Below, one piece after another: positions 1 through 64,000 of a stretch of DNA of 64,000 nt (the first letter of the stretch is position 1; the number at the start of each line of letters is the position of its first letter). Below the pieces are notes generated by a model. That model worked only from the letters and a program-made list of their open reading frames with translations, was not told where the DNA came from and searched no databases. The position numbers and the translations under genes are program-made. The stretch is from NCBI GenBank assembly GCA_963662175.1, contig OY759214.1, positions 75,838,037-75,902,036 of the forward strand, read 5' to 3'. This DNA comes from Aradus depressus (Eukaryota > Arthropoda > Insecta > Hemiptera > Aradidae).

Positions 1-228
1 TGTCAGGATATCTTAATCTGAGAATGTCGATATGATTATTTTGCGTTGGCACTAGTCACGATAAAAAAAAAAATCAAAATTGTGGATCCATCCTGTTTTT
101 CTTCTCTTGAAAGTGTTTGTGCTAAGGAATTGAGAGGAATAAACAAAAAATTCACTTTGCAAGATACCGCTTATGTTTATGACCTAATTAAAAATAATTT
201 CAAGTAAACGTTATATAGAAAACTGAAG
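1..228. repeat. Dispersed repeat family X, first part (interrupted)
   Basis: The stretch around 150-225 carries the family X signature, a phrase like AGATACCGCTTATGTTTATG followed by ACCTAATTAAAA, which recurs near 16800, 23750, 27230, 27750 and 55610. The copy is split by the MITE at 231-819 and resumes at 822 with the part that follows this phrase elsewhere in the window (compare 27820-27910). No coding potential is seen. Confidence 0.6.
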
Positions 229-230
229 TA

Positions 231-819
231 CAGCAGACTCTCCCTTATCCGGCGTTGCGACATGTCGCCGGATAACAGAAAACGCCGGATAACGGAAATA
301 ATCAATTAATGAGAAAAATATATCAATTAAAGCATAAAAAAACGTGTTTTTAGGTGAGCTTCACGTATGTATTTTGTTGATAACATATATTGACAAATAT
401 GTACATACTGAACATTGATTTATTATATGTACGTACATATGTACATACATATATTTATCCAAGCATTAAAAATATATTTTGAAATCTGCGTTTAATTAAG
501 TGAAGTAATAAAATATTGTATTAGCGTTCCCTTCATTATAAATACAATGTACATATGTATGTATGTTCAAAAAAAATACATAAAAGATTCGTGAGTTACG
601 GAATTATTATGTGCTCGTAAATACACGTGGCTCATATAATTGATAATCTAATAATTGAATGTTAATTTTAGTTTAACAAATTTGATATTATTTTGCGAGC
701 GCCGGATAAGGGAGCGGGCCGGTTAACAGAACGCCGAATAAGGGAGCGCGCCGGTTAACAGAACGTCGGCTTAGGGAGCGCGCCGGTTAACAGAACGCCG
801 GATAAGGGAGAGTCTACTG
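231..819. mobile_element. pogo/Tigger-like MITE (non-autonomous DNA element)
   Basis: The ends are inverted repeats of about 25 bp beginning CAGYAGACTCTCCCTTATCC, and both ends abut TA (229-230 and 820-821), the expected target duplication of the Tc1/mariner superfamily. CAG-starting termini with a CTTATCC motif are typical of pogo/Tigger-type elements (family knowledge). The 589-bp interior has no ORF, so the element is non-autonomous. It interrupts a family X repeat. Assignment to pogo rather than another TA-inserting family is an inference from the termini only. Confidence 0.75.
700..812 (+). repeat. 32-bp minisatellite inside the MITE
   Basis: Three 32-bp units (starting at 700, 732 and 764) plus a partial fourth (796-812) repeat the phrase CGCCGGATAAGGGAGCG followed by a CCGGTTAACAGAA block. 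The first half of the unit is the element's own terminal inverted repeat, so the array seems to have grown by duplication of the terminus inward. Confidence 0.85.
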
Positions 820-821
820 TA

Positions 822-1020
822 TGTACATATTTTTTACACAATATGATTTTTCTCAGGTCGTCCAGTTTTCGATATAAATGCCAAAACCCATCCTAAAATG
901 TAGTTTTGAAACACATAATTTTACAACTTTTCTTGATTTACCTGAAAACGGTTAGTTCTATCGAAAAATTGGCTCTTACCAAAAATAATCCTTGTAAAAT
1001 TTCCAATCGCTAACGAGTCC
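822..1020. repeat. Dispersed repeat family X, second part
   Basis: This continues the copy interrupted by the MITE. The phrase around CAGGTCGTCCAGTTTT and, further on, AAATGTAGTTTTGAAACAC recur at 26280-26310 and 27850-27910. Confidence 0.55.
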
Positions 1021-1675
1021 TCAGATTTTTATATTATATTTGATAAATTCGGAGGTGATAAGTTTACTACCTTGAAGCAATTTTAGTTGCTTTTCACGGT
1101 ACCTCGAGTTACTAGCAACTTAAGTTGCTTTAGTTATGAACGACGTTGCTTTGCTTTGGTGTGAGACTCTCCCTCCATCTGATTCAATGCGAAATGGTTC
1201 CTGGTTCCTAGTTGTTGGTTGCTAGTTGCCGGCTGCTAGTGGCCCATTGCCTGTTCTCTGGAGAGAGTTTCCTCAGAATTTGCTAGTTCTAATTGCAATT
1301 CTGTATTTTTAGTTAGCTTTATCTCATTATCTTAATTCGTTTCCAATTTTTTATATTCTTCTATTTCCATTACAACCTGAGTTCTTTACTCTTCAGAGAT
1401 TCCCACCTCTGGAAATCTAATTCCGTTCTAGCAACCACTCTAAATTGGATGTTTAAAATTCAGTAGAAATTGCCTTGATAATTCTCTGTCTGCTGGAGGC
1501 CACAAGCAACCAGAATCTCTGGAATTCTCGCAAACTATTCTTACACGATTGCTTGTAAGTTATAATGAACGAAACAGAAAAATATAAATAGAATTTTTTT
1601 GTAGTATTATATTTCATTTGACATCCCCAATAATAATAACAATATCAAATGGGCAATATTGGGATTTAAAAAAAA
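1021..1675. other. Unassigned non-coding stretch
   Basis: No ORF, RNA gene or inverted repeat is apparent. A locally repetitive patch at about 1190-1255 is built from CTAGTTG/TTGCTAGT words. Confidence 0.4.
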
Positions 1676-1679
1676 AAGT

Positions 1680-1795
1680 CGCTGGTCACTGATATTGTAC
1701 TTCCCCAGCACGAATTGATAAACTACGTTTTCGCTCTCTCTACTAAACCAATCAAAAGTTTGGGCTAATTATCAATAGTTGACTTAATAATAATA
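1680..1795. repeat. Family Y repeat fragment
   Basis: It carries the family Y terminus: ACTTCCCCAGC followed by an ACGAATTGAT phrase, a 'TTTTCGCTCTCTC' stretch and a 'CAATAGTTGACTT' stretch. The same order recurs at 4920, 5310, 13270 and, inverted, at 17220 and 58700. Confidence 0.6.
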
Positions 1796-2090
1796 ATAAT
1801 AAATTTATTTCCGTTAAACCAATAAATGGTAAAAGTATACATCAAATGAATTTATACATTAAGATAGCTTAAAAATTAGATTTATAACTACTTAACACAT
1901 CTATGATTAGTAGTAATAACAAAACTATTAAAAAAAAGTAAAATGAAATTAATAAAAACAGAACCAATAAATACTTAAAAATATATGAGTATATGAAAAA
2001 AAATTAATACAAGATACGTTCATAATAAGTAGACACATTTTTCAATTTAATAAAAATTAAGATAACTATTTTTCAAAAAAACTCTTCGGA
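1796..2090. other. AT-rich filler with TAA microsatellite
   Basis: Very AT-rich sequence starting with a short (TAA)n run. Nothing codes. A similar phrase (AATTTATTTCCGTTA followed by ACCAATA) recurs at 4560-4590, so this may be a piece of another dispersed repeat. Confidence 0.4.
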
Positions 2091-2099
2091 AGTGTCTTT

Positions 2100-2150
2100 A
2101 TCCCTCAACGATGTTTCGGGGCGTTCTTACGTCCCATCATCAGGTCCCAA
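2100..2150 (-). ncRNA. Hammerhead-ribozyme-like motif (degenerate)
   Basis: On the minus strand the catalytic-core string CTGATGA (2137-2143 on +) is followed by a hairpin (GGGaCGU paired with ACGCCC, one bulge) and then CGAAAC, the layout of a hammerhead core, stem II and GAAA box. I cannot find a convincing stem I, so activity is doubtful. Such motifs are known in Penelope-like retroelements. Confidence 0.35.
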
Positions 2151-2159
2151 TGTGCGAGA

Positions 2160-2960
2160 TATAGAAAAGAAAGAAAACAATGTAACTATAACAATATATG
2201 ATAAATTATATATATATATATATACAATGTATATAAAAGTCTAAATAAATAAAAAATATATAAATGAATAAATAAAACAATAACGTACATTCGACTGGCC
2301 TTTAAGGTGTGGAGGAACTCTGTCCAAAAAATAAAAATGAATGCTTTGTATCAAATAATGTTTTTGGATATGAAACACGATTCTTTATTGTGATTATATT
2401 ATTCTTTTTGAACAGTGAGAATAAAATTCCGTTTCCTTGTAAAGGGTTTCCTCTAACATGAACATTTTTAGTTGAAATTTAAATTTTGTTATTGTATCTA
2501 TTAACTCCAAGAAGTGGGGACGGGCATTAAATAAATTAATTCCTTTATGAGTTATACTTTTTTCAAAAAGAGAAGAGCAATGTTTAGTTATTCGAAAGTC
2601 TTCTATCTTCCTGGTATCGTAATCGTGACTAGTATTGGTGAGAGTTGTTCAACTTATGTAGGAACTTCTGAATCCTCATTCTAAATTGTAATCCCATCCT
2701 TCTCTTCTGCCGATTTTGCTGAAATTTAACAGATGTCGTACTTATTGGAATTTTAATTGAAGTATGATGACTCTTTCTCCCCCTTCTCTCTCTGAAATGT
2801 ATTTCCTACTGGCATTATTGTGGCCTATTTATTGGGTTGTAATTAATATTAGTAACAAGTCGGAGTCAACATGTAATGAATATGAGAAGGGGAAGCAGGA
2901 GAGTGATCTATATATACATGGTTGTTATATTGGACCAGTATTCCTTTAGCCGAAACACTG
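2160..2960. other. Unassigned non-coding stretch
   Basis: Apart from a TA-rich tract at 2205-2225 there is nothing I can assign. A 61-codon ORF at 2764-2949 has no recognisable motif and is probably chance. Confidence 0.4.
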
Positions 2961-2964
2961 TACG

Positions 2965-3600
2965 GGTGGGATGAGCCTGATAATGAATTAAATTCGATGC
3001 GGAGTTTTCAACGGAATTTCATGTTTCCCGACCTCTAGTTTACAAATATGAAAAAAAAAATTATGTGTGTCTTTGAACATGGTAACTCCCCATAGAAAGA
3101 ATCAATCGAAACGATATTTTTTTGTGAATCTAGATCTCTCGAACGACGTCATCTATTGTTTTTCAGCCAAATCAACTCAAAACGAAGAAACGCAGGTAAG
3201 CGGGATTGAACTGAAAAACTAATAAATGCCGTTGTAAATAATATATCGACACAAAATTTCATATGTTAATTCAAAACCCCACATGGACAATATCTGTCGA
3301 CTTTCAGTCAAATCAGCCGTAGTTTAGGGGTGGAGCAGGGGAGAACAATTTAAAAACTCCAATAAATGTCCATGTAATGAATGTATCGACATGAAATTTC
3401 TTTTTTGAAGTCAAAACCCAATGAGGACATAAACTCATTCATCGGTCATTCAAAAATAAAATAAATAATTATTTTCTGTTGCTGTGGAAGGTTAGGAGCG
3501 AGTTTAGAAAGCTCAATTAAAAAACCCCAATAACTGCCGATATTATGAATTTATCGACACAAAATTTAGTATGAAGATTGTTAACGCCGTTGCATAGGGT
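2965..3600. repeat. Family Y repeat copy
   Basis: A start module (GATGCGGAGTTTTCAACGG, then AATTTCATGTTT) is followed by three tandem, diverged 110-140-bp modules. Each has the order: AAACCCxxxAATAACTGCCG, then TATCGACACAAAATTTC, then a phrase like TATxxTTTTCAGCCAAATC. No ORF. Confidence 0.65.
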
Positions 3601-4890
3601 TCCCTACAAAATGTATTCCCAGATGGAATAATGCAACTCACTAATGATTCTCTTATCTCAGGGTAATTATTTAATTAGTTCGTTGGTTCCTTTAAGGAGC
3701 GGCTGAACATATACGATACAGTTTCCCTTCTTACCTGATTTTTTTTGTGAATAAAGCAAATCGTCCATTCATCGTCTCTCTACCATGTGCTTTCGGCCAC
3801 TGTCCCAAGAATGCCTCATGCCTATCCAGAAATATCTTCTTATTCACACGTTTACAGTCCGATCTTATGGGCAATTAGATCCCATACTCGCTGCTGTTTC
3901 AGGGGAAAAGTAAATTGAACTAAACTGTACTACTTTAAATGGGATACACAACTTGAAGTAAAGTCGGTCTTACGACCGGAGTCGGGAACTTGTATACACA
4001 ACTTCAGTTCGGCTAAGACCAAAAAAACCACCGGCAAAGTACTTTCCCAACACGAAATACTGATATTGTAATTGTTATCGCTCTACCTCCAAAACTAATC
4101 AGGTTTGGTCTAAAAATCATGAATCCTCGTACTAAATGTTGTGTTATTTTAATTAATGGGGTTAGAATAAAAATGGTCCGAGAGACATTTTTTAAAAATT
4201 TTCGTTAAGTGCATAATCGGGTACAAAAATGATACGTTTCCTCTATTTTCTTCGCGTGTTCTCCATCCCTCACAAATCTCATACACCGTGGATACATTTA
4301 TTTTTAATGCATATTATTAATGACAATATTTAATTATTGTATATTTTTAATTTTTAATTTTTTTTCTCTACTATTTATTTATTTATACAATAGTAATAAT
4401 AATACAAATACGTGTAAGTCATTCTCTCCATCCCGCCTAAATGTACAAATTTAAATTATATAATTTAATTATTGCTGTTATTTTATAATCAACTTGACGT
4501 CTCTTCTGGGTTTCTATCATGTGACAGGTCGTTCAAACCGTCACAAAATATACCAATAATAATAATTTATTTCCGTTAGACCAATACAAAATAATTTAAC
4601 AATTTTTGTTGCGTTGAAAACCGTTTCTGGTCGCAAAGAAAACAGTGGGAAGACAAAGTCTTTTATTCAATGAGTTTCGTCCCATAACATCTTAATGTCA
4701 CATATTTCATATTTTCATTTCAAAGTTTACGTTCATAACTATAATCCTAGCATCACATACACTTACGCATAGAAATACATCATCGCGAAGGTTGTGAAAA
4801 CGTGTTCAGTGGTCCTTGATACGTAAATTCTCTTTGAAAATTCGTTTATGAATTTTCACGCGATTACAGTACTTTTTTATACTAAAGGTA
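3601..4890. other. AT-rich stretch with a Y fragment at 4040-4140
   Basis: The fragment at 4040-4140 contains a degenerate Y terminus (ACTTTCCCAACACGAA, then a TCGCTCTACCTCC stretch). The remainder is AT-rich with TAA/TAT microsatellites (4340-4400 and 4550-4570) and shows no gene. Confidence 0.45.
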
Positions 4891-4899
4891 TAAGAAGGT

Positions 4900-5520
4900 T
4901 AGAAATTCGTCGGTAAATCACCGGTAATGTACTTCCCCACCATTAAGTTTTTGCTCTCCCTCTAAAATCAATCGACCTTTTTGACCAAAAATCATTGTTG
5001 ACTTACACAGAGACTTGATTAATCTACTATGTTCCTTATTTTGAAATTAAATATATTTCAATAAAATTCCTTTGAATCGCCTCCCAGTGAGCACTAAAAT
5101 ACTAAAATATATTTCAGTTTCCTCACAATTCATGCCAAACAAATTCCTTTCCTTGGCGTGTATGGAATTTGTAATGTCCCTTCAACATACTGTACAGATG
5201 ACCCAACCGATATTCCAAAAATTCATTTATTTTCATACCATCTACTCCATACAACATTTAATAAAGATAAATTCTTTATAAAAACGTCGAAGGTGAATCA
5301 CCGGCAATATACATCCCCAAAACGAATTAATCAAATAATTTTTCGCTCCCGCTTCAAAATCAGTCTAATATTCAATAGTTGTAGTACATCGGCAGTTATT
5401 AGGATTTTTAAATAGAGCCTCCTCTTCTGAACTCCCCCTTCTAGATTATGCCCTCATTGGTTTTTGACTTCAAATATGAAATTTCATGTCGATAAATTCA
5501 TTACATCCAGCAGTAATTGT
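4900..5520. repeat. Two adjacent family Y fragments
   Basis: The Y terminus (GGTAAATCACCGG, then GTACTTCCCCA) appears at 4911-4940 and again, diverged, at 5290-5325, each followed by the CGCTC/ATCAATAGTT modules. The small ORFs here are repeat-derived. Confidence 0.6.
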
Positions 5521-5834
5521 GGATAATAATAATTCATATCTCTAGTCGTTGTATGCTGGAGTGGTGGGAGATCTGAGAAGTTGGCGCAAGCGCGGCCTTC
5601 ACCTCATCTCACAATCATATCTACTCAGGTCTCTCACACAATCTTCTATTCAAAAATGAGTGAATAATATATTTCGGAAAACATTACAATCGTAAAATTG
5701 AAAACTATTTGAAAACCTCCTTCAAGTCAGCAACTGGGGAACTATTATATATCGTAGTGTGTCGTTTTGACCACTACATCGTAGTGTAAGTAATGTTTGC
5801 ACAAAAAAGTAATGTTTCAATTAATAAAAAACTA
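5521..5834. other. Unassigned non-coding stretch
   Basis: I see no gene or clear repeat here. The phrase ATCGTAGTGT occurs twice close together (5753 and 5778). Confidence 0.3.
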
Positions 5835-5848
5835 ATTTATCAGGGACT

Positions 5849-6280
5849 TTTTTTTTTTTTTGCACTGGAGGGGGAAATGCCAGTCACGCACATCCAGGGA
5901 AGATAGCCCTGGATAGTGTGGGACTCGAGCCGTTTCTCCATACCCACTATAACCCCCTCCCTCGCCGATCCTGATTCCCTTCCGCGGAAATGACGGCCTG
6001 TCATTACTTCGCGGAAGGGAGGATGGGTGGCGGGTAACGCCCCGTCTTCTGATCTTATTGCCGCTGCTGTTGTTCCTTGTCAGCCCTCTCCTGGGGCATT
6101 TGAGGAGGACATGCTCCACCGTCTCCGTCTCACCAAGGCACGCGGGGAAGTCTGGTGTTGTTGCTGCCCCGATTTTGTGGAGGTACCCCCGGAACCCATC
6201 GTGTCCCGTGAGTACCTGGGTGAGGTGGTAATTCCCTCCCCATGCGTCCTGGTGAGCCAATTCTCGACTCGACTACTACC
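5849..6280 (-). pseudogene. R1-like LINE 3' fragment (reverse transcriptase protein C-terminus)
   Basis: On the minus strand an open frame (5832-6260) begins with a phrase like YHLTQVLTGH, then GYLHKIG, then a cysteine/histidine patch C-x5-ETETVEHVLLKCPR. This is the C-terminal zinc-knuckle region found after the reverse transcriptase domain of R1/I-group non-LTR retrotransposons. It runs into a GC-rich 3' tail and an A-tract (T-run on + at 5848-5861). The copy is flanked by a near-perfect 14-15-bp target duplication (5835-5848 and 6281-6295), so it is a 5'-truncated insertion. The first cysteine pair of the zinc motif is incomplete. The protein is a dead fragment; R1 versus a neighbouring clade is an inference. 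Confidence 0.75.
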
Positions 6281-6295
6281 ATTTATCAGGGGACT

Positions 6296-7440
6296 AAAAG
6301 ATAATGAAATTAATAAAATTAAATGAAATATAAAATAGTTATTGTGTTGAAAAAAAAATAAAAATAGAAAAGAAAATAGAAATGGATGAGGAGAATTTAA
6401 ATAAAATAATATGTATAATAAAAAATAATTATATATGTAATAATCAAATCAATATATACTGAAGTTTTGTTTTCTCTTAGAACAATGATTTTTTATTTGA
6501 TGTTTTTGTCTCAATTCCCTTTTACCTACCTCATGCATCAACAACGGATCCTGTGCTCTGTTTAGTATGTAATAATTACTTAATTGCTGGTAGTTGCATA
6601 ATATCATTTATTATATAACCCAGGGGGACTTGCGAAATAAAATATTAACTGAATTATGTAAAATTACCTATCATTAAAAACTGTTATTACAATATATTGA
6701 ATTAAAGTTAACACGCTCTCGAAGATTAGAAATTTTATTAAAAATAATTGATTTAATAAGGAATGAACGATTTGCGATCGGAATTTTTTTCTTCGGTAAT
6801 TTTCATGATGCGTATAATCTGTGTAAATTGTGAATTTTTAATTTAAAAAAATTGAGGATGGGAGACACAGAAAAGTTAACTACATTCTCTGGAGTGCTGC
6901 CAATTTTTATTTGTTTAATAGTTCAAAATTATATTTAAACCTATTTGCTGCGGACTTTTAACACACTATAGTTTGTGACAAATATTCCTCCTGGCATTAT
7001 AGGCCTCCCCCTCCATCCCATTCTTGTCAAATAAATTTCTACAGAACCGTAGTGTTTGGTCTGCTGTACCGGCTGCTCAGCAGACCTCACTTTTTATTGA
7101 AAACAAACTATTTACAGGACAATAATAAAACCTATATAGACATGAGGACTTGAATTATAGGGTTGTGCTAAGCCATCTAACACCAAGCGTATCCAGTCTT
7201 TCCAATCCAAAGACTTAAGAACAATTGTCGATGCTCCCTTCTAAACTTAAAAATTCCTTTTGTTATTAACCTCATCAAGTTTTGCTTCTCCAAATTCCAC
7301 AGTAACCTTTCTTCCCATGTCAATCCTGTTGTTCGACTCTTGTCATCCCATTCCCATCCGGGTAAGGCGGCCCTGGCCAAGAGACCTGCTACTATAATTT
7401 AGCAAAAATATTTAAGGAGTTCTAGTGGTGGTTCTCCCCT
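6296..7440. other. AT-rich stretch without recognisable genes
   Basis: Low-complexity AT-rich sequence to about 6980. A minus-strand 67-codon ORF at 7177-7380 has no family signature I know. Nothing else is supported. Confidence 0.4.
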
Positions 7441-7459
7441 TATGTACTTCTCTCACCTT

Positions 7460-7640
7460 CAGCTCTCCATTCCTTCTTGGCCTACCTCCACTGCTGGACA
7501 GTGACTGGCGGGGCGAGAGGGATCACTCGAATCCCCGCGGCGCCTCCCCTGTCTCCATTAAGTTGGAGGGACGGGGATGAGATAGAACCGCGGGGTGTTT
7601 CGAGGGGTCTCGAGCTGAAGGACTTCTTATGTTTATTTTA
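7460..7640. other. GC-rich island, possibly a LINE 3' untranslated remnant
   Basis: A sharp rise in GC content (around CACTGCTGGACAGTGACTGG and a CCGCGGCGCC block) in otherwise AT-rich DNA, abutting an AT-rich tail. Its composition resembles the 3' tail of the R1-like copy at 5870-6020, but I find no alignable protein. The assignment is weak. Confidence 0.3.
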
Positions 7641-7716
7641 TTTCATTTTTTTTATTATTGTTTATTATTATATAAATTTAATATTTTCACTTTGTTGTAT
7701 ATATATTATAGTTTTT

Positions 7717-8062
7717 GAGGGCGCCGGTAGCTCAGTGGTATGCGTGCTTGACTTCTGAGCTCAAGGTCGTGGGTTCGTAGCCCGACCGAAGCCCTTAGTT
7801 TATTTTATCTGGGAGGTAAAATAAACTTAAGCACGCCGTCCTTCGGATGGGACGTTAAGCGATGGTCCCGAGCCTGTACGATGTCAGATACTCGTTAAAG
7901 ACCCCTACCCAAGATGAATAAAAATTTATGGTAGGCAAAATTTAGGACTCCCACAGTAGAGTCGGGGTCATGTCCACTAGAGTGACGAAAGAGCGCTCTG
8001 GTAGTAGGCGATATGACCTCGTAGTTAAAGCCCGGGCATGAGTCATAAAACCTAACCTAACC
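7717..8062 (+). mobile_element. tRNA-derived SINE, family A, full-length copy 1
   Basis: The 5' end is a tRNA-like head with a box A phrase (GGTAGCTCAGTGGTATGCG) and a degenerate box B (GGGTTCGTAGCCC), the two parts of an internal RNA polymerase III promoter. A shared body of about 260 bp follows, with the phrase CGTCCTTCGGATGGGACG. The 3' tail is AACCTAACCTAACC, the complement of the insect telomere repeat TTAGG. A perfect 12-bp target duplication TATTATAGTTTT flanks it (7704-7715 and 8063-8074), which fixes both ends and shows LINE-mediated insertion. This is the best-preserved member and serves as reference for the other copies. Confidence 0.9.
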
Positions 8063-8074
8063 TATTATAGTTTT

Positions 8075-8240
8075 GTACATAGACCTTTATTTTGTTTTCA
8101 AGTATATAATTTTCTTACACTTTATTTTTTATTATCTATATATTTTTTGAATTATTATTATTTTTTTTTATTTTTACTATTACCGATTGTGAATATTCAA
8201 AATCATGAAAAAAAAAAAAAAAAAAAAAAAAAAAACTGTA
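8075..8240. other. AT-rich tract ending in an A27 run
   Basis: Long T/A tracts with a terminal homopolymer of about 27 A (8209-8235). This may be the tail of an old retroelement. No gene. Confidence 0.4.
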
Positions 8241-8744
8241 GTGTTATATAAATAAATACTTCAAAAATTTGAAATCAAGCAGTTCCGGACGTACGCGTTG
8301 CGCAAGTGGCAAAAAGAGGTACGGACAGATAACCGAATGACATTTAAATATGCGATTGTGGTTAAAATTTGAATGCACAATTGTTAAAAGTGGAAAAACA
8401 ATAGGTCATGAAAATTTGAATAGAAAATAAAGCAAGTACTTGAAGACATTAATGCACTATAAGCTGAGAAGATGGGGAGAGGGAGTGTGATAAAGCGGTT
8501 TTGGCATCGAGACTCCGGCTCCAACAGGGTTTATAGTCTAGTCTGTCCCTGGTCTGACACCAGACAGTCCTTGTACTATAATTATACAGTCCTTGGGTGA
8601 GTGTCTCTCAGCCAATGACAAACAAATGTCGTCGGTGAATCATTGCCATCAATTAGTAGCAATCAATGAATTTCCGGCTCTCCCACTAGACCCTTCCCCT
8701 TACATAAAGTGAATTAAGTGATAATGTTCCTAATATGAAGAAGA
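8241..8744. other. Unassigned non-coding stretch
   Basis: No ORF of note and no repeat recognised from elsewhere in the window, except a short palindromic duplication of the word CAGTCCTTG around 8566 and 8587. Confidence 0.3.
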
Positions 8745-9015
8745 TGGCTGATTTTTATTTTATTTTATTTTATTAATTCTTGCTAGCCGGCTTTTGAGGT
8801 TAGCCTCATTATCAGGCAGTCTACAAAAAACCATTATTTAGCAACCAAGAAACAGGCACAAAGTTCTGTTTGTTAAAATCCAAAAAATATTAAATAAAAC
8901 ATAAATAAATTAAATTAAAAAAAAAGTATTAATTTAATTTATTTATATTTATTTAATATTTTATTACCATATTATTTTATGGATTTTAACAAACAGAACT
9001 TTGTGCCTATATTTT
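8745..9015. repeat. Fold-back unit with degenerate hammerhead-like motif
   Basis: The segment 8853-8922 (CACAAAGTTCTGTTTG onward) is inverted at 8932-9008. At its left side, on the minus strand at 8784-8822, is a phrase like the one in the 24-kb fold-back: CTGATAA, a GAGG/CCTC hairpin, then AAAAGCCGGCTAGC. The core reads CTGATAA instead of CTGATGA, so the ribozyme-like motif is mutated at the invariant G8 position. Confidence 0.6.
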
Positions 9016-9029
9016 TTGTTTTTATTTTA

Positions 9030-9240
9030 CAACCTATGTGACTATGTTCCTTTTCATTTTCCCCTTATTCGATTTGGCTGAAAATCAATACGTGTTCTCC
9101 TCATGGGGTTCTAAATACACATATGAAATTTTTTATAGGAATGATTGTTCCATTGACGAGTTACTAGAATTTTTTGGGGTCACCACTCCCTTTACCCCAA
9201 GCTTCCCCTTCTTTCAAAAAAAAATTGCAATATCCGATTA
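9030..9240. repeat. Family Y segment, left arm of an inverted pair
   Basis: It carries Y modules (TTGGCTGAAAATCAATA, then ATACACATATGAAATTT). It is an inverted partner of 9937-10125, which has the same module order reversed, including CCCAAAAAATTCTAGTA. The LINE at 9283-9769 was inserted between the arms. Confidence 0.65.
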
Positions 9241-9282
9241 GCTCTCAATAGGAAAAACTGATAGCAAAACTGGTTGTTAAAT

Positions 9283-9769
9283 TTATTTATTATTTTTTTT
9301 TATTTGCTATCTATATACAATATATACATAATGAGCAAATATGTGGACAAAAGAAAAAAAATAACGTCACTTGATGACAATCTATGACACTCCCTCGAAA
9401 GTTAATTTTCACCATTCACTATCCTCAGAGAAGATCGCGAGGCCACCTCCTGTTCAAGCGGCGGGGAGGATTGTCAGGATGGGAATGATAGGATAGGGCT
9501 TGAGCGAGAGGATTTGAATGATAAGAAAGGTTTCTGTGAAATATTTGGAATCGGGATTGGATTAGTTCGTTGACAGTGGGAATATTGAGAACTCTATGTA
9601 GGACTTTATTGGTAATGTAGAAAGGAGCGTTGATAATTCGTCTCAGCAGTTTGGACTGGAATGCTTGGATTCGATTGATGTTCGACTGTTTAGCTGCACC
9701 CCAAAGTTCGAGTCCGTACGTCCAGATGGGACGTATAATGGTCTTGTAAATCGTAAGTATGTTGTTAGT
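9283..9769 (-). mobile_element. Jockey-like LINE, 5'-truncated copy with target duplication
   Basis: This is a 487-bp 3' end of a non-LTR retrotransposon on the minus strand, ending in an A-rich tail (T-rich on + at 9283-9300). A perfect 12-bp duplication, TGGTTGTTAAAT, borders it (9271-9282 and 9770-9781). The coding remnant is described separately. Related, more decayed ends lie at 17745-18400 and 19725-20400. Confidence 0.85.
9425..9769 (-). CDS. Jockey-like reverse transcriptase C-terminal fragment
   Basis: An open minus-strand frame of 114 codons plus stop, with no start codon because the element is 5'-truncated. It reads through phrases such as TIYKTIIRPIWTYGLELWG, then IQAFQSKLLRRIINAPFYI and VLHRVLNIPTVNELI, and ends in RRWPRDLL. 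The RPIWTYG-x-ELWG and NAPWY/NAPFY motifs are diagnostic of the region just downstream of the reverse transcriptase domain in Jockey-clade LINEs. The frame is uninterrupted, so the insertion is fairly young. It cannot be functional alone. Confidence 0.85.
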   Translation of the reverse strand, partial: TNNILTIYKTIIRPIWTYGLELWGAAKQSNINRIQAFQSKLLRRIINAPFYITNKVLHRVLNIPTVNELIQSRFQIFHRNLSYHSNPLAQALSYHSHPDNPPRRLNRRWPRDLL

Positions 9770-9936
9770 TGGTTGTTAAATAAAAACAAAAAATTGAATA
9801 GAAAGACAATCCCTTTATTCACTTTATAACGAAAGCATCCTTCTCCACATTTGGCCGAAGACTTGAAAATTAGAATTGTTTTACTTTTGGAGTTCTGAAT
9901 CCAAGTATAACATTTCATATTCTAATGTTCATAATA

Positions 9937-10127
9937 GAATTTTGCAATTTTTTTGAACCAGAGAGGGAGTTTGGGGAGAAGGGATAGGGGTGGACTTGAC
10001 CCCAAAAAATTCTAGTAACTCTCAATGGAACAATCATTCCTATACGAAATTTCATGTATTCAGAACCCCATAAAGAGGACATGTATTGATTTGCAGACAA
10101 ATCGGTCAAAGCAAGTAATAACTGGTA
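9937..10127. repeat. Family Y segment, right arm of an inverted pair
   Basis: Inverted partner of 9030-9240; see there. The ORFs at 9643-9918 and 9915-10139 are chance frames through this repeat and the LINE. Confidence 0.6.
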
Positions 10128-10275
10128 GAGGTAACTCACTTGCCTGCCAAGATCACGGTTTTAAAAACAGGCATTTAGATTTTTTTATTTGGGTGAAATA
10201 AACCTTCGAATGGGACGTCAAGTGAAGGCACTGAGCCCGTACAATGTTAGTTATACGTTAAAGACCCGTACGATT
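10128..10275 (+). mobile_element. SINE family A, diverged copy
   Basis: It matches the reference copy at 7717-8062 loosely: a decayed tRNA head (GGTAGAGGTAACTCACTTGCC), then body words TTCGAATGGGACGTCAAG, GAGCCCGTACAATGT and CGTTAAAGACCC. The 3' third is missing. This is one of the oldest copies here. Confidence 0.6.
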
Positions 10276-10790
10276 TAAAAACAGTTTAAATAAAGAACTG
10301 AACATAATTTACTACAAACAATTCGAGATGTGGAAGTACATTGTCAAAGATCAGCCTTTTTAATTTGATGGTTCATTTATTTACTTGATTACTAATTTAT
10401 TAATATTTAATTTCTCATCAATTAATCTTAATTTTCTAATAAATTTTCTCATTTATATTTACTTTTCTTTTTCTAACTGAATGAAATAAAAACAAAAAAT
10501 GAATTTTACTAAATGGCTATAAAAATATGTTATTTTTTATTGTATAAAGTCCATTCTGTAAAATAATTAAATGACATAAAATGGAATGAATAAATAAAAA
10601 TACTTGAATTTTTATCTTATCAATCTTTCATAACTTTCTGATTAAATAATAAAAAAATAAATGAAAAAGGCTAAATATTTGAAAAAAATGTCTGACTTGG
10701 ATTCATGCCTAAGGAAAGAAGATAAAATTCTCAACTTTAGGGTTTTTTTTTAAATCGAAGACCATTAACGTAACGCTAGTGGTAGCAAAA
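10276..10790. other. AT-rich filler
   Basis: Strongly AT-rich without ORFs, RNA signals or recognisable repeats. Confidence 0.4.
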
Positions 10791-10990
10791 AATTCGTCGG
10801 TGAATCACCGGCAGTGTGCTTCCTCAGCACAAATTAATCAATGTGAAATTTCATATTAATGCATCCATTACAACGGGCACAAATATCAAATTTCGTGTCC
10901 TTCAGGAGTTCTCGTGTCGACTTGTTACTCTGTAATCTCACAGACATCAAATTTATTTATGGAGTTTTGTTGCCAATTGTAAATATACAA
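10791..10990. repeat. Family Y fragment
   Basis: Y terminus TTCGTCGGTGAATCACCGG, then GTGCTTCCTCAGCAC, then module words TTTCATATTAATG and CATTACAACGG. Confidence 0.6.
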
Positions 10991-13249
10991 AGACATTTTT
11001 TTTTTTTTTAAGTGTATTTAATTAATACATGAACGCAATTATAGTATATGGAACACTTGAGTGTGTGACCTGATGGGCTTGCATGTCATTTGGTAGTTTA
11101 ATTCCGTTTTTTTTTTTAAGTTCATGGAAACCTATAAAAGGTTAACTCACGTAAATAGGTACCATAAAATTAAATGTTTTTTCTACTACATTAGGTTTGA
11201 ATGATTTAATCCAATGATGTTGAGCATTCAGTAAAGGAATAAGTGAGGCATTCAAATGTATAAAAAGAAACTTCGAATTAGATTATACAGAAAACTAAAA
11301 TATCAAACTGGGTTTTGTAAAAACATACAAATGATAGGAGATGAAGAATCTGTGATTAGGTGTATTGTGATGATTTGAAAACCTTCTCAATTCTAACGGA
11401 AGAAGGCTTTGCCATTCAAACCCAGATCAACACTTGTATTGAACTGTAAAATGAACGAAACTCAAGGAACTCAACCAACCATTATTTTTCTATTTGGCCA
11501 TCTACAATTATATAGGGGTGGAATGACTGAGAATAAGATTAGTGACTGTATAAATTATGGATTTCACGTCTTTATTTTCTTTATATGTACCTCATACTTC
11601 TACGTAGAAAGGCTACTGGAAAAAAACCCAAAGAGATACCATCTACAGGCGAGCATCTGTAATGGGCGTGACAATACTGGATCTGATTCGGTAACTCTTG
11701 AACTTGGATCGGTGGAAGAGCTGGGAGTAGTTGGACTGTGAGAGCAACGTATATGACAGCTGGCTCTAGAATTGCTTGGATCCATCTAGCCCAAGCCCTT
11801 ATCACCATGGGTCCCATGAAAAATGGAGGGCGTGGGAGACCTATTATTTCTCTTTTAAGCTAGTGACATTCAGTTCCAACTTTGAATTCAGCTAGAATCT
11901 GGTGGCCCCAGCAACCACCCTACTACGAATTCAAACTCAGTTGTTGGTTCTTGGAAAGAAACCACCGCCATTTTACCTAAAACTTCAAGCAATCCGCCTT
12001 AAGGTCCGGAATGATTGATGACCGGAGATAAATCCCTACGGTTCTCTACCAACAGGTTTAATGTTATCGGTTGGGACTTCCCGATAAACATAATGAGGGA
12101 TGGTTTTGAGATGGGAACAAGACGAAATGATGAGTGAGAGAGAACTTGGGAAGTGCGCTAGGGTTTCCGCCATTTTTGTGATTTTTTGTGTGAGGTTTTT
12201 CGGGAGTGTTTCGAATGTGCATGGCCACCTATTTGTAAGGGTGGGGGTTGTGACGTCGAGATAATCCTTGGTCCTTCATAAGAGTGTGATGTTGAAGAAT
12301 ATGGTCGTGGCGTCACAGCCGCACTTCTCATCTTCCATATGGCTGCCTGGCCTCCCTCCTCATGGTTGAACCCCTATTTTCCTACTACTAATGTGCACAA
12401 TGATGCGGCAAAAGGGATGGAGAATTTCTGTTCAAGTAATTGTCGTGCTATCTTCCATTTCATCTTGATTGAGTATTTCTCTTTCTTCACAGATTTCTAC
12501 GCCATTTCAATCTCCTCTCAGATATCTGACGTGGGATATGCAACTGATAGACGGGTTGCTCCAGCTTTTTTGTCTCTTTTCTCCTTACTTTTCCATTCTA
12601 TTCAAAGACTCGAACATCAGTCTTTCTTCCAGATGATCAGACTCTATTGAAGTTAGAGCGACCAAGAAGTGTCCGAAAAAAAGGACTGTAAGCTGTTTCT
12701 TTTCAGGATTCGATTTCCTTCCAGAATCCGATTTTATTTCAGATTGCTCCTTCTTATTCCCTACAGCACTCTTCTTCAAGTAAACATATTTACAAATGAC
12801 ATTATTTTTTTGAAGTAGAATTATTATAAAAATAGATTATTATAGTATAGGAATGAATTTGGTACATAACCTGTTTCTATATTCCAAAACAGGAATGACG
12901 CTTGTTCAGTTAGTAGGCACTTCAAAATGGTGTGAGCAGATGGGAAACTGTGTTGGTACCTTGGGGAGCACTTAGAAAAGCTATAGAGCTTAGACCCTCT
13001 TATCTCTCTTGTCATGCGGATCTTTAAACTTTAAGTGTCCTGTGTAGATGCGAGAAAAAATGTACTGTGAAAACAAAAGATTTAGGATGAATGACGAGTT
13101 ATCGGTTCTTTTAGGTACATGAAGCGCTTAATAAGGCTGTGATTACTGCGAAGCACGTGGAATCGAGTCACCAGACGCCGCTCAAATGCTTCAGAGATCT
13201 ATCAAAGATATGAGCAGAGGAACCTTTCACGCATTTTTCACAAGCAGAG
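10991..13249. other. Unassigned 2.2-kb stretch, moderately GC-rich in parts
   Basis: Several short ORFs (11409-11741 on +, 11581-11817 on -, 12339-12650 on +) have no motif I recognise. The blocks 11640-11870 and 12000-12360 have higher GC than their surroundings and could be remnants of a gene or of an unidentified element. I could not connect them to a family. Confidence 0.3.
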
Positions 13250-13660
13250 AACGTCAACGGTGAATCACCGGAAATGTACATCGACGAGCACTTATTAATC
13301 AACTAACTTTTCGCTCTCTAATCGACCGTTTGAGCGAAAAATCAATAGTTCACCTACTCGTGGGGATCATCTGAATTTAAATCTGCTAAATTTTTGAGTC
13401 AAGCCCCTCCTCAGGTCCACCTCTTCCGAAAATATATAAGTATTTATAGGGAATTTACATATAAAATTTATTTTTAAGAAATTAATTACCATAGCGGTTA
13501 TTAGAGTTTTTGTGTTAACTCCCCCCTCCGGTAATTGTAGGAAGTGTATTTCCACAGAACGAATTAATCAAATAAGTTTTCGCTCTCTCTCCAAAAAGGT
13601 AGACTGTTTGGAATGAAAAACAATAATATTAAGATTTTTGAGTTGAGTGCCCTCTCCTCA
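13250..13660. repeat. Family Y copy
   Basis: Y terminus at 13254-13290 (CAACGGTGAATCACCGG, then TGTACATCGACGAGCAC) and a second at 13535-13570, with the CGCTCTC and AATCAATAG modules following each. Confidence 0.6.
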
Positions 13661-14575
13661 TATATGTATATATATTATATATATATTGTAACGGTAGTTA
13701 TACTAGCTTACATTTATAATTAATTAAAAATAATTGATAGGTAATTGGTATAAAAAAATAAATAGAAAATAAGACGTACATATTAATTTTTTTGACTAAT
13801 ATATTTTTTTATGTTTAAGAAAACATTTAATTTAAAACGGGTTAGTCACATTTACACACATAAAATTACCCCAGTATTTTATAGGCCTATAAGCTGTATT
13901 GATGAATGATGAACGCTGTATTCATGTTGTATCATTTAGGGGATGGAATGACTCATATTCCACTTCAGATGTTTTCTTTTAGCTGATTTTTCTTTATGAG
14001 CAATATCTTCAACAATGGCCATAGGTTACTTCTGCACTCGTTGCTTCTTGGTGTCTACCTTCGGATCTTCATGATGCTGAAACACCTACTTGTACCGGCT
14101 ATAAGCCCCACGACACGGCGAATCACTTCACTGCATAATTTCTACCTCTCTATCTACAGACATCCTCGCACATAGACCACTCTGAACCACCGACACAAAC
14201 TAGGCACCCTCCTCTGAACAGTTCTCATCTACGACATCCAAGTCTGCCTTCTAGGGACTCCCTCCTCCTTTCATCTCGGCATTTGATTGGCTACCATTTT
14301 CATGGCCTTATGTTTTTATATTCTTTAAACAATACAGATATATTTTTTTTTAAATCAATTTTCAGATACATCCATCCAAACTACAATAATACAGTATTGT
14401 TTTATACGCACCAATCATCAATAAATATAATTAGCGTTATTACTTCTATGCAATCCGAATAACCTCCGTGCAACCTTACTATCACTCCAGTAGGCGTGGT
14501 CTGTTTCGGCAGTATTACTCTCTCTCCACACGAGCTGTTTATGTAGAGTCAAACAGACCGCTACAATATATATAA
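13661..14575. other. TA-microsatellite and unassigned sequence
   Basis: A TA-rich microsatellite at 13661-13690 is followed by about 850 bp with no gene that I can identify. The stretch 14030-14290 is somewhat richer in GC, without ORF support. Confidence 0.35.
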
Positions 14576-14820
14576 CGAAATTTTATATATATATATAAAA
14601 TTTCGTGTTGATATTTTCATTATTATTTATTACAGTTTTTAAGTTAAGCGTATCCCCTAATCCCTCTCTTTCCTCTGGCCGATATGGCTGAAACTCAATA
14701 GGTGTTGTCTTTAGATGGTTCTGAATACATATATACAATTTTGTATGAATACATTCATTCAATCAGGAGTTATCGTCACAGAGGGATAGACACACACATA
14801 AGCTGTGATGTATGTGACAC
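14576..14820. repeat. Family Y fragment
   Basis: A TA-rich start, then the Y modules TTTCGTGTTGATA, ATTACAGTTTTTAAGTT and GATATGGCTGAAACTCAATA. It borders SINE copy 2. Confidence 0.6.
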
Positions 14821-14833
14821 ATTTAAATTTATA

Positions 14834-15178
14834 GGTTAGGTTTAGGTTAGGTTTTATGACTCATGCCCGGGCTTGAGGTCATATCGCCTACTACCAGAGC
14901 GCTCTTTCGTCACTCTGGTGGACATGAGCCCGACTCTACTGTGGGAGTCCTAAATTTTGCCTACCCTAAATTTTTATTCATCTAGGGTTGGGGTCTTTAA
15001 CGAGTACCTGACATCGTACAGGCTCGGGACCATCGCTTAACGTCCCATCCGAAGGACGGCGTGCTTAAGTTTATTTTACCTCCCAGATAAAATAAACTAA
15101 GGGCCTCGGTCGGGCTACGAACCCATGACCTTGAGCTCAGAAGTCAAGCACGCATACCACTGAGCTACCGGCGCCCTC
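14834..15178 (-). mobile_element. tRNA-derived SINE, family A, full-length copy 2
   Basis: Complete minus-strand copy, nearly identical in layout to 7717-8062: tRNA-like head at 15115-15178 (box B region around GGGTTCG, box A GGTAGCTCAGTGGTATGCG), body, and a 3' tail read on + as GGTTAGGTTTAGGTTAGG. A perfect 12-bp target duplication TTTAAATTTATA lies at 14822-14833 and 15179-15190. Confidence 0.9.
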
Positions 15179-15284
15179 TTTAAATTTATATAAATATTTA
15201 TTTTTCTATAAAATCCAAGAAGCAACTGAATTAGTAAATAAATAATATGAATGTCATCAGGCCAAGAGGTGAAAAAAAAAAAAA

Positions 15285-16000
15285 AAATGCATTGTCTTTT
15301 AAAACAAATGAGTAGAAAACAAAACACGGCCTCAGCTGTTTTTGAATTAGTGTAGAGTAGTCAATGGTGGGTGGTCTGGGTTGAGATGTGAAGGTGGATA
15401 GGGAGTTGTTGTTTAGACTTAAGATGTGATGAACTAAGTAGGTGTGAATTAACAGTAATTTATGTTACTGTTATTTATTTATTATTAGAAAATATATAAG
15501 CCCAAAAATTATAACTTTGATTTAAAGATTGACCAAAAAATTTAAAAAAAAAAAAGGATTGGAGTCGTTTTAAGAATTTAGTTTTTACGATTTTTCTTTT
15601 GATTTTTGTTATTAATTAGTTATTAACTTTATTGTGTAGTGTAAGAAAATAATTTAAAAACCTTTGGATTAGATTTGATATTTTTGCAAAATTTAGAAAA
15701 ACAATATGGCATCTCTTTAGAAATCCAAATAAAAAGTTGGTTAATTGATTTTTTTTTCAATTACGCACTTTCCTTTTTAAAATGCACTTTCTTAAAAATT
15801 GCACGTCTTGAATGTTTGATATTTTTTTAGGGCCCTTTTCGAAAACTACTGTAGAAATCAAAATTTAGTAAAAGATCTGTTATAAAATGTCTACAAGAAA
15901 TGAGATTATTTACTGTTTATTTCTTTATTTTTATATTTATTATTTGAATTATATATATTTATTTAATTATTTTACTTTTACATAATTTTCATTATCACAA
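15285..16000. repeat. Dispersed repeat family Z, copy 1
   Basis: Aligns in order with 47455-48060: CTTTTAAAACAAATG, AACACGGCC, GATGTGATGAACTAA, TAAGAATTTAGTTTTTA, GATTTTTCTTTTG and CTTAAAAATTGCACGTCTTG. Both copies have the same orientation. I see no coding capacity, so the class is unknown. Confidence 0.65.
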
Positions 16001-16735
16001 AGCACATGTACCTACATAGAGTGTTAGTTTTCAATTTTTGGGATCAAGGGGTTAGTAAACAATAAATTTCGATCTCAATATCGAATTTCTGACTGTTTAT
16101 ATAACTTCCCCTATACTTCGTATATTTAAGGAAGGAAGTAAATACCATATACTGCTAGTTATTAAAATGTGCTGCTCTAGACACAAAACTTCTCTGTCCA
16201 TCCACGTTATCCAACCTGGTGCTCTCATTTCATTTTTTCTTTACTCTCTCTGCTCTGTTTAAAGAGATTATGAGCTTTCTAAGAGAGTTAAACTGTTCAT
16301 ACATTTATAATAAGTTTCCCACAAATGACGTTTCCCTTCGTACATTTCATCTTCATCACGTACTTAAACTTTTCAGTTCATCATCACACACTTTTCCCCG
16401 ACAGAGAAGATTGTCTCTGAAAACTTTTTAACTCTTCATAAAAACAGCCCAACTTTAAGAGGTAAGTTTTCTCCCCAGACGCTATCCGTCACTTTTCCAT
16501 TTTTTTTTCATGGAAAATTCTATCTCATCTCAAAACGTTTATCCGTCGTATAATTTGCCAGGGGTGGAGATAAGGACCACTCTTAGAAAACACTCAAATT
16601 CTTAGAATACCTTCCCTGATTTTCACTTTTTATACCTATCTTATAAGGAAGTATTGTAATTCTGTGAGAATTCGAAATCGAGGTTTCAACGGATTTTCAT
16701 GTTTCAAGGTCCTCTGAATACGTTTTGACCATTCT
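16001..16735. other. Unassigned, with Y start-module traces
   Basis: The stretch 16060-16145 resembles an inverted family Y start module (CTTCCCCTATACTTCGTAT). A 70-codon ORF at 16219-16431 has no recognisable motif. The phrase at 16680-16710 (GGTTTCAACGGATTTTCATG) is again Y-like. Confidence 0.4.
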
Positions 16736-17290
16736 CCTTAGATTTTGGTCGAAATCGAACAAAAATTAGCACCACTTTACTCCAAGGCCTAAGTACAATA
16801 ATTATCAATAATAAGTAAATTATTTACAAGATACCGCTTAAGTTTATAATGTATTCAAAAATTGTTATATATAAAAGTTGTAGAAAAAATTAAAATACAT
16901 ATTTTATATGGAATACAATTATTTACAGGTTGTCCAGTTTTTGAGTTACAGCCCGAAAACATTCGTATAACCCAGTAATGCGAGAGAATGATCTGTAACC
17001 TTGGTTGGTATAAGAAAGTCCTGTAATAGCATTTTTTAGATATCTTGGCCCTGAAGAGAACGAAATTGTAGGTTCATCTATGTTCAATAGGATCGACGGT
17101 ATCGTTTGCAGAAAACTAAACAATAAGATAGAAGGTTCAACTACAATCATATATTTCATATGGCGATGAAATGAATGTATCAACACAAAATTTTAGTATG
17201 AGGATTCAGAAGCCATTATGAAGATCAAATATTGAGTTTTAGTCCAAACAGTTGATTGGCTTTGGAGGGACAGTAAATAGCCTGATACAT
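16736..17290. repeat. Families X and Y, adjoining fragments
   Basis: X words at 16740-16860 (AGATTTTGGTCGAAATCG, CAAGATACCGCTTAAG) are followed by an inverted Y end at 17165-17285 (ACACAAAATTTTAGTATGAGG, GATTGGCTTTGGAGGG). The junction pattern is also seen at 27180-28220. Confidence 0.55.
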
Positions 17291-17444
17291 CGACGCCATT
17301 TTTTCTTTATTTTATTTCTATCAACGTATGTAAATAAATAATCTTTTTTTTTCTTTTAATTTTAATTTTTTATTTACAACTATGTATATATAATAAGGAC
17401 AGTTATTTTTTTTCTTAAGAAGCCGCACCTAGCTACTTAATATA

Positions 17445-17700
17445 AAAATTAATTTCAATTCTATACTCTTGGGAGCGCTAGTGGGCCAATTATAATTTAG
17501 AAATATTGAAATGTAAAAAAAAAATATGAGATCGAGGGTTTAGAGGGAGAGCGAAAACTTACTGAGGTTTAGAAGGAGAGGTAGAAGTGAGTCATACAAA
17601 TTAGAAGAAAGTATTAGGGGCGTAGGAGGAGGGTGGAAGGGAGGCGGAGGGGAGTGGTGGAGGGATGTGAGGGAGTGGAGAGTTGCCCCTGCACTGAAAA
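17445..17700 (+). repeat. Relic related to the outer end of the giant palindrome
   Basis: It aligns with the outer part of the palindrome's right arm (46525-46745) in the same orientation: TTAATTTCAATT, then CTTGGGAGCGCTAGTGGGC, then GGTTTAGAGGGAGAGCG followed by AAACTTA, then purine-rich G/A tracts. The match is diverged and does not reach the arm terminus. It may be an old fragment of the same element type, or a host repeat that the element also contains. Confidence 0.6.
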
Positions 17701-17744
17701 AGGATACTAACCCAGTTGCTCTTTATCCTTGCGCCAAAACATAC

Positions 17745-18400
17745 CTATCTCCCCTACCAATATGATACATAATATGTAAATAAATGTCTTGGATGTTGAA
17801 AGAGAAATCATTCAATAATGACACTCCATTATCATGTTATTATATATATAAATAAACAAAAAAAATAATAATTAGATGAAAAAGAATTAAGATAAATTTT
17901 CGTCCCGAGGACCAACCACTGGGTGGCCTTCCTCTCATATGCCATTCACGCCAACATATCAATACATACCATCATAGCTGCTGGTTGTTGCACCCTAGCA
18001 ACAGTTGTATCTATATAAATAAAAGACAAAGATGAAAAAGAAACATAAAACGTTTGTAGATGATTAGTTTTCAATCCACTAGTAGGTCTCGAGGCCATTG
18101 CCGCCTCAGTCTCCGAACATGAACATTAAGAACATCTTGTGGCAAGTCTGCGGACTAAAGGATTAGGATGAAAGGAAAGGATAGAATGGAATTTTCTGTT
18201 GCGGGCTTTAATTACATCCCTTACAAAGGGAATCTGTAGGTCATTGTGAGGGATAGCATTAGAGACGTAGAATGGAGCGTTTGTGATTTTACAAAGGATA
18301 CGGGATTGTAGGGTTTGGATTCTTTAAGAATTCGAAGGTTTAGTTGAGCCCCAGAGATCAGCTCCTTACGCCCATATTGGCTTCAGTAATTGGTATAAAT
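17745..18400 (-). pseudogene. Decayed Jockey-like LINE 3' end
   Basis: On the minus strand broken frames read phrases matching the fragment at 9425-9769: a PI-xxx-G start near 18390, then NAPFYVSNAI-like and IPFVRDVIKARNRKFHSI-like pieces, with stops and frameshifts between. The 3' part (17770-18060) is shared with 19790-20300, for example AATGTCTTGGATGTTGAAAG and CACTAGTAGGTCTCGAGGCC. The copy is non-functional. Confidence 0.7.
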
Positions 18401-18955
18401 AATCAAATAATCTTATAGATTATTTTAAAGGTAATAATAAGTTAGTTAAATACAGCCTCGTATTAACGTCAAATCCATCTCAAGATCAAATTTATGGAAA
18501 AACGTGCCGATTGGACCAGTATATCTTTTCATCCAGTCCAGTGTATGCCTCAAAATGTAATTACTTCAGTGTGCAATCAAAACTTGAAGGATTATACTAA
18601 CAAATAAGACTTGAACATCGGCCTTTAAAAAAAAATTTACATATATATCGCTGCACTGAAATCGATCCCTGAAGCCTAGACAGCATTATAAATAAAATGA
18701 TTTATGTGACCCAGGAAAAATAAAAACACAAACAAATAAATATCATTTTTTATTGTTTCCTTTGAGACTTCACTTTTATCGCTCTAGATTTTATGAACGT
18801 CAAGTTTTAGAAACCGAAATTGAAATTTTTCAGACACGATCAGAATTTTTATAGATATTGAATAGGTATAAAAAAAGGAATTTTCGATCAGTTAGGGATG
18901 TTAAAGAGTTTTTTTTTCATATATTTTAGTGGCCAAAACAAAATACATCTTTCAA
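18401..18955. other. Unassigned AT-rich stretch
   Basis: No ORF, RNA gene or known repeat is seen. Confidence 0.35.
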
Positions 18956-19650
18956 AATAAATAGTCATCTCGATATATTCATTATACACCGGTAAGCCTA
19001 TTCAAGCCGCCCCCTTACCTGTGGCCGATTTGGCTGAAAATCAATAGGTGTTCTCCTTGTGTGATTCTGGATACACACTTAGATTTTCGTGTCGATACAT
19101 TTATTCTCTCGGGAGTTAGGTACCGTGTTCAAAGACTGATTTTTTTGATTTTTTATATCTGGGTGTTCGAAAAACTGTGAAAACTCAATATGATCATACT
19201 AAATTTCATGTCGATACATTCATTACACCGGCAGTTATTACAATTTGATACAAGACCTCTTTGATCCCTCTTCCCCCTGTTGATTTTTCTAAAAATTGAT
19301 AGGTGTCATCCTTATATGTCAATATGCAGTATCGAAACTGCTGAACAGTCGTGAGGATGTTTATAATAGCAGTTATGAGGGTATTTGAGTCGAGTTCTCC
19401 TTCTCTAGGCGCCCCCCCCCCCCTTCCTTCAACCGATTTCGCGGAAACTTTATAGATGCCATGATAATGGGGTTTTGAAATTTAAATATAAAATTTCATG
19501 CGTATACATTCTTCAGTTATTGTGATTTTTGTGTTAAACCTCTCCTCTAATCCCCCCTTCCCTTAAGCTGATTTGACTGAAAATCAATATATGTTGTCTT
19601 TAGAGAGCTTTGAATTTATATATTTATTTATTGTCATTATGGTAATTATT
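18956..19650. repeat. Family Y, multi-module copy
   Basis: Four to five tandem diverged modules of about 110-140 bp, each with TCGATACATTCATTA, GGCAGTTAT, a pyrimidine-rich CCCCTCC tract, GATTTxxCTGAAAATxxATA and a GTxxTCCTTATA phrase. The poly-C tract at 19412-19421 belongs to it. This is one of the clearest places to see the internal tandem structure of family Y. Confidence 0.7.
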
Positions 19651-19724
19651 TATGTCGATACCGGAGATACACACACGACCATTTTTGGAATCAGGGGATC
19701 AACAAACATCAAATTCCTGTAAAA

Positions 19725-20400
19725 ACTCTTTTTTTTATATTTTAATTTTGTATTTACAACTATATATATATACAATATATAATAAGCAAATGTGATATAT
19801 AATAAATAAATGTCTTGGATGTTGAAAGAGGAATCATTCATCAATGACACTCCATTGTCTTGTTATTACGGATGAGAAAGATGAATTAAAATATATATAT
19901 ATAAAAGGGTGCCGGTAGCTCAGTGGTATGCGTGCTTGTCTTCTGAGCTCAAGATCGTGGGTTCGAAACCCGCCCGAGGTCCTTAGTTTATTTTATTTGG
20001 GAGGCAAAATAAACTTAAGCACACCGTCCTTCGGATGGGACGGTAAGCGATGGTCCCGAGCCTCTACGATGTCAGGTACTCGTTAAAGACCCCTATCCTA
20101 GGTGAATGAAAATTTAGGGTAGGCACAATTTAGGACTCCCACAGTAGAGTCAGGCTCATGTCCACCAGAGTGACGAAAGAGCGCTCTGGTAGTAGACTAA
20201 CCTAACCTAAAAAAAAAAAAAAAAAAAAAAAAGTTAAATGATAAAGAAACAGAAAACGTTTGTAAATGATTAGTCTTCAATCCACTAGTAGGTCTCGAGG
20301 CCATTACCGCCTCAGTCTCCGAAAATGAACATTAGATAGGGTTCTTGTGGCAAGTCTGCGGGCTAAGGATTAGGGTGAAAGGAAAGGGTAGAATAGTGAA
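19725..20400 (-). pseudogene. Jockey-like LINE 3' end, split by a SINE
   Basis: The parts 19725-19900 and 20236-20395 align with 17745-18180, and SINE copy 3 (19907-20232) lies between them. Only the 3' end of the LINE is present, with no intact frame. The nesting order is therefore LINE first, then SINE. Confidence 0.7.
19907..20232 (+). mobile_element. tRNA-derived SINE, family A, copy 3 (A-tailed)
   Basis: Well-conserved head with box A GGTAGCTCAGTGGTATGCG and an intact box B (GGGTTCGAAACCC), then the body. About 40 bp before the tail are missing compared with copies 1 and 2: AGTAGAC joins directly to CTAACCTAACCTAA, followed by a run of about 24 A. It is inserted in a Jockey-like LINE end. 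Confidence 0.85.
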
Positions 20401-21190
20401 AACTTAACATCGGATTTCTGATCGATTACCTTCATAACATTCCCTCTACTTCATATCTCTGTGAAAGTACAAAAATCACTGGTAGTACCTCACTGCAACG
20501 GCCTTGTCTCTCTCATTCATTAATTCATTCATAACTGTAATCAGTTGGAACATTTTAATGCCGTTTGAATGGTGAAATATTTTATGGAAAATGCATTCCT
20601 TTAGACAAGAGATGTTTCATTTGTTTCGATGCACTAATTCTCTGGTCATTGTTCTAGGACAAATTGCATATTTTCCTTTCACCAAACAATAAATGTTAGT
20701 ATCTACAGTTATATCAATTTGAATTGTTCTAATGTTTGTTCAATTTCAGACATTTGAAATAGCTCTCGAGAATAGCCGACCAGTCAAGGCGCTTTAAATT
20801 CCGGTTGCTCTTATCAAACGCCACCTCTCGTTTTGTACTAGGTAAAAGAGGACGCATAGCGTCACAAAGGCTCGAATATATCTTAATTTATACTTTAAAA
20901 AACATTCATAAATCGGTGTACCACCAGCAATATACTTAATCATAACGAATTAATCTATTATTTTTTGCCCCCCCCCCCCAAAATCAGTCGTCCGATTGCG
21001 CTGGGACTCAAAAGTTGACATAGGAGCTCCTAAATCCTCATAACGATTTTGGTGTCGATAGATTAAATTTATTTAATCATATTTAAAGTCTAAAGGTCGA
21101 AAACATGAAATTCCGTTGAAAACCCAGCATCGAATTTTTGACCGATTGCATAACCTCCCCTATACTTCGTAAAGCTGGGGAAGGAAATAT
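20401..21190. repeat. Family Y fragments and unassigned sequence
   Basis: Y start modules, partly inverted, occur at 20400-20460 and 21090-21190 (TTCCGTTGAAAACCCAGCATCG, CCTCCCCTATACTTCG). A Y terminus lies at 20905-20960. The part 20470-20890 has no recognisable content. Confidence 0.5.
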
Positions 21191-21204
21191 AGTCTACCAA
21201 TATA

Positions 21205-23632
21205 CAGGGTGTATCGCAAGCAGATGACAATACTCGGGGGGGTGAATGCCCCACTCAAGTACGCTAAGAACCCGGGGTAATAAAAATCCGTTGCAACTTA
21301 GTGTAGAAATAAATGAGATTTAAAAATTGTTTACGATAACCACGTTTTTTTAGCAAAATGTCCGTAAATATCACTTTTTGGTTAAAGTAAAGTGAAATCT
21401 GACTACGCTGTCGTAATCTACGTTAAATTTCCTAATAGGTGACATGTTTTTTGACATGAAAATCGAAACGAATAAAATAGGAGGCTAACGTTTATTTCAA
21501 AACAAACACCTGTTTAGATTTTTCGGCAAAGTTTCAGTTTACCGTAATATGTTTTCTCCATTTGCTAGGATGTTCCAAATTCACCAAAAGTTAGCAAAAA
21601 TATGGCTCTTTAAAAATACCTAATGTTGTTCTCTTTATTGTCGACCATAGCCGGAATGAGACAGCAGAAAAGATGAAAAACATGGGTAAACCTAACATAC
21701 ACAAAGCGAGACTTTTTATAAAATTAACTAATTCATTATTTCAAAAAAATTGAAATTATTTTCAGAGATAAAAAAAGTTTTGTACTGTACATTGTGTTGA
21801 AAAAATTATAACAACATATTTGGCAAATTTTCAATTTACCGTAATTTGTTATCTCCATTCGCTAGGATGTTCTAAATTCACCAAATTACTATTATTCTCT
21901 GAAATATTAATTAATTATTTTCTCTGAATAAATAAAGTTATATTTGTTTTCCCTAATGTTGGCTTCTGTCGACGATTAGAGAGTAAAAAAAATAAAAATA
22001 ATCCTAGTCTGTTCAATGGATTTTGAAACTGAAAACAAACGTTAGACGTATTAGCTAATGTAAACATTATTAGATCCAATAAACAGTTTTATGCAAAGAT
22101 TCGGTTGAGAGACATTAGTCTAAGAGAATCATGCCGGTTTTACACAGCGCGGGAATACGTAGACATGATTTATGCTTACGGGGCTGCTGGAGGCAACGGT
22201 CTGCTAGCAGAAAGAATTTACCGTAATCTATTCCCAAATCGACAAAGATGTCCGGATCGGTGAACTATAGAAAATGCCTATCGGATTATGGGAGAAACTG
22301 GTTAGATTCCAAGACAACCTGCTAATTATGCCGGTCGACCACGAAGGGATGTCGATGATATTTTAGAGCGGTTTGACAATGATTCGTCATCGAGCACCTT
22401 GCGCGTTGGATATCAACTTGGTATATCTCACTCTACTGTTTTTAGGGCCCTTAGGGATGACGAAAGGCGTCCGTATCACCTTACAACAGGAGTTGCTGCC
22501 TCGTGATTATGAATCAAGAATGGAGTTTGCTCAGTGGTTTGTTCAACAGTGTCGCACAGATAGAAATTTTCCTGCTCGCATACTGTGGACCGATGAATCT
22601 ACATTTACACGTCCTGGAATCTTCAACTCACGCAACTCTCATGTCTGGTCACAAAACAATCCACATGCTGTAAAGGACGCACATTTTCAATACCAGTTCA
22701 GTGTAAATGTGTGGTTGGGTGTTTTAGGGAGGTACATGTTGCCCCAGATTATCTTACCCAATCGACTGAACACAGTTGGCTTCCTTACTCTGCTGCAGAA
22801 TGAAGTATCTCCACTCCTAGAACAAATCTCACCAGAAGCTAGTGAAGGATGTTGGTGGCAGATGGATGGATGTCCAGCCCATAATGGAAGAGTCATAACG
22901 GAATGGATGAACGAAAACTTCCCTCGGAGGTGGATTGGACGGTATGGACCTGTGAGATGGCCGGCACGGAGTCCTGACCTGACGACTTTAGATTTTTATG
23001 TGCGGGGCACTCTAAAGTCCCGTGTGTACAGCATACCTATTAATGATAATTTTTTTTATTTTTGAAAATTAATAATGTGATAATTTCAATTTTTTTTAAA
23101 TAATAAATTAGTTAATTTTATAAAAAGTCTCGCTTTGTGTAAGTTAGGTTTACCCATGTTTTTCATCTTTTCTGCTGTCTCATTCCGGCTATGGTCGACA
23201 ATAAAGAGAACAACATTAGGTATTTTTAAAGAGCCATATTCTTGCTAACTTTTGGTGAATTTGGAACATCCTAGCAAATGGAGAAAACAAATTACGGTAA
23301 ACTGAAACTTTGCCGAAAAATTCAAACAGGTGTTCATTTTGAAATAAACGTTAGCCTCCTATTTTATTCTTTTCGATTTTCATGTCAAAAAACATGTCAC
23401 CTATTAGGAAATTTAACGTAGATTACGACAGTGTACTCAGATTTCACTTTACATTAACCAAAAAGTGATATTTACGGACATTTTGCTAAAAAAACGTGGT
23501 TATCGTAAAACATTTTTAAATCTCATTTATTTCTACACTAAGTTGAAACGGATTTTTATTACCCCGGTTTCTTAGCGTACTTGAGTGGGGCATTCACCCC
23601 CCCGAGTATTGTCATCTGCTTGCGATACACCC
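21205..23632 (+). mobile_element. DNA transposon with 553-bp terminal inverted repeats
   Basis: The element starts CAGGGTGTATCGCAAGCAG after a TA at 21203-21204 and ends in the inverse, ...CTGCTTGCGATACACCC. The left repeat is 21207-21759 and the right 23080-23632, the same length and closely matched apart from scattered mismatches. Part of the left repeat is duplicated again at 21820-21890. The interior encodes a broken DDE transposase. CAGGGTG termini next to TA and the transposase type point to the Tc1/mariner superfamily. The right-hand TA is not preserved (CCGACA), so the right end has mutated. Confidence 0.9.
22138..23065 (+). pseudogene. Transposase with DUF4817-like N-terminus, broken
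   Basis: The enzyme would cut and rejoin the element's ends in the nucleus. The N-terminal half (22138-22490, frame 1) reads FYTAREYVDMIYAYG, then ERIYRNLFPNRQRCP and LGISHSTVFRALRDDERRPYH, a helix-turn-helix DNA-binding region common in arthropod transposases. It contains two in-frame stops (near 22261 and 22306). A frameshift near 22487 leads to the C-terminal half (inside the 230-codon ORF 22373-23065), which has DDE landmarks: WTDESTF (first D), a phrase like WWQMDGCPAHNGRV (second D) and WPARSPDLTTLDFYVRG with a downstream acidic position. The protein stops soon after LKSRVYSIPIN, shorter than usual. The gene is dead; the copy could move only with a transposase supplied elsewhere. Confidence 0.85.
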
Positions 23633-23639
23633 GACAATT

Positions 23640-23935
23640 ATCTCGTAATCCGAGTGTCCTTCGGAAAACCTTTATTTCATAAAAAAGATGCCTTACAGTC
23701 TTTTCCACAACTTTTAGTGAAAGATATTTTTGATTGGGTCTTAAATATATGTAGCATCTTGTAAAATGTGCTGAGGACCTGAAGTAAAGTGATCTCAAAT
23801 TTCATCTGATTTCGGCCAAAATCTAATCAGATTTAAAATAGCACATATGACTTAAACATTTTCAGAGTTAGAGGACTCAAAATGTTTTTGTCGCATCAAA
23901 AAAAACAAAAAGAATTCAAGGAAACTTGAATCTTA
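23640..23935. repeat. Family X fragment
   Basis: Inverted-orientation X words: AAGTAAAGTGATCTCAAAT, then TTTCGGCCAAAATCTAATC. No coding potential. Confidence 0.5.
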
Positions 23936-24432
23936 ATTTCGCAGGATGTCAAAAATAAGGTAGTCTGACCTCTCACAGATTTTTTATTTAAGTAAGCTAG
24001 CCGGCTTTCGAGGTTTCCCTCATCATCAGGCAGTCTGATAAAAAATTTGAATAAACTAAATAATAAAAATAAATAAATAAAAATCTACAACAAACATTAA
24101 CAATTTAAAATATCATGGATGGGGACAGACGAGTTATTCCTGTCCACCATCTGAGTCACAACTGGGAGAACGGTGTACGTGAGACTCTCGTACACCGTTC
24201 TCCCAGTTGTGACTCAGATGGTGGACAGGAATAACTCGTCTGTCCCCATCCATGATATTTTAAATTGTTAATGTTTGTTGTAGATTTTTATTTATTTATT
24301 TTTATTATTTAGTTTATTCAAATTTTTTATCAGACTGCCTGATGATGAGGGAAACCTCGAAAGCCGGCTAGCTTACTTAAATAAAAAATCTGTGAGAGGT
24401 CAGACTACCTTATTTTTGACATCCTGCGAAAT
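23936..24432. repeat. 497-bp near-perfect palindrome (fold-back element)
   Basis: Positions pair so that left plus right coordinate equals 48368 throughout: arm 23936-24179, 9-nt loop, arm 24189-24432. Each arm carries, near its outer end, a hammerhead-like motif reading outward (24337-24372 on +, 23996-24031 on -). No ORF. The near-identity of the arms implies recent formation or conversion. Confidence 0.9.
24337..24372 (+). ncRNA. Hammerhead-ribozyme-like motif with palindromic stem III
   Basis: CTGATGA core (24339-24345), then stem II GAGG-GAAA-CCTC, then GAA (24359-24361), then self-complementary AGCCGGCT as a loopless stem III, then A at the expected cleavage position (24370). Only 2 bp of stem I (GC/GC) are visible. 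A loopless stem III would favour a dimeric fold. The mirror copy is on the minus strand at 23996-24031. Confidence 0.45.
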
Positions 24433-25200
24433 AATCACTTCTCACTACATCAGCCATCTTCATATTATTGAATCTTAATATTTGTTTGAAAACTCTCTCT
24501 TGGATTTTGGCACTACAACAGAAACCTTAAAGAACCCCATTTTCTTAATTGAATTCCTTCATTTTCCTAGTCACAGACAGTGCACATAAAGTGAGAATTC
24601 CCTTCAATAATTAATTAATTTCAGAGAGAAAACTCAATGCTGTCATTTTGTTTAGAGGTTACCTCCGTGGTTTCATTAAGTGATGAAAGTCAGTTTTGCC
24701 CGTCAAAAAGGCAAGACTGTGCTAATTTCGTTACAGCTGAGAGTTGTTCGGAAGAAGAACTCCCAAGAAGTAACTCTGTTTCAACTTTCAAGACAGAGTT
24801 ACAACTTTTACCACAGTCAGACATCGCTACTGGAATTAACCATTAAAATTGTTTCAGGACCAAAAATCTAGTTGTAACTTTTTGGATAAAACCATCTGAA
24901 TTCTTCCATTGGGTAAAGTTTTTCAGAAGAAGAGAAAAAAAAAAAAAACTGGATACTTTTATCTGCAGTAAGAATTCGAGCAAATTCGTAAGGAAAAATC
25001 TTAGTTACTATTCATGGTATTCAGAGGCGGTTCTGGGGCTAAAATTTTGGGGTGATTATGGAAACTGGGGTACTAGCAAAGGAAAACTCAGAAAAAAACA
25101 AACGCATGGGAGAGCAGATATGTTGAAGAGGATCAAACAAAAAGTTCCGCAGTAAAGTGGTCTCATTTTTTTTTTTTTTTTTTAATTTAAAATATGTATT
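24433..25200. other. Unassigned non-coding stretch with T18 run
   Basis: Two overlapping ORFs of under 70 codons at 24637-24871 show no family motif. A poly-A tract (24938-24950) and a poly-T tract (25164-25181) are present. Confidence 0.35.
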
Positions 25201-25202
25201 AA

Positions 25203-25284
25203 CCTAAGGGCCTCGGCGGGATTCGAACTCGCGATCTTGGGCTCAGTATGCAATAACTCATACCACTGAGCTACCGGCGCCCTC
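25203..25284 (-). mobile_element. SINE family A, tRNA-like head only
   Basis: The minus strand reads a head like that of 7717-7800 (GGTAGCTCAGTGGTATGAG, then GAGTTCGAATCCC). The body is absent, so it is either 3'-truncated or a close relative of the source tRNA. I do not call it a tRNA gene because the acceptor-stem ends (GGGCGCC and GAGGCCC) do not pair well and the adjacent sequence continues like the SINE. Confidence 0.65.
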
Positions 25285-25354
25285 AATACATTACAGATGT
25301 ATTTGTTTTATCAGAAATTAATTTTTATTTACATATAGACACAATATAGCACAT

Positions 25355-25557
25355 GGAGGCCATGGTGGCTGTGCGGGCTAAAGCATAGGGTTTTGGTCGC
25401 ACGGTCTCACCATGGTTTGTGAGTTCAAATCCCGTCCGAGAGTGAGTTTTATTTCATAGATAGAACTCCCTTCCGGGACCATGGATGTTGTAAATAACTA
25501 GATAACACCGTTGGATGTGACATAGCTAAAATGCATCGTACATAAGGTCAAAAAAAG
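25355..25557 (+). mobile_element. tRNA-derived SINE, family B, copy 1
   Basis: This differs from family A. It starts GGAGGCCATGGTGGCTGTGC, has a long variable-arm-like segment and a box B-like GAGTTCAAATCCC, then a shared body (GAGTGAGTTTTATTTC, ATGCATCGTACATAAGG) and a short A-rich end. Its partner lies at 25872-26077, about 85% similar by eye. The head resembles a class II (Leu/Ser-type) tRNA; this is an inference. Confidence 0.75.
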
Positions 25558-25871
25558 TACATTTAAAAAATAAATCACAAAAATAATTTCGGGAATACAT
25601 TTCGAATTTTATTTGTATAAAACCAAAAATATAGTGTAATATGAAGTGATCGTGATCTGTTTTCCATTTAGATTTCCATTTATGCTGGAATAGGGGGAGT
25701 AACAAATCACATCATCTGAACCATTCAAAATTTCTAAAATGGTTCATAATATTCATGTAGGTAACTTAAAAATTACTAACCGGACAGGTAATGTTACTAA
25801 CCTGTCTGAAGTTCCTCCCGGCGAAGCCTGGTAACCTGCCTATATATAATTGTCCTAAAACCGACACCTGA
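25558..25871. other. Unassigned stretch between two SINEs
   Basis: AT-rich at first. The phrase around 25785-25830 (GGTAATGTTACTAACCTGTC) repeats the words ACTAACC/GGACAGG. No gene. Confidence 0.3.
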
Positions 25872-26077
25872 TGGGAGCCATGGTGGCCGTGCGGGCTAGA
25901 GCGTAGAGCTTTGGTCGCATGGTCTCACTATGGTTTGCGGGTTCGAATCCCATCCGAGAGTGAGTTTTATTTCGTAGATATAACTCCCTCCCGGGGCTAT
26001 GGATGTCGTAAATAACTATATAGTTCAGGGACAATGGCTAATATGCATCGTACATAAGGCCAGAAAAAAAAAAAAAA
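25872..26077 (+). mobile_element. tRNA-derived SINE, family B, copy 2
   Basis: Same layout as 25355-25557 with an intact box B (GGGTTCGAATCCC) and an A-tail of about 15. The two copies lie 0.3 kb apart in the same orientation. Confidence 0.8.
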
Positions 26078-26189
26078 ATCATAATTTCTTGAGCAGATGT
26101 TTTTATAAAAATTCCAACATTTTGGCGCTCTCTTTTACTGTATTTTTATATTTATAATGTGTGTAATTTTTGCATCTTACATCTTTGAG

Positions 26190-26500
26190 AAAATGGTCAA
26201 AATGTACTCAAGGAGACCTTGAAACGTAAAAACCCATTGAAAAATCGGATCCAGAAAACTGAAAGACAGATTTTATATGGAATACGACTTTTCGCAGGTC
26301 ATCCTGTTTTTGAGATACCTGCCGAAAGAAAGTAAAAGAAAATTTATCTCCATAAGATACTTAACATTCGAAATTCCATTTTCATTCATGAAGCCACATC
26401 AATGTCGTTACGTTCCCCAATTTGAGCCAGAAAGACGTGCTCAACTAGCTGACGTTCTACAGGTAGCCGCCTGACTACAACCCCAAGGGTAATCAGGAAA
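26190..26500. repeat. Family X fragment
   Basis: X words: AAAATGGTCAAAATG, CAATACGA/GAATACGACTTTTCGCAGG, then TCATCCTGTTTTTGAGATA. The ORF at 26277-26474 is a chance frame through it. Confidence 0.5.
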
Positions 26501-27150
26501 ATTAGGCACCAGCTTGCTGCATTATATTCTGCCTACGTGAGCGTTCTCAGCCTTGACCCTACCACTTAGTATGCAAGACTGCAGTTCGCTCATCTACTTG
26601 AATACCGCAATGCTCTACATTAACCGTAAACAAACGAGTTTCACAATATAGTAAAAACAACCACGCTTACAGATCACTCTCTCTTACTCTGAAAGTGACT
26701 TTCTTATACCCACTTTCTTTTATCCAATATGAAATTATTTTGAGAAAGGAAAGGGGGAGTGAAAGTTAGCACTGCAAGCATGGTTGGTATAAGAAAGTCC
26801 TATAATGGAATATCACATATAGTTTATTATTTTCTTTATTTTTAAAATGTTTTTCAGTCAGTAACAAACAAATATTGTATAATTCATTGCTACGCATTAC
26901 AATTTAAACATTACTTTGAAATACTTTTTACGAATATTTATTTTGCATTCATTAAAGTGCATTAATTTAATAAATAAATTTAATAAGCAACATTTTTGGT
27001 AGGGACCAATTTTTCGATAAAACTAATCATTCGGGTCAAACAAGAAAAATTCTAAAATAATGTGTTTCCAAGCTACATTTCAATATGGTTTTTGTGATTT
27101 TTGGCATTTATTAAAAAAAAAAAATATATATATATATACTATAAAATCTT
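26501..27150. other. Unassigned stretch
   Basis: The AT-rich second half ends in a TA microsatellite (27124-27140). No gene seen. Confidence 0.35.
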
Positions 27151-27179
27151 TATATTTTATTTTTTGTATAACTTTTATG

Positions 27180-28225
27180 ATTAGGTTATTAGGTCATAAA
27201 TATAAGCGCAGTATCTTGTAAAATGTACTTAGGCTCTAAAGTGAATTGGTCTTAATTTTCGTCCGATTTCGGCCAAAATCAAATTAGATCTAAGTAAGCA
27301 CATGTGACTTATTCATGCAAAATTTCGAAAGTTCATAGCTACAATCATTTTTGCGTTAGAGCACTAACAACTTTCCAAACGCATACAAAATGGTCAAAAC
27401 GTTACACTGTGAAACGTGAAAATCCGTTCAAAACGTTATTTCTGTTCTCCAGATGTGTCACAACTGCAGTATAACGCATCTGTCCCCATCCTTAATTCAT
27501 TTCTTATGCCTATAGTAAAAAATGTATAGTGGGAAAATGTGAGATCAATTTTTCAGTTAATTTTCATGTTTCAAGGAACCCTGAATAGGTTTTGACCATT
27601 TCTGTGATCTCTGTCAAATCGTGTGTGTGTGATAAAAAATTGTATAGATATGCACATTACGATTGTGCTAACTTAAATCTGATTTGATTTTGACCGAAAT
27701 CTGACAAAAATTGAAACCAGTTTACATTAGGGCCTAAGTACATTTTACAAAATACCGCTTATATTCATAACCTAATGAAAACTCTTTTCAAGTAAAACTT
27801 TTAGAGAAAACTAAAAGACTAATTTTTTATGCAATACGATTTATCCCAGGTTATCCTGTTTTTGAGATATACGCTGAAAACCGTCCTGAAATGTAGTTTT
27901 GAAACACTTGAAACTGAGATCCCTGCCTCCAGAAGTTTATTATTGTCAAAAAATAATAAATGATGCGATTTTTTAAGAAAACAATACCTAATTATGTTCA
28001 TTTCATGTTCAATTTCGGAACCGTCTAAAGACGACATCTATTGTTCTTCAGCTAAATCGACCAAAAAGGAGAGAAGATTAGGCCTCCTAACACAAAAAGT
28101 CTAATAACTGCAGTTGTATTGAATTTTTTGAAACGGAATTTCATAAGTATATTCAAAACCCTCTAAGGATGTCACCTATTAATTTTCAGACAAATCGGCC
28201 AAAGGGAAGAGTGAAGGTTGCACAC
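27180..28225. repeat. Long composite of families X and Y
   Basis: X runs from 27190 to about 27920, with the phrase near 27210 inverted relative to that near 27750. It passes into Y modules at 28025-28210 (CATCTATTGTTCTTCAGC, TAATAACTGCAGTTG, TTTTCAGACAAATCGGCC). X followed by Y is also seen at 55550-56460, so the two may be parts of one longer repeat. Confidence 0.55.
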
Positions 28226-29090
28226 AAAAATGAATAATGAAATGAAAGCGAATGACGAGCGTTCGTTGTTGTCCTTACAAAATGTCTGGTACTCCAAAGG
28301 AACGGCTCTAACTGGCTCCACTCGATTCAGAGCGCACGAGAATGTCCTTAAAGGTTACAATATGAAAACGTTTTGGAAAAGAAAATAGGGAAAACTCATG
28401 GAGGGAAACACAAAAATAACCGTTTACGATTTTAAATTATAATCTTTGTTTTTGAATGTTTATTAATGTATTTTCTATTCATTTCAGTTACTTTGTATTT
28501 TTTTTCTTTTCTTTTCTTTAAGAGTTTTTTAAAATTTACTCTCAACAGTAGCATTGTTTTTAATTTAACTGATTATTTTTGATTTGTATATAGTGTATAA
28601 GGGTAATGTTTAAGGAAACTTATGATATAATTGTACCTCTGTCAATGCGACTGTTATCTCTCCAACATAGGAAAACAATACTGGGTAGCACATAAATATT
28701 ATTGGATTGTACTGATTTAGTTTATTCTACTTTAGTCATTATTATTGTTTTTACTTATGTTATTTATTTTCCTTTTTCTTTTATTAGTCCCAAGCTAGTC
28801 ATTTATTTTGTATGTTATTCTCAACCATATTGCGTATTAACGTATGGCCCCCCATTTCCATTTCTATTATCTATTTCTATTATTTGCACGCAAGAAAGAT
28901 CTTCATGTTCTTCTCCTGAGTCTGCTTTTTATGTTCTCAATTATTTACTTTGTTTTTTATATTTATTTTGCATTATGTCTATAAGGTCACTATCGTATAT
29001 AAGACTCCAATCTCTTGCAATAAGATCCATCTTCCTATGCAATAAAGAATTATTATTATATTAATAATATTAATAAACTCTTCTTCTTCT
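28226..29090 (+). other. Unassigned; probable retroelement 3' end
   Basis: A T-rich 120-codon ORF (28702-29064) has no recognisable domain. It ends in AATAAAG followed by ATT repeats (29040-29075), as at the 3' end of a LINE. Assignment is tentative. Confidence 0.3.
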
Positions 29091-29380
29091 TACAATATGA
29101 AACTTGTCTCTACATTGTTTCTACACTATTTTTGAAAAGAAGTATGTGTGTGTTATGTACTTACGTACGCGGTCAATTTTACCTACACGAAATCTCGCGA
29201 ATGAAAAATGATATCGACTCCGCTTTGGTGACAATCGAAGCGTATCAACGTAAATATGATCTGAAAGAAATTTTATCAAATACGGTCCACCCGTTTTTTT
29301 TTTTTTTTTTAATAAAAATTCTGCATAAAAAGTGGATTTTTAGGATTTATTAAAAAGATTTATCCATTCTAACTCGTTCT
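29091..29380. other. Unassigned, with T17 run
   Basis: A short ORF (29132-29353) has no recognisable motif; its end runs through a poly-T tract (29294-29310). Confidence 0.3.
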
Positions 29381-29384
29381 GATG

Positions 29385-29704
29385 GCAATCGATACACCAG
29401 TAGTATCCTTTTGAGCCAGATTGAGAAATAGGTTATATGGCGTCTGAAAATTTTGAACGAGAGGAGGGGTTGTGAGGGACATAAAATATGTTCTAACTCA
29501 TTAACGGATGGTCGGATTATCATGAAATTTCACATGTAGTATTATTAAAAGCCAATTGAAATATAGACTATCTGGCGTCACATAATTCTCAAGGGGAGGG
29601 GGGTTGTGAGGGGGCTAAGCACACAAATAGGTCTAGCTCATCAACAGATGATCTGATTCAAATTCTTAACAGGAGAGAGGCTAAGGGGGGGGGGGGGGGG
29701 GGGG
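29385..29704. repeat. Family W repeat ending in a G20 homopolymer
   Basis: Two tandem modules with the words GGCGTCTGAAAATTTTGAACG, GAGGGGTTGTGAGGG, CTAACTCATTAACGGATGG and TCATGAAATTTCACATGTAG. The inverse complement of the same module is repeated at 51180-51840. It ends in a run of 20 G (29685-29704), a likely sequencing or collapse hazard. Confidence 0.6.
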
Positions 29705-29739
29705 CTAGTCATAAAAATTGTTCTGTTTTGGATTTAAAT

Positions 29740-29981
29740 ATATTTTGTCTCATTATATTTATTACTTCGGCAGTTACTAGGGGTTTTGAGCTCTGACTTT
29801 CCCCCTCCCTTTCCCTCGGATTCGGCTGAAAACTAATTATCTTCGTCCTTAATGGGTCCTGAATTCACACATGAATTTTCGTGTCGATATATTCATTACT
29901 ACACCAAATTTAGTATGAAGATTGAAAAATCCAGGAGATTTCCAACCAAATTGGTAGATTGGTTCAGAGGAAAACTTAATT
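29740..29981. repeat. Family Y copy, left of the giant palindrome
   Basis: Y modules ending at AGAGGAAAACTTAATT. The expected continuation of Y (a GCTGGGGAAGT-like terminus, then GATTCACCGAC) is found at 46806-46850, on the far side of the palindrome. The palindromic element therefore inserted into this repeat. Confidence 0.75.
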
Positions 29982-29987
29982 GATTGA
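29982..29987. other. 6-bp target-site duplication, left
   Basis: GATTGA directly abuts the first base of the palindromic element; the identical GATTGA follows its last base (46800-46805). Six-base duplications are characteristic of Polinton/Maverick integration. The local sequence is GATT-rich (ATTGATTGA), which weakens the evidence slightly. Confidence 0.75.
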
Positions 29988-31539
29988 AGTAGAGGGGATA
30001 AGGGGACTCTGGGCCAATGGCAAATGCGCAAGATGGCGGCCGTCCCATACTCCTCCCCCACCACCCTCCTCCTCCCCTGTTCTTGAATCACTTCCCCATC
30101 TCAATACGTTTCCACTCTCCCTCTTAACCCTAATAAGTTTCCGCTCTCCCTCTAAACCCTGCTTTGCATTTTTATCCCACCCCTCCCCTATGCCCCTATT
30201 TGTTTTTTAAATTAGCCCACTAGCGCTCCCAAGCGTATATAATTGAAATTAATAATGCTCTCTACTCCCCCACATCAATTGCCTACTCCAGCTTGTCTAC
30301 ACCATCACCCAAGGATTCGTCATAGTCCACTACTCCTAGCCTTAGCAACATCCTTCTTAGCCCAACTCCTACAACCTCTCTAGACATGATTCGTTTAACA
30401 TTTTTTTTTTTCGGTTTACCCATATATACATCGGTATCATCCTACAGACCCATTCCACTTAGGCCGGGCGTGTTTTATTAGCAGCACCAAGGTTCAGCGG
30501 TTTCTAGCCTTTTCGCTCATTTTCCCCTCATCCCAACATTTATTCTAGTCAGTCATTATTATATTTTTCTTTACACTTTATATTGTCCTCTCATAATTTT
30601 CAGCTCTATACTTCCCCACATCAACACTTCCTCTGATATTTTATTACAATCCTACTTCTCCACATAACTTATTCTCAATCTCTTTCAATATACCCATCTC
30701 AAATGCTACCTCCCCCTCCATTGTACTTCTTCCACTACTACAGATCCGCCCACACCTAATTCTCGGATCTTTCTCCTATTTTATACTTCATAACATCAAT
30801 TTTTTAAAATTTTTTATCGTTTTGTCCTGACCAATTTTCGGTTCATACCTCCAACCTTTCTACTTGAGTATACAGGCTAGGGGTACAATATATACATGCT
30901 ACACACATTAGAACACATCATTCAATCTCATGACTACGCTATTTTGTCGTTGTCTTCAATATACATATCGCAGACCATACAGCATTTTTTTTAAATTTTT
31001 TACACAAAACAACACATGACAGAGGTCTACAACCTTATTACTACGAAACCACGGTTCAAAACTTCAAACACATTGATACTCATCACCCCGTGACATAACC
31101 TTTGGCAACATTGTATATGTTATATTAGGTCTTACATTTCACATTTTCATATACATCACAGGCCTCATCATTATTGAACCCTATACTCATAAAATCATTC
31201 ATTAAACCTACTTCACTACCTAACTATTTTTTTCAACAAAGCACGTACAGCACATTCGGTAGGTTATAGTTCACACCATCACACATCAATTGCCCCACTT
31301 ATTCCAATCCTACATATCGAAACAGAGAATATTTCCGGAGACCCCAATAGGAGCCCTTGTACCAAACCTCCCACCTTTCCTTTCTAGAGGTCAGACACTT
31401 ACAATTTCTTTGACATCTACCCACTTTTTACCCCAAACCAACCTACATCCTAGTCCATCATGCAGCATAACTCTAGCATAGACCACCTAATCCTTAACAC
31501 GAACTCCGGCATTTACTTTATGTAACCGTCGACATAGCT

Positions 31540-31635
31540 CAAACCTGAAGGGAGCCGCTTATAGCCGAACACACCCGAACAGTTTAAGCTCTCCTAGCGT
31601 CTATTTACTCCTAAGTTTTAATAAAACTTAAAGTC
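31540..31635 (+). repeat. Diverged extra copy of the promoter-proximal block (left arm)
   Basis: The words ACCTGAAGGGAGCCG, TAGCCGAACACACCCGA, then ACAGTTTAAGCTCTCCT and CTTAAAGT repeat the order found at 36423-36820. It has no adjoining ORF. It may mark a decayed second transcription unit or a functional cis repeat. The mirror copy lies at about 45152-45247. Confidence 0.6.
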
Positions 31636-32256
31636 TAGTTGTATCATCTACTGATTGACTCGCTAACAAATTTTATTGCAATCCAACTTCTCTACATAAC
31701 TTATTCTCAATCTCCTTCAATATACCCATATCAAATTTTCTCACTTATACTTCTCCATATCAAATTGCTCAACAGCCCGCGCCTAATTCACAGTTCTTTC
31801 TCTTATTTCTTTTATGACTATTTTCTACTTTCCTACATCAATCGCCTAATGTTTTCTCGACTTGTCCTAACCATTTTAGACCCCCCACCTATAAACCTTT
31901 CACTACTACAGACCCGCCCAACGGATTTTCTTCAGAATTCTTCATAGCCTAACCGGTACTTTTTTTTTTTTTTTTTTCCTTAGCATCATCCTGCTTCACC
32001 ACTGTTCAACTCCCACAATCTCTCTAGATTGTCTGACATTTTCATCATAACCCGGTTTACTCATCCTCTCACTCGCTCTATAAGGTCTAGATGTGCTTTG
32101 CCAGAAATATCAATATCTTAGGAGGTATATTTAACTTACATTTATTTTCTTCGTAGGCTGCTTCTCATCTCCAACACTTGACTGGCTTTTCACCAGCATC
32201 TCTACATCAGGTGTCTGAAACATACTTTATAGGGGTGTGTATTTCTTTTAGTTCGC

Positions 32257-32262
32257 TTTATT
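32257..32262 (-). terminator. Candidate polyadenylation signal, left polymerase gene
   Basis: AATAAA on the minus strand, 337 bp past the stop codon; identical mirror at 44525-44530. The distance is plausible for a 3' untranslated region, but there is no direct evidence for use. Confidence 0.4.
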
Positions 32263-32394
32263 GACTAATCAATAAACCGGTAAGCCTCTTCACCAGCGCC
32301 AAGGTAGAAATACGTCGAAGAGGTGGGTGGGGATAGGGAAGGGATAAAGGCTCGAGTCAGGGCTTCTCTTCAATCTTTAGGTTTTTCTTTTGTA

Positions 32395-32466
32395 CAGGTT
32401 TACGGGTTTTCACACCACGCCAGTGACCAATTAGGTTTACAGGTTTTCACACCACGCCAGTGACCA
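32395..32466. repeat. 37-bp direct repeat pair downstream of the left polymerase gene
   Basis: Two adjacent units share TTTTCACACCACGCCAGTG and a GTTTAC(A/G)GG word. The mirror is 44321-44392. They lie in the presumed 3' untranslated region. Confidence 0.75.
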
Positions 32467-32598
32467 TTCAAAACAAGAGATATCAGACCAGTCTAGACTA
32501 AAGCCTCAAGAGAATTTTTAGGAATGGGATGGGAATAGGAATGTTTTCCGATATTTGAGGCCCCCCTCGGAAAAACGGGTAGCCAGGTTAAGACAGCA

Positions 32599-35296
32599 CT
32601 AGGTTTGAATTGAGTAATGTCCATGAGCTAAGGTATGAATACCATCAGATAAAACTACTCTTTTATCATCTTCCGATGACAACGCCTTTTTATTAATTCT
32701 AACGCTGAACAGCTCATGTTTTTTTGATTGAATCATTCTCATGTATGTATATACTATTTTTCCTTCAAAAAGGGATTTCTCAAAATCTTGCAACGATATA
32801 TTTTTTTCAACTGCTGCTTTTTTAACACCTTTAATACATTTTTTTATTTTTTTACTTATATCCATAGCATACGTCTTCGGTTTGAGTCCTACGAATTTAT
32901 TAATGATAACACCATTAGTCTCGTCTTTGAACTTGCCAAGAATTTTTTTATTTAAAACAGAATAGCACGGATGCTCTTTAGGGAAGTCTGACGTATCGAA
33001 ATAATGCTCCATCGCTTTCATGTCCTGATACCAGTCGGGTGTATTAATTAAATAAACTAAACTGTCCGTATCTGTGTACATTAATTTTAGAGTATTAGGA
33101 TTATATTTTTTCATCATTACATTATAGTGGAAATCATACATCACAGTTTTGGACAAATCTAAAATCGACATGCCTACATATATAGGCTTATTAAATAATA
33201 ATTTTGTTTTACTCATAGTTACAGATACTAAGTTTTCATGATAAATTATCCTGTCTAGAAAGTTAGCTTTGGCGATGAGTTTCATTAATTTGTTAGAGTC
33301 GGTAACCAGTATCATGTTCATACGGTTTCTTATATTTTCCATTGTTTTACCGAACACAGCATTATTCAAAAGTTTATAAAAATCTTTTTCAAAGTCATTT
33401 TTTGCCTTTTTCCGAAGCTCAGTATTACAATCAATATATGACTGTAACCAACAAGACTGTCGAAATTGTATCGCCCTATGAATTTTTTGGACTTTCAGAC
33501 CATGTTTAATCGCTTGCTTTAAGTTGACGTAATGCACAACATATCGCTCACGAGGATTGAAATGAGCAACTAATTTATTTACTTTCCCGCCTGGAGGACT
33601 AATCGTCTCAGGTAAAAATGGTGAATCGTTATGAGCTGTGTGTAACTCGGAAGGATAGACTACGTCGACCTCCAGAATACATCCTAATTCGCCATTATCG
33701 TCCAAGTTTTCAATATTTATGCTTTCGGGGTCTTTCACCCATTTAAACCCCCCATACGGTAGAGGTCTACTCATCGCATGGCCATAAAGATTATTTGCGT
33801 CTAAGTATGCAATGTAAGAGGATTCCTTTTCCGGATCATACTCGGGCATATAACTATTATTAGCACTCGCATACCGGTGGGATACTTGACATAAACCTCC
33901 CCTGATCCCCCGCTCAAAGAATAATATCATGTCATAATCCATTAATTGTTCGAACTTCACCTTAGTATGCTTCAACATCGCATCCCATGTCATCCCAGGA
34001 GCAGTGAAATAATGTGCGGGGTCTACCTTATGACTATTAAGCATAACATCACGGAAATTCTGGAAAATATCCGCGAGAATGAGTACATCCGTTTTAAGAT
34101 AGATATCGCTATATTCCCCGAGGGTTGAGCAGTTGAACTGCCGCCATACGTTCTGCGCATGTTGATAGTCTTCATCCGAAACCCCACATTGCTTTAACTG
34201 ACTGTAAAACGCTGACTGTGGTGGGAGAGACGTGTCATTCAGACGTTCCCATGAATCAACATAATCGTAACAGAAAACCCCCTTTTTGATCACAAGAGGA
34301 AGCTGATCCTCAGTAAAGTATTTAAGAGGTTTCCCTAAAGGCTGTTTTCGGAAGCACGCTAGCCATATACTCAAGACTACGACTTAAAAAGCGATAAGAG
34401 TCGATAAATCGAAGTTTAACACCGTGCACATGCTTAGTGAAGCTTATGTATTTCTCCTCGGTATTGGGAATCACATCAACCCGCTCTGAATCTTTACCCA
34501 GCTCCATAACTATAATGTTTGCGTCATAATTGGACAAATTATGAAAAATTACGGGTATATATGATGGAGTTTTACACCGCAGGTTACAGCTATTACAGGC
34601 TGCTCCGCTATATTTACCGGTTAAATGATCGTGGTCCCTAACTTTAGAATTATTCTCCGAAAAGTTGCCCTCACAAAGATAGCACTGAACGGCGGCACCC
34701 CACTCTACTTCCTCATCATTCGTTATTATAATTGGGGCATTATTTTTGTACATTTTCGAAATTTTAAGAGCTAACGATTTTACATATAGAAGGAATTTCT
34801 TTGGAGCTTCAGGACCACGGTATAGATACGGTTCTAAAGGGGGATTATACTGTTTTGCGACATTTAGGAAAGAGTCAGGAAATTTCAAATAGCAACAGAA
34901 AGACATAGCCTCATGCCTCTGATAGGGAACAGTCGCCTTCGATGTATCTTCAGAGAGGGGAGTCAACATGGTTTCAAAATCAGCATAAATAACAAAGGGT
35001 AGACGAAGCTGCCGTTCAACATTTTTGAATTCCAAAATCGGATCCTTAGGGAGCTCTATCCTAACTGGATTGTTTTTATCGCAATACATTTTATGTTCTC
35101 CTAATTTATTCTCACTCAACCTGCCATACTGATTGTCAAAATGCTTAAAGCATCGCTTACAAATTATAATTTTGTTTTTATGCTTAGTAATTTGTGACCG
35201 TACGAGTCTTTCAAAATTTTTAATGTATATGTAATGCTGCTTCTCCCCTTCTGTCAAAAGAAGTAAATCACGATGGTCTTCTAATTCGTTCTTCAC
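32599..35296 (-). pseudogene. Family B DNA polymerase ORF, left arm, frameshifted
   Basis: Same protein as the intact right-arm ORF at 41492-44188, but an extra base at 34324-34325 (AA versus A in the + strand word TTTAAGAGG) splits it. The upstream piece (34322-35296) holds the first exonuclease motif (YADFET), the cysteine/histidine domain and exonuclease motif II (FHNLSNYDAN). The downstream piece (32599 to about 34326) holds exonuclease III, polymerase motifs A, B and C (YLDANNLYG, KLLNNAVFGK, YTDTDS) and the KPKTY motif. The apparent start of the downstream piece (MSIWLACF) is an artefact of reading out of frame across the shift. Two residues differ from the right copy (Leu for Phe, Ser for Arg, in the cysteine-rich domain). 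The insertion extends a short run, so a consensus error is possible. Confidence 0.85.
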
Positions 35297-36285
35297 TATT
35301 TTATTGGAAAAACATTATTATTTTCGTCCAACCCAAACACATTTATGGAAATATTGTTGGATTTTTCAAATTTCCTAATTTCATTGAGCGGAGTCGGGAA
35401 AGAAATGTCTGAAAAGTTATACCGATGCTGAACGCCAGTATATTTAGTCACACGCTGAGGTTTTTTTTCTACAAATTTAGATAAAATGGAATACATAAAA
35501 CAGTGGTGATCCTCGTTTTCAACATTAATACAAGCATTTCTAGACTCAATGTTCTTTGGTAGAGGAACGTAGGTACTTCCACGAAGGGGTCGATATCTGT
35601 TTATTCGTAATCTCAATCCATCTACGGCAGTAAGAAACCATCCGCTCTTCTTCATTTGCGCTTCTTCCATCTCCACAGTTAATCTCTTAAAAGATACATC
35701 TAAGTATTTGTCTATATCTGTGTCCTTGAAGATAGGGTGATTTTTAGTCTTGAAAGCTTTATCCGTTAGATCGCCTACGACATTTTCAAACAAGCACTCT
35801 ACTAGGAAATTAACTTTTAAAGCCGAATGTATCTGAAGCTGTTCCAAGATTTTTTCCTTTAGACAATCGCGCACATCTTCCAAAAAGCATTCTAGGTCTC
35901 CGTGTTTATTGGATCTGACAAAATAAGACTTAACTCTACCCTCGAAAGAAGTATCATAGAGAACTAGATTAGACTCATTAGGTACAAGTTTTAATAAAGT
36001 TTTCTTAAGAGGTTCATTCTTGGGTTTTTTCATAACCGGGGCATCATTACACACAGACTCATGTCGACTACCATTAAACCTATTGGAAAATTCATGTCTA
36101 CAGTGTTTACACTTATAGACCGTTCCACAACTAAGTTCATGACGTTTTAGACTATATGATTTAGTAAAACTTGACTTACAATGTTTACAAACAAAACTAG
36201 GTTTAACCCCATGATTTAAAGCCATATGTATGTCAAAGTCCATTTTTAAGAGTTTTTCGTCTCCACAATAATTACACTTATGCAT
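35296..36285 (-). CDS. Zinc-finger N-terminal ORF of the polymerase, left arm (intact)
   Basis: 329 codons. Three Cys/His fingers lie at the N-terminus: C4-C7-H20-H25, C33-C36-H49-C53 and C59-C62-H75-C79. A region near residues 100-315 follows with a conserved NRYRPLRGSTYVPLPKNI segment (229-246) and CINVENEDHHCF (252-263), known as the N-terminal part of large polymerase-like proteins of insects and cnidarians. It ends ...NNVFPIK and its TAG stop shares a base with the first codon of the polymerase ORF, in the -1 frame. In relatives this region is continuous with the polymerase (family knowledge), so the ORF is probably the front half of one protein rather than a separate gene. The start ATG at 36285 has a TATA/initiator promoter 90-120 bp upstream. 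Confidence 0.8.
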   Translation of the reverse strand: MHKCNYCGDEKLLKMDFDIHMALNHGVKPSFVCKHCKSSFTKSYSLKRHELSCGTVYKCKHCRHEFSNRFNGSRHESVCNDAPVMKKPKNEPLKKTLLKLVPNESNLVLYDTSFEGRVKSYFVRSNKHGDLECFLEDVRDCLKEKILEQLQIHSALKVNFLVECLFENVVGDLTDKAFKTKNHPIFKDTDIDKYLDVSFKRLTVEMEEAQMKKSGWFLTAVDGLRLRINRYRPLRGSTYVPLPKNIESRNACINVENEDHHCFMYSILSKFVEKKPQRVTKYTGVQHRYNFSDISFPTPLNEIRKFEKSNNISINVFGLDENNNVFPIK

Positions 36286-36373
36286 GATAAATGAGTATTT
36301 ATCCCAAGATAACAGAAAAACAGGTCACCTTCGCAGATCTCAACGATGTTGACACCTCAAAGACTCAATCAAG

Positions 36374-36405
36374 ACTGAAAGAGACTGTCACGCAGACTAT
36401 TTATA
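36374..36405 (-). promoter_or_regulatory. Core promoter (TATA and initiator), left polymerase gene
   Basis: Mirror of the right-arm promoter: TATAAAT at 36399-36405 and TCAGT at 36374-36378 on the minus strand, with about 29 bp from the first T to the initiator A. This is the canonical arthropod RNA polymerase II spacing. Confidence 0.7.
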
Positions 36406-36414
36406 TAGGATGGA

Positions 36415-36515
36415 GGACCCGATCAAACCCGAAGGGAGCCGATGATTGCCGAGCGTACCCGATGATAGCCGAGCGAACCCGATGATGACCGAACACACAC
36501 CGATGATAGACGAGT
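36415..36515 (-). repeat. 20-bp direct repeats upstream of the left promoter
   Basis: Five ATCATCG-type words spaced 21, 20, 20 and 20 bp on the promoter strand (mirror of 40272-40372), each followed by a GGTTCGCTCGG-like block. Their position just upstream of TATA suggests activator-binding sites. Confidence 0.8.
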
Positions 36516-36530
36516 CAAACGACCAGAGGA

Positions 36531-37215
36531 CACCTGTTAACAACGTATACCAAGTTAAACTAGATAAAAATTCAATATTTATATAAAAAATGCGGAATTA
36601 CACATAAATCGGGCCAAAAACGAGATAATTACCGAAAAATGTGAGATTTTACATAAATCGATCGAAAAAACGAGGTAATGGGGCAAATTAGACATTATCA
36701 ACTGGGTAATGATGACACATCCGACAGAAGACTACTCGCCGAGGGAGAGAGTGCTCAGATGTATACAGTTTAAACTCTCCTCGCATCTACATTTTCGAAG
36801 GAGTTTCATATAACTTAAAGTAAATTTTTAACATCAATACTTCGGACGATAACGCTTGTCCCAAATTATCAGTACAAAAAACGCATTGGAAGCTATTCAA
36901 CAGTTCTCTGAAGGGCAGCATGTTCATATGTCAGGGTATAGGGGAGTATCACAGGATGGAGGAACCGATCGAACCCGAAGGGGGCCGATGATGACCGAAC
37001 ATACACGATGTTATGATCGTGGGACACATTTCAACAACGTATACCAAGTTAAACTAGATAAAAATTCAATATTTATATAAAAATGCGGAATTACACATAA
37101 ATCGGATCAAAAACGGGATAATTACAGAAAAATGTGGTATTTTACATAAATTAGACATTATCAGTACAAAAACACATTAAAAGCTATTCAACGTCCCATC
37201 CGAAGGACGACATGC
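36531..37215. repeat. Tandem duplication of the upstream region, left arm
   Basis: Long blocks occur twice in the same orientation: CGTATACCAAGTTAAACTAG at about 36543 and 37040, TGCGGAATTACACATAAATC at 36591 and 37084, and AAAGCTATTCAAC-type blocks at about 36880 and 37180. A copy of the promoter block at 36953-37010 has lost its TATA box (GATGGAGGAACC versus GATGGAGGACCC). Blocks of about 100-200 bp have been gained or lost between the units. Mirror at 39572-40256. Confidence 0.8.
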
Positions 37216-38354
37216 TCATATGTCCGGGTAGAGGGGAGGTATCCCTGAATCTAAATTTCCTTTTAAATCTAAATCAGGTGCGAGCAAATTTTTACGATTA
37301 ATATATTAGGCGTTAGGTCCTTATACACTCAAAACGCGACCGGAAATACAAGGCAGTAGGCTAGTCGGAGGGGGAGCCAACGAACCTTGAACAGCTTCCC
37401 CCACCCTATCTCGCCACAACTCCTCTCCTGCTAGTACATACAGTATCCTACGACCCATAGTCAAGTCAGTATAATATCAGTAGAGGTTGAACATGTGTGG
37501 CGGACCTCCATACACTGGAAACATCAATTACATGGATAGAAGAGAGAAGAGAGTTGAAGAGACCCGTAAGTAACCTTTGTGACAATATTAACAATTATTT
37601 TTATACCTACTACTTCCGGTCTTCTTTAAGGGGACGCAACTAAGAAGTTCGTTACGATTCTAACGTAATACGAATTTTTCATTGCCATACTTTGGCTATG
37701 CATAGGATGTAACTGGGGAAGTACATGTGATGAAGAGTTGAGGTGGGAGGGTACATTGATTGTGATTCAAAGTGAACAACTCTAGTATAGGTTGACCTCA
37801 TAGTGGCTTCTGTAATGTGATGAGGGGGTCTGAGAGATAGAAATGTTTTGAGAGGGGGCGATTGGCTACGCCAACTTGAGAAAAAAGGTTTAAAGGACAC
37901 CATTGAAATGATGCGTAAGACTAGATTGAAATGAAAAATTAGAAGAAATGAGCATCTGGTCATAAACAGTGAATGACCTTGAATAGGGAGAGCGTAAACT
38001 TACATTTTTGGTCGAGTGGGGGCTCTCTGGTTAGGTCTCCTTCAACCCAGCTGAGCGCCCTCAAGGAATTTTTTGGGAAGGGGGCATATTACAATACTTT
38101 GTCTATACAAAGGTAGAGCTGGGGAAGTACATCATAGGAAAAGCAGGTCTAGACATGTCGGTGTGACGTCATGGACTATATTTTCTCCATACACTTTGTA
38201 GAAAAAAATTAATGTCTGATGGGTCCGAAGGTGGGGGTGCTCAGAGATTGAGCTGGGGAGGTACATTGATTCAGAGCTATGGAGGGGGTACTCGTACACC
38301 ACACGCACACTTACATACACTTTACACACACATACAATAGTAGAGAATATATGG
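37216..38354. other. Inner non-coding region, left arm
   Basis: About 1.1 kb with no credible gene. It includes family Y-like words (GAGCTGGGGAAGTACAT at 38116 and a similar phrase at 38252, GGGAGAGCGTAAACTTACAT at 37986), so host-type repeat sequence is present inside the element near its centre. It ends with a CA-rich tract (38300-38340). Confidence 0.6.
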
Positions 38355-38432
38355 CGGAGCCTCACAGGGGAGCCTCAAGGGAGCCACACAGGGGTGGGGG
38401 GAGGTGCCACCGATGTGGCGGGGGCAGAACTC
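38355..38432. other. 78-bp asymmetric centre of the palindrome
   Basis: GC-rich unpaired spacer between the arms. It contains short direct repeats of GGAGCCTCA / GGGAGCCACA with CACAGGGG and a small hairpin GCCAC-CGAT-GTGGC at 38406-38419. An asymmetric centre is what resolution of a hairpin end or end-joining of two copies could leave. It also argues against a simple mirrored-read artefact. Confidence 0.8.
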
Positions 38433-39571
38433 CCATATATTCTCTACTATTGTATGTGTGTGTAAAGTGTATGTAAGTGTGCGTGTGGTGTACGAGTACC
38501 CCCTCCATAGCTCTGAATCAATGTACCTCCCCAGCTCAATCTCTGAGCACCCCCACCTTCGGACCCATCAGACATTAATTTTTTTCTACAAAGTGTATGG
38601 AGAAAATATAGTCCATGACGTCACACCGACATGTCTAGACCTGCTTTTCCTATGATGTACTTCCCCAGCTCTACCTTTGTATAGACAAAGTATTGTAATA
38701 TGCCCCCTTCCCAAAAAATTCCTTGAGGGCGCTCAGCTGGGTTGAAGGAGACCTAACCAGAGAGCCCCCACTCGACCAAAAATGTAAGTTTACGCTCTCC
38801 CTATTCAAGGTCATTCACTGTTTATGACCAGATGCTCATTTCTTCTAATTTTTCATTTCAATCTAGTCTTACGCATCATTTCAATGGTGTCCTTTAAACC
38901 TTTTTTCTCAAGTTGGCGTAGCCAATCGCCCCCTCTCAAAACATTTCTATCTCTCAGACCCCCTCATCACATTACAGAAGCCACTATGAGGTCAACCTAT
39001 ACTAGAGTTGTTCACTTTGAATCACAATCAATGTACCCTCCCACCTCAACTCTTCATCCCATGTACTTCCCCAGTTACATCCTATGCATAGCCAAAGTAT
39101 GGCAATGAAAAATTCGTATTACGTTAGAATCGTAACGAACTTCTTAGTTGCGTCCCCTTAAAGAAGACCGGAAGTAGTAGGTATAAAAATAATTGTTAAT
39201 ATTGTCACAAAGGTTACTTACGGGTCTCTTCAACTCTCTTCTCTCTTCTATCCATGTAATTGATGTTTCCAGTGTATGGAGGTCCGCCACACATGTTCAA
39301 CCTCTACTGATATTATACTGACTTGACTATGGGTCGTAGGATACTGTATGTACTAGCAGGAGAGGAGTTGTGGCGAGATAGGGTGGGGGAAGCTGTTCAA
39401 GGTTCGTTGGCTCCCCCTCCGACTAGCCTACTGCCTTGTATTTCCGGTCGCGTTTTGAGTGTATAAGGACCTAACGCCTAATATATTAATCGTAAAAATT
39501 TGCTCGCACCTGATTTAGATTTAAAAGGAAATTTAGATTCAGGGATACCTCCCCTCTACCCGGACATATGA
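38433..39571. other. Inner non-coding region, right arm
   Basis: Mirror of 37216-38354, with one substitution seen at 39059. The ORFs in it are mirrored chance frames. Confidence 0.6.
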
Positions 39572-40256
39572 GCATGTCGTCCTTCGGATGGGACGTTGAA
39601 TAGCTTTTAATGTGTTTTTGTACTGATAATGTCTAATTTATGTAAAATACCACATTTTTCTGTAATTATCCCGTTTTTGATCCGATTTATGTGTAATTCC
39701 GCATTTTTATATAAATATTGAATTTTTATCTAGTTTAACTTGGTATACGTTGTTGAAATGTGTCCCACGATCATAACATCGTGTATGTTCGGTCATCATC
39801 GGCCCCCTTCGGGTTCGATCGGTTCCTCCATCCTGTGATACTCCCCTATACCCTGACATATGAACATGCTGCCCTTCAGAGAACTGTTGAATAGCTTCCA
39901 ATGCGTTTTTTGTACTGATAATTTGGGACAAGCGTTATCGTCCGAAGTATTGATGTTAAAAATTTACTTTAAGTTATATGAAACTCCTTCGAAAATGTAG
40001 ATGCGAGGAGAGTTTAAACTGTATACATCTGAGCACTCTCTCCCTCGGCGAGTAGTCTTCTGTCGGATGTGTCATCATTACCCAGTTGATAATGTCTAAT
40101 TTGCCCCATTACCTCGTTTTTTCGATCGATTTATGTAAAATCTCACATTTTTCGGTAATTATCTCGTTTTTGGCCCGATTTATGTGTAATTCCGCATTTT
40201 TTATATAAATATTGAATTTTTATCTAGTTTAACTTGGTATACGTTGTTAACAGGTG
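39572..40256. repeat. Tandem duplication of the upstream region, right arm
   Basis: Mirror of 36531-37215. The block at 39572-39595 contains GTCCTTCGGATGGGACG, the same word that forms the core of the SINE family A body. Confidence 0.75.
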
Positions 40257-40271
40257 TCCTCTGGTCGTTTG

Positions 40272-40372
40272 ACTCGTCTATCATCGGTGTGTGTTCGGTC
40301 ATCATCGGGTTCGCTCGGCTATCATCGGGTACGCTCGGCAATCATCGGCTCCCTTCGAGTTTGATCGGGTCC
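40272..40372 (+). repeat. 20-bp direct repeats upstream of the right promoter
   Basis: ATCATCG words start at 40280, 40301, 40321 and 40341, with a diverged one (TTGATCG) at 40361. The unit resembles GGTTCGCTCGGCTATCATCG. Spacing of two helical turns and the position directly before TATA suggest cooperative binding sites. Confidence 0.85.
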
Positions 40373-40381
40373 TCCATCCTA

Positions 40382-40413
40382 TATAAATAGTCTGCGTGAC
40401 AGTCTCTTTCAGT
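40382..40413 (+). promoter_or_regulatory. Core promoter (TATA and initiator), right polymerase gene
   Basis: TATAAAT (40382-40388) and TCAGT (40409-40413) place a predicted start at A40411, 29 bp after the first T of the TATA box. The first ATG is 91 bp further at 40502. No downstream promoter element is evident. Confidence 0.75.
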
Positions 40414-40501
40414 CTTGATTGAGTCTTTGAGGTGTCAACATCGTTGAGATCTGCGAAGGTGACCTGTTTTTCTGTTATCTTGGGATAAATACTCATTTAT
40501 C

Positions 40502-41492
40502 ATGCATAAGTGTAATTATTGTGGAGACGAAAAACTCTTAAAAATGGACTTTGACATACATATGGCTTTAAATCATGGGGTTAAACCTAGTTTTGTTTGT
40601 AAACATTGTAAGTCAAGTTTTACTAAATCATATAGTCTAAAACGTCATGAACTTAGTTGTGGAACGGTCTATAAGTGTAAACACTGTAGACATGAATTTT
40701 CCAATAGGTTTAATGGTAGTCGACATGAGTCTGTGTGTAATGATGCCCCGGTTATGAAAAAACCCAAGAATGAACCTCGTTAAGAAAACTTTATTAAAAC
40801 TTGTACCTAATGAGTCTAATCTAGTTCTCTATGATACTTCTTTCGAGGGTAGAGTTAAGTCTTATTTTGTCAGATCCAATAAACACGGAGACCTAGAATG
40901 CTTTTTGGAAGATGTGCGCGATTGTCTAAAGGAAAAAATCTTGGAACAGCTTCAGATACATTCGGCTTTAAAAGTTAATTTCCTAGTAGAGTGCTTGTTT
41001 GAAAATGTCGTAGGCGATCTAACGGATAAAGCTTTCAAGACTAAAAATCACCCTATCTTCAAGGACACAGATATAGACAAATACTTAGATGTATCTTTTA
41101 AGAGATTAACTGTGGAGATGGAAGAAGCGCAAATGAAGAAGAGCGGATGGTTTCTTACTGCCGTAGATGGATTGAGATTACGAATAAACAGATATCGACC
41201 CCTTCGTGGAAGTACCTACGTTCCTCTACCAAAGAACATTGAGTCTAGAAATGCTTGTATTAATGTTGAAAACGAGGATCACCACTGTTTTATGTATTCC
41301 ATTTTATCTAAATTTGTAGAAAAAAAACCTCAGCGTGTGACTAAATATACTGGCGTTCAGCATCGGTATAACTTTTCAGACATTTCTTTCCCGACTCCGC
41401 TCAATGAAATTAGGAAATTTGAAAAATCCAACAATATTTCCATAAATGTGTTTGGGTTGGACGAAAATAATAATGTTTTTCCAATAAAATAG
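40502..41492 (+). pseudogene. Zinc-finger N-terminal ORF of the polymerase, right arm, frameshifted
   Basis: Copy of the intact left ORF 35296-36285. One extra G at about 40779 (CCTCGTTAAG versus CCTCTTAAG) shifts the frame after residue 92, so the first piece (40502-40783) contains only the three zinc fingers and the second (about 40779-41492) the conserved NRYRPLRGS/PLPKNI region. The extra base is not in a homopolymer, so it is less likely than the left-arm one to be a consensus error. Otherwise the two copies encode the same residues. Confidence 0.85.
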
Positions 41493-44188
41493 TGAAGAAC
41501 GAATTAGAAGACCATCGTGATTTACTTCTTTTGACAGAAGGGGAGAAGCAGCATTACATATACATTAAAAATTTTGAAAGACTCGTACGGTCACAAATTA
41601 CTAAGCATAAAAACAAAATTATAATTTGTAAGCGATGCTTTAAGCATTTTGACAATCAGTATGGCAGGTTGAGTGAGAATAAATTAGGAGAACATAAAAT
41701 GTATTGCGATAAAAACAATCCAGTTAGGATAGAGCTCCCTAAGGATCCGATTTTGGAATTCAAAAATGTTGAACGGCAGCTTCGTCTACCCTTTGTTATT
41801 TATGCTGATTTTGAAACCATGTTGACTCCCCTCTCTGAAGATACATCGAAGGCGACTGTTCCCTATCAGAGGCATGAGGCTATGTCTTTCTGTTGCTATT
41901 TGAAATTTCCTGACTCTTTCCTAAATGTCGCAAAACAGTATAATCCCCCTTTAGAACCGTATCTATACCGTGGTCCTGAAGCTCCAAAGAAATTCCTTCT
42001 ATATGTAAAATCGTTAGCTCTTAAAATTTCGAAAATGTACAAAAATAATGCCCCAATTATAATAACGAATGATGAGGAAGTAGAGTGGGGTGCCGCCGTT
42101 CAGTGCTATTTTTGTGAGGGCAACTTTTCGGAGAATAATTCTAAAGTTAGGGACCACGATCATTTAACCGGTAAATATAGAGGAGCAGCCTGTAATAGCT
42201 GTAACCTGCGGTGTAAAACTCCATCATATATACCCGTAATTTTTCATAATTTGTCCAATTATGACGCAAACATTATAGTTATGGAGCTGGGTAAAGATTC
42301 AGAGCGGGTTGATGTGATTCCCAATACCGAGGAGAAATACATAAGCTTCACTAAGCATGTGCACGGTGTTAAACTTCGATTTATCGACTCTTATCGCTTT
42401 TTAAGTCGTAGTCTTGAGTATATGGCTAGCGTGCTTCCGAAAACAGCCTTTAGGGAAACCTCTAAATACTTTACTGAGGATCAGCTTCCTCTTGTGATCA
42501 AAAAGGGGGTTTTCTGTTACGATTATGTTGATTCATGGGAACGTCTGAATGACACGTCTCTCCCACCACAGTCAGCGTTTTACAGTCAGTTAAAGCAATG
42601 TGGGGTTTCGGATGAAGACTATCAACATGCGCAGAACGTATGGCGGCAGTTCAACTGCTCAACCCTCGGGGAATATAGCGATATCTATCTTAAAACGGAT
42701 GTACTCATTCTCGCGGATATTTTCCAGAATTTCCGTGATGTTATGCTTAATAGTCATAAGGTAGACCCCGCACATTATTTCACTGCTCCTGGGATGACAT
42801 GGGATGCGATGTTGAAGCATACTAAGGTAAAGTTCGAACAATTAATGGATTATGACATGATATTATTCTTTGAGCGGGGGATCAGGGGAGGTTTATGTCA
42901 AGTATCCCACCGGTATGCGAGTGCTAATAATAGTTATATGCCCGAGTATGATCCGGAAAAGGAATCCTCTTACATTGCATACTTAGACGCAAATAATCTT
43001 TATGGCCATGCGATGAGTAGACCTCTACCGTATGGGGGGTTTAAATGGGTGAAAGACCCCGAAAGCATAAATATTGAAAACTTGGACGATAATGGCGAAT
43101 TAGGATGTATTCTGGAGGTCGACGTAGTCTATCCTTCCGAGTTACACACAGCTCATAACGATTCACCATTTTTACCTGAGACGATTAGTCCTCCAGGCGG
43201 GAAAGTAAATAAATTAGTTGCTCATTTCAATCCTCGTGAGCGATATGTTGTGCATTACGTCAACTTAAAGCAAGCGATTAAACATGGTCTGAAAGTCCAA
43301 AAAATTCATAGGGCGATACAATTTCGACAGTCTTGTTGGTTACAGTCATATATTGATTGTAATACTGAGCTTCGGAAAAAGGCAAAAAATGACTTTGAAA
43401 AAGATTTTTATAAACTTTTGAATAATGCTGTGTTCGGTAAAACAATGGAAAATATAAGAAACCGTATGAACATGATACTGGTTACCGACTCTAACAAATT
43501 AATGAAACTCATCGCCAAAGCTAACTTTCTAGACAGGATAATTTATCATGAAAACTTAGTATCTGTAACTATGAGTAAAACAAAATTATTATTTAATAAG
43601 CCTATATATGTAGGCATGTCGATTTTAGATTTGTCCAAAACTGTGATGTATGATTTCCACTATAATGTAATGATGAAAAAATATAATCCTAATACTCTAA
43701 AATTAATGTACACAGATACGGACAGTTTAGTTTATTTAATTAATACACCCGACTGGTATCAGGACATGAAAGCGATGGAGCATTATTTCGATACGTCAGA
43801 CTTCCCTAAAGAGCATCCGTGCTATTCTGTTTTAAATAAAAAAATTCTTGGCAAGTTCAAAGACGAGACTAATGGTGTTATCATTAATAAATTCGTAGGA
43901 CTCAAACCGAAGACGTATGCTATGGATATAAGTAAAAAAATAAAAAAATGTATTAAAGGTGTTAAAAAAGCAGCAGTTGAAAAAAATATATCGTTGCAAG
44001 ATTTTGAGAAATCCCTTTTTGAAGGAAAAATAGTATATACATACATGAGAATGATTCAATCAAAAAAACATGAGCTGTTCAGCGTTAGAATTAATAAAAA
44101 GGCGTTGTCATCGGAAGATGATAAAAGAGTAGTTTTATCTGATGGTATTCATACCTTAGCTCATGGACATTACTCAATTCAAACCTAG
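41492..44188 (+). CDS. Family B DNA polymerase (protein-primed type), right arm, intact ORF
   Basis: 898 codons; it would copy the element's DNA. Motifs: exonuclease I YADFET (104-109), exonuclease II FHNLSNYDAN (251-260), exonuclease III YLKTDV (399-404), polymerase A YLDANNLYG (497-505), polymerase B KLLNNAVFGK (641-650), polymerase C YTDTDS (740-745) and KPKTY (805-809). The insertion between B and C and the A-motif form fit protein-primed viral/Polinton-type enzymes. Residues 205-241 form a C-x2-C ... DHDHLTGKYRGAAC-x2-C domain resembling endonuclease VII/HNH-type zinc modules found in this polymerase family. The frame opens at GTG (41492), overlapping the stop of the zinc-finger ORF by one base, and no nearby upstream ATG is in frame. 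Translation therefore needs frameshifting, or this is the back half of a disrupted 1,200-residue protein. All catalytic acidic residues are present. Confidence 0.9.
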   Translation: MKNELEDHRDLLLLTEGEKQHYIYIKNFERLVRSQITKHKNKIIICKRCFKHFDNQYGRLSENKLGEHKMYCDKNNPVRIELPKDPILEFKNVERQLRLPFVIYADFETMLTPLSEDTSKATVPYQRHEAMSFCCYLKFPDSFLNVAKQYNPPLEPYLYRGPEAPKKFLLYVKSLALKISKMYKNNAPIIITNDEEVEWGAAVQCYFCEGNFSENNSKVRDHDHLTGKYRGAACNSCNLRCKTPSYIPVIFHNLSNYDANIIVMELGKDSERVDVIPNTEEKYISFTKHVHGVKLRFIDSYRFLSRSLEYMASVLPKTAFRETSKYFTEDQLPLVIKKGVFCYDYVDSWERLNDTSLPPQSAFYSQLKQCGVSDEDYQHAQNVWRQFNCSTLGEYSDIYLKTDVLILADIFQNFRDVMLNSHKVDPAHYFTAPGMTWDAMLKHTKVKFEQLMDYDMILFFERGIRGGLCQVSHRYASANNSYMPEYDPEKESSYIAYLDANNLYGHAMSRPLPYGGFKWVKDPESINIENLDDNGELGCILEVDVVYPSELHTAHNDSPFLPETISPPGGKVNKLVAHFNPRERYVVHYVNLKQAIKHGLKVQKIHRAIQFRQSCWLQSYIDCNTELRKKAKNDFEKDFYKLLNNAVFGKTMENIRNRMNMILVTDSNKLMKLIAKANFLDRIIYHENLVSVTMSKTKLLFNKPIYVGMSILDLSKTVMYDFHYNVMMKKYNPNTLKLMYTDTDSLVYLINTPDWYQDMKAMEHYFDTSDFPKEHPCYSVLNKKILGKFKDETNGVIINKFVGLKPKTYAMDISKKIKKCIKGVKKAAVEKNISLQDFEKSLFEGKIVYTYMRMIQSKKHELFSVRINKKALSSEDDKRVVLSDGIHTLAHGHYSIQT

Positions 44189-44320
44189 TGCTGTCTTAAC
44201 CTGGCTACCCGTTTTTCCGAGGGGGGCCTCAAATATCGGAAAACATTCCTATTCCCATCCCATTCCTAAAAATTCTCTTGAGGCTTTAGTCTAGACTGGT
44301 CTGATATCTCTTGTTTTGAA

Positions 44321-44392
44321 TGGTCACTGGCGTGGTGTGAAAACCTGTAAACCTAATTGGTCACTGGCGTGGTGTGAAAACCCGTAAACCTG
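44321..44392 (+). repeat. 37-bp direct repeat pair downstream of the right polymerase gene
   Basis: Units at 44321-44357 and 44358-44392 share TGGTCACTGGCGTGGTGTGA followed by AAACC. Mirror of 32395-32466. Confidence 0.75.
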
Positions 44393-44524
44393 TACAAAAG
44401 AAAAACCTAAAGATTGAAGAGAAGCCCTGACTCGAGCCTTTATCCCTTCCCTATCCCCACCCACCTCTTCGACGTATTTCTACCTTGGCGCTGGTGAAGA
44501 GGCTTACCGGTTTATTGATTAGTC

Positions 44525-44530
44525 AATAAA
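44525..44530 (+). terminator. Candidate polyadenylation signal, right polymerase gene
   Basis: AATAAA 337 bp downstream of the stop codon at 44188. It is the first clear signal past the gene. Confidence 0.45.
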
Positions 44531-46799
44531 GCGAACTAAAAGAAATACACACCCCTATAAAGTATGTTTCAGACACCTGATGTAGAGATGCTGGTGAAAA
44601 GCCAGTCAAGTGTTGGAGATGAGAAGCAGCCTACGAAGAAAATAAATGTAAGTTAAATATACCTCCTAAGATATTGATATTTCTGGCAAAGCACATCTAG
44701 ACCTTATAGAGCGAGTGAGAGGATGAGTAAACCGGGTTATGATGAAAATGTCAGACAATCTAGAGAGATTGTGGGAGTTGAACAGTGGTGAAGCAGGATG
44801 ATGCTAAGGAAAAAAAAAAAAAAAAAAGTACCGGTTAGGCTATGAAGAATTCTGAAGAAAATCCGTTGGGCGGGTCTGTAGTAGTGAAAGGTTTATAGGT
44901 GGGGGGTCTAAAATGGTTAGGACAAGTCGAGAAAACATTAGGCGATTGATGTAGGAAAGTAGAAAATAGTCATAAAAGAAATAAGAGAAAGAACTGTGAA
45001 TTAGGCGCGGGCTGTTGAGCAATTTGATATGGAGAAGTATAAGTGAGAAAATTTGATATGGGTATATTGAAGGAGATTGAGAATAAGTTATGTAGAGAAG
45101 TTGGATTGCAATAAAATTTGTTAGCGAGTCAATCAGTAGATGATACAACTAGACTTTAAGTTTTATTAAAACTTAGGAGTAAATAGACGCTAGGAGAGCT
45201 TAAACTGTTCGGGTGTGTTCGGCTATAAGCGGCTCCCTTCAGGTTTGAGCTATGTCGACGGTTACATAAAGTAAATGCCGGAGTTCGTGTTAAGGATTAG
45301 GTGGTCTATGCTAGAGTTATGCTGCATGATGGACTAGGATGTAGGTTGGTTTGGGGTAAAAAGTGGGTAGATGTCAAAGAAATTGTAAGTGTCTGACCTC
45401 TAGAAAGGAAAGGTGGGAGGTTTGGTACAAGGGCTCCTATTGGGGTCTCCGGAAATATTCTCTGTTTCGATATGTAGGATTGGAATAAGTGGGGCAATTG
45501 ATGTGTGATGGTGTGAACTATAACCTACCGAATGTGCTGTACGTGCTTAGTTGAAAAAAATAGTTAGGTAGTGAAGTAGGTTTAATGAATGATTTTATGA
45601 GTATAGGGTTCAATAATGATGAGGCCTGTGATGTATATGAAAATGTGAAATGTAAGACCTAATATAACATATACAATGTTGCCAAAGGTTATGTCACGGG
45701 GTGATGAGTATCAATGTGTTTGAAGTTTCGAACCGTGGTTTCGTAGTAATAAGGTTGTAGACCTCTGTCATGTGTTGTTTTGTGTAAAAAATTTAAAAAA
45801 AATGCTGTATGGTCTGCGATATGTATATTGAAGACAACGACAAAATAGCGTAGTCATGAGATTGAATGATGTGTTCTAATGTGTGTAGCATGTATATATT
45901 GTACCCCTAGCCTGTATACTCAAGTAGAAAGGTTGGAGGTATGAACCGAAAATTGGTCAGGACAAAACGATAAAAAATTTTAAAAAATTGATGTTATGAA
46001 GTATAAAATAGGAGAAAGATCCGAGAATTAGGTGTGGGCGGATCTGTAGTAGTGGAAGAAGTACAATGGAGGGGGAGGTAGCATTTGAGATGGGTATATT
46101 GAAAGAGATTGAGAATAAGTTATGTGGAGAAGTAGGATTGTAATAAAATATCAGAGGAAGTGTTGATGTGGGGAAGTATAGAGCTGAAAATTATGAGAGG
46201 ACAATATAAAGTGTAAAGAAAAATATAATAATGACTGACTAGAATAAATGTTGGGATGAGGGGAAAATGAGCGAAAAGGCTAGAAACCGCTGAACCTTGG
46301 TGCTGCTAATAAAACACGCCCGGCCTAAGTGGAATGGGTCTGTAGGATGATACCGATGTATATATGGGTAAACCGAAAAAAAAAAATGTTAAACGAATCA
46401 TGTCTAGAGAGGTTGTAGGAGTTGGGCTAAGAAGGATGTTGCTAAGGCTAGGAGTAGTGGACTATGACGAATCCTTGGGTGATGGTGTAGACAAGCTGGA
46501 GTAGGCAATTGATGTGGGGGAGTAGAGAGCATTATTAATTTCAATTATATACGCTTGGGAGCGCTAGTGGGCTAATTTAAAAAACAAATAGGGGCATAGG
46601 GGAGGGGTGGGATAAAAATGCAAAGCAGGGTTTAGAGGGAGAGCGGAAACTTATTAGGGTTAAGAGGGAGAGTGGAAACGTATTGAGATGGGGAAGTGAT
46701 TCAAGAACAGGGGAGGAGGAGGGTGGTGGGGGAGGAGTATGGGACGGCCGCCATCTTGCGCATTTGCCATTGGCCCAGAGTCCCCTTATCCCCTCTACT

Positions 46800-46805
46800 G
46801 ATTGA
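46800..46805. other. 6-bp target-site duplication, right
   Basis: GATTGA directly after the last base of the element; pairs with 29982-29987. Confidence 0.75.
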
Positions 46806-47345
46806 TTAGCGCTGGGGAAAAAGATTGCTGTTGATTCACCGACAACATTTTTTATTTGTTTGTTCCATTTGATTTTTTTTTGGCTGATAATATAAATTTT
46901 AATGTTAACTTATTTGTTATTTTACCTTATATTTCAAATATATATCGTCAAACGTACCTAATTCATAAAATATATAAGCTACACAGAGTGTTCTGTTAGA
47001 CACTACACTATGTGGGTGATATAACCTGTCAAATTTCAGCGACATCGGTCGAAGAGAAGAGGGATTCATATCGAAAACCCTAATAACTGCCGATGTAACG
47101 AATTTTTCGATACAAAATTTTTCTACGTGGATTTAGAAGCCTTATGTGAGTCAACTATTGAATATTAGCGTAAACCGTAGACTGGTTTTGGAGGGCGAAC
47201 CAAGAAATTGTATGGATTAGTTCTTTCTGGGATCGTACATTGCAGATGATTTACTTTTTTATTTATTTTTGGAATTGATGGTTGATGAATATGAAATCTA
47301 AACATCAAATTTCTGATCGATTACATAACTCTCTCTATACATCGC
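46806..47345. repeat. Family Y copy, right of the giant palindrome
   Basis: It starts TTAGCGCTGGGGAAAAAG, then GATTCACCGACAAC: the terminal part of the Y copy whose other part is at 29740-29981. Further Y modules at 47020-47340 (AATAACTGCCGATG, AACCGTAGACTGGTTTTGG) belong to a neighbouring copy. Confidence 0.7.
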
Positions 47346-47454
47346 TGGGAAAGTAATAAGCTTTAAATGAAATTGGGATAAATAAATTGTGATGTATAAA
47401 AAAAAAATATACACACAATAAATCATTAATAATGAAAAAAACTAATTATATTCA

Positions 47455-48060
47455 TCTTCTACAAATAATAAGAAACCATTTCTTTTAAAACAAATGCATG
47501 TAAAAAACATAACACGGCCATCATCTGTTTTTTGTGTTTCGAGTGACGAGTGGAGGCCTGGGTTAAATGGAGACGGGTTGAGTGAAACATGGAGAGTGGT
47601 GTTTAGGCTTAACGTGTGATGAACTAAATAGGAGTGAATTGATGGTGAAATTGGTCCGCAAAGAAGGTATTGTTGTTTGTTTATATGTACAGGATATATA
47701 CCCAGAAATATATAACTTGAATTTTTTAAAAAATGGTCAAAATATAAAACAAAAAAAGATTGAACTAGTGTTAAGAATTTAGTTTTTAAGATTTTTCTTT
47801 TGGTTTTTGTTTGTTTCAATGGCTAGTTTTTTAATTTAAAAATGTAGATGATTTAAGAGAATAAACCCATTATTTTTTCAAATACGTGCACTTTCTTAAA
47901 AATTGCACGTCTTGAACTTTGATACTTTAAATAAAAGCAATAAAATTTCTACAGGAAATGTGGTAATTAATTGTCTATTAATTTATTCTTTTTGTTTTAA
48001 TTAATATTTCATTATTAATAATTCAATTATTATTTATATTTTTTTTTATTTATCATTTAT
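47455..48060. repeat. Dispersed repeat family Z, copy 2
   Basis: Direct repeat of 15285-16000; see there. The 125-codon ORF on the minus strand (47442-47819) is a frame through the repeat and has no recognised domain. Confidence 0.65.
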
Positions 48061-48484
48061 TGAAGATTAACACATAAACCTCTACTTTTTTACCACAAAA
48101 TAAATATTTATTATGTTACCTGAGGTATGATACATGTAGTGGAAATATGTATTTTGTGTTTCAATTGTAGTATATGCTCTATGTATTCTGTTGTATTAGG
48201 AGGGTGGGAGGGTCAAGTAAACATAACTCTAACCGCTCCTGCAGGAAGTCAGGGGGCCAACTATGTCATTCTCTATGTGTCTTTGTTCCAGAGGCTAACA
48301 CTTTCTGAACATAGTTTGTTGGTATTTCCGTGGGCGTAGCCAGCATGAGGGAGGGGGTGTGGCGAAATTCGTATCCCCACTCTGAATTTTTGCGTAGGGA
48401 AACATGTTATAAATATGTGTTCGGATAGAATCATCTGCAAAGAAATGTATAAGAAACTCCTGTTATGGCATAAATATTTTATTA
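48061..48484. other. Unassigned stretch
   Basis: A moderately GC-rich block at 48200-48370 lies within AT-rich DNA. A 70-codon ORF (48127-48339) shows no motif. Confidence 0.3.
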
Positions 48485-48812
48485 GGGGGCCGGTAGCTCA
48501 GTGGTATGTGTGCTTGCTTACTGATCTCAACATCGCGGGATCGAAACCCGGCCGAAGCCCTTAGTTTATTTTATCTGGAAGGTAAAAAAAACTTGAGCAC
48601 GCCGTCCTTCGATGTGTCGTTAATTGATGGTCTCTAACCTGTACGATGTCAGATACTCGTAAAGATCACTATCCTAAGTGAATAAAAATTTAGGGTAGGC
48701 AATATTAAGTTAAATAATTAAACATCTCCCATAGTACAGTGACGAAAGAGCGCTCTGGTAGTAGGCGATATGATCTTGTAGCTGAGGCTATGAGCCATAA
48801 TAGCTAACTATA
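48485..48812 (+). mobile_element. SINE family A, diverged full-length copy
   Basis: Head with box A (GGTAGCTCAGTGGTATG) and a box B-like GGGATCGAAACCC, then body with several small deletions. It ends at TAGCTAACTA rather than in clean CCTAA repeats. Older than copies 1-3. Confidence 0.8.
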
Positions 48813-48834
48813 TTTTATGTTTGTTTCCCCAGCT

Positions 48835-49056
48835 ATACGCAGTGTAGGGTATTATAATTTAAATAATTTCTGTCAGAATTTCGATGTTAAGTTTTGAAGG
48901 GAATTTCATGTTTTCTGATCCCCTGATTCCTAAAAAAGAATTTATCATCACGAAATTTTATTTGTGAATCAGGAACCATATACAACACTAATTGGTTTTC
49001 AGCTAAAGGGAAGGGGCGGAGGCTTAACATAAAATCTCGAATAATTCATATAATAG
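48835..49056. repeat. Family Y start module
   Basis: TTTCCCCAGCTATACGCAGTG, a GGGAATTTCATGTTTTC phrase, then TTTCAGCTAAAGGGAAGGGG. These are the Y start module and its first internal module. Confidence 0.6.
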
Positions 49057-49057
49057 A

Positions 49058-49207
49058 GTGCTTAAGCGATGGACCGAACCTGTACGATGTCAGCTACTCA
49101 TAAAGACCCCCCTATCCTGGTTGAATAAAAATTTAGGGTTGGCAACATTTAGGATTCCCACAGTAGAGTCGGCCTCATGTCCACCAGAGCGACGAAAGAG
49201 CGCTTGA
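49058..49207 (+). mobile_element. SINE family A, internal body fragment
   Basis: Body words GCTTAAGCGATGG, CTGTACGATGTCAG, GAATAAAAATTTAGGGT and GACGAAAGAGCGCT in the right order, without head or tail. It lies 250 bp from the preceding SINE. Confidence 0.75.
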
Positions 49208-50189
49208 GAAAGAGCGATGAAAAAGCCAATGAGACAATAAATAACTATAACATAATGAATTCATATCTAAAATCAAACACACTTAAGGGCGAAACCTATT
49301 AATTTCCCGAGGAATCTATCGCGGAAATTAATCTATGGGAATCCCATGTCAGTCTTCTGTATAGATGGAAACCCAGATTGTAGATAGGAAGAGAGATATT
49401 GTTGAAGGAAACAGGTGAGCTGAAAGGCAGGAAATTAAGAAAAAACTGAGTCAGAGGTAAAGAAGTCCGTGACAATATGTATGAGTTGGAAAATAAAATT
49501 GGAAACTATATGAAGTTGAAAGGATTTGTACGACCTCAATCAATGAAAATACCATTTGTATGAGAAAAGATTACATAATATGAACAACTTACGACACTTT
49601 TATCTGTATACATAAGCTTCACAAGGAGTGTCCACAATAAAACATTGTTTTATTTTTTATGACATCTATAAACTTGGATCTTATGGAGCATTGCGGTGGA
49701 AAGTAGTATGACTTCTTTATTTTTTTATTTTATTTTTTTTATTATATAATAACTACTTTATTATCAGTTTTATTAGTCCTTTAATTTTTATTTTCTTCTT
49801 TTATATTTTTTTATGTTTGAGAAGTCTGTTAATAAAAATGTTAATGACGGTTAAACAGACTTATAAGAATTGACATTTCTGTAGCGCCTCAGCACTTTCC
49901 ATAAGTTACTTTCTCTATGAATTATTCCTCCTGTATGTCACAAAGTGAAATGAAAAGTAATTTTATTCTGGGAGGTACCTTAAGAATAAATGCATACAGA
50001 GTCATAAAGTATACCAGTAAGCCGTATAAAGAAATAATTTTGATAAAATAAATAAATTAGTGCTACAGTGAAGAAAAAATAGACAATAATAAATATAGAT
50101 GAATAAAAATTAGAATAAACAGCATAATTATGAAGAAATAAATGAAAACAAGTTTATCTATATAAATAGGAAAATAAATAAATAGCAAA
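49208..50189. other. Unassigned stretch
   Basis: AT-rich, no recognisable gene or repeat. Confidence 0.35.
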
Positions 50190-50258
50190 AACATCCCCTG
50201 GACACCAACAAACCAGGCGGTAAAGTATCTAGGAGTGCTCCTAGATATTAATTCATAA
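50190..50258 (+). pseudogene. LINE reverse transcriptase fragment
   Basis: A short plus-strand frame reads IPWTPTNQAVKYLGVLLDIN and then stops. W-x(n)-VKYLGVxLD is a conserved segment of Jockey/R1-type reverse transcriptases, close to the end of the domain. Only about 70 bp are recognisable. Confidence 0.7.
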
Positions 50259-50454
50259 CATAGGTAATCCATTTTCGGTAACATCTCTTGTCACGAAATT
50301 AATTTGTCACATTTTTTATTAGTCATTATCATCAATCAATCAATTTATTTGGACCGGCCAAAAAATAAATAAAAAATTAAAATAAAAAATTATGAAAAAT
50401 AAAGAAATAAACGTATGTTATTTAAAAATATTGTCTATTTCACAAAATATATAT

Positions 50455-50500
50455 AATATTGGTGTACTTTCGGTATTGCTACCATCTTCAGCCACCACTT
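50455..50500 (-). ncRNA. Hammerhead-ribozyme-like motif, left partner
   Basis: Minus strand: CTGAAGA core (50485-50491 on +), perfect stem II GGTA-GCAA-TACC, then GAAA. The stem III region reads AGTACACC and lacks the closing ACT present in the right partner (52624-52665). It is probably a damaged copy. Confidence 0.5.
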
Positions 50501-50659
50501 ATATTACGCTTCAGCCACGACAAATACTAAATGGAACTTGAACAAGTTAGGTACATATACACTTTTTTAAAAATATTGTCTATTTCACGAAATATATATA
50601 ATATGGGAGTACTTAGGTGTATATGTAACCTACTTCCTCAAAAAAGTGTGTATTTTTAT

Positions 50660-50804
50660 TCGTATACTAGCAGTAATACCCGGCGTTGCCAGGGGAACTT
50701 TGACTTTTCTCCTAATATCTCTCGTTCGAATCCTATTCAATTCTTCAACAGTAGGTACATTGATGATGTTATAATTTTCAATTATTCATACGGAATAACG
50801 CTTA
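50660..50804. other. Boundary of the W composite
   Basis: TATACTAGCAGTAATACCCGG with CGTTGCCAGG marks a sharp start. The matching far end is probably the TTATTATATAGATTT phrase at 51959-51973. Such paired signatures mark a common but poorly classified arthropod repeat type. This part holds no gene. Confidence 0.4.
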
Positions 50805-51098
50805 TAGTCCTTCAACGGCAGACATCCCAGCTAGTAAGTTTTTAGGACCCCTGGGCATCATAGCTAGTACGCGCCATTCAACGGCGGAAACCACATCTAG
50901 TGAATACTTAGCATCACTGGATGTCCTAGCCAGTGCGTACTGAAGAGCGCTTGTGTCCACAGCTAGTATGTGCTTTGCAACGGCGGACCCCACAGCTAGT
51001 ACGTAGTTAAGAACGCTCGGCACCACAGCTAGTATGTACCTTGCAACGGCGGACCCCACAGCTAGTACGTAGTTAGGAACGCTGGGCACCACAGCTAG
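50805..51098 (-). repeat. 33-bp minisatellite reading as 11-residue repeats
   Basis: Nearly nine 33-bp units keep one minus-strand frame open (ORF 50802-51200, 132 codons). The units alternate between two types, LAVVPSVxNYV and LAVGSAVAxxI, in residues 35-78, and decay towards the C-terminus (LAVDTSALQYA, LARTSSDAKYS, and so on). At DNA level ACAGCTAGTA recurs at each unit junction. The unit length is a multiple of three, so an open frame may be accidental. No signal peptide or known domain. Confidence 0.8.
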
Positions 51099-51179
51099 TA
51101 GGTAGTTACTACAACTACATGTGAAATATAATGAGAATCCGATTACCTTTAATGAGTCAGTATTATTTTTATGCTTAAC

Positions 51180-51975
51180 CCCTCCCCCACTCCCGTTCAA
51201 ATTTTTGAGTTTTGATTTTTCACATAGTGTATTTTTCTATTTCGCCTTTAAAAATACTACATGTGAAATTCCATGACAATTGGATCATATATTAATGACC
51301 GATCACTATCTTCGTATATAGGCCTACTCCCACAACCCCCCTTCCGTTCACAATATTGCGCTAAAACAATTTTTATGCTTAGCCCCCATTGCAACCCCAC
51401 CTCCCGTTCAAATTTTTGAGATGTCACATAGTGTATTTTTCTATTTCGCCTTTAAAAATACTACATGTAAATTCAATGACAATTGGATCATCTATTATTG
51501 ACCGATCACTATCTTCGTATTTAGGCCTACCCCCACTACCTTTCAAAATTTCGAGATGTCACATAGCGTATTTTTCAATTTGCCCTCTAGGAATACTACT
51601 TATGAAATTCCATGACAATCCGATCATTCGTTAATGACTTAGCACTATCATTATAATTAGGCCTACCCCCACAACCCCCCCTCCCGTTCAAAATTTAGGA
51701 ACGCCACATAGCCTATTTTTTAACTAAGCTTTTAAGAATACTACATGTGAAATTTCATGATAATCCGTCCATCCGTTAATGCGCTAGAGCAATTTTTATG
51801 CTTAGGCTCCCCTTACAACTCCCCCCCTCCAGTTGACAGCTAGGAACTCTCTTCATAAGAACCTTCCTCGAACTTCAACAAATATTTGAAAAAAAAAATT
51901 AGCCGAATTGGTCCAGCCGTTCTCGAGTTTCGCGCTTAGCAAATTTAGCCATTCATTTTTATTATATAGATTTGT
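51180..51975. repeat. Family W tandem modules
   Basis: About five modules of 140-170 bp, each with CCCCTCCCGTTCAAA, a GATGTCACATAGTGTATTTT phrase, CTACATGTGAAATTCCATGA and a CGATCAxxxxTTAATGA phrase. They match the inverse complement of 29385-29704. The series ends in GAATTGGTCCAGCCGTTCTC and TTATATAGATTT. Confidence 0.7.
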
Positions 51976-52150
51976 TAATTTTATCTTGCGTGGGTCTATG
52001 GACGTGGTCCCGCATCTCTTCCGGCCCACTACTGACTCCCCGGTCGCTCCCAAGCTGGATGGGGCTTGTTCCATGGCTGCTGTGGTGCTGGTGCTAGGAC
52101 TAGCAAGGGCCCCAACTGGGGTTTCTCACTTTCCGCCACCATTAAAATAA
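51976..52150. other. GC-rich block, unassigned
   Basis: Open in both strands (ORFs 51908-52150 on + and 51853-52074 on -), without recognisable motifs. The composition contrasts with its AT-rich surroundings and suggests a foreign insertion or a LINE tail. Confidence 0.3.
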
Positions 52151-52600
52151 TATATACATACTTCCCGCACAAAATCACAATAATTAAATGAAAATAGTAT
52201 TTGTAAAGGTTACTTCTAACACTTCAAAGCCAAAAAAAACACTAAAGATAAAGAAAACATAACGAAATGAAAAAGCACTTAACGAAACGAAATGTCTAGA
52301 AAAAACGAAACAAGAACTATATACAATAACTATTTACACACTTTGTTTTTGTCATTTATTCACTGAAAATAAAAAAAAATCTAACGGAACAAAATATTTA
52401 AGGTTTATCAAGTTGGTTGCCAAACAGCTGTTTTTGAACCAATTTGTATTTTAATCACCTCATTCTATTAAACCTTTATATTATTAAGATTTCAATTTAT
52501 TATTTATTTTTTATGTTATCCTTGTTTTTAAGAGGCTACTGTACAGGAGGGAAAAAACCCTTGGGGGCTGTAAAAAGCGTCAGTTAGGATTATAAATGGT
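52151..52600. other. AT-rich filler
   Basis: No gene or recognised repeat. Confidence 0.35.
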
Positions 52601-52623
52601 TGAAATTCCATTTAGTATTTGTC

Positions 52624-52665
52624 GTGGCTGAAGATGGTAGCAATACGGAAAGTACCTACTCCCAT
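52624..52665 (+). ncRNA. Hammerhead ribozyme candidate, best match in the window
   Basis: All parts are in place within 42 nt: stem I GTGG (52624-52627) pairing with CCAT (52662-52665, one G-T wobble); core CTGAAGA (52628-52634, fits CUGANGA); stem II GTA-GCAA-TAC with a GNRA loop (52637-52646); GAA (52648-52650); stem III AGT-ACCT-ACT (52651-52660); and C at the cleavage position (52661). Self-cleavage would be 3' of C52661. Minimal type I hammerheads of this layout are known from Penelope-like elements. A G-G mismatch below stem II (52636/52647) is the main blemish. Confidence 0.65.
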
Positions 52666-52720
52666 ATTATATATACTTTGTGAAATAGGCAATATTTTAA
52701 AAAACCAATTTTTCCTTTAT

Positions 52721-53885
52721 GTTTCATAATTTTTTATTTTATTTATTTTTTTTTGCAGGTCGAAATAAATTGATTTTTCACCTATTAAATAGAAAACCTA
52801 AGGACCTCGGCTAGGTTTCGAGCCCGCAATCAAAATACGATACCTATCCATTCTCAGCCAAATCTTTCAGAGAGAGAGCTAAACCCAGGAGAAGTGCCCC
52901 CACTTTTTTTGAGTTCAGTGGGATGTGATAGTGTGATCCGTTGAAAACTTAACATCATATTTCTGACGGATTATATACCTTCCCCTAGACTTTGTTGGGG
53001 AATTTAAAAAAAATTATAAATGGCTAAAAGGGGCAAAAAAGGAAATGTTGCTTAAAAGCCTTTTTTTTACCTTTTTTTTTTTTTTTGAAGGAGTAGGGGT
53101 GAAAACCAAATTAACGGAATATACTTTAGGAGCTTTAGGGGGCATTAATTTTATTATCCATATTCAAAGAGCAGTATGAAGCCCGGGGGTGTGGTAGATA
53201 GCTGGATGGGACTGGAATGTATATGAGGCACGTTACGTAGGGGATTTGTATGCCGAAAGACGTGCTCTTTCCACACAAAGGACAACACTTCAGACCCAGT
53301 TATCTGTTTAAGGCAGTGTTGTGTTTATCTCCCTCTATAAAAGATCATAACTGTTATGTGCCATGAAAAATCTGGCATTGATCAACTTTTAGCCAACACT
53401 ATTGAAGACAAAAGTTGTATTCAGGGGTGTATCGTGAGGTGTTGGAGTTTGTATTGCGTAGGTGATACTGCCATTCCTGGAAGAACTGTTTCGTTGAATC
53501 ATCTTCCAGATACAAGGCTTTTTCCATGAATTCATCGATAAAGCCGAGTGGCTCACGTGTGTGAAATGATACAATCTTCAAAAATTGTAGTCTTAGGAAT
53601 ATCATACCAGACAGACAGCATCATACTGTTAGAATGTAATGAAGATAGAATGCCTGTATTCGGGGAGGTTGAAAATATATTCATATATAATAATAAAAAA
53701 TTACTTTAAATAAATCACTACTCGAAACTGAAAATTATAATCCAAAATGGAATGCCTATGAAGTTAGTCGATTTTTGAATAATAAGAATAATTGTTTCCA
53801 CACATGTTGTTTTAATTGTATTGGCACTAAATATGTGCCATTGATTAGTATACAGCATTACTTGAATTTTAAATTAGTACAATTC
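52721..53885. other. Unassigned, with small SINE-like and Y-like traces
   Basis: The phrase at 52795-52832 (AACCTAAGGACCTCGG, then GGTTTCGAGCCCGCAAT) resembles the inverted SINE A head. At 52945-53000 a Y start module is visible. The rest, including two short ORFs at 53389-53605, is unassigned. Confidence 0.4.
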
Positions 53886-53939
53886 TTATAATATAAGAAT
53901 TGAAGAAACTGTTAATGTTATACTGTACAACATTAACAG

Positions 53940-53979
53940 TGGCTTGAAGATGATGTCTTCACATCGAAAGCGCTCGCCA
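53940..53979 (+). ncRNA. Hammerhead ribozyme candidate (C3 changed)
   Basis: Stem I TGGC (53940-53943) pairs with GCCA (53976-53979). The core reads TTGAAGA (53944-53950) in place of CUGANGA, so only the first base deviates. Stem II GATGT-CTTC-ACATC is perfect. GAA (53966-53968), a self-complementary AGCGCT stem III and C at the cleavage position (53975) follow. The loopless stem III suggests a dimeric hammerhead. The C3-to-U change would lower activity. Confidence 0.5.
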
Positions 53980-54343
53980 ACAGTACTCGACCAACAGCGA
54001 GTGAAGACGGTATCCACCGAAAAGAATTAGAGTGAAAAATGTTTTCGGCGATTTAATGTAATTTTTTACGAAAAGAACATATTATGTTCTTTTCGTAAAA
54101 AATCACATTAAATCGCCGATAACATTTTTCACTTTAATTCGTTTATTAAAGTTACCCTTCCAAAATAATAATTATTCCATATTTATATGTATATATTTCG
54201 ACTATATAGGATTTACTCTGTATTATATATACTGAGCTCAAGTATATAATATAAGCTAGCCCCTTAGATCCGGTAGTAAATATGTTACTGTTGTCATACC
54301 TTTCGGTGGATACCGTCGTCACTGGCTGTTGGTCGAATACTGT

Positions 54344-54383
54344 TGGCGAGCGCTTTCGATGTGATGACATCATCTTCAAGCCA
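54344..54383 (-). ncRNA. Hammerhead ribozyme candidate, inverted partner
   Basis: Mirror of 53940-53979 with the same TTGAAGA core, stem II GATGT-CATC-ACATC and AGCGCT-C. Only the stem II loop differs. Confidence 0.5.
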
Positions 54384-54440
54384 CTGTTGTACAGTATAAC
54401 ATTAACAGTGGCTTGACGATGATGTCTTCAAAGGTATGAC

Positions 54441-54724
54441 AACTGAGCTCAAATTTGCGGGTTCGACACCCGGGCGAGGCCCTTTGTTTATTTTATCTGG
54501 GAGGTGAAATAAACTTGGATGGGACTTTAAGCGATGGTCCTGAGCCTGTACGGTGTCAGGTACTCGTTAAAGACCCCTACCCTAGATGAATGAAAATTTA
54601 GGGAAGGCTAAATTTAGGTCTCCCATAATAGAGTCGGGCTCATGTCCACCAGAGTGACGAAAGAGCGCTCTGGTGGTAGGCGATATGACCTCGTAATTAA
54701 ACCTCGGATCATAATAACTAACTA
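54441..54724 (+). mobile_element. SINE family A, 5'-truncated copy
   Basis: It starts inside the tRNA-like head (ACTGAGCTCAAATTTGCGGG, box B GGGTTCGACACCC) and continues through the body to a tail of CTAACTAA. It abuts the fold-back at 53890-54440. Confidence 0.8.
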
Positions 54725-55163
54725 ATACAGAATAAAGCCTATATACACTCATTAAACTGTTTGAAAAGTATAATTATATTTAATGTGTATAATCTCCTAA
54801 TGTGTGCAATTCACTGAATTGTGTAATGTCGCAAACTGTGTTAAATAATTTTACCTGAGATGCTTCAACATGTTTTACTGCATACTGAATGACATGTGTG
54901 TTGCTCTCAGACATTGAGAAATGTTTTATACTTTAACACGGATGAATATTTTATTTTTGAAGATTACACGTGTTGTAATAACACCTAACACGCTTATTAA
55001 AAATATTTTAATACACTAAGGACAAATAACACGTTTATGTGTGTAAAAACAACAAGCGTGGATATGTTGTACAACAAACTTAGCATTTGCAGTGGAGTTT
55101 TCAAGTTTTGCGACCACCTTAATCCAAAAAAAAAATAAAATAAAAAAACATTCCTGTCTGTCT
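54725..55163. other. Unassigned AT-rich stretch
   Basis: The words GTGTGTAA and ACACGTTT recur in both orientations (54830-55060), which hints at a degraded inverted repeat, but I cannot define ends. Confidence 0.3.
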
Positions 55164-55494
55164 GTTAGTTAGTTATTATGACTCATGCCCGGGCTTTAAC
55201 TACGAGGTCATATCTCCTACTTATCAGTGCGCTCTTTTGTCACACTGGTGGACATGAGCCCGACTCTACTGTGGAAGTCCTAAATTTTGCCTACCCTAAA
55301 TTTTTATTTACCTAGGGCCTAGGGTCTTTAACGAGTACCTGACATCGTAAAGGCTCGGGACCATCGGTTACGTCCCATCCGAAGGACGATAGGGCAGATA
55401 AAATAAACTAAGGGCCTCAGTCGGGTTTCGAATCCACGACCTTGAGCTCAGAAAGTATACAAGCACGCATACCACTGAGCTACCGGCGCACTCC
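55164..55494 (-). mobile_element. SINE family A, full-length minus-strand copy
   Basis: Head at 55430-55494 with box A GGTAGCTCAGTGGTATGCG and an intact box B region (GGATTCGAAACCC), then body. The tail reads on + as TTAGTTAGTTATTATGACTC, a degenerate TTAGG-like end. A 30-bp stretch near 55385 is deleted. Confidence 0.8.
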
Positions 55495-55499
55495 CGATA

Positions 55500-56465
55500 G
55501 AAGGAATGAATCGACCCGAAATATTATATACTAATATAACATTTTGGCAGAAATCAGGCGAAAATTGAGACCAATTTACTCCGGCCTAAGTACATTATAC
55601 AAGATATCGCTCATATTTATGATCTAGTAAAAAATATTTTCAATTAATAGTCGTAGAGAAAAATGAAAAAACTCATTTTAAATGCATTACTTTTTTTTTG
55701 CAGGTCATATAACTAACTATAGGTATGCATTTTATGGGGCTATAATCAGTTTTATTTAACTAAATAATTTCTTTTACAGGTGAACTTCTTGTAAACGTTG
55801 GATTATATATAACCTGTCAATAAGGTTAGTTGTTTTTAAGTTATAACTAGTAATAGTAGTAGATTAGATAATAGCAGTAATTCTTTTTTTTCATTACGCA
55901 TTCCAGGATTCTAACAAGCTTGTTGTCCGATTTTGTGCAAAGGATTACGACGAACCTATTCAATATTCACATGACTTTTTCTTCCCACTCTATATGATGT
56001 AGAAAGTTATGTAACCGGTAAAAAATCGAGTTTTTATATGTGAATCCAAAACTCTCTGACCATCGATGTTCAGCTAAATCGAACAATGAGAAGAAGGAGA
56101 TTAGTGAGGAAGCTTAACACAAAAACGTTTATAACTGCCGGTGAGTTGAATATATCGACACAAAATTTCATATGTGAATTCAAAATCCCATAAAGACATT
56201 ACCTGTAAAATTTCAGCAAGATCGGCCGAAGGGAAATAGGGTTGAGGGGAGGGGACTCTATTCAAAAACCCTAATATCAGCCAATGTAATGAATATATCG
56301 ATATTAAAATTCATATTTGAAGTCAAAACCCATTGAGGACATAGCATGTCAAATATGAGCAAATTCATCTGGGGGTTCAGGGGAGGGGGCTGAATTAAAT
56401 TTGTAATTAATTTATCGAAGCAAAATTAATTCGTTCTGAGTAAGTAAATTGCCGGTGAATCACCG
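55500..56465. repeat. Composite of families X and Y
   Basis: X at 55545-55700 (CAGGCGAAAATTGAGACC, CAAGATATCGCTCATATTTATG), then about 290 bp of unassigned AT-rich sequence, then Y at 55990-56460: AACCGGTAAAAAATCGAG, three modules (AATCCAAAACTCTCTGACC; AATTCAAAATCCCATAAAG; AGTCAAAACCCATTGAGG) and the terminus GGTGAATCACCG. Confidence 0.6.
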
Positions 56466-56765
56466 TTGACTTTTTTTTAGAGTTTTGAAGGCTAACGACA
56501 AAAATAAAGCTTATGGTTTCAGTCGTGTGTCAGGCTGACAAATGGGCAGCACAGACAATTGTGGCTACATGCAACTAGAACTGTGACCAGTTCTAGAAAC
56601 ATTTTCAAACAGCGTGGTTATAAAAAATTCCCTCTTCCTCTCTTTATTAACCATTGATTAATAATAATAATAAAAAGAAAACTAATAATGGTATATACTA
56701 CCCATACAATAATAAAAAAAATATATATGTCGGCGTCAAATAATGTTTGTTGTCGAATACTGTGT
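56466..56765. other. Unassigned stretch
   Basis: AT-rich, with TAA microsatellites around 56660. No gene. Confidence 0.3.
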
Positions 56766-57060
56766 CTTTAGTGTGTCTCATAATACATTTTATGTCGATA
56801 CATTCATTACATCGGCAGTTATTGAAATGTTTGACTTGAGCCCCCCCCCCTTCCTTTTGCCGATGCCACTGAAATTTAATGTGTCGTCCTAATAAAGTTC
56901 TAAATTAATATATTAAATATTGTGTTGATACATTCATACTATCGGGAGTTCACAGTGTCGTGTTCACAGACACACTGTCACACAGACAGAATTTTTTTTT
57001 TTAATTTGGTATCTAGAGGTCGGAAAATAAGAAACTCCGTTGGAAACTCCGCATCACATT
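56766..57060. repeat. Family Y copy
   Basis: Modules TCGATACATTCATTACATCG, a C10 tract (56841-56850) and CTGAAATTTAATGTGTCGTCC, then the start module (inverted phrase AACTCCGTTGGAAACTCCGCATC). Confidence 0.6.
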
Positions 57061-57895
57061 CAGAAGGGAGGTAAGATGGTAGAGATGGGGTGAGGGGTAT
57101 TCGGAAAGGTAAGAGGGCCCCTACCCCTGCGCTCAAAATGAATACTATACCAGTGATCCTTTAGCTGAAGCCTCCAATTTAAGATGGCCGCCATCTTGTA
57201 CCAGAAGCTTCATTTCCTCCCTACTAGAGTTAATATTCAGTGCAACTTTATTGACTACAAATTCAAGCGAAGAAGTTGGTTACTAAAGAAGACAAAGTTT
57301 TCACTTGGATAGCTTCAAAACCTAAAGTGTGATGTTTAGCGACTATCTGGGAAGGGTGTTTTACGCGATGGGAGATATCGGAAACACAACATGACGCCAC
57401 AGATAATAGACTTTACGAAATGTGTCAGGGATAGAGGTTCCACTAAGATACCCCGTCAGATCCCATGTTCTCTAACTTACGATATCTCACCAAACCTCTT
57501 TTGACACTATTTTCTTCCCAGAATGTTCCGAAAAAATATATATATATATCCATCGGCTAGAATGTTTCCCTCAGAAAATGAAACGGGTTCTGGGAACGTA
57601 ACAATATCCAGGGATTCGTGTTTTTTTGCCTGAATGTTGATTAAATGAATTATTCAACCAATGGGCAATCACAGTGAATAGCTAATTGACACCGCACTGA
57701 CTCTTCACAAAATGTTGTGGAAGAGAAATTGTGAAATATCGTGCAACCTGTTGTAATACGTGTATGACTCAATACAATTTTTTTTCCTCTTGATTTTTTT
57801 TTTCGAACTTTATGGGATTAAGACCATTGGAGTCTATAATCCTTAAGAAAGGTTTTTTGAAATGTTTGTTGAAAAAGAAGATCTGCGGTTTAAAG
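57061..57895. other. Unassigned stretch with purine-rich block
   Basis: The part 57060-57210 is G/A-rich and includes AAGATGGCCGCCATCTTG, a perfect short palindrome that shares GGCCGCCATCTTG with the outer end of the giant palindrome (46746-46758). The rest has no recognised content. Confidence 0.4.
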
Positions 57896-58800
57896 ATAAC
57901 TTTAAAGGACTCCGTTTTCAACGGAATTTCATGTTTTCAACCTCCTGATTCCAAAAATAAAGACAAAAAATGTTCCTGTGTGTGTGTATGTGTGTGAACA
58001 CAGTAAGTCCCTATCATCATCATCATAGGCGCTACAGCCCGTCAAGAGCCTTGGCCTCCTCCAGGAAATGTCCCCATGCAGCTCTGTCCTGGCCCAGTCT
58101 CCACCAGCTTTTTTTTTTTTTTTTTAACGCGTCTCTGTTCACGGTCTTCAGCCATCTTCTTCTGGATTGTCCCACTCTTCTCCTACCCTCCGGTGTCACA
58201 TTAACGAGTTTCCTGGGTATAAGATCCTCGTCCATCCGTCTTACATGTCCAGCCCAAAGGAGTCTAATCCAGTGTGACAATTTTGGCTCTGTGTAGAGTG
58301 CGTACAACTCCTGGTTGTATCGGATGCGCCAGACGCCCTCCTCCTGGGTGGGACCTAAGATCCTGCTGAATATTCTGCTCTCGAAGATGTCAACACGCCT
58401 ATCTTCTGCCACGGTGAGGGTCCACGTCTCCGACCCATATGTCAGCACTGGCCTCACAAGCGTCTTGTATAGCAGCACCTTGTGTTCATGGGGAGCAGCC
58501 GGTATTGAAATTGTGACTGGAGGCCATAGTATCTCCAGCTAGCCTCCAGTATCAGCCGGCTCACCTCTGCGCCCACGTCATTCAGGAAGTCCCTATAGAA
58601 TGAATATGCATATGAAATTTTATATACGTATTCACCTTCTAAGGGCGGCACATTGATTGACACAAAATTTAGTATGCTAGGTAAGTCAACTACTATTTGT
58701 AACCCAAACGGTCAAATGGTTTTGGAGGGAGAGCGAAAACATAATTGATTTATTCGTGCTCGGGAAGTACATATCCGATGATTCACTGACGACTTTTTGA
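57896..58800. repeat. Family Y copy split by a LINE
   Basis: 57905-58004 is a Y start module (TCCGTTTTCAACGGAATTTC, then TGTGTGAACACAGTAA). After the LINE insertion the copy resumes at 58597 (AGAATGAATATGC) and ends at about 58800 with GGAGGGAGAGCGAAAAC and CGGGAAGTACAT. Confidence 0.7.
58015..58586 (-). pseudogene. RTE-like LINE 3' end with reverse transcriptase C-terminus
   Basis: Inserted with a perfect 10-bp target duplication AAGTCCCTAT (58005-58014 and 58587-58596). On the minus strand a 148-codon frame (58032-58478) begins LLYKTLVRPVLTYGSETWTL and continues with GVWRIRYNQELYALY, LLWAGHVRRMDED and RRRVGQSRRRWLKTV. These are hallmarks of the segment downstream of the reverse transcriptase domain in RTE/BovB-like and related elements. 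The 3' end is a short (ATG)n tail (CATCATCATCAT on +, 58015-58026), typical of RTE. A poly-lysine stretch comes from an internal A17 run (58109-58125). It is 5'-truncated, with a frameshift near its upstream end; non-functional. Confidence 0.85.
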
Positions 58801-59060
58801 CTTTTGTTATCGGATAGGATTATCGTAGCTTTTTCGAGCCTACATCATATTCTATTAAAGGCACTTAAGAAATTAAATTCCCAATATTTCAATATATCGT
58901 ATCAATCTTCTGAGGTGACGGCAAGTTTTTCTCCAAGAAAAGTTGATATAAAACAAAATTATAAACACATCCCACTTTTGGAAATTTGTTATTAAGTTCC
59001 GCATATTTTTCTTGGACGTTGTTTTAACTACAGTATTAAAAAAATATTTTATTTATTTGT
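58801..59060. other. Unassigned AT-rich stretch
   Basis: The 63-codon ORF (58804-58995) has no known motif. Confidence 0.3.
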
Positions 59061-59930
59061 AGGAATATTGAGGGTTAGTCAAACATGGAAGAAAACAGGC
59101 AATACTATTCAAACACCAACGTTTCGATATATTTTATACCATCATCAGGGCCTACAAATATGGGGGGGGAATCAAGATTAGAATCACAATTAAACAAACT
59201 TAGTGTGTTGATAAACATTATTGTACGTTAAAATAGACATTGTAACAAGTTAAAAATTGAACTTGACTTACTATGAATACATTACTAAACATTAAAATTA
59301 AATATAGATACATTGTTAACCATTAACATGAACGTACACTAATACAAATTAAAATTAAATATGAATACATTACTAAACATAAACATTAATAATGGAAATA
59401 GACAAATAGGTGGAACATAATAAAGAGTAAACATTAAAATGACTTACTATGAATAAGCAGGGTTGGGGAGAAGGTATATATGTACACTGGATGGAGTCTT
59501 ACATTGCAAGGAGTCTTATTATTGTACCATTTAATTGCAATGTAAGACTCCATCCAGTGTACATGTCTTCTCCCCAACCCTGCTTATTCATAGTAAGTCA
59601 GTTTAATTTTTTCTCTTTATTATGTTCGACCTATTTGTCTATTTCCATGATTATTAATGTTTATGGTTAACAATGTATCTATATTTAATTTTAATGTTTA
59701 GTAATGTATTTATAGTAAGTCAGGTTCAATTTTTAACTTGTTACAATGTCTATTTTAACGTTCAGTAATGTTTATCAACACACTAAGTTTGTTTGATTGT
59801 GATTCTAATCTTGATTCCCCCCCATGTTTGTAGGCCCTGATGATGATATAAAATATATCGAAACGTTGGCGTTTGAATAGTGTTGCCTGTTTTCTTCCAT
59901 CTTTGACTGACCCTCAATATTCTTACAATT
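59061..59930. mobile_element. 870-bp fold-back with outward hammerhead-like motifs
   Basis: Arms 59061-59509 and 59535-59930 pair around a 25-nt loop. The left arm has about 60 extra bp, from a tandem duplication of the phrase around AATACATTACTAAACAT. Each arm carries a CTGATGA...CGAAACG motif near its outer end. No ORF besides a chance frame. Confidence 0.8.
59837..59874 (+). ncRNA. Hammerhead-like motif without stem I
   Basis: CTGATGA (59837-59843), stem II GATATA-AAA-TATATC, GAA, stem III ACG-TTGG-CGT, then T at the cleavage position (59873). The sequence that should form stem I does not pair. The mirror copy lies near 59105-59147 on the minus strand. Confidence 0.4.
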
Positions 59931-60109
59931 AGAATCTACAGCCGCTAATCAACATCTACATCTTATTTATTACTATAAAATGTATTTTAGATTCTTTGAG
60001 GCTTATTACTTTAATAAAATAATATATTATAATTCGTTGACATGCGATATAATATAATTAAAAAATAACAATTTTGTTTTATTGTGACAAAGATGCATAG
60101 TTATTTTAC

Positions 60110-60330
60110 TTAGTGAGTGACTATGACTCATGCCCAGGCTTTAACAGGGTTATTTCGCCTACTACTGTAGCGCTCATTCGTCGCTTTGGTTGACATGAGT
60201 CCGATTTTGCATTCACAGAGGATCCTCCGAAGGATAGCGTGCTAAAGGTTTTTTCACCTCTCAGAGACTTAAGAGCCTCGTTCGGGTTTCGAACTCGCGA
60301 TCATGAGGTCACTAAGCTAGCACGCTTCCT
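60110..60330 (-). mobile_element. SINE family A, diverged minus-strand copy
   Basis: Body words ATGACTCATGCCCAGGCTTT, CGCCTACTACTGTAGCGCTC and GACATGAGTCCGA, then a 100-bp deletion, then a decayed head (GGGTTTCGAACTCGCGATCA). It is old. Confidence 0.7.
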
Positions 60331-60970
60331 CTGAGCAGATATTTATTTTAGTTATTGTATATACTACGAGTATATTAGTTTCGAATGAATGTTTTATATA
60401 AATTTGTCTCCCCACTTCTTTAAGCTATTAGCCAGTGTTACATTAGGCTCCAGTGTTACATTAGGCTGCTGTACAGATGGGGTAAGCCAATTTTATTTTA
60501 TTTTAATTTATTGTCATTTTGTACTCTGATGCAATTTCTATTTTATAAGTATTCATAGATGTGCTACTGATGATGACATTGTTACGTTGAAAACCAGTTT
60601 TTCATCTTCTATTTCTATGAGAAGGTTGTGTTTCTTATTTTCAGCTGTATTTGTCCCGTTCGGCGGGTTGCCGAAAGTGTGTCAGTTAGCCGAGACTCCT
60701 CCTCTGGGACTCGCCAGTAAACCCAAGTGTCCCCAAACCCTCCTAACCCATAACGTTCTCTCCGAATACAAATTGTCCTAATCGAGAAAAACCCACAACA
60801 GCTCCCTCAAAACGAAGCGGGGACCAGTGCAAGTACCCACACTTTTTTAACATCCTCTTTTTAAACGATCCTTCCCCAATGTCCTGGAGAAAAAAAAAAA
60901 GGGAAATCACCCTTTCTCACATTTCGTTTTATTGAAGGAATATCAGTAAAACTGGGAAATGCGGAATCAC
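60331..60970. other. Unassigned, with a hammerhead-like core at 60567
   Basis: CTGATGA at 60567-60573 is followed by GTTACGTTGAAAACC, but no clean stem II or III. A tandem pair of CCAGTGTTACATTAGGCT lies at 60431-60468. The 64-codon ORF (60587-60781) overlaps a GC-richer block of unknown origin. Confidence 0.35.
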
Positions 60971-61300
60971 CGATTTTTTTTACTTCCCCAGTTATACGAA
61001 GTATAGGAGAAGTTATGTTATCTATCAAAATTCAATGTAATTTCATGTTTTCCAACCCCTTGATTCCAAAAATGTAAAAATAAATGTATGTCTATGTGTG
61101 TGAACACGATAACTCTCGATATAATAAATATGTCGACACGAAATTTTATATGTGCATCCAGAACCCCAAAAAGAGCTATCGACTCTCAATCAAATTGGCC
61201 AAAGGAGAGGATAAGGAATGAGGCATAACATAAAAACTGCAGTTGTAATATCAACACAAAATTTCATATGTAAATATAGGGAGTGATAGCTATTGATATA
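60971..61300. repeat. Family Y copy
   Basis: TTTACTTCCCCAGTTATACG start, TTTCATGTTTTCCAACCCC, GTGTGTGAACACGATAACTC, then modules TCCAGAACCCCAAAAAG and TATCAACACAAAATTTCATA. Confidence 0.7.
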
Positions 61301-61401
61301 TATTTTCTGAATGGTATCATTGTTGATCTGGAGAGTACTAATCATAGATGTTCTCATCATAGATGGTTCAATCAGGCAGTGATAGTCATTAGCCATAAAT
61401 A

Positions 61402-62514
61402 GTCCAGGAGCAAAGTGCAAAAAAGGTGATTTATTTTATGAGAATTTTTATTATGAAATTTTCAAAATATCCATCCTCAAGATCCAAAAAATGGCAGTCT
61501 GAAATCTCAAAGCCCCTGGAATACAAAATGGCGGCCAATTAAAACCCAAAAAACCTCGAAATGTTAGGATTTTTTGGGTGTTTTTGCCTATAATTCCTAA
61601 AAAATGCATCCTAGCGAAAAAGTTACAATGTAACAAATTGAAGAACATTAAATTCTTCGTCGATTGGGTACCACAACTTAATAATTTGATCAAGTAGTAT
61701 GGTCGAAAACTACGGTCAAAAACGACGATTTTTTCCAACTTTGTCAAAAACTGAGATATAGTACTATATGTATATGAGTCTATAGCATGGGAATGAGTAT
61801 TCTAAGAGAAAAACTCATGGAATAAAAGTTGTAGAGTATCAAATTCTGCGTTCTGTATCCCGTATTTCATTATCCTCATTACTACTTGCTCTATGGATTG
61901 GTTATTGTCCTTCCAGACCAAAATTAAGAAATGAGATTGATAAAAAAGATACTTTTGGTTTGGTTGGCTAGAGTTGCAACTCATAGGTACCTTCATATGC
62001 CAATTGCCGGACTTCGGGAGATTGCCAATTTCAAAAAGTATACGTCACCGAATTCAAAAATGTTGGTACTCAGTAGAGTAGAGAGAATTTGATGCTCTAA
62101 CATTTTATTCTTTGTTTTTCTTTTAGAATACTCATTCCCAAGCTGTAGACTCATATATAGTACTAAATCTCAGATTTTGACAAAGTTGGAAAAAATCGTC
62201 GTTTTTGACCGTAGTTTTGGACCATACTACTTGATTGAATTATTAAGTTACGATATATCAAATTGAAGAAAATTAAATTTTGTGTCGATTGAGTACCATA
62301 ACTTTTTCGCTAGGATGCATTTTTCAGGAATTATAGGCAAAAACCCCAAAAAAGTCCTAAAATTTCGAGGTTTTTTGGGTTTTAACATTTTGTATTCCAG
62401 CGGCTTTGAGATTTCAGATTGCCATTTTTTGGATCTCGAGGATAGATATTTTAAAAATTTAATAACAAAAATTATCATAAAATAAGTCACCTTTTTTGCA
62501 CTGGGCTCCTGGAC
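61402..62514. mobile_element. TA-flanked DNA element with 400-bp terminal inverted repeats
   Basis: It starts GTCCAGGAGC and ends with the inverse, GGAC, with TA on both sides (61400-61401 and 62515-62516). Arms 61402-61812 and 62122-62514 match with moderate divergence (for example GAATGAGTATTCTAAGAG against its inverse, and GATCCAAAAAATGGCAGTCTG). No ORF codes for a transposase, so it is a non-autonomous, probably Tc1/mariner-type, element of middle age. The ORFs at 61451-61747 and 62282-62485 are chance frames in the arms. Confidence 0.75.
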
Positions 62515-62516
62515 TA

Positions 62517-62915
62517 AAATGAGTGCGACTCAGTGCCTAGGGAGTGACACCCCTGAGTGGTTTCTGCTCTCTTGATATTTTGACATTGCCATTTTTTTCT
62601 ATCTTAGCACACTTGCTAGTTGTATATATGTTTTATACAGTTGTAAATATCTCTTTGTAAATAAAAAAAATATATATTCTCAGTTTTTCCAAGAAATTAA
62701 CACATGCCTCTCCTTTTTAATTATCCTCCACATTGAATTCTTTTTCATCATACTTCAATTTTTCTTCTCATTATTTGGGAGCTGTGTTTTAACATATATA
62801 ATTTTAATTATATTTGCTTTTTAGGCAATGAAAATTCTTTTACATTTTTTTATTTTTATATTATGAAAATAACTTCCGAAATTCTTCCAGGAACAGAAGC
62901 AATTGTAGAATTTGT
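62517..62915. other. AT-rich filler
   Basis: No gene or recognised repeat. Confidence 0.35.
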
Positions 62916-62930
62916 TAACACTAAGTAGCT

Positions 62931-63384
62931 CTTTTTTTTTTTTTTCGGGTGTACCGGCCCCTGAAGGGGGCTCACCAACACCCGTCCGCCGCGTGGGGGG
63001 GAATTTAGGTCATATTTTAGGTTATTAATTTATTTATTTGTTGCTACGGCCGGCTGTAGGACCCCGCCAATCGCCGGAGCGACCGGTTGGGTGTTCGAAC
63101 CCACCTTATCGGCGTTTCCCGAGAGAACTTGGGGCCAGGCACTTATGTTCTTGGCTGCATTGCGCTGAGAATGGTCGCAGGTGGTCCGTGTTACCAGCAC
63201 CCAGCGGTCATCTCCGGAACCATGTTAAACTGGCTTCTTTACTCAGCTTCAGCAGGTTTAGTCCCAGGATCCTGTCCGGCGTATCAACCCTAGGCCCGTC
63301 GTACAGCAGGTATTCGAGAACTACGTGTTCTGCAGTCTCGACGCCGCCGCACGAGCAGACTAATGGTAACGAAAGACAGCAGAC
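62931..63384 (-). pseudogene. R1/I-like LINE 3' end
   Basis: Inserted with a perfect 15-bp target duplication TAACACTAAGTAGCT (62916-62930 and 63385-63399). The minus strand ends in an A-tract (T14 on + at 62932-62945). The short frame 63208-63390 reads CSCGGVETAEHVVLEYLLYDGPR, the zinc-knuckle C-x-CG-x2-ET-x2-H typical of the C-terminus of R1/I-group LINE proteins; the last cysteine is replaced by tyrosine. The 3' untranslated part is GC-rich. The copy is truncated and dead; the perfect duplication implies a fairly recent insertion. Confidence 0.8.
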
Positions 63385-63531
63385 TAACACTAAGTAGCTG
63401 CCTCTCCCATAATTATAAAATCATTGTATAAGTAAATTCGATTTTAGAATTTTTTTGGCACTGTTCGATGTAGTGGGGTAATCCGAAGATTACATAAGAA
63501 AAATATAGTCTTTTCCACACAAGATATATAT

Positions 63532-63572
63532 GAGGGTCAGCGCTTTAGGTTGTTACACCATCCTCAGACCCA
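63532..63572 (-). ncRNA. Hammerhead-like motif with paired stem I
   Basis: On the minus strand GGGT precedes core CTGAGGA (63561-63567 on +, fits CUGANGA) and ACCC follows at the far side, giving a 4-bp stem I. Stem II GGT-GTAACA-ACC and a palindromic AGCGCT stem III are present, but the GAA box is TAA and the cleavage position is G, both expected to abolish cleavage. Confidence 0.4.
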
Positions 63573-63864
63573 TTTTTAAATTTTTTAATTACATATATAT
63601 TTTTAATTTTTAAATAGAAAAAGGCATTTTATAAAAGAAATAGTCGACTGGAACTTCTTCTCCACAAAATTGGTTAATTTTCCCCGATCGTTGTCTAAAC
63701 GTTATGGTAAATAGATCGATAGATAAATATGTTTATTTCAAATAAAAATATACAATGACCAGAAAATGACATCACTACATCATTAGACAATGGTCATTTG
63801 AGACCTGTCGGGTCGGACCATAATCTCTCCTAGCTACTGTTATGGTTGATAATGTAATTTTTTT
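63573..63864. other. Unassigned AT-rich stretch
   Basis: No gene recognised. Confidence 0.3.
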
Positions 63865-64000
63865 GTTTCACTTCCCCAGCTATTCGAAGTATTGGGTAAG
63901 TTATGTAATCGGTCAAAAATTTGATGCGGAATTTCGATAACTCCCGATGGAATTAATGTATCGATAGAAAATTTCATATGTGAATCCAGAACCCTCTAAC
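63865..64000. repeat. Family Y start (runs off the window)
   Basis: CACTTCCCCAGCTATTCGAAG, then AAGTTATGTAATCGGTC and ATGCGGAATTTCGATAACTC, truncated by the window edge. Confidence 0.7.

What the first reader, a model, noticed from the sequence alone, without database searches (positions are those of the whole stretch)
29982..46805. An integrated 16.8-kb element that is entirely palindromic and carries only a Polinton-type polymerase
Seen: two 8,367-bp arms with a 78-bp centre, AG...CT termini, GATTGA on both sides, and one family B polymerase gene per arm facing outward. Known: Polinton/Maverick elements have 6-bp target duplications, AG termini, 15-20 kb length and protein-primed family B polymerases, but single-copy genes for integrase, capsid, ATPase and protease between short terminal repeats. 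Inferred: this is a derivative whose terminal repeats have expanded to the whole element, perhaps a head-to-head replication dimer (as hairpin-ended or protein-primed linear genomes can produce) that was integrated by an integrase in trans. I know of no described class with this architecture, though I cannot search.
Basis: partly seen in the sequence, partly recalled or inferred. Interest (0 to 1): 0.92.

Follow-up and report, generated by a model that had tools for sequence, protein, structure and literature searches.

The report
Palindromic polymerase-only Polinton transposon family
The 16.8-kb stretch is a real mobile element that is one giant mirror image carrying only a virus-type DNA polymerase, and it is one of many such mirror-image elements in the same genome, a body plan I could not find described.

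Summary
In detail: two 8,367-bp arms (9 differences), a 78-bp spacer, AGTAG...CTACT ends and a GATTGA duplication. It is not a one-off. Ten further elements, chosen because their end matches were paired, are all long inverted repeats; 10 of 12 elements examined have exact 6-bp duplications. Arms of one element differ by 0-0.12%, elements by medians of 0.4-5.5%; one chimera is the exception. In five more diverged copies the arms are 1.6-7% apart, so arms seem near identical at insertion and drift afterwards. Loops are homologous in 9 of 11 elements. polB is open in 20 of 20 arms of the ten other elements and shows purifying selection. A second, related PolB family also sits in inverted pairs: 19 of 21 loci scored. 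No integrase was found inside; integrase-bearing Polintons coexist. Best reading: an inherited palindromic Polinton derivative that replicates by protein priming through a self-folded hairpin and is integrated in trans; the last two steps are inferred.

The parts
29982..29987 (.). left copy of the 6-bp target site duplication, GATTGA
29988..38354 (.). left arm of the palindrome (8,367 bp)
   Evidence: family members
29988..32400 (.). outer non-coding part of the left arm, strongly C-over-G on the strand whose 5' end is the terminus (skew -0.42 here, -0.40 to -0.43 in nine other elements)
32599..34374 (-). polB, C-terminal piece in the left arm (frame broken in this copy)
   Evidence: no Pfam match on its own
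34322..35296 (-). polB, middle piece in the left arm (start of DNA_pol_B_2, Endonuclease_7-like zinc motif)
35296..36285 (-). polB, N-terminal piece in the left arm (C2H2-like zinc fingers, below the Pfam cut-off)
38355..38432 (.). central asymmetric spacer (loop), homologous to loops of other elements
38433..46799 (.). right arm of the palindrome (8,367 bp)
40463..40783 (+). polB, first N-terminal piece in the right arm (stop-to-stop frame)
40770..41492 (+). polB, second N-terminal piece in the right arm
41492..44188 (+). polB, 898-aa frame in the right arm: DNA_pol_B_2 (E 1.3e-32) and Endonuclease_7; model folds like phi29 polymerase
44387..46799 (.). outer non-coding part of the right arm (mirror of 29988-32400)
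46800..46805 (.). right copy of the 6-bp target site duplication, GATTGA
17448..17759 (-). older fragment of another element end of the same family (143 bp at 85% and 58 bp at 88% to an E13-type end)

Best explanation
This is a member of a family of palindromic Polinton derivatives. Each unit is arm - short loop - inverted arm, each arm carrying one family B polymerase gene of the protein-primed type that reads outward. Proposed cycle (inferred): the polymerase starts on the AGTAG terminus of an unintegrated copy and displaces a strand; the displaced strand, being self-complementary, snaps back into an about 8.4-kb hairpin with the central sequence as its loop; synthesis from its single open end, round the loop, restores the full palindrome, and self-templated copying or mismatch repair makes the two arms identical. 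The double-ended product is inserted by a Polinton-type integrase made elsewhere in the genome, giving 6-bp duplications. Shown: the anatomy, the duplications, concerted arms, diverged arms in more diverged copies, the shared loop, selection on polB, no integrase detected inside and integrases elsewhere. Inferred: protein priming, the hairpin intermediate, which integrase acts.
For: Palindrome and 6-bp duplication; 10 of 10 further elements fetched are long inverted repeats, though they were picked because their end matches were paired; exact 6-bp duplications in 10 of 12 elements examined. Within-element arm divergence 0-0.12% except in the chimera E8; sister arm strictly nearest in 12 of 12, 20 of 22, 20 of 22 and 15 of 18 arms over four segments; arms pair on the tree in 10 of 11 elements (polB N part) and 9 of 11 (polB C part), and a mosaic (E3) is shared by both arms. 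Five more diverged copies have arms 1.6-7% apart over 0.55-1.65 kb at the centre, so identity seems to date from insertion. Loops homologous in 9 of 11. No in-frame stop in 22 of 22 arms over the C-terminal 1.7 kb of polB, pooled pN/pS 0.11; full frame open in 20 of 20 arms of the ten other elements. phi29-like fold, nearest viral model an adintovirus PolB. A second polB family in inverted pairs, one member checked at 6.5 kb either side of its centre. Integrases in the genome, none detected inside. In an integrase-bearing Polinton family, coordinates show inverted polB pairs with a single integrase match between them at 2 loci, the expected product of a snap-back event.
Against: No unintegrated, hairpin or protein-bound form has been seen. 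No integrase is shown to recognise these ends; the ends of the integrase-bearing family were not read. Arm identity could also come from recombination between arms in the chromosome. E6 has mirrored flanks and no 6-bp duplication, and E8 has mismatched ends, no duplication and unequal arms. 8 of 24 loci found with the polB piece have only one scored copy. The window copy's own polB is broken in both arms. The fetched elements are among the best matches, so the intact-frame count is biased to young copies. All copies come from one genome. The pN/pS pairs are not independent.
Confidence: 0.6

Rival explanations
1. The palindrome is only passively inherited. Elements are integrated as ordinary double-stranded DNA, and arm identity is kept up by gene conversion between the arms in the chromosome, as in Y-chromosome palindromes.
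For: Arms are nearly identical in 10 of the 11 elements compared. Chromosomal palindromes are known to convert (recalled).
Against: Five more diverged copies have clearly diverged arms near the centre: 94.4, 98.4, 97.1, 93.1 and 96.0% identity. The chimeric E8 keeps 0.7-7.4% difference between its arms, though it could be recent.
Confidence: 0.15
2. Each palindrome was formed separately by a snap-back or template-switch error of an ordinary Polinton and then inserted once.
For: Coordinates show inverted polB pairs with a single integrase match in between at 2 loci of the integrase-bearing family (120, 124), so such events may happen in this genome. AAV snapback genomes are a known product of this kind (PMC8235507, passages read).
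Against: Loops are homologous in 9 of 11 family-1 elements. In family 2, 10 of the 14 pairs that are identical over the probe are spaced 7.67-7.69 kb. No monomeric family-1 progenitor was seen: the pieces read of single-polB copy E10 show an asymmetric deletion; the seven other single-copy loci were not read through.
Confidence: 0.1
3. A fold-back type element moved by cut-and-paste by a Polinton integrase; polB is needed for gap repair only, and palindromy gives no replication advantage.
For: Foldback and Galileo elements also consist largely of long inverted repeats (recalled; abstract start of PMC3573991).
Against: Cut-and-paste does not by itself make arms identical at insertion or spread mosaics to both arms.
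Confidence: 0.1
4. Assembly artefact.
For: Giant palindromes are a known source of misassembly (recalled).
Against: Different flanks with exact 6-bp duplications at 10 of 12 elements, copies with diverged arms, two distinct polB families, copies on several contigs.
Confidence: 0.02

Closest known systems
Polinton/Maverick elements (vertebrate set: PMC8097293, section 7 read and passages seen)
   Same: family B polymerase of the protein-primed type, 6-bp duplications, AGT/AG-type ends (AGTAGAGTAG in several copies), comparable length (12.4-17 kb for the palindromes without insertions or large deletions)
   Different: inverted repeats fill the element (8.4 kb against 46-1,447 bp there); two polB genes, outward-facing; no integrase, ATPase, capsid or protease gene detected
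Adintoviruses (PMC8363768 and PMC11071296, passages seen)
   Same: closest named viral relatives by sequence (Ladona dragonfly adintovirus PolB, 48%) and by model (Drosophila-associated adintovirus 3)
   Different: adintoviruses carry integrase, capsid, FtsK-type and protease genes; here only polB was detected and the element is palindromic
Snapback (self-complementary) defective genomes of AAV (PMC8235507, passages seen); adenovirus counterparts recalled only
   Same: two inverted copies of one genome end joined by a loop; symmetric and asymmetric forms
   Different: those are forms within virus stocks; here the form is integrated, many-copied, apparently inherited, and keeps an open polymerase gene
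Foldback/Galileo long-inverted-repeat transposons (recalled; abstract starts)
   Same: inverted repeats make up most of the element
   Different: different coding content (recalled); family B polymerase and Polinton-like 6-bp duplication here

Membership tests
[quoted passage not shown]
   DNA_pol_B_2 (12); model closest to phi29 polymerase in the PDB and to adintovirus PolB among viral models. Family and fold only; priming by protein itself not testable here
Polinton/Maverick | 6-bp target site duplication | tested here: met
   10 of 12 elements examined, window included; E6 and E8 lack it
Polinton/Maverick | AG/AGT-type repeated end motif | tested here: met
   AGTAGAGTAG in some elements, AGTAGAGGGG (window) or AGTAGGGGAG in others, so the repeat is imperfect in part of them
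Polinton/Maverick | retroviral-type integrase gene | tested here: not met
   three integrase queries against 20 halves and the window arm: best E 0.52 (106); none of the 129 scored genome matches (of 1,583 candidates) lies in the elements, compared by eye
Polinton/Maverick | capsid, ATPase, protease genes | tested here: not met
   in the window element frames outside polB are at most 106 aa, or 110 aa for one that runs in from the flank; Pfam on four of these frames gave no such gene. Other elements were only screened for sense-strand frames of 150 aa or more. Very diverged or spliced genes not excluded
Polinton/Maverick | short terminal inverted repeats (46-1,447 bp) round unique genes | tested here: not met
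   8,367-bp repeats, 78-bp unique centre
Adintoviruses | PolB with N-terminal OTU-like domain | not tested
   feature taken from a PMC11071296 passage; no OTU row in the Pfam list for the N-terminal piece, not searched further
Adintoviruses | hexon plus integrase with chromodomain | tested here: not met
   no integrase detected; no large second frame in the window element (8)
Foldback-type transposons | transposase of a known foldback family | not tested
   no dedicated search

The most novel reading that the evidence does not exclude
A self-complementary, hairpin-replicating class of chromosomal transposon: its working genome is half of the integrated element folded as a hairpin with one protein-primed origin, so that every replication cycle rebuilds one arm against the other. 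It occurs in at least two PolB families in one genome and lives off the integrase of ordinary Polintons.
Probability: 0.45. Interest if true: 0.93.

Novelty: new variant of a known kind. Interest (0 to 1): 0.86.

Why it matters
Long near-perfect palindromes are generally held to be unstable (general knowledge), yet here they are the usual form of young mobile elements with an open, selected polymerase gene. The arms act as a built-in clock (like LTRs) and as a record of how the DNA was copied, so protein-primed or hairpin replication of Polintons, which to my knowledge has not been watched directly, becomes testable from sequence. It would also show how a virus-like element can shed everything but its polymerase by becoming its own mirror image.

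Tried and rejected
Assembly artefact or fold-back read: rejected, without reads at hand. AGTAG motif at the inner arm edge as a hidden internal terminus: the 7-mer AGTAGAG occurs 24 times in the window on both strands, so no weight. Structure in the 78-bp loop: folds no better than shuffles, z -0.46. Rfam: nothing. Sequence search of the PDB: nothing. Viral contigs: no match with the single protein, one distant integrase-bearing element, L001, with the alignment. E10 as a monomeric progenitor: the pieces read show arm position 5827 joined almost directly to an opposite end piece from position 1319, so a deletion derivative is simpler. C2:2.45 Mb element as a full-length helper: four interior probes show another palindrome of this family. 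The C15/C14 integrase-bearing Polinton as direct helper: its ends were not read.

Literature: ten searches. Eight combined Polinton, Maverick or adintovirus with inverted repeats, palindromes, hairpins or similar; 57 concerned adenovirus-type snapback genomes and 71 palindromic or foldback transposons. None listed a description of palindromic Polintons; titles and abstract starts were seen, and passages (of PMC8097293 also section 7) of PMC8235507, PMC11071308, PMC8363768, PMC8097293, PMC2836005 and PMC11071296. Most subscription papers and Repbase were not searchable.
Full report
What is in the window. The element at 29988-46799 is two 8,367-bp arms in inverted orientation round a 78-bp spacer, with seven substitutions and two compensating single-base indels between the arms. 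It ends AGTAG...CTACT and is flanked by GATTGA on both sides; beyond that the flanks are not mirror images. Each arm holds, from the end inwards, about 2.6 kb of non-coding sequence, strongly C-rich in its outer 2.4 kb, a polB gene reading towards the end, and about 2.1 kb of non-coding sequence up to the loop. In this copy polB is split by frame changes in both arms. The 898-aa frame of the right arm matches DNA_pol_B_2 and an Endonuclease_7-type zinc motif. Among the best 120 of 5,841 database matches the top named ones are uncharacterised proteins of the bugs Halyomorpha (59%) and Rhodnius (58%), and the named viral one is the PolB of Ladona dragonfly adintovirus (48%). The predicted fold (mean pLDDT 88) is closest to phi29 polymerase in the PDB and to adintovirus and parvo- or bidna-like virus polymerases among viral models.

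It is a family. The host genome (697.7 Mb, 74 contigs, unnamed) was searched with the outer 601 bp, the inner 755 bp and a 601-bp polB piece (only the 40 best candidates of 1,634, 361 and 535 were scored). The 40 polB matches fall at 24 loci, 16 of them inverted pairs and 8 single. Ten further elements, chosen because their end matches were paired, were fetched as left and right halves. In 10 of 10 the halves are long inverted repeats of each other: where the alignment stops at the loop the arms are 7.1 kb (E11) and 8.5 kb (E2); in most others it runs on through the centre. Identity is 99.2-99.97% in nine; E6 is interrupted in one arm, and E8 is a chimera, about 96% alike in its main block. 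An eleventh, at C2:2.447-2.459 Mb, was probed by its ends and four 300-bp pieces and is palindromic too. Exact 6-bp duplications, all different, flank 10 of the 12 elements examined (window, E2, E3, E4, E5, E7, E9, E11, E13, C2:2.45; read). The two without are E6, whose flanks are mirror images for about 200 bp, and E8, whose two ends belong to different subtypes.

Arms evolve together, but apparently not in the chromosome. Four homologous segments were compared over 11 elements. Arms whose best match covered less than 85% of a segment were dropped: 9 of 22 for the outer segment, 2 of 22 for the inner one, none for the two polB segments. Leaving E8 aside, arms within an element differ by 0-0.12%; elements differ by medians of 0.38, 0.82, 5.5 and 1.5%. 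The sister arm is strictly the nearest in 12 of 12, 20 of 22, 20 of 22 and 15 of 18 cases; the rest are the two E8 arms and one tie. On trees the arms pair in 10 of 11 elements for the N-terminal polB part and in 9 of 11 for the C-terminal part (E11 unresolved there, E8 split in both), and element E3, which groups differently in the two parts, does so with both arms. In five more diverged copies that I picked, 83-95% identical to the window's inner arm, the two arms are 94.4, 98.4, 97.1, 93.1 and 96.0% identical over 0.55-1.65 kb at the centre. So arms appear to be near identical at insertion and then drift apart, as LTRs do; fast conversion in the chromosome does not fit well. How old these insertions are was not dated independently.

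The palindrome looks inherited. The loops of 9 of the 11 elements match one another, in either orientation; E9's centre is rearranged and E11's, where one inner arm is single-copy, was not compared in that call. One palindromic ancestor is simpler than many separate foldings. The polymerase gene is open over its full length in 20 of 20 arms of the ten other elements, has no in-frame stop in 22 of 22 arms over its last 1.7 kb, and shows a pooled pN/pS of 0.11 over the 55 non-independent pairs of left arms.

A second and a third family. With a Rhodnius PolB as query (41 of 1,510 candidates scored), a second family with a 1,222-aa PolB appeared in inverted pairs. A 260-bp probe of it, about 72% identical to family 1 over 180 bp, gave 40 matches (40 of 196 candidates scored): 19 inverted pairs and 2 singles; 14 pairs, on nine contigs, are 100% identical over the probe, and 10 of these 14 are spaced 7.67-7.69 kb. 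In one member, 100 bp taken 6.5 kb from the centre are the perfect reverse complement of their mirror position. Beyond that family 2 is known from coordinates only. A third family carries an integrase next to polB: probes of integrase (18 of 18 candidates scored) and polB (32 of 32) lie in the same orientation 3.0-4.2 kb apart at seven loci, as expected of an ordinary, single-copy order; but inverted polB pairs occur at three loci, two of them with a single integrase match between, and inverted integrase pairs at two (C1:80.74-80.75 and C14:12.50 Mb). That is what snap-back copying of an ordinary Polinton end could leave; these loci were not read.

How it probably works. No integrase was detected in the halves, and none of the 129 scored integrase matches falls in the elements listed, while many stand-alone 310-335-aa integrase frames, some without stops, occur in the genome. 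Maverick ends carry repeated motifs that are thought to allow the jump-back step of protein-primed replication (PMC8097293, passage); the ends here (AGTAGAGTAG in several copies) are of that kind. A palindromic strand displaced during such replication can fold on itself; copying from its open end round the loop restores the palindrome and offers a step at which arms are made equal. Integration in trans with 6-bp duplications completes the cycle. The anatomy, family, concerted arms, diverged arms in diverged copies, selection and shared loop are shown; priming, hairpin and the integrase used are inferred.

Relation to known systems. By polymerase, ends and duplications this belongs near Polintons/Mavericks and adintoviruses, but it fails their defining gene content and the short-repeat architecture, so it is filed as a new variant. 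By layout it resembles snapback genomes of AAV (PMC8235507, passages) and, from memory, palindromic defective adenovirus genomes; those are forms in virus stocks, whereas this form is integrated, many-copied and apparently inherited. Ten literature searches, listed under what was tried, found no description of it, within an open-access library only.

Noticed in passing
G000 C1:97538058-97555518 (E8, L022/L023): Chimeric element: left half like E7, right half like E13, ends of two subtypes, no 6-bp duplication, and a 269-bp unit repeated near the centre; may mark a chromosomal rearrangement.
   Followed up: partly
G000 C7:12923953-12943306 (E6, L018/L019): The flanks are inverted copies of each other for about 200 bp, in a repeat that resembles E3's left flank; no direct 6-bp duplication.
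   Followed up: partly
G000 C14:7023368-7072882: Tandem-looking array of the element's terminal 60-90 bp, perhaps a satellite grown from an element end.
   Followed up: no
G000 C5:26041468-26042220: Matches to the terminal 100 bp in inverted orientation 0.75 kb apart, perhaps a miniature non-autonomous derivative.
   Followed up: no
G000 C1:80744650-80753049: Inverted pair of integrase matches of the integrase-bearing Polinton family, both 100% over the 240-bp probe; maybe a palindromic integrase-carrying element.
   Followed up: partly
window 17448-17759: Older fragment of a family end in the host flank (about 85% to an E13-type end).
   Followed up: partly
G000 C14 (16.4 Mb contig): Six of the eight single polB loci and many integrase matches sit on this one contig; it may be a repeat-rich or sex chromosome.
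   Followed up: no
window 22367-23062: Open frame that reads like a Tc1/mariner-type transposase (recalled resemblance, not searched).
   Followed up: no
L001: Virus-collection contig with GIY-YIG, Pox_A32-type ATPase, PolB and rve integrase frames, a distant relative with more genes.
   Followed up: partly
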